Virus record (IMG/VR): IMGVR_UViG_3300024517_000029
Coordinates: 1 to 43,362 of that record
Strand: one strand, 5' to 3'
DNA length: 43,362 nucleotides
Source of the DNA: a virus
In this document: piece by piece, positions 1 to 43,362 of the stretch
Position numbering within the stretch: the first letter of the stretch is position 1
How the letters are laid out: each line of letters starts with the position of its first letter
Notes under the pieces: model-generated
Told to the model about the DNA's origin: nothing
What the model saw: the letters and a program-made list of their open reading frames with translations, nothing else
The model's database searches: none
Made by a program: the position numbers and the translations under genes

Positions 1-27
1 TCAATACCTGAACACTAAAATATAACT

Positions 28-603
28 ATGAAGTACAGTAAAAAATTCAATTTAGATTACGAATGGTACTTGTCCGTTTCTGAAATATTTTCATTTGACG
101 GAACCAAAGACTACATAAGTAAAGATGGAGTCGAGATAATTCAACATGATAATAATGGAATCTCAGCAAAAGAGTGTTTCTATTTGTATGACACAAAAGG
201 AGTAGTAAATGCAACTAGTCAGCCCGACGAACTTAGAACATTACTAAAGACAAAAGGCAGTGTAAACCTTCATATAAAAATGTACGCAGAAGACAGGGCT
301 AAAGGACGATTACCATTAGAAGAGTTTGACAAGATTAAAGAAGAGTTAAATCTACCTACTTGGTTTGTGAAAGCTGTAGAGAATCAGAAGTATAAAATAT
401 TGAATATACAACCACAAAAAAACAATAAATTCACCGTATTCCAAGAACGCGAGTTTAGTAAAAGTCAAGTCAAAAAAGTAATAGAGGAAGCTGAAATGTT
501 CCACAAAGGTAGTTATAAATCACATGTTTTTAGTAAAACGTTCAACCAAGCACTCGGTATAGATATGCACTTACTTGAGGTGACAATTAAATTATATGGA
601 TAA
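28..603 (+). CDS. Hypothetical protein in the structural region
   Basis: A 191-residue soluble protein with no membrane segment or signal peptide. It is mixed alpha/beta in character and lysine-rich in its last third (residues about 125-185). It is the first complete gene in the window and precedes the pre-tape-measure genes, so a virion or tail-assembly role is likely from position only. The ATG follows an A/T-rich stretch without a Shine-Dalgarno site, as is usual here. A hairpin and terminator follow its stop. I do not recognise the family. Confidence 0.8.
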   Translation: MKYSKKFNLDYEWYLSVSEIFSFDGTKDYISKDGVEIIQHDNNGISAKECFYLYDTKGVVNATSQPDELRTLLKTKGSVNLHIKMYAEDRAKGRLPLEEFDKIKEELNLPTWFVKAVENQKYKILNIQPQKNNKFTVFQEREFSKSQVKKVIEEAEMFHKGSYKSHVFSKTFNQALGIDMHLLEVTIKLYG

Positions 604-610
604 AATTTAG

Positions 611-682
611 TAACTTAGCAACATAGGCACATGATGTGCATTTAATGGGCGGTATTCTTTTATTAGGATGCCGCTTTTTTTG
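611..682 (+). ncRNA. Candidate tiny terminator-ended RNA
   Basis: A TAACTTAG box (611-618) resembles the Bacteroidota -7 element. It is followed by a short hairpin, GCACA/TGTGC (627-639), and an intrinsic terminator (649-682). The implied transcript is about 60 bases and holds no ORF. The same order (TAnnTTAG box, 5-bp hairpin, terminator) recurs at 42845-42923, and both terminator stems contain GGGYGGTATT. No good -33 element is visible, so this could instead be only a terminator for the upstream gene. Confidence 0.35.
649..682 (+). terminator. Intrinsic terminator
   Basis: GCGGTATTC (649-657) pairs with GGATGCCGC (666-674) over nine pairs including wobbles, with an 8-base loop, followed by a run of seven T. 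It lies 10 bases before the next start codon, so it could also attenuate the next gene. Confidence 0.75.
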
Positions 683-691
683 TTTTATACT

Positions 692-1147
692 ATGAGCTTG
701 TTTCCTGCAATTGACAAAATTCTTGATAATGCTGTTAACCTGAATCCTGAAAAGGTTTGGGTTTTGACGTTTGATGAAGAAGTTAAACAGGAAATTATAC
801 GACTTAACACTAGAGATCAGATGTTTGATAAGGGTGTTGATTCATTAAATAGGTCGTTAGGGGTTTACTCAGCACGTTCAGTTCAGGAGTTCGGTAAGCG
901 TAAAGGAAGAATACAGCTATTTGATGAGGGTAGTTTTTACGCTTCATTCATAGTTAGAGTTGACAGAGGAGGTATAACAATATCAGCGGACACTATAAAG
1001 ACGGGTGACGATGGAGTAACTACAGATTTAGCCGTTCGATACGGGATAGATATTCTAGGGTTGACAGACGAGAGCCAACACACATTAATAATCAAACTAC
1101 TTATAGATAAGTATGTTAAAATAGTTAGAGATGAAATACTACAATAA
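692..1147 (+). CDS. Hypothetical protein upstream of the tail genes
   Basis: A 151-residue soluble protein (starts MSLFPAIDKILDNA). I placed the start at this ATG because the earlier in-frame ATG at 668 sits inside the terminator stem. It is rich in charged residues, with a helical N-terminal half and a strand-rich middle (residues about 70-115). It lies two genes before the tape measure, where siphophages keep head-tail completion, tail tube or tail chaperone genes, but no motif identifies which. It overlaps the next gene by 17 bases, so the two are translationally coupled. Confidence 0.8.
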   Translation: MSLFPAIDKILDNAVNLNPEKVWVLTFDEEVKQEIIRLNTRDQMFDKGVDSLNRSLGVYSARSVQEFGKRKGRIQLFDEGSFYASFIVRVDRGGITISADTIKTGDDGVTTDLAVRYGIDILGLTDESQHTLIIKLLIDKYVKIVRDEILQ

Positions 1148-1595
1148 CATAGACGACATACTTTTATTTAACTGGTGGGAACTTCAGAAAGGTAACTATC
1201 AATATGCTAGAATTGACATTGAAGTTGGTACAGATAAAGAAGACGAAGAAGCGCATATAAGAATAAACGATAGTTACATAGCTGAGTTCGGTATTAGTCC
1301 AGAGATGGAAGAGATAGTAGAACTCAGGAGACGAATAGCGATTTTAGAATGTGATTTAGTTATAGAAGAGGATAGCTTTTTACGTAACGAAATAAGAAGG
1401 TTAACCAAAGAGCTGAATGATGTTTTAAGCAAAGAGGGTAAAACAGATCGTGACGGGTTTATAGTGCATTTAGAAAAGTGGTATGGACTAAGGATAGATG
1501 AAAAAAAGATAACAGCAAAGAAATTTTATAAGATAGTTAAGGAGTTTGAAAAGGAGCAAGCACAATTGAAAAAAGCTTCGAGCGCAACAAAATAA
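1131..1595 (+). CDS. Probable tail assembly chaperone-like protein (positional)
   Basis: A 154-residue acidic protein directly before the tape measure gene, three bases apart. The N-terminus has the motif IDDILLFNWWELQKGNY, followed by a charged helical segment (residues about 60-110) and a lysine-rich C-terminal helix. In siphophages this slot usually encodes the tail assembly chaperone that coats the tape measure. I infer that role from position and size; I saw no slippery site that would make the classic frameshifted form with the upstream gene, whose reading frame differs by +1. Confidence 0.6.
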   Translation: MKYYNNIDDILLFNWWELQKGNYQYARIDIEVGTDKEDEEAHIRINDSYIAEFGISPEMEEIVELRRRIAILECDLVIEEDSFLRNEIRRLTKELNDVLSKEGKTDRDGFIVHLEKWYGLRIDEKKITAKKFYKIVKEFEKEQAQLKKASSATK

Positions 1596-1598
1596 CAA

Positions 1599-4500
1599 AT
1601 GGCTGACAAGAGAATAAATAAGGATGACATAGCCGATAAGGGATTATTCGACCATATAACACAGGGCGCTAAAGCTGCACAGGCTGAAATTAAAACTCTG
1701 ACTCTAACGGTTAACACTTTAAAACAGGCAGCACAAGGAATTAAGAAAGGTCTTGGAGGCGCAAGCGTTGGTAATACTCAGGGCATGAAAGACTTTGACC
1801 AACTAGCTAAACAAGCAAACCAAACCGCTAAAGCAAAACTAGCTATTGATAAAGATATTCTAAGAGAAAAAGAAAAGCTTAGAGTAGCACAACAACAACA
1901 AAATAAAGAAATTAGAGAAGAGGTTGCATTAGCTAATTCACAAAAAGGATCATTAGAAAGAGTAAGGCTAGAGTCTAAAAAACTACGTAACGAAAAAGAG
2001 AAGCTAGATTTAACAACTAAGAAAGGAAACCAGAGACTAAAAGTAGTCAACAAGACTTTAGACCGTAACAATAAGATACTCGAAAGGAATGCCACCAAGC
2101 TAGGTAAACAAAAAATGGCTATTGGTAGGTATAAAAACGCTCTAGGTGGTCTTAAAAACGCTCTAGGACAATTAGGAGTAGCTTTTGGTGTGTTCTCTTT
2201 AATAAAGGATTCATTCAACGTAATAAAAGACTTTCAGCAAGCTCAAGCAAACTTAGCGTCAGTATTAGGTGTTAACGTTGATCAAATGAAAGCCTTGACT
2301 AATCAGGCTAAGGAATTAGGTGCGACTACGCGTTTTACAGCCTCGCAAGTATCCGAGCTACAATTAGAACTTGCAAAATTAGGATTTACTCAACAGCAGA
2401 TTAACGATATGACTCCCGCAACCTTGGCGTTAGCTGAGGCGACAGGCACAGAATTAGCAAATGCAGCAGCGGTAGCAGGATCAACATTGAATGGTTTCGG
2501 TTTAGCCGCGAAGGATACACAAAGAGTTGTTGATGTAATGGCTAAGTCTTTCTCTAGTTCGTCATTGGATATGGAGAAATTCAAGGTCGGTATGGCTGCG
2601 GTCGCTCCAGTAGCTAAGACAATGGGATTCTCTATCGAGCAAACAACAGCAATGTTAGGTTCGCTTACGGATAGTGGTCTAGATGCAAGTACAGCAGGAA
2701 CATCGCTACGTAACATGATGCTTGAGGCTTCTAAACAAGGCTTAACATGGAAAGAAGCATTAGACAAAGTAAACAACGCTCAAGATAAAGCAGGAGTAGC
2801 ATTAGAATTATTTGGAAAACGTGGAGTCGCAGCGGGTGTTATACTTGCTGAGAATCAAGATAAGGTTGCAGGACTTACAGATAAATTAGAAGATGCTGAA
2901 GGTGCAGCGGCTAAAATGGCAGACACTCAACGTAATACTTTAGGTGGTGCGCTTGATTTGTTACGTAGTTCATGGGAAGGGTTGATACTCTCAATGGATG
3001 AAGCGGGTGGAGTTGGTGAGACTTTACGTAAAGGAATTAAGTTTTTAGCTGACAATTTAGGAACTATAGTTACAGTTATTATAAAGGCTGTTCGTGCTTT
3101 CTTAGCGTTCAAGACGGTTATGTTTGCCTTAAAAATGAACCAACAATTTAAGGATTGGAAGGCTTTCGGTGGAAGCGTGAAAGATGTTGGTAAGAATATG
3201 GATCAAGCAAGCTCAGGAGCGCGAAAGTTTGCTAAATCACTAAAGAGGATAGGTATTGGTGTTGCTGTTGCGTTGTTTACTGAGTTTGTTGCGGCCTTAT
3301 GGAATATTGTTAGCGGTGCTTCTGCTGCTGCTGATCAATTAGAGAGATTGCAAAACATAAGAAAAGACGGAGAAGAAGATTTAAGGCTTTTCAATAAAGC
3401 GTTTAAGGTGCAATTAGAAAATAGAAGGGATTTATTAGACGAATCAATAGCTGCCGCTGAACGTAAAAGAAAACAAGACCTTGAAAACGGCAAGGACAGG
3501 ATCAAGGTAATTGAGGAAGAAAAAGAAGCAATCAAGGCGGCGAATGATGAGTATTTACTTTGGTTAAACAGAAAAGACCCATTAGGAAGAGATCAAATAG
3601 AGTTACTGTCATTAAGAATAGAAGGCGCTCAGAATGCTATAATGATGGCTGAAAATGAATTATCCCTTAATGAAAAAGAAAAGAACAAGGCCGTTAGAGA
3701 TATAAGAAGATTTAGAATTAAAGAAGAAATACTAGCCTCTAAAAATAGTTTAAAACTATTAAAGTCAGAAATAGCACAAAGAAGAGCGGCACTAGAAGCT
3801 TTAGAACCTAAAAACGAAACTAAAACTGAAGGTAGACTAATAAAGCCAGCAGGAAAAGCAGACGAAACACCAGAGAAGCAAATTAGCTTACTTAGGGAAA
3901 TTAGAGATGAGCAACTTAAACAAATAGCAGACGTAGAAGAGCAAGAGGTTTTAGTTGCTAGAGAATCAGCAGCAAGAATAATTGAAGACAAGAATTTAAC
4001 TAATGCTTCAGATAAAGATAAGGCAGAATTCACAAAAGAGATAAACGAATCTTTAGTATTAGAAATTACAGCAATAAGAAAGAAGTTTAGAGATGCAGAT
4101 TTAGAAGCAGAAAGGGTGCACCAAGAAGAGATAGCAGCAATAGTTTTAGAAGCTAAAGACTCAGAGTTAGCGCAGATCAATGATATGTTTGCGGTTTCAA
4201 GACAAGAAAGAGAGTTGCTTTTGCTTCAATCTGGAAAGACTGAAAAGGAAATAGCCAGAGAGTTAACGGAATTTGAGATCGAGCAGCTAGAGAAGCGCAT
4301 ACAGGTATATAAAGATATGCTTACTGAATTCCCAGAGCTAGAAAAAGAGATAACTGGGCTTGAGATTGAATTACTTAAAAAGAAAAGATCCTTAATTGAC
4401 AAAGAAATTGATTGGGAGAAGGAGAAGTTCAAGACTCAAAAGGATGCTATCGACTTGACTACACAATTATTCATTGACTCTATCGACAAGAAAATAGCCA

Positions 4501-5195
4501 AACTTGATGAAGAAGTTGAAGCACATAAGAAACGTGCAGACGATCTAGAAGAGTTAGCAAAGAATGGAAATATTACAGCTAAAGAATCACTAGCAGAAGA
4601 GAACCGATTGATTGCTGAGGCAGAAGCGCAAAAAGCAGAACTAGAGAAACGTAAACAAAGGATTCAAATGGTTTCGTCAATACTACTTGCTTACAATTCT
4701 AATCTAGAACAAGGTGACGAGTCAGGAGTAGCATTAGCAAAAGCAATATCAAGCAAAGCAGTATTAGAACAATTCATATCTTCAATAGGTTCGTTCTATG
4801 ATGGAACTGAAGACACTGGTAGAGTTGGTAACGCGTTAGATTCTAAAGGTGGACGATTCGCAGTACTTCACGACAATGAACGTGTAATGACAGCGAAGCA
4901 AAACTCAATGATGGGTAATGTTTCTAATGATGAAGTTGCTAGAGTAATGGAAGATAGACGACTTGGAAGATTAGTTGATGGAAACCAAGTTGCTGTAGGA
5001 TGGGAAAACATAATGCTAGTTGAACAGCTAAATAATGTTAGTGATAAGCTGGATATGGTTAATAAGACTATTGAAAACAAGCCAGAAACGAACATACAAC
5101 TTGGAGCGATTACGCAAAAGACAATGGAGATTGTTGAAAGCAGAAAAAAGGGAGGTCTTAAGACGGTAAGCACATTTAAAGTTAAACCACAATGA
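1599..5195 (+). CDS. Tail tape measure protein
   Basis: A 1198-residue protein that sets tail length and is ejected into the host during infection. The N-terminal 180 residues are strongly charged coiled coil. They are followed by the conserved tape-measure core (about residues 210-400), with features such as LGATTRFTASQVSELQLELA and the GTSLRNMM segment. A hydrophobic stretch near residue 490 and another near 550-570 fit membrane insertion. From about 590 to 1030 it is again long coiled coil. Length and position, with baseplate genes directly downstream, fit a siphophage tail of moderate length. Its stop overlaps the next start (ATGA). Confidence 0.93.
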   Translation: MADKRINKDDIADKGLFDHITQGAKAAQAEIKTLTLTVNTLKQAAQGIKKGLGGASVGNTQGMKDFDQLAKQANQTAKAKLAIDKDILREKEKLRVAQQQQNKEIREEVALANSQKGSLERVRLESKKLRNEKEKLDLTTKKGNQRLKVVNKTLDRNNKILERNATKLGKQKMAIGRYKNALGGLKNALGQLGVAFGVFSLIKDSFNVIKDFQQAQANLASVLGVNVDQMKALTNQAKELGATTRFTASQVSELQLELAKLGFTQQQINDMTPATLALAEATGTELANAAAVAGSTLNGFGLAAKDTQRVVDVMAKSFSSSSLDMEKFKVGMAAVAPVAKTMGFSIEQTTAMLGSLTDSGLDASTAGTSLRNMMLEASKQGLTWKEALDKVNNAQDKAGVALELFGKRGVAAGVILAENQDKVAGLTDKLEDAEGAAAKMADTQRNTLGGALDLLRSSWEGLILSMDEAGGVGETLRKGIKFLADNLGTIVTVIIKAVRAFLAFKTVMFALKMNQQFKDWKAFGGSVKDVGKNMDQASSGARKFAKSLKRIGIGVAVALFTEFVAALWNIVSGASAAADQLERLQNIRKDGEEDLRLFNKAFKVQLENRRDLLDESIAAAERKRKQDLENGKDRIKVIEEEKEAIKAANDEYLLWLNRKDPLGRDQIELLSLRIEGAQNAIMMAENELSLNEKEKNKAVRDIRRFRIKEEILASKNSLKLLKSEIAQRRAALEALEPKNETKTEGRLIKPAGKADETPEKQISLLREIRDEQLKQIADVEEQEVLVARESAARIIEDKNLTNASDKDKAEFTKEINESLVLEITAIRKKFRDADLEAERVHQEEIAAIVLEAKDSELAQINDMFAVSRQERELLLLQSGKTEKEIARELTEFEIEQLEKRIQVYKDMLTEFPELEKEITGLEIELLKKKRSLIDKEIDWEKEKFKTQKDAIDLTTQLFIDSIDKKIAKLDEEVEAHKKRADDLEELAKNGNITAKESLAEENRLIAEAEAQKAELEKRKQRIQMVSSILLAYNSNLEQGDESGVALAKAISSKAVLEQFISSIGSFYDGTEDTGRVGNALDSKGGRFAVLHDNERVMTAKQNSMMGNVSNDEVARVMEDRRLGRLVDGNQVAVGWENIMLVEQLNNVSDKLDMVNKTIENKPETNIQLGAITQKTMEIVESRKKGGLKTVSTFKVKPQ

Positions 5196-6919
5196 GCAGC
5201 CAGAACCTAGAAAGCAGACATTTTATTAACGGGACTGAAATACGCCCTAAAGATGCTGACAAGATCGGTATTAAATTAGACTGGACTGCTGACGCGCAAG
5301 AAGCTGAGTTAACAGTTGACTCTTTAGTGCTAGAAAATAAAGCTAAGAAGTTAGTTCTTGACCACATAGATACAAACGGAATATTTGAAGGTATACCATA
5401 CACATACCAGATAAACAACTTAACAATTGAATATTATTTAAAGTTAGTTGACGATCCTAAAATTAGTGGTGTTGGTGATTCTGCAATTGAAGTTAACATA
5501 CATCGCAGACGTTCTATAAATAAGTTCTGGGAAGATGCTAATGGACTTTCTTTTGAATCATGCAATATAACGCACCCTTTTACTACTCAAGACCTTCCTT
5601 ATCTAATTGTAAAAGATAATCAAGTAGAGTTGCTTATAATGCTTGGTATTAGCGCTTATACACTCACTAAGGCTTTAATTGAAGGTATTAGAGATTTGAT
5701 CGTAGCTATTACAGATTTTATTAAGATCATTTCAGTAGGTACAGTTGTAAATGTTGGTCAGATAGTTTCGGCTGCATTACTCTTAATCGCTAGAATAATT
5801 TATGTAGCGGCCTTGATTATTGCGTTGATTGACATTACTAAGCAAATTATAGAATTGATCTTCCCTCCAATTAGATATTTCAAAGGGGCTTCAGTTCAAG
5901 AGCTATGTCAAAAGGCATGTCAAAAACTAGGCTACACTTTCGAGAGTAGTATAATTGACAACATGACTGAGCTAACAATACTTCCAGTTCCGTTAATTAA
6001 AGGTGAGACATCTATCATAGAGAAACTATTTACTTTAGATACTGGATACCATACAAAAGGTTATCCAACAGCAAGAGACGGAGCAGTATCTACATTCGGA
6101 AGGCTTTTAAATGTACTTAAGGGCATGTTTAACGCTAAAATTAGAGTGCTTAACGGTGTTGTGATGTTAGAGCGTAGAGATTTCTGGGAGTTAAACGCGG
6201 GAGTTCAAATAACAAGAACTTTAAATCTGCAAGGGGTAAGAGAAAACCAATGGGGTTACAATTCAGGTGATTGGTGGAAGCGTTATTACATGCATTACTT
6301 GTGGGATTCTAGCGATTTTCACACTATGGATAGATTAGAAGCTCTTGACGCGGAATATTCAACAGAGCCAGTATCAGTTACTAATGCTGATTTAGTGTCT
6401 ATACAAGGTTTGGTTGATATAGCTATACCGTTCTCCTTTGCTACTAGAAAAGACAGTTTGACATGGGTTGAAAAAGAGGCTTTGAAATTCGCTAAGTTAG
6501 CTGATAATGTAATATCGTTTTTCGGTGGAAACTCAGCACTTCAATCAAAAGTAAAAGGAAGGGTTGGGGTTACTGTAATTGGTCAACAATACTTCTCTAA
6601 TACTAAGATAATGTTTCAAACTGGAGGGAGACAACCTCAAGACTTTAGAGATAAGATTGGAGCCGATACACTTTATCAAACATACCACACTATAAACCAA
6701 GTAAGAGAAAATTTCAAAAGGCATTATAGTGAAATGATTCCTTTTTCTACTTCTGACTTTGAGATGTTGTTAGACAACAACTACGTTACAGATGAGAACG
6801 GAACACTATTAGAAATACTTACGTTCGAATGGACTAATGAAGGCAAAGAGGCTGAAATACTATATGCTATTGACTCGACAGAAGGAAACAATACTAAAAC
6901 TATTAGAATAGATGGATGA
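5192..6919 (+). CDS. Distal tail / baseplate protein
   Basis: A 575-residue protein immediately after the tape measure, overlapping its stop by four bases. This is the usual place for the distal tail or tail-associated hub protein. The N-terminal 110 residues are strand-rich, and a long hydrophobic helical insert lies at about residues 150-225 (runs such as VSAALLLIARIIYVAALIIA). The C-terminal half contains aromatic-rich segments (NQWGYNSGDWWKRYYMHYLW) typical of virion proteins. The long hydrophobic insert is unusual for a baseplate protein and might contact the host membrane. The exact component is not identified. Confidence 0.7.
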   Translation: MSSQNLESRHFINGTEIRPKDADKIGIKLDWTADAQEAELTVDSLVLENKAKKLVLDHIDTNGIFEGIPYTYQINNLTIEYYLKLVDDPKISGVGDSAIEVNIHRRRSINKFWEDANGLSFESCNITHPFTTQDLPYLIVKDNQVELLIMLGISAYTLTKALIEGIRDLIVAITDFIKIISVGTVVNVGQIVSAALLLIARIIYVAALIIALIDITKQIIELIFPPIRYFKGASVQELCQKACQKLGYTFESSIIDNMTELTILPVPLIKGETSIIEKLFTLDTGYHTKGYPTARDGAVSTFGRLLNVLKGMFNAKIRVLNGVVMLERRDFWELNAGVQITRTLNLQGVRENQWGYNSGDWWKRYYMHYLWDSSDFHTMDRLEALDAEYSTEPVSVTNADLVSIQGLVDIAIPFSFATRKDSLTWVEKEALKFAKLADNVISFFGGNSALQSKVKGRVGVTVIGQQYFSNTKIMFQTGGRQPQDFRDKIGADTLYQTYHTINQVRENFKRHYSEMIPFSTSDFEMLLDNNYVTDENGTLLEILTFEWTNEGKEAEILYAIDSTEGNNTKTIRIDG

Positions 6920-7115
6920 TTCAAAGAATAAAATAGGGAAAATAATTGAAGGTCTTAACGAGGCTGAAGGATTACTAGACTTGTATTTAACAGATGAGCA
7001 TAAGAGCCACATGACTGCTGATAATTTAGAACAATTAGCGAAGATGAAACAATTAACAGGTGTTGACTTAAAGAAGGCTGCTGAAGGATTAATGAGTCTA
7101 AATAATAAATACTAA
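6912..7115 (+). CDS. Small helical protein in tail module
   Basis: A 67-residue acidic, probably all-helical protein (GLNEAEGLLDLYLTDE; leucine-rich C-terminal half). It overlaps the baseplate gene by eight bases and is followed six bases later by the 802-residue tail gene, so it is part of the tail operon. The function is unknown; it could be a small chaperone or structural linker. Confidence 0.75.
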   Translation: MDDSKNKIGKIIEGLNEAEGLLDLYLTDEHKSHMTADNLEQLAKMKQLTGVDLKKAAEGLMSLNNKY

Positions 7116-7121
7116 CAGACG

Positions 7122-9530
7122 ATGCCAGTAGATATAGTTAACGAGACATATAACGGTGATAACGCACTTACTGCAAATGCTAACGATTGGGTTGATGGTG
7201 AAATAAAATTATCAGTTCGTTTTGCTGTTGGTTCGTCTACACAAAATTTAATGTCTTGGAAGGTTCAAGGTTCTAACTTTTGGTTTCAGATTCAACAAGG
7301 CGACTTTGGAGAGCTTGGTTTTTTAGCTGGAGACGCGATAACAGTTACCTATACATTTATAGCCGCACCGCCACCAATACAAGCACAGACTTTTACTTTT
7401 AATGTTCTGTCTGTACAAGGGAATAAGCTTTACGTAGATACTCCCTTTGGACTTGGGGGAGGTGGTACGTTTTTCCACATTGACGGCAGAAAATTCCCTA
7501 CTGATGCTTACGTTTCCTCAATACTTATCGTAGCAAATAGAGCGCCCGCCTCAATAGAATTTGAATTTAACCTAGCTCCGAACGGTACTACGTTACTTAA
7601 TTCAATGATTGATAGTGAGTTTAACAGATTTGAATTGCCAGTTGTTACAGGTATCCCTACAGGTGTGCCGCAATTGATGACTCAATTTGTTAATAAATCT
7701 GGTGGTTTGTTTAAAGATGTTGATTTAACATTGACAGGGACATTTGCTGGAGGTTGGAGAGATTACAGAATCCGTTATAAGTTCATGCAATGGGGAATCA
7801 TTCAAGATGGATTTGCAGAGCCTAACTACTATGAACTAGCTGATTGTTTAGCGCCTATAAATAAAGTTAAGTGCTTTGCTCAATACGGAAATCCTAACGG
7901 CGTACTTACTGATTTATCACAGAATGTAGAAGCTAATACAGGTGGTTACGATCAAAACTATAACGGTGGAATCGTTAACTATTCAAGTATTAGTACTTCA
8001 TGGATTGATTACTTAGGTGACGCAATAGACAGATTAGACTATTCTAATACAAGCACATTTATAGCTGTTGTTGAAGCTCCAAATCAAGCTAATCCTAACT
8101 CAACTTATAGAATGTCTTTAGAGTGGCGACCAATTAACGGCCTATTCTATTTAAACAAACCAACTAATTTAGGTGAAAACTTACTTGTAATAGCTCCTGA
8201 AGTTGATTTTATTGCTGATGGTGTTGCTGATCCTACGATATATCAAGGATATACTGATCCAAGTGGTGCAAGATGGGATTTTCAAAACCTTAAATTTGAA
8301 TTAACAGGAGTTGATGAGTTAACTATAACAGGTGATATTATACCAAATGCACAGGCTACAATATTGTTTGACGGTGTGCCTGATGGCGGGAGAAAATCAA
8401 CCCTAGCGGTGAGTATTGGTAATTATACTTCTGACGGTACTATTTACAGTGATAGAGTTAGGTTAAAATTGTTTGATGAGGACAATTACGATGCACCAAC
8501 TAAAGGCGTTCAGATACCAAATGTAATTGATGAATCTTTATTAGACCATGACGGAAACGAGATAATAACACCTAACCCACAAACAACAACAGAGGACGAT
8601 GTACTTTATATAAGTAACTTTAATCTTCTTGACAACGTAAATTACGAGGGTGTTAGAGCTAGAAAATACGCTTACAATACCGTCACTGAGGAATCTTTCA
8701 CTTTAGAGGATACATTCTTTAGCTTTGCGAATGTTGTGGTAACGGCTGGACAATTTCAACCAAACTTTGTAAACGGTAGAGGTTTTAACTTGCCGCCTAC
8801 TTCAGATAGAAACCAAATTTCACTTGTTAGAAATCCTGCAAATGATATCCCTGGACAATACGGACTTACTTTAGAGTATGGCTACTTATCTAGATGGGAG
8901 TATTGGTTATCTCAAACGAATGTAGATAATGACTTCTTTGATATTACACAGCCTTTCGACGGTAAAAACAAGAATTGGCAACGTTTTAGCGGTTCAGGTG
9001 ATTGGGTTGTTAGAATTTCATACTATACTAGATTAGATGGGGTTGATGATTTCAACGACTTAGAGATAGGTATTAGACCATATGAAGACGATCCAGATAT
9101 AACAACTGTATCAACATACTTTGTACCTGCGTTAAACGTGGCTCCTACAAATTTAGTAGGTGACGAAATCAACGAAGTCACAGTGATTAAAACATGGGCT
9201 ACAGGAACTTATACTAACGCATGGGCAGAGGTAACTATAGAGGATTTTGAAAGCGGCAATAGGTGGGTTCTTTCTTCTGTGTTAGATCAAGGAAACATTT
9301 TTGCTAATCCGCTTAAGCCCATGACGGGACAGACAGGATTACAGTTAGATTTCCCTGCTGCGAACATTGCTAGAATGAGATTTATAGTAGATGCGAATAT
9401 AATTAGTGCAAATCAAGTATCTTTAACACATAGAATTTATAGTGAAGATGTTGGGTTGGACGGGAAAATAACAACAAACGGAATATTTAAAATAACAACA
9501 CAAGGCGATCTTAAAATACCAACATCATAA
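7122..9530 (+). CDS. Large tail/baseplate structural protein
   Basis: An 802-residue protein that appears almost wholly beta-strand, rich in Asn, Thr, Gly and aromatics, with no signal peptide or membrane segment. Repeated sandwich-like blocks such as LTGTFAGGWRDYRIRYKF and VRISYYTRLDGVDDFNDLEI suggest several immunoglobulin- or jelly-roll-like domains. Size and place downstream of the distal tail protein point to a baseplate or side-fibre component. I do not recognise a named family or an enzymatic motif. Confidence 0.7.
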   Translation: MPVDIVNETYNGDNALTANANDWVDGEIKLSVRFAVGSSTQNLMSWKVQGSNFWFQIQQGDFGELGFLAGDAITVTYTFIAAPPPIQAQTFTFNVLSVQGNKLYVDTPFGLGGGGTFFHIDGRKFPTDAYVSSILIVANRAPASIEFEFNLAPNGTTLLNSMIDSEFNRFELPVVTGIPTGVPQLMTQFVNKSGGLFKDVDLTLTGTFAGGWRDYRIRYKFMQWGIIQDGFAEPNYYELADCLAPINKVKCFAQYGNPNGVLTDLSQNVEANTGGYDQNYNGGIVNYSSISTSWIDYLGDAIDRLDYSNTSTFIAVVEAPNQANPNSTYRMSLEWRPINGLFYLNKPTNLGENLLVIAPEVDFIADGVADPTIYQGYTDPSGARWDFQNLKFELTGVDELTITGDIIPNAQATILFDGVPDGGRKSTLAVSIGNYTSDGTIYSDRVRLKLFDEDNYDAPTKGVQIPNVIDESLLDHDGNEIITPNPQTTTEDDVLYISNFNLLDNVNYEGVRARKYAYNTVTEESFTLEDTFFSFANVVVTAGQFQPNFVNGRGFNLPPTSDRNQISLVRNPANDIPGQYGLTLEYGYLSRWEYWLSQTNVDNDFFDITQPFDGKNKNWQRFSGSGDWVVRISYYTRLDGVDDFNDLEIGIRPYEDDPDITTVSTYFVPALNVAPTNLVGDEINEVTVIKTWATGTYTNAWAEVTIEDFESGNRWVLSSVLDQGNIFANPLKPMTGQTGLQLDFPAANIARMRFIVDANIISANQVSLTHRIYSEDVGLDGKITTNGIFKITTQGDLKIPTS

Positions 9531-9542
9531 AAACACAAAATA

Positions 9543-10307
9543 ATGCCATTAGAAATTAATCAATACCCAATTACAGCAGTAAAATTAGAAGACCCAGACT
9601 TATTTGACCAAGACGCAGACGATGGTGTAGGCGGTTGGGAATCTAGAAAAGTTCCATGGTCATTAATTAAACTTGAGTTACAAACAGGGCTTACTTTTTA
9701 CAATATCTCAAACAGCAATTTAGTTGCTGACAGTAATTATACGTATGGTCTTAACGGTTCTTTACTTTCAGATACATGGACTATAAAAACAGGTGGAGGC
9801 ACACCTATTCAGCAATTTAGAGGCAATAATACGGTTTATATACCCACAGGAACGGTAGGGCATAACGGTTTTCCTAGCTCTATAATTCAATATAGCTTAA
9901 ATGGAAATGGTGGGGCTTATGGTTTCTTGGTAACTGGAACTAATTCTACTGCGGGTTATGCTTCACAAGGGCTAGGTGGGTCTACTCCAAATCAATTTCT
10001 AGCTTATAAAGTGTTGAAAACTGCTTTCAGGGCTGAAACTGGTGATGCGGGTACAGTTGATAGGTTTGGTTTTGATTCTGACTTTCAAAACACAAACACA
10101 AATGATAACGTTTGTTTTAGAGCTAATGCAGTAAACCCAGGGGCGGGAGCCGCAATAGCCTTTCATTTATTGGCAGGTGACATAAAACTACCTTCAGGCG
10201 CAATAGGACAGACTCAAACCTTAACCTTTGGTGGCGGTGGTTCTGGTGATGTGGCTAGTATAACATATGAGAACGGCATACAAGTATCACAAACATTAGT
10301 GCCATAA
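9543..10307 (+). CDS. Tail fibre-like / receptor-binding candidate
   Basis: A 254-residue Gly/Asn/Thr/Ser-rich protein. After an N-terminal segment containing ITAVKLEDPDLFDQDADDG (likely attachment region, residues 1-45), it has the low-complexity glycine-rich strands typical of fibre shafts and tips (NGNGGAYGFLVTGTNST, LTFGGGGSGDVASITYENG). Position among the tail genes supports a fibre or tip role. A receptor-binding function is inference from composition and context. Confidence 0.6.
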   Translation: MPLEINQYPITAVKLEDPDLFDQDADDGVGGWESRKVPWSLIKLELQTGLTFYNISNSNLVADSNYTYGLNGSLLSDTWTIKTGGGTPIQQFRGNNTVYIPTGTVGHNGFPSSIIQYSLNGNGGAYGFLVTGTNSTAGYASQGLGGSTPNQFLAYKVLKTAFRAETGDAGTVDRFGFDSDFQNTNTNDNVCFRANAVNPGAGAAIAFHLLAGDIKLPSGAIGQTQTLTFGGGGSGDVASITYENGIQVSQTLVP

Positions 10308-10335
10308 TTTACAATTTTTAAAAAAAACAGAAATA

Positions 10336-10713
10336 ATGATAAAAACGACAACACCACAATTAATAGACGCTCAAAACCAAATAAGTGAAATTGTCTACTT
10401 CGATATGGGGCCATCAATACACGACAGAAAAGACGGTCTAAGAAGGTTCAACATAACAATATACGTTGAAGCGGTTAACGAAGAAGGCGAAAACTACTAC
10501 AAAGGTATAAAAGAGGAAATGTCAGTATTTAAAGAAGCTACATTTATGGGTCTTTGGGGAAATTTAACGCTTATTGAGTTTGAAGATCAAGTAGATGCAA
10601 ACTTAATATCCCAAATAGACTATATTAACAGCTACACTTGGGACGGTACAGAAGCTCAGGAGCCAGTTAGATTTTGGAATTTGACAGCAAGTGATTTAGA
10701 AGTAGTAGTTTAA
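10336..10713 (+). CDS. Hypothetical tail-region protein
   Basis: A 125-residue soluble protein with alternating strands (RRFNITIYVEAVNEEGENYY, WGNLTLIEFEDQVDANL) and a conserved-looking aromatic C-terminus. It belongs to a chain of closely spaced tail genes and may form a small beta-sandwich baseplate subunit. The family is not recognised. Confidence 0.75.
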   Translation: MIKTTTPQLIDAQNQISEIVYFDMGPSIHDRKDGLRRFNITIYVEAVNEEGENYYKGIKEEMSVFKEATFMGLWGNLTLIEFEDQVDANLISQIDYINSYTWDGTEAQEPVRFWNLTASDLEVVV

Positions 10714-10727
10714 TTTAAAAATTAACA

Positions 10728-11111
10728 ATGATTTTAAAGACAAAAATACCAGTAGTATTTAATAAGCCAGTTTCAGGAACAGACACAGGTGTTTTAATAG
10801 GAACAGTTATAGACTCAATCAGGAAAGGTAGGGATTATTACGCTGCAAACTATGCGTTATTTTTAGAAAGCGGTGCGGTTCTGAATAGAAGTTCATTTGA
10901 ATTAAAGTCTGAAGAAGAAATAATTGCTTTAAACGACACTATTAAGGGTGGTCTTCCTGATTACAACAAGACTACTACAACTGAGTTCGAAGAATTAAAA
11001 AGTTTATTAGAGCTTAGGATTGAGATGTATAAACTTCTTTTAGTTACGAATCCTAAATTAAACATTGAAGACATTGAAGTGCTACCTATAGAGGTTAGTT
11101 ACGAAAAATAA
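10728..11111 (+). CDS. Hypothetical tail-region protein
   Basis: A 127-residue protein with a strand-rich first half (KIPVVFNKPVSGTDTGVLI) and a helical C-terminal half (FEELKSLLELRIEMYKLLLV). It lies between two other unassigned tail genes with gaps of 14 and 5 bases, so it is cotranscribed with them. No known motif is visible. Confidence 0.75.
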   Translation: MILKTKIPVVFNKPVSGTDTGVLIGTVIDSIRKGRDYYAANYALFLESGAVLNRSSFELKSEEEIIALNDTIKGGLPDYNKTTTTEFEELKSLLELRIEMYKLLLVTNPKLNIEDIEVLPIEVSYEK

Positions 11112-11116
11112 AAGTC

Positions 11117-11983
11117 ATGAACGAAAGAGATAAGGTAGATTTACAGGTTATTCGGTTTCCAGAGGGGTTGGAAGATGAGGACAGAGGAGTTAAGGGTGAA
11201 TGTTGTTTACCTCTGCTTAAGCTTGCCTCTCTAACTGATGCTGATAGTTATAAAAATGATGTGACTCAAGTAACAGTTAAGAAATCTGCACCTTCTGATA
11301 TCGTTAATTTTATAGTTACTAAATGTGATGAAGCGGCTCCTTTGTCAAATCTTGGAGATCAAGGTGTTTACCCTCAGGATACTACCGCTTTTGGCTTTGT
11401 GTTCGATTGGAAGCAGTACTTATTAACTTACGGTACTGGAAAATACACTATTGCTGTTGAGTTTACTATTTCAGGAGTTACGGACGGATATAATTACGGA
11501 CAATATGAGTTAAAAAACTTCTCAATTGAGAACGCTAAGAACTCAGTACGTGTATGGTCAGAGCCTTCAACGTATTCTGAGAAAGAAGACATTGATTATA
11601 CAGGATCAAACATAAGAGACTGCATAAGGTTTAACGGGTTCTTTGGTGATAGGCAACCAAAAACAGAGATTAACAACTTAATTACAAAAGGTCGTAGAGT
11701 TGAGAAAGTAACAAGAGAAAACTTAAACGAGTATTCACTTAGAACCGATCCTGTTGATGATAGATACACAAGAAGACTAATTAACTTCCACTTCTTAAAT
11801 GAAGATGTACTTCTTATAAGCGATCATAATGCCTCAAACCATGATTACCACCTATTTGATGTTCCTGTAGTATTAGAAGACACCGCAGAGGTAGAATACC
11901 TATATAGAAGCAGATCAGCTAAACTTACAGCAACATTCGGAGACCGTAAGAAGTTAGATAAATCATATTATAATTTACAATAA
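11117..11983 (+). CDS. Hypothetical tail/baseplate protein
   Basis: A 288-residue soluble protein with a mixed, strand-rich composition. It contains three cysteines in the N-terminal 80 residues (GECCLPLLK, and TKCDEAAP) and many aromatic and charged residues. The stop shares a base with the next start (TAATG), so translation is coupled. Placement implies a baseplate or fibre role; I cannot name the family. Confidence 0.72.
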   Translation: MNERDKVDLQVIRFPEGLEDEDRGVKGECCLPLLKLASLTDADSYKNDVTQVTVKKSAPSDIVNFIVTKCDEAAPLSNLGDQGVYPQDTTAFGFVFDWKQYLLTYGTGKYTIAVEFTISGVTDGYNYGQYELKNFSIENAKNSVRVWSEPSTYSEKEDIDYTGSNIRDCIRFNGFFGDRQPKTEINNLITKGRRVEKVTRENLNEYSLRTDPVDDRYTRRLINFHFLNEDVLLISDHNASNHDYHLFDVPVVLEDTAEVEYLYRSRSAKLTATFGDRKKLDKSYYNLQ

Positions 11984-12714
11984 TGCCAACAAAAATATAC
12001 ATAGCTCAGGCGTTTATAATTGCTGAAGACGTAGCGACTAGAACCCCTTATTTTAAAGCGAAGAAAATAGACGTAAAACATCAAAGATCTGTTAATGATC
12101 AATTCTCTTTTTATCCATCGGAAATACTGCCTAATTCTTCAATTGAAAATCAACCCATACAGCTTATTGTTCCTCAAGTTTTAGATTGGGATACTACAGA
12201 GCTTGAACCTACACAGTTGACGTACTTTGAGTTTGCTGATATAGTAGATGTTTCGGGTGTTGCTTACGCTAGTGCTGAAGCTTTAGACACTTATCTAAAC
12301 GAGAACTTAGGTTTTTTTGAGAGCACACCTTCCGTTGTTGTTCCAGACTACTTTAAAGATAGGATTGTTGTAACAACAATATCAAACAACTTTAATAGTA
12401 ATGTGCCAGCCAATGTGCCTGGGTTAACTTTCGTTATAACTTTAGATGGTGATTACGTATTTAACGCTATTGTCAACAACAACAACGATCAGAACGAAGA
12501 GCTTGAAATGTATTACGCTGTAAATGGTGCTACAATACTAGATAGTGTAGTGTTTAAAAGAGAGCAGAAGAACCAAGACGACAACATACAAGGCACTTAT
12601 GATATAGACGGACTAGTTATAGGTGATGTTGTCACCGTTCAGCTAGATACAAGGGGTGATAATGTTGATTTATTAACTAGAAGAATGATTATACGCTCAT
12701 GGAATCTTGTTTAA
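11983..12714 (+). CDS. Hypothetical tail/baseplate protein
   Basis: A 243-residue protein, strand-rich in its C-terminal half, where segments such as GLTFVITLDGDYVFNAIVNN and VFKREQKNQDDNIQGTYDI resemble a compact jelly-roll of the kind seen in phage fibre tips and collars. The resemblance is by eye only. It is coupled to the gene before it, and its last 16 bases overlap the cysteine-cluster gene that follows. Confidence 0.72.
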   Translation: MPTKIYIAQAFIIAEDVATRTPYFKAKKIDVKHQRSVNDQFSFYPSEILPNSSIENQPIQLIVPQVLDWDTTELEPTQLTYFEFADIVDVSGVAYASAEALDTYLNENLGFFESTPSVVVPDYFKDRIVVTTISNNFNSNVPANVPGLTFVITLDGDYVFNAIVNNNNDQNEELEMYYAVNGATILDSVVFKREQKNQDDNIQGTYDIDGLVIGDVVTVQLDTRGDNVDLLTRRMIIRSWNLV

Positions 12715-13037
12715 AATGTGTTAATAGCGCTTGCTGTAGGTTAGTTATAGAGACTTCAAAACAAGAATACGACTCGATGTCTGAAAGTTTGAAATCTAAT
12801 TTAGTGAAATATTCAGATGAGTTTATAGCTAAAAAACCAAGATACGAATCTAAGAGAGATGAAATAGACGAGATGTACGAAGAGATTTACGCTTACCTGC
12901 CTAAAAGCGAAGATGGACTATGTAAGCTACTCGACAGAAAAACAATGCTTTGTTCTGTGTATGACAAAAGACCAAAAGTATGTAGAGATTACGAATTAAA
13001 TAGATGTGAAAAAATTAGAGAAATATGTACGGATTAA
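12699..13037 (+). CDS. YkgJ-family cysteine cluster protein
   Basis: A 112-residue protein with the YkgJ-type layout: C4-x2-C7-x4-C12-C13 at the N-terminus, and further cysteines in GLCKLLDRKTMLCSVYDKRP-xxC-RDYELNRC toward the end. The family is thought to bind zinc or an iron-sulphur cluster, but its role is not settled. Its place inside the tail operon, overlapping both neighbours, is notable. It may modify or help mature a tail protein; that is inference. Confidence 0.8.
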   Translation: MESCLKCVNSACCRLVIETSKQEYDSMSESLKSNLVKYSDEFIAKKPRYESKRDEIDEMYEEIYAYLPKSEDGLCKLLDRKTMLCSVYDKRPKVCRDYELNRCEKIREICTD

Positions 13038-13636
13038 TAATACAACCGATAAACCCTAACGCAAACGGTATATTTTTTAACTATTGGGTTAACGACAATT
13101 ACATTGCACAAACGATAGAGCATGATGAAACAGAAGTTATAGTATTCTTTACTGAAGAGCCGATACAAGCAACTAAAGACGCTATAACAGCTAAATACAA
13201 CTCATTAACTCAGTTAGATGTTTTGATTAGCGATGATGTTCTTCAGGAGATATCATTTAAAGAACAAAGAGAAGAGTACGGAATAACTATTTACAACACC
13301 ACGGCTGCAATGTCTAGGATAAATAGACTTTCGCTACCTGATTTACCAGAAAACGAACATAAGCAGTACAGAATAGATCATTATGACCCTTTATCACACA
13401 TAGTAGGCTATATATTAAAAGGGGATTTTAAGTCAGCATATGAAGAAATAAACGATTTTGTTGCAACCGAATTCATTGAAGAATCAACAATTATAACTTA
13501 CAGAATGATAGTGTCAAACTACATAGTGTCAACATCTAAGTATACTGATTTGTTTGGTAATAGAGTAAAAGGAGCCACATATTTAGAGCACTTTGGCGAC
13601 ACGGTTGACGCTCAAGGATACATTATAAGCTCATGA
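13025..13636 (+). CDS. Hypothetical protein at the end of the tail operon
   Basis: A 203-residue protein overlapping the cysteine-cluster gene by 13 bases. The N-terminal 75 residues are strand-rich; the C-terminal part is helical (KGDFKSAYEEINDFVATEFI). No membrane segment, signal peptide or known motif is visible. By position it could be a tail fibre assembly factor, which phages often keep next to fibre genes. Confidence 0.7.
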   Translation: MYGLIIQPINPNANGIFFNYWVNDNYIAQTIEHDETEVIVFFTEEPIQATKDAITAKYNSLTQLDVLISDDVLQEISFKEQREEYGITIYNTTAAMSRINRLSLPDLPENEHKQYRIDHYDPLSHIVGYILKGDFKSAYEEINDFVATEFIEESTIITYRMIVSNYIVSTSKYTDLFGNRVKGATYLEHFGDTVDAQGYIISS

Positions 13637-13653
13637 TTAACTAAAAAAGTGCT

Positions 13654-13671
13654 GCGATTTCCGTAAATTGC
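13654..13671 (+). other. Small hairpin after the tail operon
   Basis: GCGATTT and AAATTGC pair over seven bases around a CCGT loop. No T run follows, so it is a weak terminator or mRNA-stability candidate between the tail operon and the next short genes. Confidence 0.35.
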
Positions 13672-13699
13672 GACTTAATCAAATAAAAATTAGAAAATT

Positions 13700-13891
13700 A
13701 TGGCAAGAAAGATCACAGCTACAGTAACATGCTCAATTCCTCTACCGAGCGCGGAAAACCCAACAGTAAATTCAATTACGTTTGAGTTCGATCCAGACAA
13801 CAACTTTAACGAGCCTATTGATTTACAATATGATAACGCAACTTCGGGAGGCCCCGTTTTATTGCCTAAGAATCCACCTACAGGACTTTAA
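13700..13891 (+). CDS. Short hypothetical protein
   Basis: A 63-residue protein (MARKITATVTCSIPLPSAEN) with strand-like N-terminal half and an Asp/Asn/Pro-rich remainder ending in PKNPPTGL. It follows the hairpin after the tail operon and precedes two membrane protein genes. It could be a small virion or lysis-associated protein; nothing identifies it. Confidence 0.7.
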   Translation: MARKITATVTCSIPLPSAENPTVNSITFEFDPDNNFNEPIDLQYDNATSGGPVLLPKNPPTGL

Positions 13892-13894
13892 GGT

Positions 13895-14326
13895 ATGAGA
13901 GATAAGATACTGATATCAATAATTTTCTCGCTGTTAATGCTTCTGCTTGTGCCGCCTTTATTTAGAGAGGGCGCAAGATTTGATTATACTAAAACTCACA
14001 AGTTATATGATGGTTCAATTTTTATTGAGCATGGAATATACTTTGACAACGTATTTAACACGATGTTATTGATATCACTATCTTTCATTGGACTAACAAT
14101 TCCTTATCTAAAGCCAGACTTAAACAAAATTTGGAAGGGTATATCTTCACTTGTTGGGGCTTGGTTCTTGGCGGGCTTAATATATCAAATAGTACAAATG
14201 TCAACATCTGAGGAACTTTTTCAATACATGGCTAAAGATTGGCTATACATAAAATCGGTAATAATATTTACCCTTGGTTTAACAGCCATAATAACAAATA
14301 AAGCATGGACGGAGCAGACGAGATAA
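13895..14326 (+). CDS. Multi-spanning membrane protein, holin candidate
   Basis: A 143-residue protein with about four hydrophobic segments (near residues 5-22, 50-68, 85-105 and 118-135). It sits at the end of the late structural operon next to a second membrane protein, where lysis genes are often found. A holin role is plausible, but no endolysin is recognisable in this window, so this is a positional guess. The next gene starts 22 bases before its end. Confidence 0.6.
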   Translation: MRDKILISIIFSLLMLLLVPPLFREGARFDYTKTHKLYDGSIFIEHGIYFDNVFNTMLLISLSFIGLTIPYLKPDLNKIWKGISSLVGAWFLAGLIYQIVQMSTSEELFQYMAKDWLYIKSVIIFTLGLTAIITNKAWTEQTR

Positions 14327-14559
14327 GGCAGCTAATTGATGAAACTAGTTTAGGTTACAAGATACTTTCAGGAGCGTTTTCTATTATACTATTTATGGCT
14401 TTAGGCGTGTGGAGGTATATGATAAAAAGCAATAATGAGCGCCACAAAGAGAATGAAAAGCAGCTTAAAGTAGCTATGGCTAATCAAACTGCATTAACAA
14501 TACTGGTTAATAGACACGATGTAGATATAGACAATCTAAAAGATCATATCAAACCTTAA
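14305..14559 (+). CDS. Single-span membrane protein, holin/lysis accessory candidate
   Basis: An 84-residue protein: polar N-terminal 18 residues, one transmembrane helix (about residues 19-38, ILSGAFSIILFMALGVWRYM), then a charged helical tail likely to form a coiled coil (NNERHKENEKQLKVAMANQ). This layout resembles XhlA-like lysis accessory proteins and Rz-type spanins, without a diagnostic motif. Its 3-prime end overlaps the convergent leftward gene by 11 bases. Confidence 0.65.
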   Translation: MDGADEIRQLIDETSLGYKILSGAFSIILFMALGVWRYMIKSNNERHKENEKQLKVAMANQTALTILVNRHDVDIDNLKDHIKP

Positions 14560-14704
14560 GCTTCTGTACTCCCTTAGCTATTAACACCTTTAAATAGTGT
14601 GTTTCATTGAATCTAGTACTTATTCTTTCTGTACGTTCGTTCTGTTCAAAGCTAAATTCTTGCTCACTCCAAAACTTAATCATTCTATTTGTTATTCTTT
14701 TCAT
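14549..14704 (-). CDS. Short leftward gene, possible regulator
   Basis: A 51-residue basic protein (MKRITNRMIKFWSEQEF, ending GVQKLKV), the only convincing leftward gene here. It is convergent with the late membrane gene and divergent from the early operon. A TATCTTTA box on the minus strand (plus-strand 14709-14716) lies four bases before the ATG, which suggests a leaderless or nearly leaderless mRNA. A short basic helical protein facing a repeat-rich control region could be a regulator of early genes; that is inference. A plus-strand reading of the same stretch is low in coding character. Confidence 0.6.
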   Translation of the reverse strand: MKRITNRMIKFWSEQEFSFEQNERTERISTRFNETHYLKVLIAKGVQKLKV

Positions 14705-14708
14705 GCTA

Positions 14709-14716
14709 TAAAGATA
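14709..14716 (-). promoter_or_regulatory. Leftward promoter -7 box
   Basis: Read on the minus strand this is TATCTTTA, close to the Bacteroidota TAnnTTTG element, placed directly before the leftward gene. No convincing -33 TTG lies at the usual distance. Confidence 0.4.
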
Positions 14717-14785
14717 CAACAGTCAACCACAATTCACGCCTCTAGCATTCAGTTAGGGGCATTTTCATGCACTATTGTAACTATC

Positions 14786-14862
14786 CTGTAATAAACCTGT
14801 AATTATTCGGTAAGTTGTGTGTTTATCTAGTTGTCTGTGGTTGTCTAACAACTAGAAACAAC
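14786..14862. promoter_or_regulatory. Candidate operator cluster
   Basis: A 9-bp inverted repeat, TCTAGTTGT (14826-14834) and ACAACTAGA (14848-14856), is embedded in four copies of the same half-site: AGTTGTC, GGTTGTC, AACAACTAG and AACAACTAA. A direct repeat CTGTAAT lies just upstream. The cluster sits between the leftward gene and the rightward early promoter, where a switch operator would be expected. Confidence 0.45.
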
Positions 14863-14900
14863 TAACTTTTATGCTAAATAGTGAAATAATACTAAATATA

Positions 14901-14933
14901 TTGTTGTTTATTGGAAATGTATTTGTATATTTG
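14901..14933 (+). promoter_or_regulatory. Early rightward promoter
   Basis: TTGTTG (14901-14906) and a perfect TATATTTG (14926-14933) with a spacer of about 19-22 match the Bacteroidota housekeeping promoter. It lies about 38 bases before the first early gene and just downstream of the repeat cluster. Confidence 0.65.
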
Positions 14934-14971
14934 ATCTCACACAAGGGGGCAACCCATTAAAAACTGACAAG

Positions 14972-15214
14972 ATGAAAATTACAGCAAAAGAGATCAAAGA
15001 AGGGCAAACTATTCAGTATGTAGGACATCACATGTATTCAGATGGGCTAAGTTGTTCTTGTGGATCAATTAAAAAAAGCTCACCGATCATTAAAGTAAAA
15101 GAAGTTATTGGGTTTAATCAGAACTTTAAAAATCTAAGAAATATTAAGATACTAACCGAATGTGGGTTAGTAATAAAATTCAGTACTAGACAAAAAGTTT
15201 TAGTAATTAATTAA
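14972..15214 (+). CDS. Hypothetical early protein
   Basis: An 80-residue basic protein, first gene after the early promoter. It has a small cysteine group (GLSCSCGS, plus TECGL later) that might bind a metal, and a strand-rich C-terminal half. It resembles small phage early proteins in size and composition only. A G-rich hairpin follows its stop. Confidence 0.75.
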   Translation: MKITAKEIKEGQTIQYVGHHMYSDGLSCSCGSIKKSSPIIKVKEVIGFNQNFKNLRNIKILTECGLVIKFSTRQKVLVIN

Positions 15215-15222
15215 TAAAACAA

Positions 15223-15247
15223 GGGGGGGGGGGTAAAATTCCCCCTT
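15223..15247 (+). repeat. Eleven-G tract forming a hairpin
   Basis: An uninterrupted run of 11 G (15223-15233), a 7-base A/T loop and CCCCCTT (15241-15247). The stem can form in several registers. No T run follows, so it is not a standard terminator. Such a long G run in a very A/T-rich genome is odd and prone to length slippage. Confidence 0.7.
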
Positions 15248-15260
15248 AATTTAAAGGGTT

Positions 15261-15500
15261 ATGAGTAGATATAGAGATTGGACAAATACATCGGACAACA
15301 TACTTAATAGAATAATTGACAATGAAGGTTTAAAACCTTCAAAGGCATCGATAAAGGTAAAGAAGTTAGTTTTAGACTTCGCAAAAGAAAAAAAAATCAA
15401 TGGTAGTTATACAGAAAAAGTATTATTTGTTAGAGCTAATTTCGGTATTTTCTGTAAAATATATAAGCTACACAATAAACCCACCAAACAACAAAGATAG
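15261..15500 (+). CDS. Hypothetical early protein
   Basis: A 79-residue strongly basic protein, largely helical, with a lysine-rich middle (KPSKASIKVKKLVLDFAKEK). Its charge suggests nucleic-acid or anti-host binding, but no motif supports either. It starts 14 bases after the G-rich hairpin. Confidence 0.75.
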   Translation: MSRYRDWTNTSDNILNRIIDNEGLKPSKASIKVKKLVLDFAKEKKINGSYTEKVLFVRANFGIFCKIYKLHNKPTKQQR

Positions 15501-15539
15501 TATCTTAGGAGGCTTTAAAACAATAAACAATTAGAAGTT

Positions 15540-15794
15540 ATGGAAGAAAGAGACACGGTACTAGAGAAGATGTTAGAATATGTTCAGCCATTCAAAAAAG
15601 AATTTGAAGAGTACGGAGTTGGAAATGTTTGGACAATGAAATCAGCATACGCACACGGTATAATTAGTCTACAAAACGAACGTAATACAATAGAGCGTTT
15701 AATGACAAAGCTAACAACAAGCGGTGCAAAGTTCACATTATCAACAGAGCTTGACAGAATAGATCAATTAATAGAGAAACTAAAAACACTTTAA
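15540..15794 (+). CDS. Hypothetical early protein
   Basis: An 84-residue helical protein with leucine- and isoleucine-rich heptad-like segments at the C-terminus (ELDRIDQLIEKLKTL). The start is preceded by AACAATTAGAAGTT, the initiation context used by many genes here. It is followed one base later by another small helical gene. Function unknown. Confidence 0.75.
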   Translation: MEERDTVLEKMLEYVQPFKKEFEEYGVGNVWTMKSAYAHGIISLQNERNTIERLMTKLTTSGAKFTLSTELDRIDQLIEKLKTL

Positions 15795-15795
15795 G

Positions 15796-15954
15796 ATGAA
15801 CAGAGAAGAACTACAAGCTTTATGGAATAACATCATTGAGCTTGACAGCAATATAGGATTAGACTCAAGAACAATAAGCGACGTTCAAAGCAAGCTAAAA
15901 AAGTACGCTAAAGAGCACGGAATAAACATTGAAGAATTAGAAATAGAATACTAA
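15796..15954 (+). CDS. Short hypothetical helical protein
   Basis: A 52-residue acidic protein (MNREELQALWNNIIELDSN), almost wholly helical. It begins one base after the upstream stop, so translation is probably coupled. No family recognised. Confidence 0.65.
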   Translation: MNREELQALWNNIIELDSNIGLDSRTISDVQSKLKKYAKEHGINIEELEIEY

Positions 15955-15964
15955 AATTAGAAAG

Positions 15965-16360
15965 ATGAATATTGATATTAAAACAGCGGGCAAAATAGCA
16001 AAAGACTACAAGAGGATTGAACAATTGACATCTGAAATAGTTAGCCTTGATAGATTTGCTAATACAATTTTAAAGACAGAAGGTCAAACACAAATAAAAC
16101 TAACAACCAAAAAAATCAAAGACGTGTCAAAGTCGGACATACTAGATGAGGATGGATCGTTAAAATCTGAAAAATCAAGTTTCAATTTAGATAGTACTCG
16201 ATATTATATTACTTTTCAAAATGACGACAAACTAGATAATGATGATTTGAATTTAAACTTCAAAATACCTGACTATTTAACTTTAGAGGTTATAGGCACA
16301 TTAATAAGAGTAAAACAGATTGAAATTGAAGGGTTATTAAATAAATTCAAACAACCATGA
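15965..16360 (+). CDS. Hypothetical early protein
   Basis: A 131-residue protein: helical ends (residues 1-35 and 105-131) around an Asp/Lys-rich, strand-like middle (NFKIPDYLTLEVIGTLIRV). No membrane segment or catalytic motif is visible. Its last four bases overlap the start of the next gene. Confidence 0.75.
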   Translation: MNIDIKTAGKIAKDYKRIEQLTSEIVSLDRFANTILKTEGQTQIKLTTKKIKDVSKSDILDEDGSLKSEKSSFNLDSTRYYITFQNDDKLDNDDLNLNFKIPDYLTLEVIGTLIRVKQIEIEGLLNKFKQP

Positions 16361-16536
16361 ACACACAAACAAAGATATACAGCTTCTTTAACCGCTTTAA
16401 GAGCGACACAGACGATAGTTTATTCCTTCCTAATGAATATACTCCACCAAAGGGTGTTGAAGGCGTTAGGATTGAGAAAACAGTAGAAGCAGAAAAGGGA
16501 ACATTTAACGAGGTGTTTGAAAATACAATTAAGTAA
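16357..16536 (+). CDS. Short hypothetical protein
   Basis: A 59-residue acidic protein (MNTQTKIYSFFNRFKSDTDD). It overlaps the preceding gene by four bases and is followed one base later by the DnaA-like gene. Length, frame and packing support a real gene; function unknown. Confidence 0.65.
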   Translation: MNTQTKIYSFFNRFKSDTDDSLFLPNEYTPPKGVEGVRIEKTVEAEKGTFNEVFENTIK

Positions 16537-16537
16537 T

Positions 16538-16885
16538 ATGGAAGCAGATAGTTTAATACCGTGGGAATCATGGATAGACAGAGAGAACATTAAAACAAAT
16601 TTTGTCGATACTAGTTCATTTGACAGGCTTTGTGAATTAGCTGTTTCTACTTACGGCTTAGATTCTACCAATAGAAAGCAAGACTTGAAAGATAGGATGC
16701 ATTTCTTCATTATATGGTGGAACAACAACCTGGATAAAATGAGAATTTACAGGAATTACAGTGCGTTAGGTATGTTACTAAAAAAAAGGGATCACTCTAT
16801 AGTTAGCTATTACCTAACAAGGAGGGTTAAGAGTTTGAATTTTGAGTATAATACATTGGATATAAAAGACTTTTTAGAGTCGTAA
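16538..16885 (+). CDS. Small protein with DnaA domain IV-like helix-turn-helix
   Basis: A 115-residue protein whose segment at residues 76-93 (ALGMLLKKRDHSIVSYYL) matches the signature of the DnaA C-terminal DNA-binding domain, where a Gly-x-x-hydrophobic turn is followed by RDHSTV. The AAA+ domain of DnaA is absent. Phage proteins of this kind may bind origin-like DNA or host DnaA boxes; here that is inference. I took the ATG directly after the upstream stop, not the earlier in-frame non-ATG codon. Confidence 0.65.
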   Translation: MEADSLIPWESWIDRENIKTNFVDTSSFDRLCELAVSTYGLDSTNRKQDLKDRMHFFIIWWNNNLDKMRIYRNYSALGMLLKKRDHSIVSYYLTRRVKSLNFEYNTLDIKDFLES

Positions 16886-16896
16886 AAAAAAATAAC

Positions 16897-17061
16897 ATGA
16901 AACGAACACCAAAACAATCAGCAGAAGCAGTAGCTAAAATAATAGCTGAATTAACAGACGTAAAGAGAACAATGCCTTTAATAATTAAGGTTTGCAAGAA
17001 GCACAAAGTACCAGTTGACCACATATTGAAAGTAGGTAGCTACATGAAATTTAACACTTAG
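16897..17061 (+). CDS. Short basic hypothetical protein
   Basis: A 54-residue basic helical protein (MKRTPKQSAEAVAKIIAEL, then KKHKVPVDHILKVGSYMKF). It sits between the DnaA-like gene and a membrane protein gene. It could bind nucleic acid, judging only from charge. Confidence 0.65.
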   Translation: MKRTPKQSAEAVAKIIAELTDVKRTMPLIIKVCKKHKVPVDHILKVGSYMKFNT

Positions 17062-17065
17062 AATT

Positions 17066-17323
17066 ATGACTAAATACGAAAAACGAATAGAGGGTCTAAA
17101 AGGATTTGGAGCCTTATTATTGTCAGGGTTAATACTTACAGGCTTAGCAATGCTTATAACATACCCTTCACATTCAATGTCTAAGCATATAGGTGAAGAG
17201 TTAGTAGTTAACGGAGACACTTTAACAATAGTTAATAGCTCATCTATATTTGGAGAATACACACTAAGCAACGGTAGGTATATTTCAACAGACTTTTACA
17301 ATAAAACAACTAAACACCCCTAA
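17066..17323 (+). CDS. Small membrane-anchored protein, paralogue of the gene at 41065
   Basis: An 85-residue protein: basic N-terminus, one transmembrane helix (about residues 13-32), then a short polar domain with H-I-G-E-E-L-V-V-N-G-D-T and Y-T-L-S-N-G-R-Y-I-S. The same layout and motif (HLGE, DGDTSTVV, YTLGNGKTIS) occur in the protein at 41065, so the two are clear paralogues within one phage. The N-in, C-out orientation predicted from charge puts the domain outside the membrane. Function unknown; superinfection exclusion is one possibility. Confidence 0.75.
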   Translation: MTKYEKRIEGLKGFGALLLSGLILTGLAMLITYPSHSMSKHIGEELVVNGDTLTIVNSSSIFGEYTLSNGRYISTDFYNKTTKHP

Positions 17324-17355
17324 CAAGGGAGTAACAATAATTTAAAACAAGTATT

Positions 17356-17769
17356 ATGAAAGAAGAATTTGATTACGGAAAAGATCAAAAGAATTTTGAA
17401 GAACAAAATGAAAAATTTGAAAGGATATGGCATGATAAAATTGGAATGTGTGGTTGTGGCAATCCTGAAAAGGTAAAAGAACTAGTATTGTCATTAATGG
17501 AAACTCAGATTAAACAAAGCAATGATGAATTCAGTGATTATAGCGAGTTCAAGAAATCAAGAACAGATGCAGTTGAAAAATACGGTATTGATGTTGTTTT
17601 GGAATTTGTATTTCACGTATTAGATCACAACGATTTATGGGCGCACGGTGGATACGTTGGTAATGGGTGGATCACAGAAGAAGGCAAAGACTTTGTTAAG
17701 GGATTGAAACAAAACATTACAGGCAGCACGACAGAGTTTATGGACTTTATCGACCCCGACAACAACTAA
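17356..17769 (+). CDS. Hypothetical acidic protein
   Basis: A 137-residue acidic protein. It carries MCGCGNPEK near residue 31 and later FHVLDHNDLWAHGGYVGNG, a His/Gly-rich segment that looks like a conserved motif. No family recognised with confidence. It is the last gene before the promoter and structured leader of the next operon. Confidence 0.75.
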   Translation: MKEEFDYGKDQKNFEEQNEKFERIWHDKIGMCGCGNPEKVKELVLSLMETQIKQSNDEFSDYSEFKKSRTDAVEKYGIDVVLEFVFHVLDHNDLWAHGGYVGNGWITEEGKDFVKGLKQNITGSTTEFMDFIDPDNN

Positions 17770-17816
17770 CACTATTAAGTAATAGCAGAACATAAACAAA
17801 TAACAATTAGAAACTA

Positions 17817-17864
17817 TGAAAGTAAACAATACAAAAGATAAGGTAATAATAGCAGTATATTAGA
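17817..17864 (+). CDS. Possible 15-codon leader peptide or gene remnant
   Basis: ATG to TAG, 15 codons (MKVNNTKDKVIIAVY), preceded by AACAATTAGAAACT, the initiation context of real genes here. It ends 10 bases before the -7 box of the next operon. It may be a gene remnant cut by insertion of the downstream module, or a leader peptide. Too short to be sure that it is translated. Confidence 0.3.
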
Positions 17865-17874
17865 AATATATTAG

Positions 17875-17882
17875 TATATTAG
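17875..17882 (+). promoter_or_regulatory. Promoter of the ibrA-ectC operon
   Basis: TATATTAG fits the TAnnTTTG class with one change, and the sequence before it (TAGAAATATATTAG) matches the spacer of the three strong promoters at 25.7, 28.7 and 32.9 kb. No clear -33 TTTG is present, which suggests a weaker or activator-dependent promoter. The implied start lies at the first hairpin of the leader RNA. Confidence 0.5.
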
Positions 17883-17887
17883 CAATT

Positions 17888-17980
17888 CAAAGTGACGTCG
17901 GAAATCACAAATAATTTATTTAAAACCCTTGTTATCGAATGCCTCCCGACGTGGCTACTTTGACAGGGGTTTATTTATTT
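17888..17980 (+). ncRNA. Structured 5-prime leader RNA, copy A (kissing hairpins)
   Basis: Hairpin 1 has stem GTGA/TCAC (17892-17895, 17905-17908) and loop CGTCGGAAA. Hairpin 2 has an outer 9-bp stem, AACCCTTGT (17924-17932) with ACAGGGGTT (17963-17971), and an inner GCC/GGC stem with loop TCCCGACGT. The two loops pair: CGTCGG (17896-17901) with CCGACG (17946-17951). Copy B at 40391 keeps both hairpins and the pairing with different bases. The T-rich tail after hairpin 2 suggests it could act as a terminator or attenuator ahead of the ibrA-like gene. No match to a riboswitch class I can recall. Confidence 0.7.
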
Positions 17981-17996
17981 AACACATTTATTATTA

Positions 17997-19291
17997 TGAA
18001 AATTTACGATTCAGACAAGAACGTATACGATGCATCGAATGAGCGTATAGAGTTCATTTTCAATAACTTTGAGAGGATTTATATTTCATTCTCTGGAGGT
18101 AAGGATTCTGGAATTATGCTAAACCTTGTTTTAGATTATATGCGTAAAAACAACATAACCGAAAAGATTGGTTTAATGGTTATGGACAATGAAGCAAATT
18201 ACACCTTATCATTGGAGTTTATGCATCGAATAATCCAAGACAACTTAGACTTGTTAGATGTTTACTGGTGTTGCCTTCCAATTACCTTACCATGTACTGT
18301 AAGTAGTTACGAAACAACTTACATAACTTGGGGAGAGAAAGATAGAGGCAGATGGATAATGCCTATGCCTAAAGAGGATTATATAGTTAATATAGAAAAT
18401 TGCCCATTTGATTTTTATGAAGAAAACATGCACGATAAGGATTTTTACGATAATTTTTCTGTGTGGTATGGTCAAGGTAAACGATGTGCAAATTTAATAG
18501 GTATTAGAACCGATGAAAGTTTAAACAGGTATAGGGCTATAATGAACAAAAAGAAGATTATGGTTAACAACCTATGTTGGACTAGAAAAAACAAAGGAGA
18601 TTGCTTTAATTGTTATCCAATATACGATTGGAAAACAGAAGATGTATGGACTGGTAACGCTAAATTTGAATGGGATTACAATGAGTTGTATGATTTATTT
18701 TGGAAAGCTGGTTTAAGTGTTGCTCAAATGCGTGTAGCATCACCATTTATGAGTGAATCAAAGTCTAGTTTAAACCTATACAGGATAATAGACCCACACA
18801 TATGGAGGACTTTGTGCGCTAGGGTTTCTGGGGCTAACTTCTTAGCTACATACGGTAAGAAAATATCATACAATGGCTTCAAACTACCAAAAGGTCATTC
18901 TTGGAAAAGCTTCACTAAATTTCTTTTAGACACATTGCCTAATGAATCTTCTGAAAATTTTAGAAAGCGTTTTGCTCAGTCGATAAAATACTGGTGGAGA
19001 GTAGGGCGCGGTTTGTCAGACGAGGTAATTGAGGATATGAATAAGAACAATATTGATTTTATACTAGGAGAAAAGACTAGACACGGAAGGAAGGATAAGA
19101 CGTGTGTACGAATGTTACCCCCAGATCATTTAGATATGTTAAGAACTCATAATTCAGAGGTTACAAGCTGGAAGAGGTTTGCAATAACGATACTTAAAAA
19201 CGATCACACTTGCAAGTACTTAGGATTAGCACCAACACTAGAACAAGCAAAAAGACAAAAAGAGATACAAAACAAATATAAAAACCTTTAA
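17997..19291 (+). CDS. ibrA: IbrA-like PAPS reductase/ATP pyrophosphatase family protein
   Basis: A 431-residue protein of the phosphoadenosine phosphosulphate reductase-like family with a DUF3440-like C-terminus, as in IbrA. The ATP-pyrophosphatase P-loop SGGKDS is at residues 33-38, followed by family features GIRTDES (about 169-175), NCYPIYDWKTEDVW (about 205-218) and the C-terminal ILKNDHTCKYLGL. I used the ATG beginning MKIYDSDKNVYDAS, because the upstream in-frame ATG lies in the leader RNA hairpin. Such proteins adenylate or reduce sulphur compounds in other systems; the true IbrA reaction is not known. IbrB-like and two associated genes lie 1.8 kb downstream, separated by an inserted ectD-methyltransferase-ectC set. 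Confidence 0.85.
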
Positions 19292-19292
19292 T

Positions 19293-20144
19293 ATGAAAGA
19301 TGTATACGAGACTAGAAAAAACAGCACTTATTCAATATCAAAAAGGTTTGATAAAGTGTCTTATAGTAAGCCAAAATCATTAACTGTGGATCAGTTTAAT
19401 TACTATAACAATAACGGATTCTTAATAATAAAAAACTTCTTCAACAAAGATTTAATAACTAAGACTAAAGACGAATGTTATAATTTATTTGAAAATAACA
19501 ACGGTTGTTATGTAAATAAAGAGCCAAATTCTAATAAAGTTAGGTCTATACTTAACGTTCATGAAAACTTGAATATATCACCCGTATTAGATAGTGAATT
19601 AATTAATATTGTTGAATCGCTTTTAGGAGACGATGTTTACATGCACCAAAGTAGAATAAACTATAAAGATGGATCAGAGTCCAACGGATGGAATTGGCAT
19701 TCAGACTTTGAAACTTGGCACTCAAAAGATGGTATGCCTAGAATGAGGGCTATAACTGCTATGATTCCTGTTGATGACAACACAATAGATAATGGGTGTT
19801 TAAACTTTTTACCAAAATCACATAATAAATTCATTTCATGTCCAAAGGTTGGGGGTGTAAATCCAGAAAATGAGTTTAGTGAGCAAGTTGAGGGTGTTCC
19901 AGATTATGAATCAATAATGGCTATAAAAGAAAAATTCAATGTTGAAATATTTAATGCTGAATGTGTAGCTGGCGACTTAATTTTATTCGATTGCAATACA
20001 TTACATTATTCAGATTCTAACAAAACAAATAACAAGCGTACTAATCTTTATTTCGTTTTAAATTCAATAACAAATAAGCTAGTTAAACCATTTAACGAAG
20101 ATAATCACAGACCATTAGAGATGGGATATTATACAAACAATTAA
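19293..20144 (+). CDS. ectD: EctD-like ectoine hydroxylase family Fe(II)/2-oxoglutarate dioxygenase
   Basis: A 283-residue protein of the PhyH superfamily, very close in pattern to ectoine hydroxylase. The N-terminus has DVYETR and KRFDKVSY; residues 119-123 read QSRIN; the signature WHSDFETWH-x2-DGMPRMRA is at 135-153, giving iron ligands H136 and D138. The distal ligand H238 lies in FDCNTLHYS, and R249 is placed to bind 2-oxoglutarate. Length is near the usual 300. EctD turns ectoine into 5-hydroxyectoine using O2, and most family members lie in full ectABC operons. Here only an EctC homologue is nearby. The substrate might be ectoine from the host or a related compound; the residues shown support activity but not the substrate. 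Confidence 0.85.
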   Translation: MKDVYETRKNSTYSISKRFDKVSYSKPKSLTVDQFNYYNNNGFLIIKNFFNKDLITKTKDECYNLFENNNGCYVNKEPNSNKVRSILNVHENLNISPVLDSELINIVESLLGDDVYMHQSRINYKDGSESNGWNWHSDFETWHSKDGMPRMRAITAMIPVDDNTIDNGCLNFLPKSHNKFISCPKVGGVNPENEFSEQVEGVPDYESIMAIKEKFNVEIFNAECVAGDLILFDCNTLHYSDSNKTNNKRTNLYFVLNSITNKLVKPFNEDNHRPLEMGYYTNN

Positions 20145-20155
20145 ACTAATAAATT

Positions 20156-20689
20156 ATGAAAGAATCAGAATTAAGCTTAAAAAAAATAGCTAGAAAACAC
20201 AAACCAGTTAAACAATATTTACGGTTGTTTCTGGAAAGGTATGAAGAGTTGTTCGTGTCAAAGAGATATGATAAATTAACAATTTTAGAAATTGGTGTTG
20301 GTGGGTATAAAAATCCAAAAAAAGGAGGTGGATCAGTAAAAATGTGGGCTGAGTATTTCCCCAATTCAACTATCGTCTGTATTGATTTAAACGATAAATA
20401 TTTAGAATTTCAAAACAATGTTAATTTTCATCAAGGTTCACAAACAGATATTGAATTTTTAAATAGATTATCTAGTGATTATGGAGGCTTTGATATTGTT
20501 ATTGATGATGCTTCTCATATAACTAAGAATACAATAATAACTTTTGAGGCGCTATGGAATATGACTAGTCAATATTATATTATAGAAGACCTTCATATGA
20601 AAGCCTCAGAAGGCACTAGAGAATACTTTGAGAAAGTTTACGGTTCAGACTTCAATACAAAGAACTTATGCGTAATCCAAAAAACTTAA
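20156..20689 (+). CDS. Class I SAM methyltransferase, MycE/macrocin O-methyltransferase-like
   Basis: A 177-residue protein. The SAM-binding motif LEIGVGG is at residues 44-50 and is followed by YKNPKKGGGSVKMW, typical of the family that includes the metal-dependent sugar O-methyltransferases MycE and TylE. An acidic residue at strand 2 (D77 in CIDLND), then FDIVIDDASH (112-121) and YIIEDL (141-146), supply acidic residues that bind metal in that family. It lies between the EctD-like and EctC-like genes with the same TTAATAAATTATG-type start context, so it belongs to the same pathway. The acceptor is unknown; an ectoine-related product or a nucleoside are possible. Confidence 0.78.
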   Translation: MKESELSLKKIARKHKPVKQYLRLFLERYEELFVSKRYDKLTILEIGVGGYKNPKKGGGSVKMWAEYFPNSTIVCIDLNDKYLEFQNNVNFHQGSQTDIEFLNRLSSDYGGFDIVIDDASHITKNTIITFEALWNMTSQYYIIEDLHMKASEGTREYFEKVYGSDFNTKNLCVIQKT

Positions 20690-20695
20690 TAAATT

Positions 20696-21103
20696 ATGAA
20701 AACAATAGATATAAAAGATGTAAAAGGTGTTGATTTTAATGGGGGTACTAGTTATAGAACTGTACTAGAAAAAGATAAATTAGGATTTGCTATGATGGAA
20801 ACTAGGATAAATAAAGGGGGTGCTTACAAGTGGCACTACAAAAACCATCAAGAAGCATGTATGTGTATATCTGGTAACGGTTACATTGAAGACTTAACAA
20901 CTGGAGAAATAAGCAATATATCCAAAGGAGTAACCTACCTTGTAGACGATCATCAACCACACTTATTTACAGCGTTAACAGACGTTGTATTAGTTAGTGT
21001 TTTTAATCCTCCATTAACGGGTATGGAAACTCATGATGAAGATGGTTCTTATAGTTCTAGTGACGAGTTTTTTGAACACATGGATAAAAAACATAGTAAT
21101 TAA
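20696..21103 (+). CDS. ectC: EctC-like ectoine synthase family cupin
   Basis: A 135-residue cupin strongly patterned on ectoine synthase, which cyclises N-gamma-acetyl-diaminobutyrate to ectoine. Shared stretches include NHQEACMCISGNGYIEDL, HLFTALTDV and SVFNPPLTG with ETHDEDGSY. The three residues known to bind iron in EctC (E57, Y85, H93) map with a constant offset of four to E53, Y81 and H89. F103 and E111 match active-site F107 and E115. The conserved Cys105 is Ser101 here, and the N-terminal W21/R25 region is shortened and changed (SYRTVLEKD). These changes suggest an altered substrate. EctA and EctB are absent from the window. Confidence 0.85.
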   Translation: MKTIDIKDVKGVDFNGGTSYRTVLEKDKLGFAMMETRINKGGAYKWHYKNHQEACMCISGNGYIEDLTTGEISNISKGVTYLVDDHQPHLFTALTDVVLVSVFNPPLTGMETHDEDGSYSSSDEFFEHMDKKHSN

Positions 21104-21126
21104 TTATAACTTAAATAATAAATAAA

Positions 21127-21648
21127 ATGGGAAAATTCACATCACCTGTTTACAATGTACTAAGAGTACATGTCGACAAAATACAAGCCAACGATTATAA
21201 CCCTAACAGCGTAGCGCCCCCAGAGATGGAGTTACTTGAAACCTCTATTTGGGAGGATGGATATACGATGCCTGTAGTATGCTTTTATGATGAAGAAAAC
21301 GACAAATACATAGTTGTCGATGGGTTTCACAGGCTTTCTGTTTTAAAGAACAGTAAAAGAGTATACGAACGTGAGCAAGGATATTTGCCTATATCTGTAA
21401 TTGACAAGGCTCTCGGTGACAGAATGGCTTCTACTATTCGGCACAACAGAGCTAGAGGATCACATAACTTAGAACTAATGAGTACTATAGTTAGTGAACT
21501 TGTCGAAATGGGCAAAGGTGATGCGTGGATATGTAAACATGTAGGTATGAGTAAAGACGAACTACTTAGAATGAAGCAAATTACTGGACTAGCTGCATTG
21601 TTTTTAAATAAAGACTTTTCGGATAGTTGGGATGCTGAAACAGCATGA
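21127..21648 (+). CDS. ibrB: IbrB-like ParB N-terminal domain protein
   Basis: A 173-residue protein of the ParB/Srx fold. It shows the ParB pattern: IQANDYNPN near residue 19, then ETSIWEDGYTMPVV, and KYIVVDGFHRLSVL with the GFHR box, followed by NRARGSH-like helix and a C-terminal helical DNA-binding-like segment (ICKHVGMSKDELLRM). In many phages and in the E. coli ibrAB locus, this family pairs with the PAPS-reductase-like IbrA. CTP binding or nuclease activity occurs in relatives and is not proven here. The stop overlaps the next start by four bases. Confidence 0.82.
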   Translation: MGKFTSPVYNVLRVHVDKIQANDYNPNSVAPPEMELLETSIWEDGYTMPVVCFYDEENDKYIVVDGFHRLSVLKNSKRVYEREQGYLPISVIDKALGDRMASTIRHNRARGSHNLELMSTIVSELVEMGKGDAWICKHVGMSKDELLRMKQITGLAALFLNKDFSDSWDAETA

Positions 21649-22088
21649 TACAGGTATACAAACCATATTGGAAATGGGAATGTTACAATAATGGGATGTG
21701 GAACAAGGTGAATAAAAAAACTGAATCTATAATGTTAGAAACGGCTATTGAATTTACTGGAAACCATATCCTATACGGTAAATCCATGAATGATGTAGTG
21801 TTCAAATGGAACAATACTATAGAAAATCATTTAACAAATAAGAGTATTAATAGACGCGCTTTTTTAGGTCATTGTGCCGTTTTTTATAAACATCAAATAC
21901 CTGAATACATAGTACGTATGGCTTGGAAAGAGTTAAATAACGAACAACGAAGGCTTGCAGATTTAGAAGCTGAAAGAACTATAAAGGAATGGGAAATATG
22001 GTACATGATAAAGTTAGAGGGTATATCGAAATGTGGGAAAAAAGATGCTATAAAGACGGGATTCCAGATGAAGCTCCTTTTCAATTAG
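21645..22088 (+). CDS. IbrB-associated phage protein
   Basis: A 147-residue protein starting MIQVYKPYWKWECYNNGMW, rich in Trp and with FTGNHILYG and FLGHCAVFYKHQIPEYIVRMAW segments. I recall similar proteins next to IbrB-like genes in phages, but cannot name the family. Its last 100 bases overlap the next gene in another frame, and its final 30 or so residues (from about KLEGISKCGKKD) lack the character of the rest. The original gene probably ended near codon 115-120 and lost its stop, or the overlap is real. Confidence 0.7.
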   Translation: MIQVYKPYWKWECYNNGMWNKVNKKTESIMLETAIEFTGNHILYGKSMNDVVFKWNNTIENHLTNKSINRRAFLGHCAVFYKHQIPEYIVRMAWKELNNEQRRLADLEAERTIKEWEIWYMIKLEGISKCGKKDAIKTGFQMKLLFN

Positions 22089-22261
22089 CGGATAAAGTAC
22101 CATCATACAAAAGAATATGCATTGCTATTTTAAAAAACGATATGAATTTAACATCATTAGGATTCGAACCAAAAAACTCTAAATACTACTCCATATTAAA
22201 GAAGATTGAAATAGATGCACGACCTACAAAAAATGGTAAACAATTAAAATTAAAGTTATGA
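21989..22261 (+). CDS. IbrA-associated small protein with LKND motif
   Basis: A 90-residue protein, basic and helical. It contains GIPDEAPFQL and VPSYKRICIAILKNDMNLTS, where SYKRICIAILKND-LGF echoes SWKRFAITILKND-LGL at the C-terminus of the IbrA-like protein. The two may be related modules or bind the same partner. A second ATG three codons in (21998) is equally good. Its stop overlaps the MazG-like start (ATGA). Confidence 0.72.
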   Translation: MGNMVHDKVRGYIEMWEKRCYKDGIPDEAPFQLADKVPSYKRICIAILKNDMNLTSLGFEPKNSKYYSILKKIEIDARPTKNGKQLKLKL

Positions 22262-22515
22262 AACAGATCATAGAAAATAATTACGATGTAACAGTAAAAA
22301 GAGGATGTATAAATACAGAAACAACTATACATGAATTCTTATATAAGTTGTATGAGGAAGTGCATGAGCTTCACGATGAAATAGAATTAGGAAACACAAT
22401 AAACCATGAACTTAGTGATGTTATTCTAGTTTGTTTAAATCTAGCTAAACATTTTAATATTGATATTGAATCAGAGATAATTAAAGTAATAGATATCAAT
22501 AAATCAAGGATTTAA
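22258..22515 (+). CDS. MazG-like nucleotide pyrophosphohydrolase
   Basis: An 85-residue all-helical protein with the MazG-type metal motif: E34-x2-E37 in LYEEVHELHD, then E51-x2-D54 in HELSDVIL. It has the length of a single MazG-like domain. Members hydrolyse NTPs or dNTPs to monophosphates and PPi, either to clean up nucleotide pools, to feed base-modification pathways, or to lower alarmone signals. It is the last gene of the ibrA-ectC operon, before the replication promoter. Confidence 0.75.
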   Translation: MKQIIENNYDVTVKRGCINTETTIHEFLYKLYEEVHELHDEIELGNTINHELSDVILVCLNLAKHFNIDIESEIIKVIDINKSRI

Positions 22516-22525
22516 TTTTAATTAC

Positions 22526-22533
22526 TATCTTTA
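22526..22533 (+). promoter_or_regulatory. Promoter -7 box of the replication operon
   Basis: TATCTTTA matches TAnnTTTR. The -33 element is not clear. It stands just before a hairpin leader and the replisome organiser gene. Confidence 0.45.
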
Positions 22534-22534
22534 C

Positions 22535-22600
22535 GGAAGAGGTTTGCGCAGGCATGCCAGTAAAAGGTTTACACATTTCCCTTTCCCTCTTCTTTCTTTT
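22535..22600 (+). promoter_or_regulatory. Structured leader with attenuator-like stem
   Basis: GGAAGAGG (22535-22542) pairs with CCTCTTCT (22586-22593) and is followed by a T-rich run. Two inner hairpins are visible: GGCATGCC (self-complementary) and GTAAA/TTTAC around AGG. It lies at the start of the transcript, 35 bases before the replication gene. It may be a terminator, an attenuator or a small RNA; no class recognised. Confidence 0.5.
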
Positions 22601-22634
22601 TTAAATAAATGTGTATTAAAAATAAATGTAAAAT

Positions 22635-23297
22635 ATGTCACAAAAACAAGGGTGGATTAGAATTTCACGAGAAGTAAAGGAGCATTGGGTTTATAAAAAT
22701 CCCGACATGTTCAGAGCGTGGGTAACAATACTTATAACCTCCAATTTTAAAGACGGTAAAATGGTGCTAGGTAAGAAAGTCTACACTATTAAGCGTGGAC
22801 AATCTTCAATGTCTCTTAGATCATGGGCTAATGAGCTTGATATGGGCGTTAAAGCCGTTACAACATTGTTCGATATGCTAGAGCAAGAAGAAATGATAAA
22901 ACGTAAGACAATCGGTAAAGGGAAACAAAGCACAACCCTTATTACCATTATTAATTACGGTAAATATCAGAGTATTCAGGAAACGCTAGAGAAACGCAAG
23001 GGAAACATGAGGGAAACGCTAGGGAAACACGAGGGGCATACAATAGAAGAAGGGAATAATGTAAAGAATGAAAAGAATGCTATACCGCTTCTTGAAGATT
23101 TTTTGAAATACGCAATTGAAAACAAACCAAAGGTTAAAAAACAAGAGGTTGAACTAAAATATAATTCTTGGGTTGCAAATGGTTGGATGACTGGGGGTAA
23201 AAAACCTAGAAAGATAGTTAATTGGAAAACAACATTACTAAACACGCTGCCACACATGAGTGAAACAAGTGGAGACTCACACGGATTAATATTTTAG
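22635..23297 (+). CDS. Replisome organiser / DnaD-like replication initiator
   Basis: A 220-residue protein. Residues 1-110 form a winged-helix region typical of phage replication organisers (starting GWIRISREVKEHWVYKN, then RGQSSMSLRSWANELDMGVK). Next come a polar linker (about 115-150) and a C-terminal helical domain with the W-x3-GW...INWKTTLLNTLP pattern seen in DnaD/O-like proteins. It would bind the origin and load the helicase. It is followed two bases later by the primase-helicase, as expected. Confidence 0.75.
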   Translation: MSQKQGWIRISREVKEHWVYKNPDMFRAWVTILITSNFKDGKMVLGKKVYTIKRGQSSMSLRSWANELDMGVKAVTTLFDMLEQEEMIKRKTIGKGKQSTTLITIINYGKYQSIQETLEKRKGNMRETLGKHEGHTIEEGNNVKNEKNAIPLLEDFLKYAIENKPKVKKQEVELKYNSWVANGWMTGGKKPRKIVNWKTTLLNTLPHMSETSGDSHGLIF

Positions 23298-23299
23298 AT

Positions 23300-25087
23300 A
23301 TGGCAGAATTTATTAAGTGGGATGACATTGTAGTTCGTGGATCAGAGAAGGGAGTAAAGAAAACAACATGCCCTATTTGTTCAGAATCTAGAAAGAAGAA
23401 AAAAGACCCTTGTTTGTACGTGAACTTTGAAAGCGGTGTTGCTAAGTGTTATAACTGTGAAGCTTTAGGATTTAGAGACAGCAATAAGACAGACTTTCAA
23501 CAAAAGGAATACACATTACCTCCCCAGAGGTGGCAGAACTTCACATCTATTTCTGATACTATGGTAAAATGGGTTAGAGATTCAAGAAAAATAAGACAAG
23601 AAACATTAATACATTTTGGAATAACAGAAGAGAAGCACTACCAACCCGCAAAACAAAAGGAACTAAACAATATTGTATTTAATTATTTCGAGGGTAATAA
23701 ATTAGTTAATAAAAAATATAGATCAGGCGGTAAGGATTTCACACAAACGAAAGGAGGTAAGCCAATATTTTACAATATAAATTCTGTAATTGGAGCAAAA
23801 GAAGCTTATATAGTTGAGGGTGAATTTGATGTTTTAGCACTGTATGAAGCGGGAGTAAAAGAAGTTGTTAGTTTACCAAATGGAGCAAATGATAATGATG
23901 ATTTTTGGAAGAACTCAGAAAAGTATTTTAAAGACATAGAAACATTTATTATAGCTGTTGACAATGACGAAAAAGGAAATATTGTAAAAGATAAGATTGC
24001 ACAAAGGTTAGGACGTTTCAGATGTAAGTTCATAGAGTGGCAAAACAAAGACGCTAACGGAGATTTGATCAAAGGAGTTATAAAAGAGTCTTTAAGCAAC
24101 CCCAAACGCTTTCCAGTAGGCGGAACGTTTCAGGTTGAGGACTTGTACGATGACATAATGAACCTATATGATAATGGGTTGCCTGATACAATCTACCCAA
24201 AACACGAAAGCTTTGGAAATGTAAAGGATATTTTCACGATGATGCGCGGCCAAGTGTGTACTATTACAGGTATACCGTCACACGGTAAATCGACTTATTC
24301 AGAATGGCACGTATTAAATTTAGTTCACGATTACATAATGAAAGTATCGTTTTTTAGTCCTGAACACTCACCAATGGGATTACATCAGACGAATTTCATT
24401 CAAAAAGCAGTAGGTAAACCATTTTGGAAGTCTACAGATAATATTGAAAGAATAACAAAGGAGGATATAGATAGATATAAACGTTGGGCAAATGAGAAAA
24501 TATACTTAACAGGATCAGAAAAGGGTAAACCAGCGGATTGGGATTGGCTACTAGAGAAGTTCCGTGAACAAATGTACAGTTTCGGTATTGATATATTTGT
24601 AATTGACGCATTCAATAAAGTGTTATTACCAAGAGGAACAAATAAAAAAGATGCTATTGATGAAGTGTTAACTAGATTAACTTCATTTGCTCAGTCGAAT
24701 AATGTTTTAGTTTTATTAGTGGCTCATCCTACTAAGATGAAGAAAGCAGATAACGGAAAATATGAAGTTCCTAGCTTGTATGATGTTAGTGGTTCTGCTG
24801 ATTTTAGAAACCAAACGCATAACGGATATTGTATATACAGACACTTTCCAGACGAGAACGATAACGGATATACTACATTCATAAACTTAAAAACAAAATT
24901 CGGGTTTCAAGGTGAAATAGGAGGTAGCATAAGTTATGATTACCACGTTCCAACTGGAAGGTATTATTTAAAAGGCACTTCGCCCCCTTTATTCGATATG
25001 ACTATAGATCTAATTACTGAGCAAGCTAAAATACAGTTATCACCAAATTTAGATTTTGACAACGAAACAGCGGATTGCCCATTTTAA
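23300..25087 (+). CDS. Bifunctional primase-helicase (T7 gp4-like)
   Basis: A 595-residue protein. An N-terminal zinc ribbon has C24-x2-C27 and C50-x2-C53. A TOPRIM primase domain follows, with E173 in IVEGEFDVLA and AVDND at 219-223. The C-terminal RecA-like helicase has Walker A GIPSHGKST (324-332), Walker B FVIDAF (433-438), the HPTK loop (476-479) and GSADFRNQTHNGY (498-510), a DnaB-type segment. It primes and unwinds the phage replication fork in the cytoplasm. The organiser gene lies upstream. Confidence 0.92.
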   Translation: MAEFIKWDDIVVRGSEKGVKKTTCPICSESRKKKKDPCLYVNFESGVAKCYNCEALGFRDSNKTDFQQKEYTLPPQRWQNFTSISDTMVKWVRDSRKIRQETLIHFGITEEKHYQPAKQKELNNIVFNYFEGNKLVNKKYRSGGKDFTQTKGGKPIFYNINSVIGAKEAYIVEGEFDVLALYEAGVKEVVSLPNGANDNDDFWKNSEKYFKDIETFIIAVDNDEKGNIVKDKIAQRLGRFRCKFIEWQNKDANGDLIKGVIKESLSNPKRFPVGGTFQVEDLYDDIMNLYDNGLPDTIYPKHESFGNVKDIFTMMRGQVCTITGIPSHGKSTYSEWHVLNLVHDYIMKVSFFSPEHSPMGLHQTNFIQKAVGKPFWKSTDNIERITKEDIDRYKRWANEKIYLTGSEKGKPADWDWLLEKFREQMYSFGIDIFVIDAFNKVLLPRGTNKKDAIDEVLTRLTSFAQSNNVLVLLVAHPTKMKKADNGKYEVPSLYDVSGSADFRNQTHNGYCIYRHFPDENDNGYTTFINLKTKFGFQGEIGGSISYDYHVPTGRYYLKGTSPPLFDMTIDLITEQAKIQLSPNLDFDNETADCPF

Positions 25088-25099
25088 ATATTAGTTTAT

Positions 25100-25360
25100 A
25101 TGATTACAAAAGAAAAAATAATAGATGTAAAAAAGTGGATAGAGGACAACAAACAAAGCTTTCCAGAAACATTACTAGGTGAAACAATGTACTACGCTGC
25201 TGTACAATTCACAGCCGAACTATGGATACAACAAATGTACTCCGACAATATAGATGTTCAGTTAGTAGCATACTCAAGGCTAAAACAGCTATACAGAGAT
25301 TTACAAGTAAAAGAGAATTGGAATAAACCACTAATGACAATAGAAGATTTAAACAAATAG
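25100..25360 (+). CDS. Hypothetical protein after primase-helicase
   Basis: An 86-residue, mostly helical acidic protein with several Trp residues (VKKWIEDNKQSF, ELWIQQMY). It is cotranscribed with the helicase and may be a small replication accessory. No motif visible. Confidence 0.75.
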   Translation: MITKEKIIDVKKWIEDNKQSFPETLLGETMYYAAVQFTAELWIQQMYSDNIDVQLVAYSRLKQLYRDLQVKENWNKPLMTIEDLNK

Positions 25361-25363
25361 ATT

Positions 25364-25651
25364 ATGAAGATAATAGTAAAATGTACAGACTGCAATTTAG
25401 AGGTAGATTTGAATTCTGCACAACCTTTAATTATGCCTAAAATCCACATATTAGACATAAAAAAAATGACTTTGAGGCACACTACCCCAATTGAAAGAAT
25501 GACAGAGCACTACAATAAGCTAGGAGAACAGGGTAGAATATCAAAGGATAGACAACCACCTTTAAACATGCCTAACGGTCATACTGATATACTAGTAGAG
25601 CAGTTGTTTTACAGCTACATGGAAGATTTAGAGAAAGAATACAAGAAATAA
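25364..25651 (+). CDS. Hypothetical protein with single CxxC
   Basis: A 95-residue protein beginning KIIVKCTDCNLEVDL, with one CxxC pair near residue 7 and no second pair, so a full zinc finger is not shown. The rest is helical. It is the last gene of the replication operon before a strong promoter. Confidence 0.72.
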   Translation: MKIIVKCTDCNLEVDLNSAQPLIMPKIHILDIKKMTLRHTTPIERMTEHYNKLGEQGRISKDRQPPLNMPNGHTDILVEQLFYSYMEDLEKEYKK

Positions 25652-25660
25652 CTAAATTTA

Positions 25661-25693
25661 TTTGCAATTAACTGAAATATATTGTTATCTTTG
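25661..25693 (+). promoter_or_regulatory. Strong promoter P1
   Basis: TTTG (25661-25664), 21-base spacer, perfect TATCTTTG (25686-25693). The spacer contains TTAA and AATATATT, which are shared at the same places with promoters at 28687 and 32901. It drives the recombination operon. Confidence 0.8.
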
Positions 25694-25717
25694 TTTCAAC
25701 AATTAAAAAGAAAGGTC

Positions 25718-26143
25718 ATGAGCGAATTTTACACAGTAAGAAGAAACACACTAGTACAAGTAGGAAACTACACTAATGTTGACGAAGCAGAAATAGTTAA
25801 AGTTATGACAGGAGGTGACGCAGTTGTAATAACACAGGAGTTAAATGCAGAGTTTGAGCAAGGTTCTCTAGGTTGTTTTGAGAACAAAGGAGAGTTTTAT
25901 ATCAAGAATGAGAAGAGCGAGAGAGTTTGTACAGTAGATGTTGGTGTTCAATCATTAAGGCATGACGATTCAGATTGGAACGACTCAACTTCATCATTTT
26001 ATTGGCAACTATCAGAAGAATACTACCAATGGTCAATCAATGGAATTTGGAGTGATAAAATCAATCTAACAGACACTTTAAAGAGAGAAATTAATAACAC
26101 GATAGAGAATTTTATATTTAGAATTAACGAAGAAAACAATTAA
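25718..26143 (+). CDS. Hypothetical protein, first gene of the recombination operon
   Basis: A 141-residue acidic protein with a strand-rich first half (YTVRRNTLVQVGNYTNV) and Trp/Tyr-rich middle (SSFYWQLSEEYYQWSINGIW). I chose the ATG at MSEFYTVRRN because it lies 24 bases after the -7 box; the longer frame would begin inside the promoter. Function unknown. Confidence 0.78.
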   Translation: MSEFYTVRRNTLVQVGNYTNVDEAEIVKVMTGGDAVVITQELNAEFEQGSLGCFENKGEFYIKNEKSERVCTVDVGVQSLRHDDSDWNDSTSSFYWQLSEEYYQWSINGIWSDKINLTDTLKREINNTIENFIFRINEENN

Positions 26144-26145
26144 TT

Positions 26146-26295
26146 ATGGAAAAACGAACACAACTTTACATGGTTCCCATGATAGGAATAGGATTCACAA
26201 AAGAGAGATTAGAGTGGGGAGGTGTATATTCCGAGCATTGTAACTATCAATTTCTGTGTTTTCAATATACAATAATCAAATTCTGTAAAATTTAA
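26146..26295 (+). CDS. Short hypothetical protein
   Basis: A 49-residue protein (MEKRTQLYMVPMIGIGFTK) with several aromatics and two cysteines near the end (SEHCNYQFLCFQY). It starts two bases after the upstream stop with a good TTAATTATGG context. Possibly membrane-associated; no family recognised. Confidence 0.55.
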   Translation: MEKRTQLYMVPMIGIGFTKERLEWGGVYSEHCNYQFLCFQYTIIKFCKI

Positions 26296-26299
26296 AGTT

Positions 26300-26581
26300 T
26301 TGGCATCAAATAATCTTATCCGAAGTTATAAAGGACATATTCTCGACCCAATTTATAAGGAGCTTAAGAGGTTAGGCTTAACAAAATCAAAGGGTGAAAT
26401 AGAGCTAATAATGAAAGAGTACACAGATATTCAGAAAAGCTCTAAAGATATGACCGATGAAGAGATAAGAGAACACAAGGAAGGTTGCACATTCTATGCT
26501 GAACAGCTAGGGTTAAATATCGACTTTGAGAAAGAGCCTAGACTAGATTTAGACTTTAACAGAACAAACAAAAACAATTAA
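26300..26581 (+). CDS. Hypothetical protein with TTG start
   Basis: A 93-residue charged helical protein. The best start is a TTG four bases after the previous stop; no in-frame ATG occurs before codon 38, so a TTG start or unseen error must be assumed. It is followed one base later by the annealing-protein gene. Function unknown. Confidence 0.65.
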   Translation: MASNNLIRSYKGHILDPIYKELKRLGLTKSKGEIELIMKEYTDIQKSSKDMTDEEIREHKEGCTFYAEQLGLNIDFEKEPRLDLDFNRTNKNN

Positions 26582-26582
26582 T

Positions 26583-27239
26583 ATGAGTGAAGTAAAAGAC
26601 GAATTACCAAAGGCAAACAACTTAGAGTTGTGGGATAAGGTGCAAGAAACTGACCCAAAATACACAAAGAAAGTACATTTTGGAGGAAACTTTACAAGTA
26701 TAAACGCTACGTATCAAATAAAGAACGCTACAGAAGCTTTTGGCATGTATGGTGACACTTGGGGGGTTGAGTCAATAGAATACAAGTTCATAGATGTGGA
26801 TCAGCAGCAGATAATGGTATTAGCTAGAGCTATTTTTAAGTATACAATAAACGGGGAAAAGAAAACGTTCCCGATCAGTTCAACCATAATGATACAAGAA
26901 TGGTCTAAAAAGTGGTCATGTTTACAGATTGATGACGAATGGGCAAAGAAGATTGAGACAGACATAACAACTAAAGCGTTATCGAAACTAGGGTTTAATG
27001 CTGATATCTTCATGGGTATGTATGACGACAATAAGTACCTAAACTCTGTAACTGAAAAATACAAAGATGTTTCACCGCCAAAACCGCTTCCTACAATTGA
27101 TAACGAAAAGTTCAACGGATATTTAGAAGCAATACTAGCAGGAACAAAAGATAGGAAAGATGTAGTAATCACGGAAGCCTATTTAAAGGCACGTCACACA
27201 CTTTCACCAGAGCAAGAACAAGAACTAGCAAATACTTAG
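26583..27239 (+). CDS. Single-strand annealing protein, Rad52/Erf-like
   Basis: A 218-residue protein. It begins with the pattern of phage annealing proteins: LWDKVQETDPKYTKKV, then INATYQIKNATEAFGMYG-D-TWG and a strand pair (EYKFIDVDQQQIMVLARAIF). The segment DITTKALSKLGFNADIFMG resembles the conserved C-terminal core helix of Erf/Rad52-like proteins. Such proteins coat and anneal single-stranded DNA during phage recombination. The exact subfamily is uncertain. Coiled-coil partner genes follow. Confidence 0.65.
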   Translation: MSEVKDELPKANNLELWDKVQETDPKYTKKVHFGGNFTSINATYQIKNATEAFGMYGDTWGVESIEYKFIDVDQQQIMVLARAIFKYTINGEKKTFPISSTIMIQEWSKKWSCLQIDDEWAKKIETDITTKALSKLGFNADIFMGMYDDNKYLNSVTEKYKDVSPPKPLPTIDNEKFNGYLEAILAGTKDRKDVVITEAYLKARHTLSPEQEQELANT

Positions 27240-27243
27240 AATT

Positions 27244-27501
27244 ATGTCATTAACAACAAGAGAGTTCTTCGATAGTTTAGAAGATGGTCAACAGTACTTA
27301 AGCTGTTTCACAACAGAGGAATGGTACGCAAAAATACCGAATAAAGTACAGGAGAAAATGTTGATCAACGAAATTAGACAGACAAATGATGCGTTTAAAA
27401 ACGACGATCATCATAAGTCACTTCAAAAGAAATACAAACAAGCTAAGTCAGAACTTAGAGACTACGAGTATATTAAAAACCAAGTAAATAAAAACAAGTA
27501 A
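27244..27501 (+). CDS. Hypothetical protein in recombination operon
   Basis: An 85-residue protein, helical and highly charged (KKYKQAKSELRDYEYIKNQV). It starts with the TTAGAATTATG context four bases after the annealing-protein gene and is two bases before the next gene. Likely an accessory to recombination by position only. Confidence 0.72.
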   Translation: MSLTTREFFDSLEDGQQYLSCFTTEEWYAKIPNKVQEKMLINEIRQTNDAFKNDDHHKSLQKKYKQAKSELRDYEYIKNQVNKNK

Positions 27502-27503
27502 AT

Positions 27504-28619
27504 ATGAATAATGAAATCGTACAAGTAAATCCTAAAGAATTTGGATTAGAGGAAACGCAAGCAAACGACCTTACAAAAGGATTGGATACAATTCTAAAAG
27601 AAAGGGAAGTTTTAATAGAAGCGTATGAAGATGTTATGTTGCTAGAGATCACTAGAGAGAATTCAGCAACTTTCAAGTCTTTAAGATTGCAAATCTCTAA
27701 AAATAGAACTACAGGGATTGAAGTTTGGAGAACAACAAATAAAGCTTATTTTTTAGCTGGCGGTAATTTTGTTCAAGCTATATCTAACAAGGAGCAAGCG
27801 GAAAATAAACGAATGGAAGCAAATCTTTTAGAAGCTGAAAAACATTACGAAAACCTAGAAAAGAAACGCATTGAAGATTTACAAGCCGAAAGAGTAGAGT
27901 TAATATCTCCCTACTTAGAAGATGCTAACGAACGCGACCTGTCAGGAATGGAAAGTGATATTTGGGAGGTTTACTTAGACACCAAGAAAAAAGACCATCA
28001 GGCTATAATAGCAGCACGTCAAAAAGCAGAAGAGGAGCGTATAGCAAAAGAGAAAGCTGAAGCAGAAGAGCAGGAGCGAATTAAGTTAGAGAACGCAAAA
28101 CTTAAAGCAGAAGCGGAAAAGCTAGAAAACAGAACCAAAGCTAGAAATAATGATTTACAGCCATTCATTGTGTATATCCGTGATTATAACGCAACTCTTA
28201 ATTTAGAGGAAAAAGAATATCAAGAAGAGTTGAAAAATCTCAGTAGAGCTAAAACTGAAAATGAAGAATATTTACGCGAAAAGTCTCGAAAAGAAAATGA
28301 AGCAAAACTTAAGCTTGAATCGGACATGAGGTCTGAATTAGAAGAAAAAGAGCGTATAAATAAGTTAGAGGAGAAAAAGCGTGAAAAGTTGGAGGCTGAA
28401 TTAAAAGCTAAAACCGAAGCTGAATTAAAAGCTAAAGAGGAAGAAGCTGCACGAATTCAATCTGAACTAAATAAAGGTGACACAGCCAAAGTAAAGGATT
28501 TAATTACAGACCTAGAAGTCTTAAAGACTAAATACTCTTTCAAATCAGTTAAAAACCAAAAGATGTATACTGACACTGGAGACTTAATTGACAAAGTTAT
28601 TGGACACATCAAGAAGTAG
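27504..28619 (+). CDS. Coiled-coil protein, DUF1351-like recombination partner
   Basis: A 371-residue protein. Residues 1-95 form a compact helical start (FGLEETQANDLTKGLDTILK) and the remainder is long, Glu/Lys/Ala-rich coiled coil, with a break near residues 130-155. Similar proteins sit beside annealing or RecT-like genes in phages, where their role is not settled. The C-terminal 35 residues look globular again (FKSVKNQKMYTDTGDLIDKV). A terminator follows the stop. Confidence 0.68.
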   Translation: MNNEIVQVNPKEFGLEETQANDLTKGLDTILKEREVLIEAYEDVMLLEITRENSATFKSLRLQISKNRTTGIEVWRTTNKAYFLAGGNFVQAISNKEQAENKRMEANLLEAEKHYENLEKKRIEDLQAERVELISPYLEDANERDLSGMESDIWEVYLDTKKKDHQAIIAARQKAEEERIAKEKAEAEEQERIKLENAKLKAEAEKLENRTKARNNDLQPFIVYIRDYNATLNLEEKEYQEELKNLSRAKTENEEYLREKSRKENEAKLKLESDMRSELEEKERINKLEEKKREKLEAELKAKTEAELKAKEEEAARIQSELNKGDTAKVKDLITDLEVLKTKYSFKSVKNQKMYTDTGDLIDKVIGHIKK

Positions 28620-28625
28620 TTAGTA

Positions 28626-28653
28626 AGCCCGAATCATTAATTTGGTTCGGGTT
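28626..28653 (+). terminator. Probable intrinsic terminator
   Basis: CCCGAA and TTCGGG pair, extended by G-T and A-T pairs, around a 12-base loop. The downstream U tract is weak (TTAT), so termination may be partial. It separates the recombination operon from the next promoter. Confidence 0.55.
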
Positions 28654-28686
28654 ATAAACCACAAAAAGAGAGATTAACTAAATATA

Positions 28687-28719
28687 TTTGCTATTAACTA
28701 GAATATATTACTATCTTTG
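28687..28719 (+). promoter_or_regulatory. Strong promoter P2
   Basis: TTTG (28687-28690), 21-base spacer, perfect TATCTTTG (28712-28719). It shares TTAA and AATATATT in the spacer with P1 and P3, and AACAATTAAAA in the early transcribed region with P1. Confidence 0.8.
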
Positions 28720-28741
28720 ACTAACAATTAAAACAAGAAAG

Positions 28742-28903
28742 ATGAAAATTATAGAATATTTACGTGAGTTGATATGCTTTTTATTATGGCTAATAGTTTG
28801 TTATGTGGTTCTTTTAATTTGTTTTTTTCTTTGGGACTTGGGGACTATGTATAAATGGATAGAGGTTTTGGAAGAACAAGTACTAAAAACAACTAAGCCA
28901 TGA
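28742..28903 (+). CDS. Small single-span membrane protein
   Basis: A 53-residue protein. Residues about 9-32 form one very hydrophobic helix (ELICFLLWLIVCYVVLLICF) with three cysteines, followed by a charged tail. It is the first gene after promoter P2 and overlaps the next start by four bases. Function unknown; a membrane-active early protein is plausible. Confidence 0.7.
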   Translation: MKIIEYLRELICFLLWLIVCYVVLLICFFLWDLGTMYKWIEVLEEQVLKTTKP

Positions 28904-29259
28904 ACACAAAGACAGCAATAGATGCTACCGTAGAAAGTTTATTCTTGAAAAAGAATGAACAACAAATACTAAAAGCTTTTTTCTACAGAGTAGGTTTAAA
29001 CATGACACCTAGAGAAGCAGGAAAAGAGTTAGGGTTGTCAAGAAACCAAGTAAACGCGTTAAACACCGCAAGACTCTACAGACTGACAGACGAAGGAAAC
29101 AACGAGACGTTCAAACAAGGTTTTAAGAGAGCAAATAAGAGTATTACAGACTTCATACAGTACAAACGCTTAAAGAACAAGACAAAAGAGCTTAGAGGGC
29201 TTGCAAATAGAATGTCGTTTCAACACAAGGTATTAATAGCTAAACAACAACACGGCTAA
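28900..29259 (+). CDS. Helix-turn-helix transcription factor-like protein
   Basis: A 119-residue basic helical protein. Residues about 36-62 (MTPREAGKELGLSRNQVNAL) form a helix-turn-helix of the sigma-region-4/LuxR type. It carries basic flanks and no other domain. It is likely a small phage regulator of late or accessory genes. Its stop is followed five bases later by the first attC-like hairpin. Confidence 0.68.
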   Translation: MNTKTAIDATVESLFLKKNEQQILKAFFYRVGLNMTPREAGKELGLSRNQVNALNTARLYRLTDEGNNETFKQGFKRANKSITDFIQYKRLKNKTKELRGLANRMSFQHKVLIAKQQHG

Positions 29260-29263
29260 TTGA

Positions 29264-29316
29264 TTATAACGTACGGGTATAAAAAATCGTTTTAATGTTT
29301 TTTATACAGTGTTAAC
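29264..29316 (+). repeat. attC-like hairpin repeat 1
   Basis: TTATAAC box, then stem GTATAAAAAA (29277-29286) pairing fully with TTTTTTATAC (29298-29307), loop containing CGTTTTAATG (29288-29297), then GTTAAC. First of the cassette-like repeats. Confidence 0.7.
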
Positions 29317-29350
29317 TACTGTGTGAAAGCGTTGGATTAAAAATATAAAA

Positions 29351-29668
29351 ATGGACTATAGATTTAAAAATTACCGAAGAAGACAATTTGAAAACTGGAA
29401 GCAAAAAGTTAGAAAACGATTGCCTGAAATTACAATTGCTTTTTACAATGCGAAACTAAGTGGTATGTATATACCTTATGAAACCGAAAAAATGCTTGGT
29501 GCTGTTATTAGAGATATAAATAACCCTTACTACTCTATACAGGACGATAGAATGAATTTAATAACTGATACTACAAGCGAGATTTCAGCAATTGTAATAC
29601 TTGAAATTATGGTTAATAAACTTTTTGCGTTTGTGAATGTAAAGTGCGTTGGCTCACATTGTAGTTAA
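29351..29668 (+). CDS. Cassette-like gene 1, hypothetical
   Basis: A 105-residue basic protein. The first 40 residues are very rich in Arg, Lys and aromatics (YRFKNYRRRQFENWKQKV); the C-terminal third is hydrophobic (AIVILEIMVNKLFAFVNV) and ends GSHCS. It is flanked on both sides by attC-like hairpins, and its stop codon lies inside the second one, so it is one complete cassette-like unit inserted next to the helix-turn-helix gene. Function unknown. Confidence 0.68.
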   Translation: MDYRFKNYRRRQFENWKQKVRKRLPEITIAFYNAKLSGMYIPYETEKMLGAVIRDINNPYYSIQDDRMNLITDTTSEISAIVILEIMVNKLFAFVNVKCVGSHCS

Positions 29669-29712
29669 CACAAAGCTAGAAGGTCGTTTCAATGCCTTTT
29701 AGCAACTGTTAT
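29664..29712 (+). repeat. attC-like hairpin repeat 2
   Basis: GTTAAC box, stem GCTAGAAGG (29675-29683) with CCTTTTAGC (29695-29703), loop with CGTTTCAATG, then GTTAT. The upstream stop codon lies within the first box, as in integron cassettes. Confidence 0.68.
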
Positions 29713-29761
29713 AAGAAGTTAATACAAATAGAAATAATTAACGATTAATCAAATAAAAAAC

Positions 29762-29983
29762 ATGAAGAAAGAACAAAGAAAACCACTAGACGGAAACTTA
29801 CAAGAAGACTGTAAACGACAAGTAGAGGACATACTTAAAAACAACATAGGAATTAACCCTAACTTAATCTGTCTAGGCTCAGGAATCGCAACAATGACAC
29901 TTAAGAGACTAAGACAGGGTGAAAACATCAGTGCTGAACAGTTAGACAAGCTAGGTAAGTGGATAGTTAAAAACAAACTTTAG
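29762..29983 (+). CDS. Hypothetical helical protein
   Basis: A 73-residue protein with a charged N-terminal half and a compact helical C-terminal half (MTLKRLRQGENISAEQLDKL) that could be helix-turn-helix-like. It lies just after the attC-like hairpin, next to the HD-domain gene. Function unknown. Confidence 0.68.
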   Translation: MKKEQRKPLDGNLQEDCKRQVEDILKNNIGINPNLICLGSGIATMTLKRLRQGENISAEQLDKLGKWIVKNKL

Positions 29984-29987
29984 AATT

Positions 29988-30548
29988 ATGATTCTGGATA
30001 ACAAACAAAAAAATCTATTAGAGTTCGTTAAAGTAAAACATGGCGATCAAGTGCGGAAATACACAGGCGAACCATACTGGACACATGTAGTAGGTGTTGC
30101 TGAAATTGTATGGGCTTATGACAGGAGAGGAATAGAGGTAGCTTTATGTCATGACCTATACGAAGATACAGATTGCACTTTTAGTATGCTTTACAAGTGT
30201 TTAACTGAAACTTGTGGGTACATGTCTTCCGAGTCATACGATATTTGCACACTAGTAACTGATTTAACGGATGTTTTCACGAAAGAAGACTATACATACA
30301 TGAATAGAAAGAAACGCAAACAGAAGGAAGCGGAGAGATTAGGTACTATTGGTTATTTATCCCAAACTGTTAAATATGCTGATTTGATCCACAACACAAA
30401 ATCAATAGTTGAACACGATAAAGGATTCGCAAAAGTGTATTTACACGAAAAACAAGAAATCTTAGTACATATGGACAATGGTAATGCTGACTTATATGCA
30501 AGATGTGTTGATTTATTGAATAATGAGATTGAAAACTTAAACAAATGA
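29988..30548 (+). CDS. HD-domain phosphohydrolase, Mesh1/SpoT hydrolase-like
   Basis: A 186-residue protein with the metal-dependent HD fold of small alarmone hydrolases. The pattern includes H33 in PYWTHVVGVAEI, H55-D56 and E59-D60 in CHDLYEDTDCT, and D132 with N136 in KYADLIHNTKS. Relatives remove the 3-prime pyrophosphate of (p)ppGpp. In infection it could counter the stringent response; that is inference. It overlaps the next membrane gene by four bases. Confidence 0.8.
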   Translation: MILDNKQKNLLEFVKVKHGDQVRKYTGEPYWTHVVGVAEIVWAYDRRGIEVALCHDLYEDTDCTFSMLYKCLTETCGYMSSESYDICTLVTDLTDVFTKEDYTYMNRKKRKQKEAERLGTIGYLSQTVKYADLIHNTKSIVEHDKGFAKVYLHEKQEILVHMDNGNADLYARCVDLLNNEIENLNK

Positions 30549-30718
30549 AAGTACTAAGGTTCTTTATTTACACCCTCACATCAATTCTAACAGGCTATCT
30601 TATACTAATAACACTATGTATTTACTTAGAGAACAATAAAGCAGTAGATAGTGAAAAAGGGTGGCGGTTTATGGAGCCAGAATCAGAAACTAATATTAAA
30701 AATGATTGTTATGAATAA
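30545..30718 (+). CDS. Small single-span membrane protein
   Basis: A 57-residue protein. One transmembrane helix at about residues 5-28 (FFIYTLTSILTGYLILITLC) is followed by a polar acidic tail. It overlaps genes on both sides (4 and 8 bases), so it is part of one coupled operon. Function unknown. Confidence 0.65.
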   Translation: MKVLRFFIYTLTSILTGYLILITLCIYLENNKAVDSEKGWRFMEPESETNIKNDCYE

Positions 30719-30908
30719 AACAAGAGGACACGAAAGAGTAAATGCTGAGTTAGGTTTAACAAAGCGTGAGCATTTCGCATCAATGGCAACGCAAGGTTTA
30801 TTATCTAATTCTACAAGTGGAGGGCTTGGCGACATTAGTACTTTATCAATTTGCGCTGTAGACGCATCCGAAGCATTAATTAAAGCTTTAAACAAAAATA
30901 GTGATTGA
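30711..30908 (+). CDS. Small phage protein with LTKREHFA motif
   Basis: A 65-residue protein. I took the ATG at MNKTRGHERVNAEL; the longer frame would begin with GTG inside the previous gene. The segment GLTKREHFASMATQGLL is shared by many phage proteins of unknown role that occur near recombination or replication genes. The gene-free RNA region follows directly. Confidence 0.72.
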   Translation: MNKTRGHERVNAELGLTKREHFASMATQGLLSNSTSGGLGDISTLSICAVDASEALIKALNKNSD

Positions 30909-30923
30909 TTAAATAAATTTCAT

Positions 30924-30931
30924 TACCTTCG
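30924..30931 (+). promoter_or_regulatory. Candidate promoter -7 box for the RNA region
   Basis: TACCTTCG, one or two changes from TAnnTTTG, about 7 bases before the first structured element. A TTG upstream is at a non-ideal distance. Confidence 0.4.
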
Positions 30932-30937
30932 TTATGT

Positions 30938-31044
30938 AGTTCTACTGAAAGGTAGCTTCGAAACTACCAGACAGTATTAGGATATTAGGCAAAAGCCAAT
31001 TCAATATAGGAAGGTTATCAGTTCGAAGCGGTAACCTTTTTTTT
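30938..31044 (+). ncRNA. Small RNA with complementary hairpin loops and terminator
   Basis: Hairpin 1: GGTAG/CTACC (about 30951-30967), with loop bases GCTTCGAA (30955-30962). A middle hairpin has GGC/GCC around AAAA inside an ATATT/AATAT stem. The final hairpin has a 9-bp stem, AAGGTTATC with GGTAACCTT, and a run of eight T. Its loop holds TTCGAAGC (31022-31029), the exact reverse complement of the loop bases in hairpin 1, so the loops can kiss over 8 bp. TTCGAA is also self-complementary, so two molecules could dimerise. No ORF is present and no known family matches. Confidence 0.65.
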
Positions 31045-31047
31045 ATG

Positions 31048-31163
31048 GACAATGGTTAGGTAGGTTTTATAAGGTTTGGCATTACCAGTTAAAATGTGAC
31101 AAAACCTACTTAACTCTTTCCATTATCCAGAACTCACAAGACATATAGTGAGTTTTATTGTTT
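31048..31163 (+). ncRNA. Long hairpin plus intrinsic terminator
   Basis: GGACAATGG (from 31047) pairs with CCATTATCC (to about 31129), enclosing a second stem GTTAGGTAGGTTTT / AAAACCTACTTAAC with one mismatch. After it comes a terminator, AACTCAC/GTGAGTT (31131-31154) with a T-rich tail. This could be a second small RNA, or readthrough product of the one before it. Confidence 0.5.
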
Positions 31164-31497
31164 CCCATTTCCACTCAACTGTAAAAAAAGGCAAAAGCTA
31201 CATTAAGACGGTTGTCAAAAGTCTAGCTCTGTGTACCCTCACAACTAGCGACTGCACACTCGAAAGGGGTGACAACTGACCGAAACGGCTAAGTCTAAGG
31301 ACTGAATACATAAGAATAGCTCGCAGGCGGATATAGTACTTAAGGTGTGGTAATGGTCCTGTTAAGGAATGTAAATCGTCACTAGGTATTAGTGCAGGGT
31401 AAAAGGGAAGTTGTATAGAATAGCTAACAATAACACCATAAAGACAATTTAAAAGTAATTAGAGAAGGCAAAGAGGTTTAAACTAAAAGTGAAGATT
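31164..31497 (+). other. Gene-free stretch with several predicted hairpins
   Basis: About 330 bases without a credible ORF. Helices visible by eye: CAACTGT/ACGGTTG around 31176-31214; CACTC/GGGTG around 31256-31270; AGTC-TAAG-GACT near 31293; TCCT/AGGA near 31357; CACTA/TAGTG near 31380. Base composition is less A/T-rich than the neighbours. Together with the two elements before it, the whole gene-free block is nearly 590 bases, the size of ornate large RNAs such as ROOL, but I could not match conserved features of ROOL, GOLLD, group I introns or RNase P. Confidence 0.4.
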
Positions 31498-31806
31498 ATG
31501 GAAGAACAAAAAGTAAGGAAATATAAAACGAGCAGAGATATAGCTATGTTTTACTTACGAGGACATTCAGGAGCGTTAACAACAAACCAAGAAATAAAAG
31601 ATTTAGCCAAGGATATAGATTTATTCATTCAGGAAAAATTAAAAGAAGATGTTATACCATTAATGGACGAATCAAACTTTATAGCTAAACACTTTAAAGA
31701 CAATCCTATTTGCACAGTTTACCGCGTACATGAACTGAACAAAAATATTGAAGATAAGTACGGAATAAAGGTTAACTATACACCAACTGGATTGGATTAT
31801 GAATAA
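31498..31806 (+). CDS. Hypothetical protein after RNA region
   Basis: A 102-residue charged protein with an even mix of helix and loop (SRDIAMFYLRGHSGALTTNQ). The ATG is chosen over an earlier GTG three codons before it. No domain recognised. It is the first gene after the structured RNA block. Confidence 0.72.
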   Translation: MEEQKVRKYKTSRDIAMFYLRGHSGALTTNQEIKDLAKDIDLFIQEKLKEDVIPLMDESNFIAKHFKDNPICTVYRVHELNKNIEDKYGIKVNYTPTGLDYE

Positions 31807-31821
31807 ACAACAATTAGAATT

Positions 31822-32148
31822 ATGCTAGACGGAGAATGTAAGATAGAGTTCGAGAAGTGGTACTATCATAACGAAGCAGAATACGAGTTAGGAATTAGTG
31901 GCGGTCACTCAGGAAAATTACACCCATCAAGAGAGTGGGGAGTAATAGTTGACTTCTTTGATAGTGTTGGAATTTGGTTAATCGAAGATGTTGAACATAA
32001 ATCAACAGGCCATGAATATTCGGTTAAATATAAGCGAGAGTATAATATGGAATTTGGATTAACCTACTCTAATAAGTCACGTAATGAAGCACGAAGTGCA
32101 GCTATAACAAAGGCTAACGAGTTATTCAACTTAAGAAGTAAAGCGTAA
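31822..32148 (+). CDS. Hypothetical protein
   Basis: A 108-residue protein with a Trp/Tyr/His-rich strand region (FEKWYYHNEAEYELGISGGH) and a helical C-terminal part. It is preceded by AACAATTAGAATTATG, the initiation context used repeatedly here. Function unknown. Confidence 0.74.
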   Translation: MLDGECKIEFEKWYYHNEAEYELGISGGHSGKLHPSREWGVIVDFFDSVGIWLIEDVEHKSTGHEYSVKYKREYNMEFGLTYSNKSRNEARSAAITKANELFNLRSKA

Positions 32149-32163
32149 ACAAAACACTGATAA

Positions 32164-32790
32164 ATGCCTAGATGTAAAAGTTGTAAAGCAAAGTTTGAGC
32201 CTGTTAACTTTTTGCAGAAATTTTGCAAAGGAAACAACGATTGTTTAGCGGCCGAAGCACTTTACAATCTAAACAAGATCAAAGAAAAACAGCTAAAAGA
32301 TTGGAACAAGGAGAAGCCACAACGTAAGATAAGTGCTTACTCCAGTAAATACAAAAAGGAACTAGGTGACAACATCAACAAACTATCAAGAATGATAGAT
32401 ACTAGTTTCGGTTACAAAACATGTATTGATTGTCATAGAGGTTATGGAGGCCAAACAGACGCAAGCCATTTTCACAACGTAGGGTTATTTCCTAGCTTAA
32501 GATGGAATTTAGATATTTTACACTCATCCAACAGTTCTTGCAATCAGTACCATGGAGGACGTAAAGAGGGTTACTACGAAGGTTTAATCGAAAGGTATGA
32601 CAAAGAGTACGCAGACTACATAAAGTACGAGATACCGAAGCTATACCCAAGACTAGGGCTAAACTCACAGGAGATATTCGACGCTTTAACAACAGTAAGA
32701 AAATTAATAAGGGATTACGACACTTTTGAGTTTAAAGATGCTCGACACGCAAGGAAACAACTCAACTTACTAATCGGATTGTACAAATGA
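32164..32790 (+). CDS. ninG: NinG/Rap-like recombination protein
   Basis: A 208-residue protein with the NinG pattern: N-terminal zinc-binding cysteines C4-x2-C7 and C21/C27; a charged helical linker; then CIDCHRGYGG (C87, C90) and DASHFHNVG (H102, H104), and SCNQYHGGRKEGYYEGL. NinG/Rap of lambda acts on branched DNA and is HNH-like in its metal site. This suggests a role in phage recombination, although it lies outside the main recombination operon. Confidence 0.82.
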   Translation: MPRCKSCKAKFEPVNFLQKFCKGNNDCLAAEALYNLNKIKEKQLKDWNKEKPQRKISAYSSKYKKELGDNINKLSRMIDTSFGYKTCIDCHRGYGGQTDASHFHNVGLFPSLRWNLDILHSSNSSCNQYHGGRKEGYYEGLIERYDKEYADYIKYEIPKLYPRLGLNSQEIFDALTTVRKLIRDYDTFEFKDARHARKQLNLLIGLYK

Positions 32791-32873
32791 CAGAACTTAT
32801 TTTAGAAGACGTAAAAACACCTGAGCAACAGATAGACGAAGACTTTCACAACTATCTATCACAATCGTTCTAA
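32787..32873 (+). CDS. Very short acidic protein
   Basis: A 28-residue acidic protein (MTELILEDVKTPEQQIDEDF). Its ATG overlaps the ninG stop (ATGA) and it ends before the next promoter. Translational coupling supports expression, but the length leaves doubt. Confidence 0.4.
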   Translation: MTELILEDVKTPEQQIDEDFHNYLSQSF

Positions 32874-32900
32874 ATAATAATTGAAATAAATACAAATATA

Positions 32901-32933
32901 TTTGGAGTTAATAGAAATATATTGTTATCTTTG
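32901..32933 (+). promoter_or_regulatory. Strong promoter P3
   Basis: TTTG (32901-32904), 21-base spacer, perfect TATCTTTG (32926-32933). The spacer keeps the TTAA and AATATATT blocks of P1 and P2. It faces the cassette-like region. Confidence 0.8.
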
Positions 32934-32961
32934 AGTATACGAAAACACAAAAACAATTATT

Positions 32962-33177
32962 ATGTTCGAATTAAACAAAAACCATAGAGAGGCGTTATTA
33001 GAAGATTTATCAAAATGTAATGATAAAATAGAGTCAATAACCAATTGTATAAACTCAACTAAAGAAGATGATCCTAAAAGCACACTATTAGATTGGTGGG
33101 ATATGGATTTATTCTTAGAGCAGAATAGAAAGCAGTTGATTGAGAAATCACTTATTGACAACGAGATAGAATTTTAA
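32962..33177 (+). CDS. Hypothetical helical protein
   Basis: A 71-residue charged helical protein (LNKNHREALLEDLSKCNDKI) that may form a coiled coil. It is the first gene after promoter P3. An inverted repeat and a terminator follow. Function unknown. Confidence 0.72.
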   Translation: MFELNKNHREALLEDLSKCNDKIESITNCINSTKEDDPKSTLLDWWDMDLFLEQNRKQLIEKSLIDNEIEF

Positions 33178-33181
33178 CATT

Positions 33182-33196
33182 CGTAGTACTACTACG
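33182..33196. repeat. Perfect inverted repeat
   Basis: CGTAGTA-C-TACTACG, a 15-base palindrome with one central base, four bases after a stop codon and just before a terminator. It may be an operator or part of the 3-prime end of the mRNA. Confidence 0.6.
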
Positions 33197-33205
33197 TAAC
33201 ACACC

Positions 33206-33244
33206 AACCCAAGCGCAGCCATAAGTAGCAGTCTTGGGTTTTTG
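33206..33244 (+). terminator. Intrinsic terminator
   Basis: AACCCAAG (33206-33213) pairs with CTTGGGTT (33233-33240) around a 19-base loop and continues into T's. It may be extended by CACCA/TGGTG flanks. Confidence 0.6.
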
Positions 33245-33272
33245 GTGGTATAAACAATTAACAATAGAAATT

Positions 33273-33446
33273 ATGGAATCAGAATTAGCATATATGGCAA
33301 TTAATCCAGAAGGGGAGTTTTACTTCCCATCATGTACAGATGAAGAAAAACTTACAGTTGAATTTGTAACTTATCAAAAAGGATTAACTATAGAGGAGTT
33401 GATTATTGCAGGATGGAAATTTACAACTGTGACTGTTCAGCAATAA
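33273..33446 (+). CDS. Small hypothetical protein
   Basis: A 57-residue acidic protein (MESELAYMAINPEGEFYF, then ELIIAGWKFTTVTVQQ). I use the ATG after AACAATAGAAATT; the longer frame would begin with TTG inside the terminator. It is the last gene before the dense cassette array. Function unknown. Confidence 0.66.
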   Translation: MESELAYMAINPEGEFYFPSCTDEEKLTVEFVTYQKGLTIEELIIAGWKFTTVTVQQ

Positions 33447-33519
33447 ACCTTAAATAGCGAACACCACTAATTAAGATTAAAGACAAAAACTTAAACAGCG
33501 TACACTAAATAAGTACACA

Positions 33520-33575
33520 TCAACCCCGTTTTAAAACACGGTGAATTGATTATAACGCTAAGTATAACAGTAGAA
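33520..33575 (+). repeat. attC-like element, partial or rearranged
   Basis: CCCGTTTTAAAACACGG forms a short stem around A/T bases and carries CGTTTTAAAA, and is followed by TTGATTATAACG, which matches the front of repeat 1 exactly. It looks like a fused or eroded copy. Confidence 0.45.
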
Positions 33576-33592
33576 AATAAAACGGAATAGAT

Positions 33593-33724
33593 ATGGAAGT
33601 AAATGTAGCAAAAAGAAGATTTTATATTTGGAAAATAGAATTATGGTGGATTGCTTTTGATAGCCCACAATTTTACCCAGAAGATAGAAGCCATATAAAA
33701 GGCAATTGGTTTTGGAGGCAGTAG
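33593..33724 (+). CDS. Very small cassette-like gene
   Basis: A 43-residue basic, Trp-rich protein (MEVNVAKRRFYIWKIELWWI, ending GNWFWRQ). It lies between two attC-like elements, which supports it as a cassette gene. Possibly membrane-interacting by composition. Too short to assign. Confidence 0.5.
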   Translation: MEVNVAKRRFYIWKIELWWIAFDSPQFYPEDRSHIKGNWFWRQ

Positions 33725-33738
33725 TTTTATTTATTACT

Positions 33739-33790
33739 GTTATACATTGTTATTGTGTGTTTTAATGCACTCTAACGAATAGTAATAAGA
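33739..33790 (+). repeat. attC-like hairpin repeat
   Basis: GTTATTGTG-T-GTTTTAATG-CACTCTAAC: inner GTG/CAC and outer GTTA/TAAC stems around TGTTTTAATG (33758-33767). It follows the stop of the small gene by about 15 bases. Confidence 0.6.
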
Positions 33791-33819
33791 ACAGTACGGA
33801 TTAATTAAAATAATTTACA

Positions 33820-34101
33820 ATGAAAAACGAAAACAAAGCCCCGAATACGGGATGGAGATTAAACAAAATTGAGATTGAATTTAAAGCGGGATATAGTTTT
33901 AAGGACAATGAAGAAGAAAAACACGATAGGTATGTTGGTAAGATAGGTTTTGAAAATGAAGATGGAGAAAATTTTAACCTTAAAATACCTAAAGATATGA
34001 CAACAAGATATATGGATTTGATGCGAGACGATATTATTAAAACTGCTGAAACTTTAGGGGCGAAAATAGCAGACTCAATTAGATTAGTAGACGAAAGTTA
34101 G
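33820..34101 (+). CDS. Cassette-like gene, hypothetical
   Basis: A 93-residue charged protein with a strand-rich middle (RLNKIEIEFKAGYSFKD, KIGFENEDGENFNLKIP) and a helical C-terminus. It is bounded by attC-like elements. Function unknown; small, acidic and plausible as an anti-host or regulatory protein. Confidence 0.72.
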   Translation: MKNENKAPNTGWRLNKIEIEFKAGYSFKDNEEEKHDRYVGKIGFENEDGENFNLKIPKDMTTRYMDLMRDDIIKTAETLGAKIADSIRLVDES

Positions 34102-34114
34102 TATTGTTTTTATT

Positions 34115-34150
34115 ACGTGTTAGCAAATCGTTTTAATGTTAGGCATATTT
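34115..34150 (+). repeat. attC-like repeat, degenerate stem
   Basis: TTACG and GTTAGC boxes around CGTTTTAATG (34129-34138). The stem is poor (GC/GC and a few A-T pairs), so this copy is eroded. Confidence 0.5.
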
Positions 34151-34163
34151 AAAATACGGTATT

Positions 34164-34400
34164 ATGAATGATTTAGTTAAAATATTATCTTCTGACGATG
34201 GATATAAAATAGAGTTAAAAAACCAAGTTTGGCACTACGTTGTTACTTCTTGCGGTGGTTCCGCCACTTTGTGTGAGGGGGAATATTTCGGTATGGGTGA
34301 AAGTGGTTGTGAATATGAAGGTAAGAGAGTAAAAAGAGGCGGTATAACTTGCCCGAAATGTATTAGTATTATTAAAGATTTTAAAGCAATAAAGATTTAG
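34164..34400 (+). CDS. Cassette-like gene with cysteine-rich segment
   Basis: A 78-residue protein. Cysteines occur in VVTSCGGSATLCEGEYF, ESGCEYEGK and GGITCPKCISI, enough for a small metal site. The CPKC pair is typical of zinc ribbons. It is flanked by attC-like repeats. Function unknown. Confidence 0.7.
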   Translation: MNDLVKILSSDDGYKIELKNQVWHYVVTSCGGSATLCEGEYFGMGESGCEYEGKRVKRGGITCPKCISIIKDFKAIKI

Positions 34401-34413
34401 TATTTTAATTGTA

Positions 34414-34462
34414 GATAACGGCTTGTATAAGGTGCGTTTTAATGCACTTTATACGTTGTTGT
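34414..34462 (+). repeat. attC-like hairpin repeat, best stem
   Basis: ATAACG box, stem GTATAAGGTGC (34425-34435) with GCACTTTATAC (34444-34454), 11 pairs with one wobble, loop GTTTTAAT, then CGTTGTTGTA. The clearest copy of the family. Confidence 0.7.
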
Positions 34463-34475
34463 ATTTTAGTAAATT

Positions 34476-34727
34476 ATGGATAAAAAAACTATAAATAGAG
34501 GTAGACAATTAAAGTTTGCAAGAGAATACAGAGGTTTGAATCAAAGTAGCTTGTGTAAAGATATAAAAGGACTTAGCCAAAGTAACCTTAGTAAGTTTGA
34601 AAAAGGTTTTGATTGTATGATAAAAGATGATAAAATAGCCGAAATTATGAACCACTTAAATTTTCCTATTGCTTTTTTGGATGTTATAATGCAACCACTT
34701 TACACAAGTGATGGAATAATTTATTAA
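34476..34727 (+). CDS. XRE-type helix-turn-helix protein in a cassette
   Basis: An 83-residue protein with an XRE-type DNA-binding domain (RGRQLKFAREYRGLNQSSLC, then LSQSNLSKFEKGF) and a C-terminal part (NFPIAFLDVIMQPLYTSDG) seen at the end of the HTH module of XRE/ImmA-type regulators. The metalloprotease part is absent. It may be a free-standing repressor or antitoxin-like regulator. It is flanked by attC-like elements, a normal cargo type for integron cassettes. Confidence 0.72.
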   Translation: MDKKTINRGRQLKFAREYRGLNQSSLCKDIKGLSQSNLSKFEKGFDCMIKDDKIAEIMNHLNFPIAFLDVIMQPLYTSDGIIY

Positions 34728-34729
34728 TT

Positions 34730-34796
34730 ACAACGTTAAGGGTATGGTGTCGGATTTGCTTTTCGCAAATATGCAATATAACCAGTGTTAGCATTA
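34730..34796 (+). repeat. attC-like element, longer variant
   Basis: TTACAACG box, then GGTAT ... ATATAACC outer stem, inner ATTTGC/GCAAAT stem around TTTTC, then GTGTTAGCATTAG. It lacks CGTTTTAATG but ends with the same GTTAGCATTAG seen near 36540, so it is a second subtype of the family. Confidence 0.55.
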
Positions 34797-34825
34797 GTTT
34801 TTAATAATAAATAAATATAAAAGAA

Positions 34826-35017
34826 ATGGGAATAATAAAAATGACAAGTAAAATCAAAAACGATAAATATACTGAGTATGTTTATAACGCTTTTGATATA
34901 CAAGACAAAGAGGAAACAACGGTTGATGTTAATTCAATGATAAATATTAACGAGTGGATGATGTCAAAGCGACAAAGCACAAAGCCTATTGAATATTTTA
35001 TTAATGGGAATCAATAA
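34826..35017 (+). CDS. Cassette-like gene, hypothetical
   Basis: A 63-residue charged protein (MGIIKMTSKIKNDKYTEYVY). No motif recognised. It follows the longer attC-like element, and a small UACG tetraloop hairpin follows its stop. Confidence 0.64.
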   Translation: MGIIKMTSKIKNDKYTEYVYNAFDIQDKEETTVDVNSMININEWMMSKRQSTKPIEYFINGNQ

Positions 35018-35026
35018 TTAATTCGT

Positions 35027-35040
35027 TCGTCTACGGACGG
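35027..35040 (+). other. UNCG tetraloop hairpin
   Basis: TCGTC-TACG-GACGG: a five-pair stem with C(UACG)G, an extra-stable RNA tetraloop. It lies 20 bases before the next gene and may protect the upstream mRNA end. Confidence 0.55.
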
Positions 35041-35060
35041 CTAAAAACAAGATAGAAATT

Positions 35061-35339
35061 ATGAGCATGAAAGACGCAGCGTCCATTATCTACAAATTAC
35101 AGAAGCACATTACTTCTTGTGTAGTAAGTAATTTGAGTGAGAAATACAGAAAGAAAGGACATGAAGTTAAATTTGATGGTGGTGGAAGTCCTATCATCGT
35201 TTTTGATAAATTCACATTATGCACTGGCAACAAAACATATACTGTAAGGTTTACGGATGGTTCCGAATATCATACGAATCAATTATTTAAAGAACTAGAT
35301 AAGCTACATTCTGAAATAATGAATTTCTCAATAATTTAA
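35061..35339 (+). CDS. Cassette-like gene, hypothetical
   Basis: A 92-residue basic protein with a glycine- and strand-rich middle (GHEVKFDGGGSPIIVFDK) and a C-terminal helix. It is followed by a perfect palindrome (TCGGAT/ATCCGA) and CTAAAACAA, similar to the end of the previous gene. Function unknown. Confidence 0.7.
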   Translation: MSMKDAASIIYKLQKHITSCVVSNLSEKYRKKGHEVKFDGGGSPIIVFDKFTLCTGNKTYTVRFTDGSEYHTNQLFKELDKLHSEIMNFSII

Positions 35340-35342
35340 CCT

Positions 35343-35356
35343 TCGGATAAATCCGA
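35343..35356 (+). other. Short palindrome after a stop
   Basis: TCGGATAAATCCGA folds as a five-pair stem with a TAAA loop. Like the UNCG hairpin one gene earlier, it is followed by CTAAAACAA. Confidence 0.45.
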
Positions 35357-35370
35357 CTAAAACAAATACA

Positions 35371-35535
35371 ATGATTTGCACTAATTGCAACAAAAATTTA
35401 GTAGCAGGGACATATCCTAAATGGCTCTGCCTTCAGGTTGAGTGTTCAGAATATTTAGTTCTAAAAACAATACGCGAAGTAGGCCACGCGAAACGCCTCA
35501 ATATGTGGCGTGAGGGACGAATGACAATATATTGA
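35371..35535 (+). CDS. Small cysteine-containing protein
   Basis: A 54-residue basic protein beginning MICTNCNKNLVAG with a CxxC pair, later cysteines in WLCLQVECSEY. A small zinc-binding protein is plausible. It lies in the cassette-like array between very short genes. Not recognised. Confidence 0.5.
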   Translation: MICTNCNKNLVAGTYPKWLCLQVECSEYLVLKTIREVGHAKRLNMWREGRMTIY

Positions 35536-35555
35536 ATGTTATAAACTGAAAAATT

Positions 35556-35714
35556 ATGAATATTTATTTAGCAAAAATGATGGGAAAAAACGGATATGAA
35601 GGCGACACTATGTATGACCTTGTAAAAGCCGATACACCACAAGAAGCAAGGGAGAAGGCAGAAAAGGCTTACGGTTACGGGTATGAAATCGAAATCAATG
35701 TACCTATTGAATAA
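35556..35714 (+). CDS. Small hypothetical protein
   Basis: A 52-residue protein (MNIYLAKMMGKNGYEGDTMY, then AREKAEKAYGYGYEIEINV). The layout, YLAKM...ADTPQEAREKAEKAYGY, resembles small proteins of mobile elements that I cannot name. An attC-like element follows the stop. Confidence 0.58.
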   Translation: MNIYLAKMMGKNGYEGDTMYDLVKADTPQEAREKAEKAYGYGYEIEINVPIE

Positions 35715-35722
35715 TTTCATTG

Positions 35723-35785
35723 TTTATAACGAATTGTGTATAATTTCGTTTTAATGAATTTTACACTTTGTTATTGTTAGTTTGC
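35723..35785 (+). repeat. attC-like hairpin repeat
   Basis: TTATAACG box, stem GTGTA-T-AATT with AATT-T-TACAC around a loop carrying CGTTTTAATG (35747-35756), then TTTGTTATTGTTAG. Nine pairs with one mismatch. Confidence 0.68.
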
Positions 35786-35865
35786 GTGGTGGAAGTAACC
35801 TAATTAATCCTAAACCTTATAGTTAGTAGATACCATAGAGTGTTGAGGACTGGATTAAACCACGC
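35784..35865 (+). other. Leader segment closed by a 7-bp stem
   Basis: GCGTGGT (35784-35790) and ACCACGC (35859-35865) are perfect complements enclosing about 68 bases without ORF. It lies between the attC-like hairpin and the next small gene. Could be a small RNA or an untranslated leader. Confidence 0.4.
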
Positions 35866-35905
35866 ATATTAACTCTAACGCACCGTGTAAAAAACGTTAT
35901 TAATT

Positions 35906-36151
35906 ATGGAAAATACAGACGAAAAATTACAGCACCAATTAAAGATGCAAAAAGTTAGGGAAATGAAAAACCCAACTATATTAATGAATACTAAAGATTT
36001 AGAAACCTTTATAAAACAAGTAGAAGCCCAAGTAAATAATTTTAAAGTAGGAACACCGCCAACTTACGAGGGATTACCAATAATAGCAAGAGAATACATT
36101 GAGCAAGGGAATATAATTATTTGCGATGATGTTATGCGTAATTACATATAA
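35906..36151 (+). CDS. Cassette-like gene, hypothetical
   Basis: An 81-residue charged helical protein (METNDEKL-like start, DLETFIKQVEAQVNNF). Its stop codon lies inside the TATAACG box of the next repeat, as expected for cassette genes. No motif recognised. Confidence 0.68.
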   Translation: MENTDEKLQHQLKMQKVREMKNPTILMNTKDLETFIKQVEAQVNNFKVGTPPTYEGLPIIAREYIEQGNIIICDDVMRNYI

Positions 36152-36182
36152 CGTTTAGGCTAAGAATTTTTAACCCTTGTGT
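36146..36182 (+). repeat. attC-like element half, part of long inverted repeat
   Basis: ATATAACG followed by GGCTAAGAATTTTTAACCC. Bases 36158-36180 are the reverse complement of 36438-36460 with three differences (one allows a wobble), so this element can pair with the one after the next gene. Confidence 0.55.
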
Positions 36183-36223
36183 GCGGTGGGGGATTACACT
36201 GCATAATATTAAAACATATTAAG

Positions 36224-36421
36224 ATGGCAAAAATTACAATTACAGATGAAACAATGGTAGATGAGATAAGAACAACATGTACCGAAACTTTACCTAATGG
36301 TGAGAATAGATTTCAATTTACATTTTTAAATGTAACATTAGATTTTTCAAAAACTGAGCTTTTGGAATTTATGGAGTTTGGAGAAGAAATGATTGAAGAG
36401 GTTTTCCAAAATCAAGATTAA
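36224..36421 (+). CDS. Cassette-like gene enclosed by inverted repeats
   Basis: A 65-residue acidic protein (MAKITITDETMVDEIRTT, then LNVTLDFSKTELLEFMEF). The ATG is preferred over an upstream GTG that lies in the repeat. The gene is enclosed by complementary 23-base repeats, so its whole mRNA could be folded back. Function unknown. Confidence 0.68.
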   Translation: MAKITITDETMVDEIRTTCTETLPNGENRFQFTFLNVTLDFSKTELLEFMEFGEEMIEEVFQNQD

Positions 36422-36437
36422 TAGAAGTGTTGGCAAA

Positions 36438-36560
36438 ACAAGGGTTAATTATTTTTAGCCTTTGTTATGCTTTCGTTTTAATGAAGCCTAATGACTACTG
36501 TATGTGGCGTAGCTTTTTAGCTATGACATATAAAGTTTGTTAGCATTAGTGCGGATTATT
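36438..36560 (+). repeat. Composite attC-like element
   Basis: Right arm of the 23-base inverted repeat (36438-36460), then a GCTTT/GAAGC hairpin with CGTTTTAATG (36474-36483), then TATGT ... ACATA with inner TAGCT/AGCTA, and ending GTTAGCATTAGTGCGG. Two subtypes of the repeat appear joined here. Confidence 0.62.
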
Positions 36561-36580
36561 AACTAATAAAATTAAATAGA

Positions 36581-36643
36581 ATGGATAATTACGAAAAAGA
36601 ATTAGAACAAATCAAAATCAAATCAAATGAAAGTACTAATTAA
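36581..36643 (+). CDS. Very short ORF
   Basis: A 20-residue ORF (MDNYEKELEQIKIKSNESTN) after the last attC-like repeat, overlapping the next gene's start. It may be a coupled leader ORF. Weak support. Confidence 0.3.
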   Translation: MDNYEKELEQIKIKSNESTN

Positions 36644-36770
36644 AAAAGCAACCTTAAAAAGTTACTGGTATAACGATTATATTGGTGAAATCATAGAGGT
36701 AGATGTAGATTCAAAGAATAGAGCTTTAAACTTTGTGTCGGCACAAATAGACTTTTTAAAGGCTCATTAA
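36627..36770 (+). CDS. Short hypothetical protein
   Basis: A 47-residue basic protein (MKVLIKKATLKSYWYNDYIG, then EVDVDSKNRALNFVSAQI). It resembles the small cassette genes before it and closes the array, followed by a 70-base gap and a strong terminator. Function unknown. Confidence 0.58.
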   Translation: MKVLIKKATLKSYWYNDYIGEIIEVDVDSKNRALNFVSAQIDFLKAH

Positions 36771-36840
36771 ATAATTAATCGTACATTGCAGTATCAAAGT
36801 AGTTTTCTTTCCTTTAAACTCTTTCATACTTAATTGTTTT

Positions 36841-36872
36841 AAAGCCCTTAGATTCATAACTAAGGGCTTTTT
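36841..36872 (+). terminator. Strong intrinsic terminator
   Basis: AAAGCCCTTAG (36841-36851) pairs perfectly with CTAAGGGCTTT (36860-36870), 11 bp with an 8-base loop and T's after it. It closes the accessory array. On the minus strand the A run before it would also serve. Confidence 0.85.
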
Positions 36873-36873
36873 G

Positions 36874-36881
36874 TATATTTG
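36874..36881 (+). promoter_or_regulatory. Promoter -7 box before the AraC-like gene
   Basis: Perfect TATATTTG, four bases before the start codon, so the mRNA would be nearly leaderless, as for the leftward gene at 14704. The -33 region lies in the terminator stem and shows no TTG. Confidence 0.5.
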
Positions 36882-36885
36882 ACAT

Positions 36886-37209
36886 ATGGATTTAACAACA
36901 GAAGTACTTAACGAATATCTAGATAAGAACAATCTAAGCAAGGATTTCACAATACAAAAGATGGGCAAGGACTTAAACAAGTCAAGAACACTATTCTTTT
37001 TAGAGGTGAAAAACCTAACAGGACACAACCCTAGCCAAATGGTAATGCACTACAGATTAGAAAAGGCTAAACCAATGCTTCACACAGCCAAACACATTTC
37101 AGAGGTAGCTTATAAAGTTGGATTCGACAGTACAGCTTATTTCAGTAAGTGTTTCAAACAGACTTTTAAGATGTCACCAAGTCAGTACATCAACTCAGAA
37201 AGAACATAA
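36886..37209 (+). CDS. AraC-type DNA-binding domain protein
   Basis: A 107-residue protein that is only the AraC/XylS DNA-binding domain. Two helix-turn-helix units are seen, the second being the typical HISEVAYKVGFDSTAYFSKCFKQTF-MSPSQY pattern (about residues 70-100). The usual N-terminal sensing domain (100-200 residues) is absent. It may activate phage or host promoters. Stand-alone domains of this kind are unusual in phages. Confidence 0.85.
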   Translation: MDLTTEVLNEYLDKNNLSKDFTIQKMGKDLNKSRTLFFLEVKNLTGHNPSQMVMHYRLEKAKPMLHTAKHISEVAYKVGFDSTAYFSKCFKQTFKMSPSQYINSERT

Positions 37210-37224
37210 GTTATAATATTTACG

Positions 37225-37232
37225 TATCTTTA
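37225..37232 (+). promoter_or_regulatory. Promoter -7 box candidate
   Basis: TATCTTTA, 16 bases before the next start codon, with no clear -33 element. Moderate to weak. Confidence 0.4.
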
Positions 37233-37248
37233 ACATAAATAAACAGTT

Positions 37249-37413
37249 ATGGAACAAGACGATAAGCTCGACAAAAAAGAGTACTACTTGAAAGAGATAA
37301 TGATCAGTAACAAAAGAATAGCTAACAATATGTCTTTCTTTGCGTGGATCGTAATTATAAGCTTTTCAGTAACAGTTCTAGGTGGGTTATACTGGATGAG
37401 CGCAAATCTATAA
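37249..37413 (+). CDS. Small C-terminal membrane-anchor protein
   Basis: A 54-residue protein: charged N-terminal 25 residues (DDKLDKKEYYLKEIMISN) and one transmembrane helix near residues 29-50 (FFAWIVIISFSVTVLGGLYW). Tail-anchored layout. Function unknown; located before another membrane protein gene. Confidence 0.65.
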   Translation: MEQDDKLDKKEYYLKEIMISNKRIANNMSFFAWIVIISFSVTVLGGLYWMSANL

Positions 37414-37418
37414 AAGAC

Positions 37419-37847
37419 ATGAAAAAAGCAGTAATAGCATTTGCAACAGTAGCACAGACAATACTAAGATACTTTACTATTGTAATCGACAGGCTAGTAA
37501 TGGCTCCATTTATAGGAGTGCCACTTCCAGAGATTAACCACTCCAAACAAGTACCAGTAGTTGACGAATTCACAACAAACGAAGAGATAGAAGAAATCGT
37601 TGATTTAGAAGACAGCTTAACAATAAAATACTTCAAAGAGTACTTACCTAAAGCCAGAAGAAGAACATTAAGAACAATTGCAATATCGACAACTATATAC
37701 ATATTCACCCTAGTATCATGGACAACAGTATTTCTAACACTAGGAACAGGAGCAGTAGCATTTTCAGTAACACTACTAATCCAGTATTTAATCAAGAGAG
37801 CTAAAAACAAATCTAATGAACGAAACAACGACAATAACCTTTCCTGA
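37419..37847 (+). CDS. Membrane protein with N-terminal and paired C-terminal helices
   Basis: A 142-residue protein. I took the ATG at MKKAVIAFATVAQ, five bases after the previous stop. The N-terminal hydrophobic stretch (3-40) is followed by an acidic soluble region (about 45-85) and two C-terminal transmembrane helices (about 88-110 and 111-125). No known family. Adjacent small membrane genes suggest a role at the cell envelope. Confidence 0.72.
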   Translation: MKKAVIAFATVAQTILRYFTIVIDRLVMAPFIGVPLPEINHSKQVPVVDEFTTNEEIEEIVDLEDSLTIKYFKEYLPKARRRTLRTIAISTTIYIFTLVSWTTVFLTLGTGAVAFSVTLLIQYLIKRAKNKSNERNNDNNLS

Positions 37848-37962
37848 TTTATTAGCTATACTATGCAACGGAGTACATGAAGCACAAGACTTAGCAATTG
37901 AATTCGGATGGACAAACGACAATGATATGTATTTATTAATGCCTATATACAGACTCAATTAA
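37816..37962 (+). CDS. Short hypothetical protein
   Basis: A 48-residue acidic protein (MNETTTITFPDLLAILCNGV, then FGWTNDNDMYLLMPIY). It overlaps the upstream membrane gene by 32 bases and ends seven bases before the next. Codon usage and length look real; function unknown. Confidence 0.6.
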   Translation: MNETTTITFPDLLAILCNGVHEAQDLAIEFGWTNDNDMYLLMPIYRLN

Positions 37963-37968
37963 ACAATT

Positions 37969-38208
37969 ATGGAGCAATCGACACCAAAAGAAGCTCTTCT
38001 AAGCGACGAAATAACAGAAGCTATGGATAGGGTACAGAAAACATCAAAGATATCTCTAAGAGCATTAGAGAACCATAAAGAGGCTAATGAACACTTAGAA
38101 GAGTTGTTGGATAGTAAGGCGTGGAAAGAATTACGAGAAAACAATGTCATAGAGGCGGTTAGTAGGCTAAACAAGGAGGAGGCGTTACCGATCAATAAGA
38201 TTAGATAG
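37969..38208 (+). CDS. Hypothetical helical protein
   Basis: A 79-residue acidic, all-helical protein (EALLSDEITEAMDRVQKTSK, ENHKEANEHLEELLDS). Possibly a coiled coil. It precedes the terminase genes by two genes. Function unknown. Confidence 0.74.
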   Translation: MEQSTPKEALLSDEITEAMDRVQKTSKISLRALENHKEANEHLEELLDSKAWKELRENNVIEAVSRLNKEEALPINKIR

Positions 38209-38247
38209 AGGTACAACCTTTTACCAATTAACGAATCCTAGCAATAA

Positions 38248-38475
38248 ATGAAATTACACATATTCCATAGCTATAAAGACGTAGGACAAAAGTTCATATC
38301 ATCTTACTTCCCTTACTTCTTTGATCCACAAGGAAATGATGTAGAATATGGTGTAACACAGAACATGGAATGCAAAAAGTGCGGAAAACACAAACACTAT
38401 ACTTTGAAAATAAGAGGTAAGAAAGAGCACTTAACACCTGATGTAGTAGCAAACATATATAACATTGAATTATGA
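38248..38475 (+). CDS. Small protein with CxxC-HKH segment
   Basis: A 75-residue protein with CKKCGKHKHYTLKIRG near residue 42, which could hold one metal with two Cys and two His. The rest is strand-like. It lies just before the small terminase gene and might bind nucleic acid. Not recognised. Confidence 0.7.
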   Translation: MKLHIFHSYKDVGQKFISSYFPYFFDPQGNDVEYGVTQNMECKKCGKHKHYTLKIRGKKEHLTPDVVANIYNIEL

Positions 38476-38509
38476 GTAAAGAAACATTAATTAACGAAAC
38501 TAAATAACT

Positions 38510-38944
38510 ATGGGAGAAGCAAAAGAAGGAGACAAAAGACTAGGTAATAAGTTTGCTTTAGGGTTAACCACAAATGGACAGCCTCCTGTATACAAAACAC
38601 CTGAAGAAATGACTATCAAAATAGAGGAATATTTCGCCATTCTATTAGATGACGAAGAGAAAGAATACGAAACAAGACCAACTATGACTGGAATGGCTCT
38701 GTACTTAGGTTTCAGCTCCCGTCAAAGCATGTATGATTACGCAAAAAAGAAAGATTTCTCTTACATTGTATCGCGCAGTCAGCAAGTTATAGCTATGTCT
38801 TACGAGGAAATGCTATTAACAAAAGTAAGTGCAGGGGCTATATTTGCATTGAAAAATATGGGGTGGGATGATAAGACAGTTATCGAGCAAACAAACATTG
38901 AACCACCTAAGATTGAGTTTACAGATGAAGATGAAGAAAATTAA
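38510..38944 (+). CDS. terS: Terminase small subunit
   Basis: A 144-residue protein with the pattern of small terminase subunits of this phage group. The start region contains YKTPEEMTIKIEEYFAILLD, then TMTGMALYLGFSSRQSMYDY, which is a helix-turn-helix-like DNA-recognition segment, and KVSAGAIFALKNMGWDDKT toward the end. It would recognise phage DNA and load the large subunit. The large terminase lies 110 bases downstream. Confidence 0.85.
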   Translation: MGEAKEGDKRLGNKFALGLTTNGQPPVYKTPEEMTIKIEEYFAILLDDEEKEYETRPTMTGMALYLGFSSRQSMYDYAKKKDFSYIVSRSQQVIAMSYEEMLLTKVSAGAIFALKNMGWDDKTVIEQTNIEPPKIEFTDEDEEN

Positions 38945-39054
38945 CACTAGGATTACAATAGTACTAAATAGGTGGATAAAGCAATGTGCATCTATCATAG
39001 ACAGTAAACAATGAAAACTATAAAGGCGGAATTTACGATACTAGGAATACAACA

Positions 39055-40353
39055 ATGAAGATAAGCCGTAAATACAAACCACTATTTGAAGTTGTCCAAG
39101 GCAAGCACCCTCAAGTCGACACAATAGTACTTACTGGCGGTAGGGATTCAGGTAAATCATTTGTTGCTTCATTAGCTGTTTGTGATGCAGCGGCCAATTA
39201 TAATCACAGAGCATTATACACGCGTTACACATTAACTTCTGCAAAGGATTCTATTATACCTGATTTCAACGAGAAGATAACAATGCTAGGTTATGAGGAT
39301 TACTTTCACATAACAAATGACAGGGTTCAATGTGTTCACAATAGAGGCAAGGTAGTATTCAAAGGATTCAAAACAAGTCAAGGAAACCAAACGGCAAATC
39401 TTAAGTCGTTAAAGGATTTCTCAATGTTAGTATGTGAGGAAATGGAAGAGTACCCATCATACGACGAATGGGATAAGGTGCAATTATCAATACGTGCCAC
39501 AGACGTTCAGTCATTAAACATAGGAATACTCAACCCAACAACAAAGAAGCATTGGGTATACCGTGAGTTCTTCGAGAATAAAGGAGTTAAGGGAGGGTTC
39601 AACGGGATCAAAGGAAACATACTATACATTCACACAACTTATTTAGATTTAGGTAAGGAGTTTATAGCCCCTAAGAACTGGAGGAAATACGAGGCTGCAA
39701 GATTGATATTTGAGAAGTTAGACAAGCTAAGTACTAAGGATAGGTTGTTATCAGACAGGAAAGAACTTAAGATTTACAAATACTATAAATATACTGTTCT
39801 AGGTGGTTGGATGGAAACAGCAGCGGGTGTAATATTTGAAGACTACGACACTTACGATGAGCTTCCAGAAGATGTTGAGAGTAAGTTATGGGGGTTAGAT
39901 TTTGGCTACTCAAAAGACCCTACAGCATTTGGAGAGGTAAACGTAGCGCCAGATGATCTTTATCTTAAGCAACACATATATGAAACAGGGCTATTAAATA
40001 ACGACCTAGCAGACAGGATTAACATGATACTAGGAGATGAGGAAACCTACATCATTGCAGATCATGCTAGACCTGACTTAATAGATGATTTAAATAGAAT
40101 TGTAGGTGAGAAAGGCTACAACTTTGTAGTGCTTCCTTGTGATAAAGGCCCAGGTTCTGTACGTGATGGATTAGAGAAGATGAAAGACAAGAATATCCAC
40201 ATACACAAAGACTCTAAGGACTTTTTAGACGAGGCTAACCACTATCATCAAATAGAAGTTATAAACTCTAAAGGCGAGACTGTGTATCATATTGTAGATA
40301 AGGACAATCACCTTTTCGATCAGGCACGCTATTCGTATTGTAAGTTCTATTAA
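39055..40353 (+). CDS. terL: Terminase large subunit
   Basis: A 432-residue packaging motor and nuclease. The ATPase domain has Walker A GGRDSGKS (28-35) and Walker B SMLVCEEMEE (123-132). The RNase H-like nuclease has acidic residues in LWGLDFGYSKDPT (near 282) and IIADHARPDLIDDL (near 336). It is of the PBSX/Terminase_3 type, which usually cuts by headful. Length is normal. The first 110 bases before it hold only a 15-codon ORF that overlaps the start. Confidence 0.95.
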   Translation: MKISRKYKPLFEVVQGKHPQVDTIVLTGGRDSGKSFVASLAVCDAAANYNHRALYTRYTLTSAKDSIIPDFNEKITMLGYEDYFHITNDRVQCVHNRGKVVFKGFKTSQGNQTANLKSLKDFSMLVCEEMEEYPSYDEWDKVQLSIRATDVQSLNIGILNPTTKKHWVYREFFENKGVKGGFNGIKGNILYIHTTYLDLGKEFIAPKNWRKYEAARLIFEKLDKLSTKDRLLSDRKELKIYKYYKYTVLGGWMETAAGVIFEDYDTYDELPEDVESKLWGLDFGYSKDPTAFGEVNVAPDDLYLKQHIYETGLLNNDLADRINMILGDEETYIIADHARPDLIDDLNRIVGEKGYNFVVLPCDKGPGSVRDGLEKMKDKNIHIHKDSKDFLDEANHYHQIEVINSKGETVYHIVDKDNHLFDQARYSYCKFY

Positions 40354-40356
40354 CAC

Positions 40357-40385
40357 TTGCATATCAAATATATTTTACTAACTTA
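40357..40385 (+). promoter_or_regulatory. Promoter of leader RNA copy B
   Basis: TTGCA (40357-40361) and TAACTTAG (40378-40385) with a spacer of 18-21. The implied start is at the first hairpin of the leader. Confidence 0.55.
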
Positions 40386-40390
40386 GCGTT

Positions 40391-40485
40391 ATCAAAAGTG
40401 AACTAGGGAATCACAAGAAATTTAGAATTGATAGTATCTCGCATTAGAAAGCCTTCCCCTAGTTGGCGTCTAATGTGGGGCTATC
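40391..40485 (+). ncRNA. Structured 5-prime leader RNA, copy B (kissing hairpins)
   Basis: Hairpin 1: GTGA/TCAC (40398-40401, 40411-40414) with loop ACTAGGGAA. Hairpin 2: GATAG/CTATC outer, CATTAGA/TCTAATG middle, GCC/GGC inner stem with loop TTCCCCTAGTT. Loops pair over eight bases: AACTAGGG (40401-40408) and CCCTAGTT (40457-40464). Compared with copy A at 17888, both loop pairings are kept while three base pairs are exchanged, so the fold is conserved by covariation. Shared sequence includes TCAAA-GTGA, ATCACAA and AATTTA. It leads a small-gene operon. Confidence 0.72.
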
Positions 40486-40506
40486 ATATGTAAAAACAAT
40501 TATATT

Positions 40507-40698
40507 ATGGATTATAAGCAAAAGCAAAGACACTTTAAGAATCTATCAAATCGAGTAACTAATATTTGGACAAGAACTGAAATGGTTGGACTTCGACAGG
40601 TGGGAGTTCCTTATGTAAAAGCAGTACACGGGTTGATCGGAAGTGACAAGGTAAGAGCAGAAAAAAGAGCTAACGAACTAAGTAAGCGTAGAGCATAA
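40507..40698 (+). CDS. Hypothetical basic protein after leader RNA
   Basis: A 63-residue very basic protein (KQKQRHFKNLSNRVTNIWTR, then AEKRANELSKRRA). It is the gene controlled by leader copy B, 21 bases after its last stem. It could bind RNA or DNA. A hairpin follows. Confidence 0.68.
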   Translation: MDYKQKQRHFKNLSNRVTNIWTRTEMVGLRQVGVPYVKAVHGLIGSDKVRAEKRANELSKRRA

Positions 40699-40706
40699 AA
40701 CAAACC

Positions 40707-40735
40707 ACCCCCATCGTCTATGTACTTTGGGGGTT
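40707..40735 (+). terminator. G/C hairpin, possible terminator
   Basis: CCCCCA (40708-40713) pairs with TGGGGG (40728-40733); the T tract after it is only two bases, so termination would be weak. Confidence 0.4.
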
Positions 40736-40748
40736 AACAATTAAGATT

Positions 40749-41060
40749 ATGACAAAGGACGAAATACAGAGTAGAGAACAAGACAAGCTGAGTAAGTTTA
40801 AGATCAATTATTATTACTTAGCTACAGGCATGGAGGGTATTGCAGACACATATCCAGAGAAGATAATAGAAGCTAAGACTAAAGACATGGCTGTTTATAT
40901 TTACCTATTAATGTTCATGGCTGAGACTGATACTAAAATAATAGAAGTCGATAAATCTAATGGAAGCAATGGTTATTCTTTTACTTCATTTAGTGAGTTT
41001 GTAGAGGTTAACGAATGTCACAAGTATTGGGGGGTGTCAGTAGATAAATTAACAAATTAA
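40749..41060 (+). CDS. Hypothetical protein
   Basis: A 103-residue protein, helical with a central stretch rich in Met, Ile and aromatic residues (MAVYIYLLMFMAETDTKI). It starts with the AACAATTAAGATT context. Function unknown. Confidence 0.72.
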   Translation: MTKDEIQSREQDKLSKFKINYYYLATGMEGIADTYPEKIIEAKTKDMAVYIYLLMFMAETDTKIIEVDKSNGSNGYSFTSFSEFVEVNECHKYWGVSVDKLTN

Positions 41061-41064
41061 GATT

Positions 41065-41280
41065 ATGAAAGAGATTTTAGCAGTAGTAGCAGTAGGTGTA
41101 TTGATAGCATTATTTGTATCGTTTTCAAGTAGTGACAGTAAACAAATGCAAGAACACTTAGGAGAGACGGTAATAATAGATGGCGACACATCAACAGTAG
41201 TAGATTATAGCACATGGTCAAACACCTACACTTTAGGTAACGGTAAGACTATATCAGAAGAGCTAATTAAAAACAAGTAG
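41065..41280 (+). CDS. Small membrane-anchored protein, paralogue of the gene at 17066
   Basis: A 71-residue protein with a transmembrane helix at about residues 3-20 (EILAVVAVGVLIALFVSF) and a polar domain with HLGETVIIDGDTSTVV and YTLGNGKTIS. The gene at 17066 shares the same order and motifs (HIGE, NGDTLTIV, YTLSNG). Both lie within 1 kb of a copy of the leader RNA. Function unknown. Confidence 0.74.
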   Translation: MKEILAVVAVGVLIALFVSFSSSDSKQMQEHLGETVIIDGDTSTVVDYSTWSNTYTLGNGKTISEELIKNK

Positions 41281-41284
41281 AACT

Positions 41285-41710
41285 ATGAATCATACAAGCT
41301 TCCCTCAAGTCGACATTGAACAGCTAGATTGGATAAGTATAGATGAAAACAATAAAACATACATTACTATGGAACAAGTAACACTAAACAAAGAGACTTA
41401 TGATAGGCTCATGGATATTGAGTTAGCAAATAATCAAGAGATTGATAGGCTCAAAGATATAATAGAAGAGTTTCAAAAAGACGGAGTGTCAGTTGACATA
41501 ACTAGAGATATAACCTATTATAGTAAGACTATCAATTACAAATTATTCACTAAAGATGAGAAACTAAAAGCTATAAAGGAAGAAATGTTATATCAGATAA
41601 CCCTTGCCGATAATAGTAGTGAGAATTATAAGAAACAATTCAAGGAAAGGGTAGACAAGATTTACAATAGAAACATCTTACAGAGAATATTCAATACAAG
41701 AGTTAAATAA
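41285..41710 (+). CDS. Hypothetical coiled-coil protein
   Basis: A 141-residue acidic protein, mostly helical, with possible coiled coil (DIELANNQEIDRLKDIIEEF). No motif recognised. Part of the leader B operon. Confidence 0.72.
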   Translation: MNHTSFPQVDIEQLDWISIDENNKTYITMEQVTLNKETYDRLMDIELANNQEIDRLKDIIEEFQKDGVSVDITRDITYYSKTINYKLFTKDEKLKAIKEEMLYQITLADNSSENYKKQFKERVDKIYNRNILQRIFNTRVK

Positions 41711-41718
41711 AGAGAAGT

Positions 41719-41979
41719 ATGATAACTATAATTATAACAACATCACTTATTGGACTTGCTCTTTATGTAGGTGTTCTATATGGTAAAAGAATTATAATAT
41801 GGGTAAACCAACTATTCAAAAGGAGTCCTAACAGGATAAAAAAGGAAGATATTACAGAACCAAGCCTGTATGATGAACTAAGGAGGTCTGCACAAAATGG
41901 ATCGGTAGCAGCAAGAGAAGCGTTAAAGGATCGTAGTATTTTCGAATCATATTCGTCAGGAAGAAAGTATAAAAAGTAA
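41719..41979 (+). CDS. Single-span membrane protein
   Basis: An 86-residue protein with an N-terminal transmembrane helix (ITIIITTSLIGLALYVGVLY, about 2-20) and a basic, helical cytoplasmic part (RRSAQNGSVAAREALKDRSI). Function unknown. Confidence 0.7.
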   Translation: MITIIITTSLIGLALYVGVLYGKRIIIWVNQLFKRSPNRIKKEDITEPSLYDELRRSAQNGSVAAREALKDRSIFESYSSGRKYKK

Positions 41980-41982
41980 GTC

Positions 41983-42303
41983 ATGAGTAGATATTATTAC
42001 GAATACACGTGCGTTCAAGGTGGAGCGATTCAACGCAAGATAGTAAAAAGACCAACATTAATAAGCAAGGTTAAAAACAACATTTCAAAACGGTTCAATA
42101 TTAAATACTCACTGCCAAAGCTATCTATTGCAAAAAAGAGTGATAAATACTATTGTGAAGATCGTAATAGATGGTGTACTGAATACGTTTTTCTTGGACT
42201 GATCACGCTATACAAATTAACGCTTAACACAAAAAGGGATAAGTGGTCATTTCGAAAGTCAAAAAAGAGAATCACTAAAGCAAGAAAAACAACATTACTT
42301 TAA
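41983..42303 (+). CDS. Hypothetical very basic protein
   Basis: A 106-residue protein with a high Lys/Arg/Tyr content (RKIVKRPTLISKVKNNISKR, KSKKRITKARKTTLL). It starts three bases after the upstream stop. It may bind nucleic acids or membranes. Function unknown. Confidence 0.68.
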   Translation: MSRYYYEYTCVQGGAIQRKIVKRPTLISKVKNNISKRFNIKYSLPKLSIAKKSDKYYCEDRNRWCTEYVFLGLITLYKLTLNTKRDKWSFRKSKKRITKARKTTLL

Positions 42304-42351
42304 ACCGATACTAGACGGTAATATCTAGGTAACTAAATAAACAATATAATT

Positions 42352-42840
42352 ATGGGGTACAGAGAAGATGAGAAAGCAGAAAATCAAAAAATCGCAACAG
42401 CTTTTTTTAAGTGGGGTACAATTTTAGGGCTTTTTATAGCTCTGGTAGTGTGTGGTAGTATGATAGGATGTCCAAGCTACAATGTTTATAGTGAAGGAAT
42501 GTCAGGAAAAGCCGAGTTAGAAAAAGCAAAACATAACAAACTCATAACAATCGAAGATGCCAAAGCGAAAAACGAAGCAGCAATTAGCAAGGCTCAGGCT
42601 AAGATAACAATGGCTAAAGCTCACAATGAATCAATGATTATCAAAGCTGAAGGGCAAAGACAAGCAGACAGCATTAGAGCTATTGGAGTAGCTAGAGCAA
42701 ATGAGATTATTGGAGAATCTTTAAAGGGTAATTCTGATTACTTACATTTCTTGTGGATTGATCAGCTTAAAGACGGAGGTCAAAAGGTTTACATACCTAC
42801 AGAGGGTAATTTACCAATACTAGAAGCAAGAGATAAATAA
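42352..42840 (+). CDS. Membrane-anchored SPFH/prohibitin-like protein
   Basis: A 162-residue protein with a transmembrane helix at about residues 20-42, a charged coiled coil (about 50-115), and a C-terminal part AIGVARANEIIGESL-KGNSDYLHFLWIDQL-KDGG then VYIPTEGNLPILEA, which resembles the end of the SPFH (stomatin/prohibitin/HflC) fold. The usual SPFH core domain of about 170 residues is missing. Similar short proteins occur in other Bacteroidota phages. It may modulate host HflKC-like complexes; that is inference. Confidence 0.7.
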   Translation: MGYREDEKAENQKIATAFFKWGTILGLFIALVVCGSMIGCPSYNVYSEGMSGKAELEKAKHNKLITIEDAKAKNEAAISKAQAKITMAKAHNESMIIKAEGQRQADSIRAIGVARANEIIGESLKGNSDYLHFLWIDQLKDGGQKVYIPTEGNLPILEARDK

Positions 42841-42844
42841 TCCG

Positions 42845-42923
42845 TATATTAGTAGTCACTGATTAGCTTCAGTATAGTTTTACAGGTTAGGTTAAGGGTG
42901 GTATTAATTTACTGCCCTTTTTT
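42845..42923 (+). ncRNA. Candidate tiny terminator-ended RNA
   Basis: TATATTAG box (42845-42852), hairpin ACTGA/TCAGT (42858-42873), then an intrinsic terminator (42894-42923). The layout and the GGGYGGTATT stem strand repeat the element at 611-682. No ORF. It may be a small RNA; no clear -33 element. Confidence 0.38.
42894..42923 (+). terminator. Intrinsic terminator
   Basis: AAGGGTGGTA (42894-42903) pairs with TACTGCCCTT (42910-42919) over ten pairs including wobbles, followed by T's. It ends the operon before the portal gene. Confidence 0.8.
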
Positions 42924-42954
42924 ATGCGCTATGGTGGTTAGATTTTAATCACAA

Positions 42955-42996
42955 TTGACAAGTTTTTCGTCAATACAAATTATTTTCTTAACTTCG
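42955..42996 (+). promoter_or_regulatory. Promoter/operator before the portal gene
   Basis: TAACTTCG (42989-42996) resembles the -7 element. Upstream, TTGAC (42955-42959) and GTCAA (42969-42973) form an inverted repeat over the -33 region that could be an operator. Likely late promoter; the -33 is not classical. Confidence 0.45.
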
Positions 42997-43013
42997 TGAA
43001 CAAACCAACATAA

Positions 43014-43362
43014 ATGGCTGACAACTATTTTACCAAACTAGGTAAAGCAATAATCAATAAGAGTCACTCAGGAGGAACATACCCCCTACAATCTCACGAC
43101 ACTTCTAGTTTCAAGCCGTTCAGTTCTTTCTTTAGCTGGATATTAGGTAATCAAGGTGGTTTAGAATTCAACAGGTACGTTGAAGCTTTCGGTGACAATC
43201 CTTTAGTTTACATGATAGTGAGCAAGGTTGCTTTTACTAGTGCCTCAATCAAGAGAATTGCAGTTGATGATAACGACGAAGAGATAGAAAACTCAGTTAT
43301 ATTAGATTTACTCAGTGAGCCTAATCCAGATCAAAGCCAGATAGAATTTTTAGAAGAGATTG
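43014..43362 (+). CDS. Portal protein, N-terminal part (runs off the window)
   Basis: The first 116 codons of an HK97-type portal protein. Seen features are the N-terminal leader and SFFSWILGNQGGLEFNRYVE, then PLVYMIVSKVAFTSASIKRI, which matches the usual portal start, and LDLLSEPNPDQSQIEFLEEI. The reading frame is open to the end of the window, so the rest of the gene (usually 400 or so residues) lies outside. It is placed downstream of terminase as expected, and the head genes should follow. Confidence 0.82.
   Translation, partial: MADNYFTKLGKAIINKSHSGGTYPLQSHDTSSFKPFSSFFSWILGNQGGLEFNRYVEAFGDNPLVYMIVSKVAFTSASIKRIAVDDNDEEIENSVILDLLSEPNPDQSQIEFLEEI

Follow-up and report, generated by a model that had tools for sequence, protein, structure and literature searches.

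Phage homologues of the ectoine enzymes EctC and EctD are found in a module together with an IbrA/IbrB pair, and the product of this module is probably not ectoine but a chemical modification, which may be one of viral DNA. We tentatively read it, at a little short of even chances, as a phage modification system in which a cyclase and tailoring enzymes make a product that IbrA attaches, with a hypermodified DNA base as the likely result. The window, by which we mean the whole stretch of DNA analysed (IMG/VR virus record IMGVR_UViG_3300024517_000029, positions 1 to 43,362), carries the most elaborate version of this module in a run of eight genes at about 17,996-22,515 (Table 1). All eight are close-packed or overlapping on the + strand among the window ORFs, and promoter and terminator scans of the window returned nothing above chance level. 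The cassette neighbours are replication and recombination genes. Tailed-phage genes surround the cassette and the G+C content is even.

Table 1. Genes of the cassette and their positions in the window
Feature	Position	Strand	Remarks
IbrA-like PP-loop ATPase (PAPS-reductase fold and DUF3440)	17996..19291	+	core gene; frame open from 17939
EctD-like Fe(II)/2-oxoglutarate dioxygenase	19293..20144	+	accessory gene; 3emr, TIGR02408; WNWHSDFETWHSKDGMP
SAM-dependent O-methyltransferase, SAM/metal-binding core MycE/macrocin-like	20156..20689	+	accessory gene
EctC-like iron cupin (ring-closing hydro-lyase)	20696..21103	+	core gene; PF06339
IbrB-like ParB/sulfiredoxin-type protein, probable C-terminal helix-turn-helix	21127..21648	+	core gene
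g147, all-helical protein, 147 aa, without assigned family	21645..22088	+	core gene
Small DUF3440 protein, 90 aa, akin to the IbrA C-terminus	21989..22261	+	core gene; overlaps g147
MazG-like pyrophosphohydrolase	22258..22515	+	ends the gene run; loose association

A conserved core and its rare additions

The core of the module consists of IbrA, EctC, IbrB, g147 and the small DUF3440 protein, with a gene order that is kept over 154 loci. When viral loci were gathered by their similarity to IbrB, EctC was found at 72 of the 80, IbrA at 77, g147 at 76 and the small DUF3440 protein at 75. Viral EctC is accompanied by IbrA or IbrB at nearly all loci, whereas none of 73 bacterial EctC loci has either partner (43 genome-contig loci with about 6 kb of flank and 30 Actinomycetota loci with about 1.5 kb to either side). 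No copy of the cassette was found in bacterial genomes at these 43 and 30 loci, which represent a minority of phyla. MT835761, an apparent phage match, resembles a bacterial contig with ectB and ectC and served as a bacterial control.

The EctC-bearing IbrAs form a single clade (branch SH-aLRT 100) when placed with 13 EctC-less IbrAs, and no EctC-less member of this clade occurs among the sampled IbrAs. The two groups differ at 27 near-fixed positions, among them the DxExxY stretch after the PP-loop, which changes from DYEAQ to DNEAN. In PAPS reductases this stretch lies close to the substrate. Of 103 distinct cassettes, 45 encode EctC and IbrB as one fusion protein and, in one phage (L103), EctC, methyltransferase and IbrB make up a single 499-aa protein with EctD alongside. 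These fusions and the single IbrA clade support the functional link to IbrA/IbrB that had been proposed for the window.

The WHSDFETWH pattern of EctD occurs in only 2 further contigs among 2.9 million viral ones (L097 and L103), both of which carry this cassette with EctD in the same slot. The methyltransferase is found solely alongside EctD, and EctD solely alongside EctC. The sequences show that the five-gene core is inherited as one unit and that EctD with the methyltransferase is an infrequent addition between IbrA and EctC; the claim on the addition is based on EctD from three phages and methyltransferase from two. The MazG-like gene was found elsewhere only in one locus (L057, phmmer).

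Accordingly, the original prediction of an insertion between ibrA and ibrB, which the window separates by three genes, applies to EctD and the methyltransferase but not to EctC, for which this place is the normal cassette arrangement. Likewise, the suggestion that an EctC/EctD pair was repurposed stands as far as it denies ectoine biosynthesis; it fails for the two as one inserted pair, EctC being core in about 100 distinct cassettes.

Enzymes altered at defining residues

The EctD-, methyltransferase- and EctC-like genes are present where they had been predicted, tightly packed and with homology far beyond chance. All residues and motifs named for them (H136, D138, H238, QSRIN, LEIGVGG, E53, Y81, H89, FNPPLTG and a Ser for Cys) were found, and the EctC and EctD profiles outrank other cupins and PhyH-type equivalogs.

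The window EctC scores 121.7 bits with PF06339 (cut-off 27), 126.5 with the NCBIfam ectoine synthase model NF009806 (cut-off 128) and matches the PDB L-ectoine synthase 5bxx at 6.7e-28. Its iron ligands E53, Y81 and H89 and substrate residues R21, T36 and Y48 are kept. Across 108 phage EctCs (P. lautus numbering), S23, R25, T40, Y52, H55, E57, Y84, P108 and H116 are present in all and H92 in 107. Trp21, fixed in 437 EctCs from ect clusters and kept, although sometimes shifted, in 145 orphans (PMC6344544), is replaced by Phe or others in the phage proteins: a Trp lies within the segment in 1 of the 108, and the window EctC has none there. The phage EctCs form a single separate clade (SH-aLRT 97).

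A Cys-to-Ser change had been offered as a sign of new function. We set it aside as the key EctC change because 37 of the 108 phage EctCs have Ser at the Cys104 position, as orphan EctCs often do, and the C104S variant of P. lautus EctC retains about 60% activity (PMC6344544). The loss of Trp21 in EctC and a Phe-to-Trp change in EctD are the stronger changes.

The window EctD matches the PDB EctD 3emr at 4.1e-60, and its top profile is TIGR02408, with a score (188.6 bits) far under the equivalog cut-off of 336.5. The three phage EctDs reach 188.6, 173.2 and 285 bits with this profile, compared to 358-436 for 11 intact bacterial EctDs. The facial triad (H136, D138, H238) and the 2-oxoglutarate residues S240 and R249, with roles described in PMC2871039, are present. 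Relative to the signature F-x-WHSDFETWH-x-EDG-M/L-P, all three phage EctDs read WxWHSDFETWHxxDGMP, so that Trp replaces a Phe found in 33 of 33 bacterial EctDs. The Glu of EDG is also replaced, by Lys in the window EctD and by Gln in that of L103. Since Phe143Trp inactivates the V. salexigens EctD (unpublished data, cited by PMC2871039), the phage enzyme may have an altered activity or none. Neither the phage EctC nor the phage EctD is a canonical ectoine enzyme.

The methyltransferase matches PDB 3ssm (3e-27), the demethylmacrocin O-methyltransferase 8ia9 (9e-16) and phrog_21658 (1e-17), with no Pfam match. Its D118, H121, E144 and D145 align with D275, H278, E303 and D304 of MycE (3ssm), which we take to be the metal and catalytic residues, in an alignment of about 135 of the 419 3ssm residues.

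IbrA scores 188.4 bits with PF11922 and 35 bits with PF01507 and matches phrog_2302 at 5.5e-108. Its predicted model (pLDDT 75) has a fold matching PAPS reductase, FAD synthase and CysD, and its SGGKDS motif (PP-loop) is invariant. Its further matches are to profiles and folds of PP-loop proteins, among them DndC, for which the matches are weak. IbrB matches phrog_2159 (6.6e-76) and, over residues 10-77, the PDB ParB 4umk (E 0.0036), with a Pfam ParB_N score under the cut-off; a C-terminal helix-turn-helix is probable. IbrB might also be a serine-kinase-like enzyme of the ParB/Srx kind.

The original prediction did not name the two small core genes that lie between IbrB and MazG. One encodes g147, whose all-helical predicted model (pLDDT 91) has no PDB fold match and a single match among viral models (A0A649V0K8); no family match was found. 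The other encodes the small DUF3440 protein, with 33.9 bits to PF11922 at profile positions 137-177. The MazG-like protein scores 25.5 bits with PF03819 (cut-off 22).

Possible products of the module

We propose that the EctC-like enzyme cyclises a small molecule, maybe one other than N-gamma-acetyl-diaminobutyrate, to a cyclic amidine resembling ectoine. Hydroxylation of the ring would then fall to the EctD-like enzyme, and the methyltransferase would cap the new hydroxyl with a methyl. IbrA might adenylate its acceptor using ATP and join the product to it, much as lysidine synthetase couples lysine to cytosine. With its ParB-like part and probable helix-turn-helix, IbrB might direct the reaction to DNA, and therefore a hypermodified phage DNA base, resistant to host nucleases, may be the likely outcome. 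In its most specific form, namely an ectoine-like cyclic amidine, hydroxylated and O-methylated in some lineages, put covalently on DNA bases by a PP-loop ATPase together with its ParB-type partner, the proposal is possible with the balance against it; if true, it would be a new DNA hypermodification class based on osmolyte chemistry. Among the genes scanned, no DNA-modification profile reached its cut-off and neither a nucleotide hydroxymethylase nor a base kinase was found.

Alternatively, EctC, EctD and the methyltransferase could make a diffusible cyclic amino-acid derivative (a metallophore, a defence inhibitor or a signal), with IbrA and IbrB providing an activated precursor and no attachment to DNA. 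We consider such a free product rather unlikely. EctC, EctD and MycE-type enzymes do work on small molecules, and two orphan bacterial EctC relatives adjoin adenylate-forming enzymes, one of them also next to a gene for an acyl carrier protein. A small molecule would also fit the active site of EctC, which is reached through a deep tunnel (PMC6344544). Nonetheless, the core has neither exporter nor carrier protein, and the fusion of EctC, and once of the methyltransferase, to a ParB-like protein argues against it. A DNA mark would be new phage DNA chemistry and a free product a new phage-made metabolite.

Phage records annotate IbrA/IbrB as co-activators of prophage gene expression (E. coli type), which makes a regulatory role possible, and cupins can serve as sensor domains. 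Under this reading the cupin would sense a regulatory ligand and no small molecule would be synthesised. We find this improbable: the iron and catalytic residues of EctC are invariant or nearly so in the 108 phage proteins, the PP-loop of IbrA is invariant, and two tailoring enzymes have been added.

A Dnd-like sulfur modification of DNA, in which IbrA would be a sulfurtransferase of the DndC type and the other three enzymes (cupin, EctD, methyltransferase) would be unrelated cargo, is a poor fit that we hold to be quite improbable. ParB-superfamily proteins do partner DNA-modification enzymes in the Dnd (DndB/DndC) and Dpd (DpdA/DpdB) systems (PMC12839542), and DndC, like IbrA, is a PP-loop protein (PMC12839542, PMC11662687). 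However, IbrA reaches only 18.2 bits with the DndC equivalog (cut-off 290.4), PADLOC on the eight cassette proteins gave no Dnd match besides the weak DndC one, and the module has a cupin cyclase. EctC is not cargo because it is co-inherited with IbrA and fused to IbrB.

A viral ectoine synthase has been proposed as an osmoprotective auxiliary gene (PMC13079714), by which the phage would complete host ectoine or hydroxyectoine. The homology of EctC and EctD to the EctABC-D pathway is clear and the catalytic residues are shared. Nevertheless, the window has no profile match to EctA or EctB, as originally predicted, and the partners are IbrA and IbrB, which accompany viral but not bacterial EctC. 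We reject the ectoine osmolyte pathway as the main reading on the grounds that EctA and EctB are missing and that both enzymes differ at defining residues (Trp21 in EctC and, in EctD, the signature Phe, with a Trp reported as inactivating, PMC2871039), and osmoprotection is very unlikely. Carriers, moreover, include a Mycobacterium smegmatis phage besides phages of marine hosts. The viral 'ectoine synthase' genes that a 2026 survey took for osmotic-stress helpers may belong to the module described here.

Finally, chance clustering or an assembly chimera, for which the only argument is how seldom EctD and the methyltransferase occur, has a negligible probability, as the set recurs in other phages, with EctD in the same slot in three phages of 34%, 40% and 52% G+C and 25-73% protein identity, and the cassette lies amid tailed-phage genes of even G+C.

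Relatives and isolated carriers

IbrA/IbrB pairs of the E. coli YbdN/YbdM type consist of the same two proteins, usually adjacent, and about 215 phage records have such pairs; in the literature found they have no established biochemical function. Seven extra phage records that we examined have the pair without EctC, unlike the EctC-bearing clade, which has its own 27 residues and usually two extra core genes. A constant, often fused cyclase in one IbrA clade, together with a hydroxylase and a methyltransferase, provides a chemical handle on IbrA/IbrB pairs.

Orphan bacterial EctCs (groups 2-3, PMC5924519) are likewise solitary, with a Ser in the Cys104 position and an aromatic residue that is shifted (VDWGNG compared to VDFNGG), but the phage EctCs form a separate clade tied to IbrA/IbrB. 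In bacteria with a solitary ectC, ectD is reported to be wholly absent (PMC3979721).

The papers found on IbrA/IbrB, on PAPS reductase together with ParB, on viral ectoine synthase and on the phages Gaia and XCL1123 do not describe a function for the module, in line with the original statement that no such phage system is described. That statement holds for the papers found, but GenBank records already show part of the linkage. The core cassette is present in two isolated phages, Mycobacteriophage Gaia (gp103-gp107) and Pseudoalteromonas phage XCL1123, both without EctD and without methyltransferase, and we found no functional study of either cassette. These isolates, of which Gaia infects the laboratory host Mycobacterium smegmatis (mc2 155), make the question open to direct test. 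In GenBank, Gaia gp104 and two genes of XCL1123 carry the annotation 'ectoine synthase/ParB multidomain protein'.

The EctC-containing IbrA/IbrB cassette

The window, a 43,362-base IMG/VR virus record, carries tail, terminase and replication genes, and its host is likely a member of the Bacteroidota because the nearest relatives of the terminase are found in Nonlabens, Bacteroides and Olleya phages. Eight of its genes, overlapping or spaced by at most 23 bases, form a run (see table) followed by a DnaD-like gene and a primase/helicase. Profile and PDB searches bore out the predicted EctC-like, EctD-like, methyltransferase and IbrA/IbrB homologies; neither EctA nor EctB was found in the window.

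Scanning 2.9 million viral contigs with an EctC alignment yielded 80 loci. From a scan with IbrB, we kept the 80 of about 590 relatives nearest to the window IbrB, a subset not selected for EctC. IbrA, EctC, IbrB, a 147-aa protein (g147) and a small DUF3440 protein co-occur in nearly all scanned loci, in several rotated orders. Scored by phmmer on all reading frames, the IbrB-seeded loci contain EctC in 72/80, IbrA in 77/80, g147 in 76/80 and the small DUF3440 protein in 75/80. Raw counts across the loci are not independent, as some contigs carry two locus numbers. With repeats removed, EctC and IbrB are a single protein in 45 of 103 distinct EctC-accompanied IbrBs. The original prediction had all three enzyme genes inserted between ibrA and ibrB: the EctD and methyltransferase genes are true insertions, but EctC is a core gene of the cassette, not cargo. 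Isolated phages with the cassette are mycobacteriophages Gaia and Nebkiss and Pseudoalteromonas phage XCL1123. The g147 model is confidently all-helical, with no relative found in the PDB. We consider it very probable that the five core genes and the add-on are one functional unit.

In the IbrA tree, one branch (SH-aLRT 100) separates EctC-bearing IbrAs from 13 EctC-less ones, which include all seven from the IbrB-seeded set. The IbrA PP-loop is invariant. Another 27 positions tell the groups apart, being near-fixed in EctC-bearing IbrAs and occupied by other residues in EctC-less ones; they include the segment that follows the PP-loop (D-Y-E-A-Q to D-N-E-A-N). Bacteria show the opposite: within the flanking DNA sampled, IbrA or IbrB accompanies EctC in 0/43 genome loci and 0/30 Actinomycetota loci. 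Phage and bacterial EctCs are split by one branch (93/93, recovered in 92% of bootstrap trees); when plasmid-borne orphan EctCs are included, the phage branch has an SH-aLRT of 97.

The IbrA/IbrB pair already has a name and is common in phages (218 phage records with IbrB), and GenBank annotators had picked up on the connection between EctC and ParB in Gaia and XCL1123. We regard the cassette as an EctC-dependent clade of the IbrA/IbrB module, with a rarer EctD/methyltransferase extension. We found no description of the module or its function in the literature; a 2026 survey interprets the ectoine synthase genes of viruses as serving osmoprotection (PMC13079714).

The EctD and methyltransferase add-on

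A search of 2.9 million viral contigs for DNA encoding WHSDFETWH picked out, apart from the window, just two; both have the same cassette, with EctD between IbrA and EctC. In one of them (L103), EctD lies just upstream of a single 499-aa frame comprising EctC, methyltransferase and IbrB, whereas in the window methyltransferase, EctC and IbrB are separate genes in that order. Protein identity between the two is 64% for IbrA, 44% for EctD, 63% for the methyltransferase, 48% for EctC and 73% for IbrB. The three EctD carriers are scattered in the EctC tree, and in the IbrA tree the window does not group with the other two, while one branch (100/96) sets the three phage EctDs off from all 33 bacterial EctDs. 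This fits an add-on that moved between cassettes, with loss elsewhere possible. The methyltransferase occurs only with EctD, and EctD only with EctC, a nesting that a sequential pathway predicts, although numbers are small.

Active-site residues of the phage enzymes

In P. lautus numbering (PMC6344544), all 108 phage EctCs have S23, R25, T40, Y52, H55, E57, Y84, P108 and H116, and 107 have H92; position 106 is taken by Phe or Trp. With these residues kept, the iron site and catalytic core are intact. Trp21 does not vary among 437 ect-cluster EctCs, and changing it to Ala leaves 9.7% activity (PMC6344544); in phage EctCs another residue takes its place, mainly Phe. The carboxylate-binding Asn38 (PMC6344544) is mostly Thr, His or Met; His is found in bacterial EctCs too. 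Because the iron and catalytic residues are conserved while Trp21 and, for the most part, Asn38 are replaced, the chemistry has probably been kept and the substrate changed. Side activities of EctC towards glutamine and N-alpha-ADABA are documented (PMC4795551), and a substrate other than N-gamma-ADABA is therefore plausible. Mycobacterium abscessus has group-1 orphan EctCs that are not believed to be genuine ectoine synthases (PMC5924519); these could be prophage copies of the cassette.

The iron triad is conserved in the phage EctDs, as are the 2-oxoglutarate residues Ser and Arg. Residue 1 of the 17-residue EctD signature is Trp in 3/3 phage and Phe in 33/33 bacterial proteins; a V. salexigens Phe143Trp EctD was inactive, given as unpublished data (PMC2871039). 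Phage EctDs score 188.6, 173.2 and 285 bits against TIGR02408, compared to 358-436 for 11 intact bacterial EctDs. Judged by the equivalog score (at least 336.5) and signature, they are not ectoine hydroxylases, and they may work EctD-like on a related ring.

Proposed chemistry and its acceptor

Most likely, EctC would close a cyclic amidine-like small molecule, EctD would hydroxylate it, the methyltransferase would cap the new hydroxyl and IbrA, a PP-loop ATPase, would spend ATP joining the product to an acceptor. The predicted IbrA fold corresponds to those of PAPS reductase, FAD synthase and CysD; other PP-loop enzymes, for example lysidine synthetase, likewise attach an amino acid to a base. 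The acceptor may be DNA, because IbrB, to which both EctC and the methyltransferase can be fused, is ParB-like and probably has a helix-turn-helix, because replication and recombination genes surround the cassette, and because ParB-superfamily partners occur in Dnd and Dpd (PMC12839542).

The strongest rival is a free small molecule as the product, supported by bacterial orphan EctCs that adjoin adenylating enzymes: such neighbours on Burkholderia and Agrobacterium plasmids suggest that EctC-type cyclases operate in natural-product pathways. The whole chain with DNA as its target is held tentatively, at slightly under an even chance. If the predicted chemistry were shown, the module would be categorically new.

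Among further features, the GIY-YIG-like genes, seen within the cassette of several phages, look as if they were homing elements targeting it, and the split IbrA could reflect either a frameshift in the recorded sequence or two separate subunits.

Coordinates of the gene run and of further features in the window and comparison loci
Locus	Position	Strand	Feature
Window	17,996-22,515	+	IbrA, EctD-like, methyltransferase, EctC-like, IbrB, g147 (147 aa), 90-aa DUF3440 gene, MazG-like
Window	12699-13037		Small CxxCxxCC (PF03692) putative metal-chelating protein, tail-side gene region
Window	22258-22515	+	MazG-like, 3' of small DUF3440 gene (two loci only, one without EctC)
L057	7111-7359		MazG-like, the second of these two loci
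L257	2489-2866		Plasmid orphan EctC-like gene, adjoins adenylate-forming enzyme (acyl carrier protein in one of L257, L258)
L258	2501-2887		Plasmid orphan EctC-like gene, as L257
L032	5275-5592		GIY-YIG-like endonuclease
L106	2532-2852		GIY-YIG-like endonuclease
L008 (Gaia)	7890-8264		GIY-YIG-like endonuclease, gp105
L102	4380-5719		IbrA broken into two overlapping frames near 4750
L006	5155-5988		Second, different phosphosulfate-reductase-like gene (ISGGKTS motif) adjoining cassette

Follow-up and report, generated by a model that had tools for sequence, protein, structure and literature searches.

Do the hairpins that separate a row of very small genes in a viral record act as sites at which whole genes are exchanged, in the manner of integron cassettes? 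The question arises from the region between positions 29,264 and 36,560 of IMG/VR record IMGVR_UViG_3300024517_000029, which we analyzed over its whole length of 43,362 bases (hereafter, the window). The original prediction described at least seven hairpins with CGTTTTAATG or a close variant in the loop, lying between mutually unrelated small genes, and read them as attC-like sites of a cassette array without an integrase in the window. We found that the hairpins are real, although several of the listed sites needed correction, and that the interpretation as a cassette array is supported, with three amendments given below. The data indicate a widespread integron-like system of Bacteroidota and their phages, whose recombinase lacks the part that defines known integron enzymes.

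We first asked whether the motif alone is informative. All seven listed positions (29288, 29685, 33758, 34129, 34435, 35747, and 36474) carry CGTTTTAATG with at most one mismatch. Exact copies occur five times, all on the + strand, with none on the − strand and none for the reversed control. When two mismatches were allowed, however, the motif was at chance level (78 observed against 71 expected), so that the evidence rests on the structure. A search of Rfam gave no match to the hairpins. The region is composed of the following elements, with scores from the covariance model described below.

29267–29314 (+), recombination site 1 (TAACG-hairpin-GTTA), the start of cassette 1; 64.4 bits; 28-bp exact match to Polaribacter phage P12002L
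29351–29668 (+), cassette 1 ORF, 105 aa, no Pfam match, with its stop codon in the next TAAC box; terminal inverted repeats at 29309–29326/29654–29671; the site folds to −16.6 kcal/mol in the inferred circle against −7.6 in the array
29666–29711 (+), recombination site 2 (TAACA-hairpin with CGTTTCAATG-GTTA); 39.8 bits
33553–33752 (+), site with an ORF inside the loop: TAACG at 33553, arm 33562–33583, ORF 33593–33724, arm 33724–33745, GTTA 33749–33752, in the form TAACG..GTATAACAGTAGAAAATAAAAC-[ORF]-GTTTTATTTATTACTGTTATAC..GTTA; inverted repeat 91% complementary, which folds
33749–33777 (+), hairpin with reversed box order, GTTA-TGTTTTAATG loop-TAACG
33820–34101 (+), ORF, 93 aa, unknown
34119–34145 (+), degenerate site around CGTTTTAATG at 34129; 15.1 bits, E 0.23
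34164–34400 (+), ORF, 78 aa, unknown
34416–34461 (+), recombination site (TAACG-hairpin-GTTG); 46.4 bits; distant blastn match to a site in Tenacibaculum phage JQ
34476–34727 (+), ORF, 83 aa, weak HTH match (PF12844, E 6e-4, below cutoff)
34731–34790 (+), long-loop site variant (CAACG..GTTA); 16.7 bits, E 0.08; long variants are common in phage arrays
34826–35714 (+), small ORFs of one stretch (34826–35017, 35061–35339, 35371–35535, 35556–35714); the part next to the box at 35727 is replaced in the sister phage L304
35727–35773 (+), recombination site; 53.7 bits; the sequence to the left of TAAC is replaced in L304, whereas hairpin and downstream gene are kept
35906–36151 (+), ORF, 81 aa, which stays with the hairpin at 35727
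36149–36467 (+), site with ORF 36224–36421 in its loop (arms 36157–36180/36438–36461), in the form TAACG..AGGCTAAGAATTTTTAACCCTTGT-[ORF]-ACAAGGGTTAATTATTTTTAGCCT..GTTA; inverted repeat 88% complementary, folding to −18.7 kcal/mol with the loop shortened
36464–36491 (+), hairpin GTTA-GCTT-CGTTTTAATG-AAGCC-TAA; 21.3 bits; at 36489, the insertion point of a 209-bp cassette present in L304

To test the structure, we searched viral contigs for the pattern TAACG-N-CGTTTTAATG-N-GTTA, which gave at least 120 stretches and at least 128 sites with paired flanks, most of them 45–49 in length. We built a covariance model from 52 sites, 49 from other viral contigs and three from the window (29262, 34411, and 35722), which match by construction. 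All 12 pairs of the variable stem show changes on both sides, and covariation was 0.467 against 0.161 for shuffled sequences. The model finds 29262 (E 2e-14), 35722 (1e-11), 34411 (1e-9), and, outside its training set, 29661 (7e-8), whereas 36466 (0.005), 34726 (0.08, longer loop), and 34126 (0.2) are partial matches. The family (TAACG-bulge-stem-CGTTTTAATG-stem-TGTTA) is found in over 100 viral and over 100 genome contigs, mostly Bacteroidota.

Some of the listed hairpins had to be reassigned. Those at 33758 and 36474 have the box order GTTA-hairpin-TAA(C), the reverse of the others; six such cases were found in viral loci, against 143 ordinary sites, and none in host loci. The hairpin at 34129 pairs only weakly, and 33527 is not a site by the model, although a TAACG box lies at 33553. 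The two sites with a whole ORF in the loop had been missed; the same architecture is present in a cassette of Polaribacter phage Freya_6. No role is known for these variant sites. The predicted overlap of stop codons with the TAAC box at 29668 and 36151 is correct, as is the absence of an integrase: no tyrosine recombinase was found in the window.

Next, we examined sister phages, because identical gene order without variation at the hairpins had been named in advance as the outcome that would overturn the cassette reading. The result was the opposite. Contig L304, from a sister phage, is 99.9% identical to the window from 35727 to 42967 apart from a few point differences and two events. To the left of the TAAC box at 35727 the sequence is unrelated, so that a neighboring cassette is replaced, and at 36489 a 209-bp cassette with its own terminal inverted repeat (L304 1404–1612) is inserted, with junctions at the TAA(C) box. 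At 35727, the hairpin stays with the gene that follows it and not with the one before it, indicating that polarity in this phage is reversed relative to classical cassettes, the first amendment to the original reading. The other condition set beforehand, that the hairpins might also lie inside coding sequences, was not borne out either, as sites lie inside ORFs in only about 3% of cases.

A second case of gain and loss came from cultured isolates of Freya. We compared six isolates (1, 5, 6, 8, 9, and 10) between a shared gene and the integrase. Of the 15 pairs, 10 are single clean insertions of 307–4942 bp sharing only 3–8 nt that include AAC, and the other five (5 and 8, 6 and 8, 6 and 9, 6 and 10, 8 and 9) change at AAC boxes as well, next to a tyrosine recombinase. 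The model finds no sites in Freya or in Cellulophaga phage Ingeline, and one weak match in Polaribacter phage Leef, so this best case of gain and loss uses diverged sites; nor did the model find sites on the tet(X3) plasmid or the Chryseobacterium plasmid. The Freya cassettes could also be moved by a host enzyme.

We also compared cassette ends. In 39 cassettes bounded by two detected sites, the left and right ends of the same cassette are complementary at 5.36 of 12 positions, against 4.09 for shuffled partners (0 of 2000 as high) and 3.82 for the two flanks of one site. This is what excision through the box predicts, since the ends meet again in the circle. Detection may skip intermediate sites, which weakens the signal. 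These data bear on the possibility that the hairpins are transcription terminators or RNA elements and that the gene variation is ordinary phage mosaicism. The hairpins are indeed intergenic, but the lack of an Rfam match, the junctions that fall in the AAC box to the base in two unrelated phages, the linked recombinase, and the complementary cassette ends make this alternative very unlikely.

We then searched for the recombinase. Sixteen genomes with the pattern all have sites, as expected because they were picked by it, and the best integron-integrase-like genes in several of these genomes lie beside the arrays, in several Bacteroidota chromosomes 0.4–1.3 kb from the last site. The proteins have Phage_integrase and SAM-like domains. 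They score near the cutoff of NF040815 and below that of TIGR02249, which matches in two stretches because the IntI-specific patch is missing; none of 20 site-bearing genomes gave a TIGR02249 match above cutoff. The KDR-to-HxLR spacing is 53–61 in linked integrases against 99–100 in three IntI; two rows gave 23 through a motif mis-hit, and one could not be read. An AlphaFold model of one phage integrase, made without an alignment, had a pLDDT of 40 and was not used.

A profile of 11 of these proteins was searched against 50 site-bearing genomes, chosen because they have sites. It revealed a gap between this class (≥347 bits, in 34 genomes) and Xer (≤190 bits), with some fragments and intermediates at 215–280. 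In 196 Flavobacteriales genomes, 8 of 9 with detected sites have the class, against 46 of 187 without (p = 2e-4, or 5e-4 without the centre genome). Only 28 candidates per genome were scored in this site scan, and the site counts are therefore lower bounds. In the tree, phage and host integrases together separate from the Xer and IntI proteins sampled with 97/93 support.

Of 51 site-bearing viral records, 12 carry the class at 266–300 bits and one has a weak partial match. Sites lie upstream of the gene on the same strand, and one record, G061, also has sites beyond it. In the 11 whose start was read, TAACTA-N-ATATAT or a near variant lies shortly before the start codon; the reading frame of the remaining record, L272, was only a 3′ piece. 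Freya, Ingeline, and Leef have AACACCCCTATA, AACACCCACATA, and AACGCCCCTATA, respectively, at the same place. Thus, the integrase-bearing phages have an attI-like entry point next to the integrase. In the window, an attI-like match at 28695–28708 (one mismatch) is not beyond chance and lies on the wrong side of the array. Leef and Ingeline each have a second tyrosine recombinase, whereas phage JQ, which has two good sites, has none.

Single-strand transposition (IS200/IS605-like) or homing at hairpins would also involve site recognition by a hairpin, and an HNH gene lies next to the integrase in Freya. However, a tyrosine recombinase is linked to the arrays in phages and hosts, and cassettes enter next to it at a fixed sequence. 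We consider this explanation very unlikely, although HUH or serine enzymes near arrays were not searched for systematically.

Site polarity differs between phages and hosts. Among 118 host sites, the clear cases have genes on the strand opposite to CGTTTTAATG, 89 against 12, whereas among 136 viral sites genes are on the same strand, 118 against 3 (p = 2e-44). Seen along the coding strand, host arrays run integrase, then gene, site, gene, site, whereas phage arrays run site, gene, site, gene, then integrase. The integrase thus sits at the same end of the site-oriented array in both. The gene lies upstream of its site, as in classical integrons, in hosts but not in phages; no reason for this is known, and we know of no earlier report of it.

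Together, these data are best explained by a phage-borne array of mobile gene cassettes of an integron-like system of Bacteroidota and their phages, a conclusion in which we have high confidence. In this view, each cassette begins at the AAC box of a hairpin site, carries one or a few small genes, and ends just before the next Y|AAC. A tyrosine recombinase related to integron integrase but lacking the IntI-specific patch would recognize the folded strand that carries CGTTTTAATG, cleave in the AAC box, and excise or insert cassettes; in the excised circle, the two cassette ends would become complementary and extend the hairpin. In integrase-bearing phages, new cassettes would enter at the attI-like sequence just upstream of the integrase start codon. 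The sequences themselves show the site family, its covariation, cassette gain and loss with junctions at the AAC box, the linkage to the recombinase, and the position of attI. That this recombinase does the work, the cleavage strand and chemistry, single-stranded folding, and what the cassette genes do are inferences; no biochemistry was done, recombination of the folded bottom strand was not assayed, and no excised circle or enzyme activity is shown. It is likewise inferred that the window array is served in trans, by a host or coinfecting phage enzyme. No host of this phage is known, but JQ, P12002L, and Freya suggest Flavobacteriaceae (inference). The remaining amendments to the original reading are that the loop sequence is conserved, unlike in classical attC, and that the recombinase linked to this site family is a patchless relative of IntI.

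A further reading, which we regard as likely, is that Bacteroidota and their phages, from 37-kb siphophages to phage records of several hundred kb, share a second kind of integron run by patchless integrases, and that the phages keep their own polarity-reversed cassette pool, distinct from the host pool, with its own attI. The system would extend integrons to Bacteroidota, where standard tools find almost none, explain a source of small variable genes in flavophages, and offer cultured phages (the Freya isolates) in which cassette exchange can be tested directly. It also raises the questions of whether the IntI patch is needed to recognize folded sites and why phages and hosts use opposite site polarity.

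How does the array compare with systems already described? Qi et al. 2023 (PMC9892861) screened 10,705 phage genomes and reported integrons or their components in 21 phages, including a CALIN in phage P12002L, of which one of two tested attC sites recombined with attI1 in the presence of IntI1. P12002L has three matches to our model, at 30003–30061, 30904–30960, and 32218–32286, with genes on the same strand as in other phages; which of these is their attC2 was not checked. The divergent attC directions that they noted there might be explained by the polarity rule found here (inference). Theirs is a CALIN described in one phage, and we found no dedicated integrase, attI, polarity rule, or gain and loss in the parts of the text consulted; the patchless integrase, attI, reversed polarity, spread, and natural gain and loss are new here. 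By our own site model, the window has at least two attC-like sites without an integrase, as in a CALIN; the IntegronFinder and HattCI attC models were not applied. These observations raise the alternative of a classical CALIN, with cassettes captured from an ordinary IntI integron of the host and no system of its own. We consider this unlikely, because the linked integrases lack the patch and form their own clade, phage site polarity is opposite to that of host arrays, and complete IntI integrons are nearly absent from Bacteroidetes in IntegronFinder 2.0 (PMC9024848).

Freya, Ingeline, and Leef (PMC8776804) encode the patchless integrase with an AAC-starting attI-like sequence before it. In their publication, the integrase was read as a sign of temperate life, and the words integron, cassette, hypervariable, and insertion do not occur in its main text. 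Xer recombinases and NF040815 (XerA-type, "site-specific tyrosine recombinase/integron integrase") belong to the same enzyme superfamily, but the phage and host integrases form a separate clade from the Xer proteins sampled, and most host members carry an extra N-terminal region without a Pfam match. The integron (IntI, attI, and attC cassettes) shares with this system small-gene cassettes bounded by structurally conserved hairpin sites with AAC/GTT boxes, insertion next to a tyrosine recombinase, and gain and loss at the box, and host arrays have genes oriented to the sites as in classical integrons. In contrast, the integrase here lacks the IntI-specific patch, the site core is about 45–49 bp with a conserved CGTTTTAATG loop, and the R boxes RYYYAAC/GTTRRRY are not conserved beyond AAC/GTT and the adjacent Y/R, the next positions being near 50%. 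The host integrase is co-oriented with the array and upstream of it, whereas in phages genes and integrase lie on the other strand relative to the site, and an ORF can sit in the loop.

Two hairpins of the window have the reversed box order GTTA-loop-TAA(C), at 33749-33777 and 36464-36491. We found six such hairpins in viral loci and none in host loci. The window also contains a weak match to an HD domain at 29988-30548 (PF13328, E 1e-5), which is below the cutoff.

The host-type integrases at loci L253 (7898-9343), L258 (1061-2638), and L263 (3025-4320) carry an extra N-terminal region of roughly 100-200 aa, for which no Pfam match was found. This region is apparently repeated in L253 and L258.

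A truncated relative of the host-type integrase and a host-type integrase were also found on plasmids. On Acinetobacter plasmid pJAT2044 (L287, 2967-3632 and 3822-4988), a truncated relative of 221 aa lies directly upstream of tet(X3), next to ISVsa3. No site was found there with our site model; the idea that tet(X) may once have been a cassette of this system is speculation. Likewise, our model finds no site on a Chryseobacterium plasmid (L288), although it carries a host-type integrase (6959-8002) followed by co-oriented small genes, and the record annotates this enzyme as a "site-specific tyrosine recombinase/integron integrase."

Follow-up and report, generated by a model that had tools for sequence, protein, structure and literature searches.

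The stretch of DNA analysed (the window) was a 43,362-base virus record. It encodes a large terminase subunit (Terminase_3), a tape measure protein and a primase/helicase, and belongs to a tailed phage. The primase/helicase shares 57% identity with its counterparts in Flavobacterium phage hattifnatt9-1 and Cellulophaga phage phi19:1, and a tail-region protein was matched by Flavobacterium phages alone (28%). Promoter-like sequences of the form TTG-N19-22-TAnnTTTG were found at four intergenic sites (14901/14904, 25662, 28688 and 32902); TTG...TAnnTTTG is the promoter type of Bacteroidota. In Flavobacterium psychrophilum, TAnnTTTG is the sigma-A box, located at −12 to −5 (PMC9723704). Since the replication and tail genes are nearest to those of Flavobacterium and Cellulophaga phages and sites of the TAnnTTTG type are present, a member of the Flavobacteriaceae is most likely the host, as judged from phage-gene similarity and promoter type.

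The four sites lie in four copies of a 40-nt promoter-like element (14894-14933, 25654-25693, 28680-28719 and 32894-32933), which carries an extended AT-rich motif (AAATATATTTG...AAATATATTGTTATCTTTG) besides the TTG and TAnnTTTG boxes; a partial copy of 23 nt is found at 17858. A different sequence, AACACGGCTAATTGATTATAACG, is present in two intergenic copies (91%; 29249-29271 and 33535-33557) and is perhaps a common leader or operator. The gene at 17939-19291 encodes a phosphoadenosine phosphosulfate reductase-like protein (PHROG 2302, E = 5e-108), of the auxiliary metabolic or DNA-modification type. One contig (L009) is 99.8% identical to the window across 36489-42986 and carries differing or inserted sequence at its positions 1-640 and ~1407-1612, adjoining window positions 35727 and ~36490; on sequence comparison these differences appear as strain-level insertions.

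The region studied lies between the genes at 28742-30908 and those at 31489-32790, which encode two small proteins and a NinG-like endonuclease. The last upstream gene (30714-30908) encodes a small protein with 47% identity, in the best segment, to a viral locus; the protein is thus real by homology, and the candidate RNA begins 30 nt past a gene. The features were as follows:

30905..30931, + strand: promoter-like TTG-N16-TACCTTCG, with one mismatch to the Bacteroidota TAnnTTTG box
30939..30983, + strand: hairpin 1, with an outer stem, a 3x3 internal loop (AAA/AGA) and an inner stem (GGUAG/CUACC)
30956-30963, + strand: loop of hairpin 1, CUUCGAAA (inner-stem pair probability 0.97)
30956..30962, + strand: loop 1 segment CUUCGAA, complement of loop 3
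30988..30997, + strand: small middle hairpin GGC-AAAA-GCC (predicted fold)
31009..31044, + strand: hairpin 3, an intrinsic terminator (stem of ~11 pairs, 31009-31040)
31020-31029, + strand: loop of hairpin 3, AGUUCGAAGC (10 nt; predicted fold)
31022..31028, + strand: loop 3 segment UUCGAAG, complement of loop 1
31037-31044, + strand: the eight T's of the terminator, read from the sequence
31129..31156, + strand: second terminator-like hairpin, AACTCAC...GTGAGTT followed by TTATTGTTT, in tandem with the first terminator

The 107 nt from 30938 to 31044 were predicted to fold with an energy of −27.4 kcal/mol (z = −3.34), which was equalled by none of 200 shuffled sequences; the layout of hairpins with an eight-T terminator given in the initial annotation is supported, as a predicted stable fold of three hairpins. 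The first 66 nt, which comprise hairpins 1 and 2 with the terminator removed, still gave z = −2.9, so the structure is more than that of a terminator alone. Hairpin 3 is stable and followed directly by a U-run, as in an intrinsic (Rho-independent) terminator. Its loop is weakly paired at the ends (G-C, U-G and U-A) in the fold of minimum energy. With the 5' end of the RNA placed at 30936-30938, hairpins 1 and 3 each form with a probability of ~97%. No open reading frame of at least 15 codons was found within the RNA.

Directly past the terminator and upstream of the hairpin at 31129-31156, a long hairpin of ~15 nearly perfect pairs (GGTTAGGTAGGTTTT / AAAACCTACTTAACT) occupies 31045-31124. Further downstream, the non-coding stretch 31188-31445 reaches a G+C content of 0.52 (genome, 0.34) and offers several possible long-range pairings; it resembles a larger structured RNA, yet its folding energy is no better than that of shuffled sequences (z = −0.4) and it has no match in Rfam.

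The two 8-mers GCTTCGAA (30955-30962) and TTCGAAGC (31022-31029) are exact reverse complements at the coordinates first reported for them, and are the sole two copies in the window. The expected number of copies was 0.63 and two or more were found in 14 of 100 shuffles, so the count by itself is not significant. Both 8-mers had also been placed within the loops of hairpins 1 and 3; here the complementarity stands over 7 nt, and the eighth base, G30955, closes the stem of hairpin 1. Loop 1 is therefore CUUCGAAA, the loop-loop match is CUUCGAA/UUCGAAG, and the kissing helix, for which 8 bp had been considered, was cut to 7 bp. Six of the seven complementary bases form the palindrome UUCGAA, present in both loops; any two loops that have it are automatically complementary, and each is self-complementary as well.

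The complementarity was compared with several backgrounds. For random loops of 8 and 10 nt with this base composition, the chance of at least 7 complementary bases was 6.6e-4, and 0.09 hairpin pairs at most 90 nt apart and reaching 7 nt were expected per strand of the shuffled window. None of 240 shuffled windows, in which terminators are few, had a hairpin-terminator pair with even 5 nt of complementarity. In real phage and viral DNA (825 kb of strand-bases from related phages and other viral loci), none of 74 such pairs reached 7 nt and one reached 6. Allowing for the number of pairs that could be examined, the loop complementarity is above chance and unusual, roughly at the 1-in-100 level or better.

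Opening loops 1 and 3 was calculated to cost 0.8 kcal/mol and a 7-bp duplex to be worth about −6.6 kcal/mol, so that kissing is affordable. By our own estimate, the linker of about 24 nt between the hairpins would be just sufficient for kissing within one molecule. Kissing or dimerisation, which the initial annotation called likely, is on these predictions possible and not likely in a demonstrated sense. In a search for antisense targets, the best duplexes between the loops and gene starts (−15.4 kcal/mol) did not surpass those formed with shuffled starts (median best, −15.3 kcal/mol).

The account that we tentatively place first is that of a short phage non-coding RNA of ~107-109 nt, with its own weak promoter, bounded by a terminator and with an optional loop-loop contact. 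Transcription would start at ~30936-30938 from a weak promoter of the Bacteroidota type. With the box of the site at 30905..30931 taken at −12 to −5, the predicted start (~30936) falls at the 5' boundary of the fold, and a short independent transcript from this position is plausible. The RNA would end at the strong intrinsic terminator at 31044, which may additionally close the upstream early operon. Should the RNA accumulate, the loops of hairpin 1 and of the terminator hairpin might pair as the 7-bp kissing helix, either intramolecularly or between two copies of the RNA, and the helix would compact the RNA and shield its 3' end, or yield a dimer. Several points count against this account. 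The site at 30905..30931 departs from the box at one position, and its spacer of 16 nt is shorter than those of the clearest phage sites (N21) and of the four clear ones (N19-22); sites of equal quality number 66 per 43 kb on the + strand, or ~1.5 per 1000 bp (~1.5% per 10 bp). The searches yielded no homologue that could show covariation or kept loops, six of the seven complementary bases come with the shared palindrome, and the 3' end of an mRNA, taken by itself with its terminator, would appear much alike.

That last possibility is nearly as likely, and the short terminator-bounded RNA is ranked narrowly above it: the region would be no more than the 3' UTR, with its intrinsic terminator, of the operon upstream, which comprises the genes at 28742-30908 and the promoter-like site at 28688. 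The fold would then protect the mRNA 3' end, and the loop complementarity would be coincidental or minor. The clear promoter-like site at 28688 and the terminator at 31044 bracket one gene block, which makes this account nearly as good, and the next block is bracketed likewise, by the site at 32902 and a terminator at 36840. The stop codon of the last gene lies just 30 nt upstream of hairpin 1, and the second terminator at 31129 would make a tandem operon end. In F. psychrophilum, moreover, 3' transcribed regions outnumber independent RNAs about seven-fold (586 versus 85; PMC9723704). A mere terminator, however, has no need of hairpin 1 or of the loop complementarity. Inclusion of 86 nt of extra upstream sequence weakens hairpin 1, whose formation falls from 97% (start at ~30936) to ~52%, and the promoter-like site is located exactly where an independent RNA would require it.

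A regulated leader or attenuator acting on the genes downstream (31489-32790), in which pairing of loop 1 with the terminator loop would alter the frequency of read-through, is unlikely. In its favour, promoter sites of the flavobacterial type (one mismatch at most) are absent from the terminator up to gene 31489, the last being at 30924; but with sites as dense as observed, 440 bp would lack one about half the time, and the hosts possess other sigma factors. The terminator and gene 31489 are separated by ~440 non-coding nt in which more hairpins lie, as would suit a leader, whereas the predicted folds contain no alternative antiterminator pairing and read-through would have to pass two terminators in series.

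It is less probable still that the loops are alike because both show UUCGAA to a protein, or because one hairpin derives from the other by duplication and divergence, the complementarity being then a by-product of the palindrome. GGUAG-CUUCGAAA-CUACC and GGUUAUC-AGUUCGAAGC-GGUAACC do have GGU, UUCGAA and ACC in common and in register, and UUCGAA is self-complementary, but a shared motif leaves unexplained the C-G pair beyond the palindrome. We hold about as improbable the more ambitious proposal of an abundant, self-associating small RNA in a tailed Bacteroidota phage, whose loop 1 and terminator loop would lock together inside one molecule, or join molecules into dimers or chains, giving a particle with a structural or regulatory part in infection. 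The loop of hairpin 3 (G-UUCGAAG-C) is similar to the T-loop of a tRNA, in which position 60 is normally a pyrimidine and here is G; a tRNA-like or tmRNA identity was rejected, as ARAGORN detects no tRNA-like gene.

Relatives of the RNA were searched for at several levels. The whole window had no match in Rfam at gathering scores, in agreement with the initial annotation, which named no matching phage RNA family; with E values up to 5, the segment 30850-31520 gave merely chance microRNA matches outside the RNA. Comparison of the region with 50,697 phage records by blastn returned only short chance matches. In IMG/VR, neither an exact 18-mer of hairpin 1 nor two kissing-loop-plus-terminator patterns found a homologue: one pattern match was a repeat within a gene, and the other 15 lacked the two-hairpin layout on folding. 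A loop-plus-terminator pattern likewise found none in GTDB genomes. Exact-pattern scans overlook diverged homologues, and the absence applies to close homologues alone. A covariance search of five related phages and viral contigs, with a model built from the RNA sequence, recovered nothing but chance matches besides the RNA and its antisense strand.

The neighbouring genes were also used as anchors. An HD hydrolase and the small protein at 30714-30908 matched distant loci, and in three of these (L002, L006 and L007) no comparable RNA follows the gene. The near-identical contigs of this phage found via the terminase (L008-L010) stop short of the RNA region. No relatives were found for gene 31489 or the NinG-like gene, nor did a primase scan of GTDB genomes reveal one. 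As a single sequence for which no relatives were found, the putative short terminator-bounded RNA is to be taken as a lead rather than a finding; the sequence feature itself is real, if only mildly unusual, and makes a decent orphan candidate, with no new system demonstrated. To our knowledge, regulatory RNAs of Bacteroidota-infecting phages have been little studied. In a phage RNA of this sort, pairing of a terminator loop with its own upstream hairpin would constitute a simple, testable loop-loop lock on the 3' end, or a means of RNA dimerisation.

Among known systems, the pRNA of the phi29 type resembles the present RNA (~107 nt) in being phage-encoded, in its size and in a pair of complementary loops that might join molecules hand in hand. 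The RNA described here, however, matches no pRNA family in Rfam; its predicted fold is a row of three hairpins with a terminator, in place of a three-way junction with two single-stranded interlocking loops, and the complementarity is 7 nt and palindromic. The phages differ as well, the pRNA being that of a protein-primed podovirus and the present RNA that of a tailed phage with Terminase_3, a tape measure protein and a primase-helicase. The retroviral dimer initiation hairpin, offered as a comparison of working only, likewise presents, in a hairpin loop, a palindrome of six bases with purines on either side, so that a homotypic kissing dimer is possible in both; here the palindrome is AU-richer, there is no genomic RNA to dimerise, and the two are unrelated. 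A third comparison is with the independent and 3'-end transcripts of F. psychrophilum (PMC9723704), which are short and non-coding, with promoters of the TAnnTTTG type or 3' ends at intrinsic terminators. Those transcripts are chromosomal and have no known sequence match to the present RNA, whereas complementarity between loops is a feature of the phage RNA.

What the first reader, a model, noticed from the sequence alone, without database searches (positions are those of the whole stretch)
40391..40485. Second copy of the leader RNA controls a different operon
Copy B precedes a 63-residue basic protein and a membrane-protein operon, with no enzyme genes. If the RNA senses a ligand, both operons respond together; alternatively, the RNAs act in trans or mark DNA or RNA for a phage protein. 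Hairpin 2 of copy B is longer (CATTAGA/TCTAATG and GATAG/CTATC) but does not end in T's, so copy B does not look like a terminator. This argues against simple transcription attenuation for B.
Basis: partly seen in the sequence, partly recalled or inferred. Interest (0 to 1): 0.7.

Follow-up and report, generated by a model that had tools for sequence, protein, structure and literature searches.

The report
Kissing-hairpin leader RNA in Bacteroidetes phages
The stretch is one of several short RNA leaders in this phage in which the loop of a hairpin at the start of the message pairs with the loop of a second hairpin just before the first gene; dozens of uncultured and some cultured Flavobacteriia-type phages carry the same design with different loop sequences, no catalogued RNA family matches it, and what it controls can now be tested.

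Summary
Copy B (40398-40485) and copy A (17892-17972) are two-hairpin leaders just downstream of promoter-like sites. A and B differ at three of six aligned kissing pairs, always on both sides. A third, likely copy C (30951-31038) is a true terminator.

The design is a family: promoter, hairpin 1 near the 5' end, AT-rich linker (about 16 nt), long hairpin 2 with loop complementary to loop 1, usually a T-run, then ATG. I kept 34 distinct members from viral contigs; cultured Flavobacterium (25 isolates), F. columnare and Tenacibaculum phages carry it too. In an out-of-sample test, 15 of 61 regions upstream of NUMOD4-HNH genes had it, against 0.2 per shuffle. Rfam has no match.

First genes vary (replication, homing endonuclease, DUF3440), and loops vary completely while pairing persists: this argues against a shared ligand. 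Regulation itself is inferred, not shown.

The parts
40357..40386 (+). promoter-like site of copy B: TTG(40357-40359)-N19-TAACTTAG(40379-40386), resembling the Bacteroidetes -33/-7 elements (consensus recalled from memory)
   Evidence: sequence; the site in relative L003 differs (TATATTGC) while the RNA is unchanged
40398..40414 (+). copy B hairpin 1: GTGA-ACTAGGGAA-TCAC; 5' kissing strand AACTAGGG 40401-40408
40415..40429 (+). copy B linker, 15 nt, AT-rich (AAGAAATTTAGAATT)
   Evidence: linker median 16 nt in the family
40430..40485 (+). copy B hairpin 2 (GATAG/CTATC, CTCGCATTAGA/TCTAATGTGGGG, GCC/GGC); 3' kissing strand CCCTAGTT 40457-40464; no T-run after it
40507..40698 (+). first ORF of the B operon, 63 aa, basic, no family match
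40749..42840 (+). rest of the B operon: six small ORFs; 41065 and 42352 are the first genes behind the same leader in L003 and L006
17875..17882 (+). promoter-like TATATTAG of copy A
17892..17908 (+). copy A hairpin 1; 5' kissing strand ACGTCGG 17895-17901
17923..17980 (+). copy A hairpin 2 with 3' kissing strand CCGACGT 17946-17952, then weak T-run TTTATTTATTT
17996..19291 (+). DUF3440/PAPS-reductase-like gene behind copy A; real start 17996 (the listed ATG at 17939 lies inside hairpin 2)
30951..30968 (+). copy C hairpin 1, GGTAG/CTACC; 5' kissing strand GCTTCGAA 30955-30962 (likely member)
31011..31044 (+). copy C hairpin 2 = intrinsic terminator with T-run; 3' kissing strand TTCGAAGC 31022-31029

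Best explanation
It is a cis-acting 5' leader RNA of a family spread through phages of Bacteroidetes. RNA polymerase starts just upstream of hairpin 1, which folds first. When the loop of hairpin 2 emerges it pairs with the loop of hairpin 1 (6-10 bp) and, with the short linker as tie, forms a compact closed rod of about 31 stacked pairs right before the first gene. In most members hairpin 2 is followed by a T-run, so the kissing hairpin most likely tunes whether transcription stops there or enters the operon, by changing how fast or how fully the terminator hairpin closes. Copy B keeps the structure and geometry but has no T-run: in the B family the element more likely acts as a read-through, protective or translation-controlling 5' structure. 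Shown by computation: both hairpins, loop-loop covariation, position between promoter-like site and start codon, T-runs in nearly all members but B. Inferred: transcription start, termination, direction of the effect, the signal.
For: Hits with promoter-like site and ATG at a score of -36 or lower: 64 real, 0 in shuffles of 1.55 Mb. Out of sample, regions chosen only by a downstream NUMOD4-HNH protein: 15 of 61 versus 0.2 per shuffle, maximum 2. Chosen by apical motif and T-rich flank only: 9 of 9 have the loop complement upstream versus mean 1.5 with swapped loops (one, L242, looks like chance). Covariation: in A/B-type and NUMOD4-type alignments the kissing helix is 100% paired with 4 of 6 pairs changed on both sides; slid controls 18-56% of cells paired. 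Stem 1 is 4-12 bp, stem 2 9-21, but stem 1 + kiss + stem 2 is 30.9 +/- 2.5 (r = -0.69; 3 of 20,000 permutations as tight). A cultured F. columnare phage, reached only through its protein, had the leader where expected.
Against: No transcript data. B has no T-run, so the attenuator reading does not cover the copy asked about. Some attenuation systems have antisense RNAs; none was looked for. Ten of 44 de-duplicated hits were removed by eye. The constant rod length could partly reflect the score cut-off. Kissing in cis is inferred from sequence.
Confidence: 0.6

Rival explanations
1. Structural 5' cap for phage mRNA: the closed kissing structure at the very 5' end protects the message from decay or keeps the start region open; the T-run is only an AT-rich start region.
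For: Hairpin 1 begins within a few nt of the expected start; B keeps the structure without a T-run and is nearly unchanged in three phages.
Against: A GC-rich stem followed directly by a T-run in nearly all other members is the signature of an intrinsic terminator; a cap would not need it.
Confidence: 0.2
2. Trans-acting address: short terminated leader RNAs pair with leaders of the same type on other genomes, giving copy-number or superinfection control, as loop RNAs do in plasmids.
For: Loops diverge completely between phages whose first gene is 82-95% identical while pairing is kept; within a genome copies mostly have different loops.
Against: Divergence may only reflect cassette exchange: upstream regions change as well. 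Not all loops are orthogonal: in G008 one cross pair is as strong as its own pair. In cis the strands are already paired.
Confidence: 0.12
3. Put-like antiterminator: the folded leader binds RNA polymerase and lets it pass later terminators.
For: Two hairpins at the start of phage operons; geometry conserved, loop letters not.
Against: A terminator directly at the second hairpin would be self-defeating; no common sequence found; no polymerase data.
Confidence: 0.07
4. Ligand-binding riboswitch shared by operons A and B.
For: Kissing loops and an expression platform are typical of riboswitches; a subset shares an apical motif GGGGATGG/CCTGAACC.
Against: The motif is absent from A, B and most others; loops and stems vary freely; unrelated first genes; no Rfam match.
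Confidence: 0.04

Closest known systems
Intrinsic-terminator attenuators (leader RNAs that end in a regulated terminator)
   Same: Promoter, short leader, GC-rich hairpin, T-run, then the first gene; copies A and C and most relatives.
   Different: The terminator's own loop pairs with a 5' hairpin loop whose letters differ from phage to phage; no leader peptide or conserved ligand pocket seen; B has no T-run.
Loop-loop and pseudoknot controlled plasmid replication leaders (ColIb-P9/IncI repZ, pT181/pIP501-type attenuation; from general knowledge)
   Same: Hairpin loop pairs with a downstream segment ahead of replication genes; loops vary between replicons.
   Different: Those are governed by a separate antisense RNA; none was sought or found here, and first genes are often not replication genes.
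Hairpin-regulated homing endonuclease genes of T4-like phages (PMC2988022)
   Same: Structured RNA just upstream of free-standing HNH and GIY-YIG endonuclease genes.
   Different: In T4 a hairpin on early transcripts hides the ribosome-binding site; here the hairpin ends before the start codon, has its own promoter-like site, and also precedes other genes.
ColE1 RNA I/RNA II kissing complex (from general knowledge)
   Same: Nearly fully paired 6-8 nt loops between two hairpins.
   Different: Between two molecules there, within one leader here.

Membership tests
Kissing-hairpin leader family described here | hairpin 1 loop complementary (6 nt or more) to hairpin 2 loop | tested here: met
   B 8 bp, A 7 bp, C 8 bp
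Kissing-hairpin leader family described here | promoter-like TAnnTTTG-type site within about 20 nt upstream of hairpin 1 | tested here: met
   B TAACTTAG, A TATATTAG; C only TACCTTCG with 19 nt gap
Kissing-hairpin leader family described here | first start codon within about 10-30 nt of hairpin 2 | tested here: met
   A and B; not met for C, which is followed by about 450 nt without a long ORF
Intrinsic-terminator attenuator | T-run directly after the hairpin | tested here: not met
   copy B and its relatives L003 and L006 lack it; A weak, C strong
Intrinsic-terminator attenuator | regulated termination in vitro or in vivo | not testable with these tools
   needs a transcription assay
Riboswitch (any catalogued class) | match to a catalogued aptamer | tested here: not met
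   no Rfam match to the leader in the window or 16 relatives; only noise for B
Plasmid-type antisense-controlled leader | antisense transcript over the leader | not tested
   no transcript data; minus-strand promoters not examined in depth
HK022 put antiterminator | leader makes RNA polymerase resist distant terminators | not testable with these tools
   needs experiment
T4-type endonuclease hairpin | hairpin sequesters the ribosome-binding site/start codon | tested here: not met
   hairpin 2 ends 5-30 nt before ATG in most members

The most novel reading that the evidence does not exclude
A phage leader whose variable kissing loops act as an address: phages diversify the loop pair so that leaders of co-infecting phages, or of different operons in one genome, do not cross-react, giving RNA-only superinfection or copy-number control of replication and homing-endonuclease operons.
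Probability: 0.12. Interest if true: 0.9.

Novelty: new variant of a known kind. Interest (0 to 1): 0.74.

Why it matters
A structured leader with strong covariation, found in dozens of uncultured phages and in cultured Flavobacterium and Tenacibaculum phages, is absent from Rfam, probably because its loops share no sequence and its key helix is a pseudoknot. It offers a testable control point for early genes and homing endonucleases in Bacteroidetes phages, where regulation is little known, and a clean case of fast-changing, always-paired RNA loops.

Tried and rejected
Rfam at gathering and permissive thresholds: nothing real. Exact pattern from A/B in genome contigs: 22 hits, none with the structure. 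L005 and L018: chance. Energy-only scan without T-run or promoter: swamped by chance hits in GC-rich loci. MAFFT alignment of the GGGGATGG group: hairpin 1 misaligned, not used for pair counts. Own-versus-swapped loops in the 34 members is circular, so I relied. Tetraloop-receptor resemblance of GGATGG/CCTGAACC: from memory, no paper found. The 36841-36870 terminator: no upstream kissing hairpin. Six isolate phages loaded first gave no member. Literature searches for a described kissing-loop terminator in phages found none, but the library is incomplete.

Full report
1. Observation. The fold is stronger than shuffles (z = -3.1) and no T-run follows. Copy A is at 17892-17972, upstream of a DUF3440/PAPS-reductase-like gene whose true start is 17996. 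The window is a whole IMG/VR virus record; copy B sits between the large terminase gene and the portal region.

2. In both copies loop 1 is the reverse complement of loop 2: B AACTAGGG/CCCTAGTT, A ACGTCGG/CCGACGT. A scan of the window for this arrangement ranks copy C (30951-31038), B and A highest on the + strand; C (-37.7) beats all of 20 shuffles (best -31.7), A and B alone do not. The loops of A, B and C fit their own partners (-12.1 to -13.3 kcal/mol) and not each other's (-1.8 to -6.8).

3. Close relatives of B. An exact pattern from A and B found it in five viral contigs. Three (L002, L004, L007) are the same phage as the window. In L003 it precedes the homologue of window gene 41065 next to another terminase; in L006 it follows a probable scaffold gene and its terminator and precedes the homologue of window gene 42352. 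L006 ends within the shared stretch, so its context rests on one contig. The RNA is about 95-100% conserved while promoter and neighbours change, so it is a module of its own.

4. The family. Among relatives of DUF3440 genes, a scan asking for kissing loops and a T-run gave 13 hits at -30 or lower versus 1.3 per shuffle. Relatives of the primase and DUF3987 genes behind two of those leaders gave 23 at -35 or lower versus 0.3. A scan of 202 AT-rich loci without the T-run condition gave 64 hits at -36 or lower with promoter-like site and ATG, none in shuffles. After de-duplication 44 remained at -30 or lower; I removed 10 by eye as chance (mostly long linkers inside genes), leaving 34. Layout: TAnnTTTG-type site, hairpin 1 about 0-20 nt later, AT-rich linker (median 16 nt, often with AACTT), hairpin 2, T-run, ATG about 10-30 nt on.

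5. Tests that are not circular. (a) Stretches with the apical motif GGGGATGG..CCTGAACC and a T-rich 3' flank, chosen without regard to pairing: 9 of 9 have the loop complement upstream, against a mean of 1.5 with swapped loops (L242 is probably chance). (b) Regions upstream of NUMOD4-HNH genes, chosen by protein only: 15 of 61 distinct regions at -26 or lower against 0.2 per shuffle (max 2), 8 against 0 at -34; all 12 at -30 or lower carry a T-run, though it was not asked for. By eye several more (L356, L381, L383, L413) have it. (c) A F. columnare phage reached through its NUMOD4 protein has the leader exactly upstream. (d) Pair counts: in A, B and three relatives, and in six NUMOD4 leaders, the kissing helix is 100% paired, 4 of 6 pairs change on both sides, and slid controls drop to 18-56%.

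6. Geometry. Stem 1 ranges from 4 to 12 pairs and stem 2 from 9 to 21, but stem 1 + kiss + stem 2 is 30.9 +/- 2.5 (r = -0.69; 3 in 20,000 permutations as tight). With a 16-nt linker this fits a closed rod formed in cis; the score cut-off may contribute to the negative correlation, but long/long members, which it would not exclude, are rare. With its outer GATAG/CTATC stem B has a 15-nt linker and fits.

7. Variation. Phages whose first gene is 82-95% identical can have leaders only 40-53% identical, i.e. unrelated, with upstream regions also unrelated; other pairs share the leader (88-93%) but not the upstream region. So leaders are exchanged as modules, and pairing is always kept. Genomes hold one to three leaders; own loop pairs are -9.4 to -13.3 kcal/mol, cross pairs mostly weaker, with exceptions in G008 (-11.1) and G001 (-8.6).

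8. What they precede. Lin1244-type replication proteins, primase, DUF3987, DUF6291, DUF1376, helicase, NUMOD4-HNH, other HNH, GIY-YIG, YopX, SLOG-type and DUF3440 genes. No single pathway suggests a common ligand.

9. Cultured carriers. Flavobacterium phages of hosts LMO6 and LMO9 (25 isolates, 34 records, identical leader before an endonuclease gene; isolates described in PMC7077304), F. columnare phage FCV-1.01 and Tenacibaculum phage JQ (PMC11267871). The word searches made in those two papers found no mention of hairpins, terminators or riboswitches. Flavobacterium phages 1H and 2A, Cellulophaga phages phi10:1, phi38:1 and phiST, and crAss001 gave nothing beyond chance.

10. How it likely works. 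Hairpin 1 folds first; the loop of the growing second hairpin can be caught by it before the 3' arm is made. In members with a T-run this should change termination just before the first gene; direction unknown. B lacks the T-run yet keeps sequence and geometry, so in B another effect (read-through, protection, translation) is more likely. All of this is inference from sequence.

11. Novelty. No Rfam family matches the leader in the window or in 16 relatives (the single match is a tRNA elsewhere in L063). Leader attenuators and kissing loops are known kinds; a terminator whose loop is paired to a variable 5' hairpin is, to my knowledge and in the papers searched, a new variant.

Noticed in passing
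L339, L351, L358, L360, L367, L368, L376, L380, L396, L397, upstream of the NUMOD4-HNH start: A second, different leader class before NUMOD4-HNH genes: looks like a three-way junction whose loop (e.g. GCGTTTA or TTCACG) is complementary to a segment close to the ATG (TAAACGC, CGTGAA). Seen by eye; no Rfam match at E 0.5.
   Followed up: partly
window 31045-31480: About 450 nt without a long ORF behind copy C, with short inverted repeats; possibly a non-coding RNA. Rfam shows only noise.
   Followed up: partly
window 36765-36890: Segment identical in L006 and coinciding with the starts of contigs L002, L006 and L007: probably an assembly overlap at a stretch shared between co-occurring phages; contains a terminator followed by a promoter-like TATATTTG.
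   Followed up: partly
window 14894, 25654, 28680, 32894: Four copies of a 40-nt AT-rich repeat ending in TATCTTTG or similar, probably phage promoters.
   Followed up: no
window 17996-21103: Operon A combines DUF3440/PAPS-reductase-like, PhyH oxygenase, methyltransferase-like and ectoine-synthase-like genes; function unknown.
   Followed up: no
L129, L138, L142, L148, L190, L207, L228 and others: Subset motif GGGGATGG-loop-CCTGAACC directly below the kissing loop recurs unchanged; it resembles an RNA tetraloop receptor from memory, unverified.
   Followed up: partly
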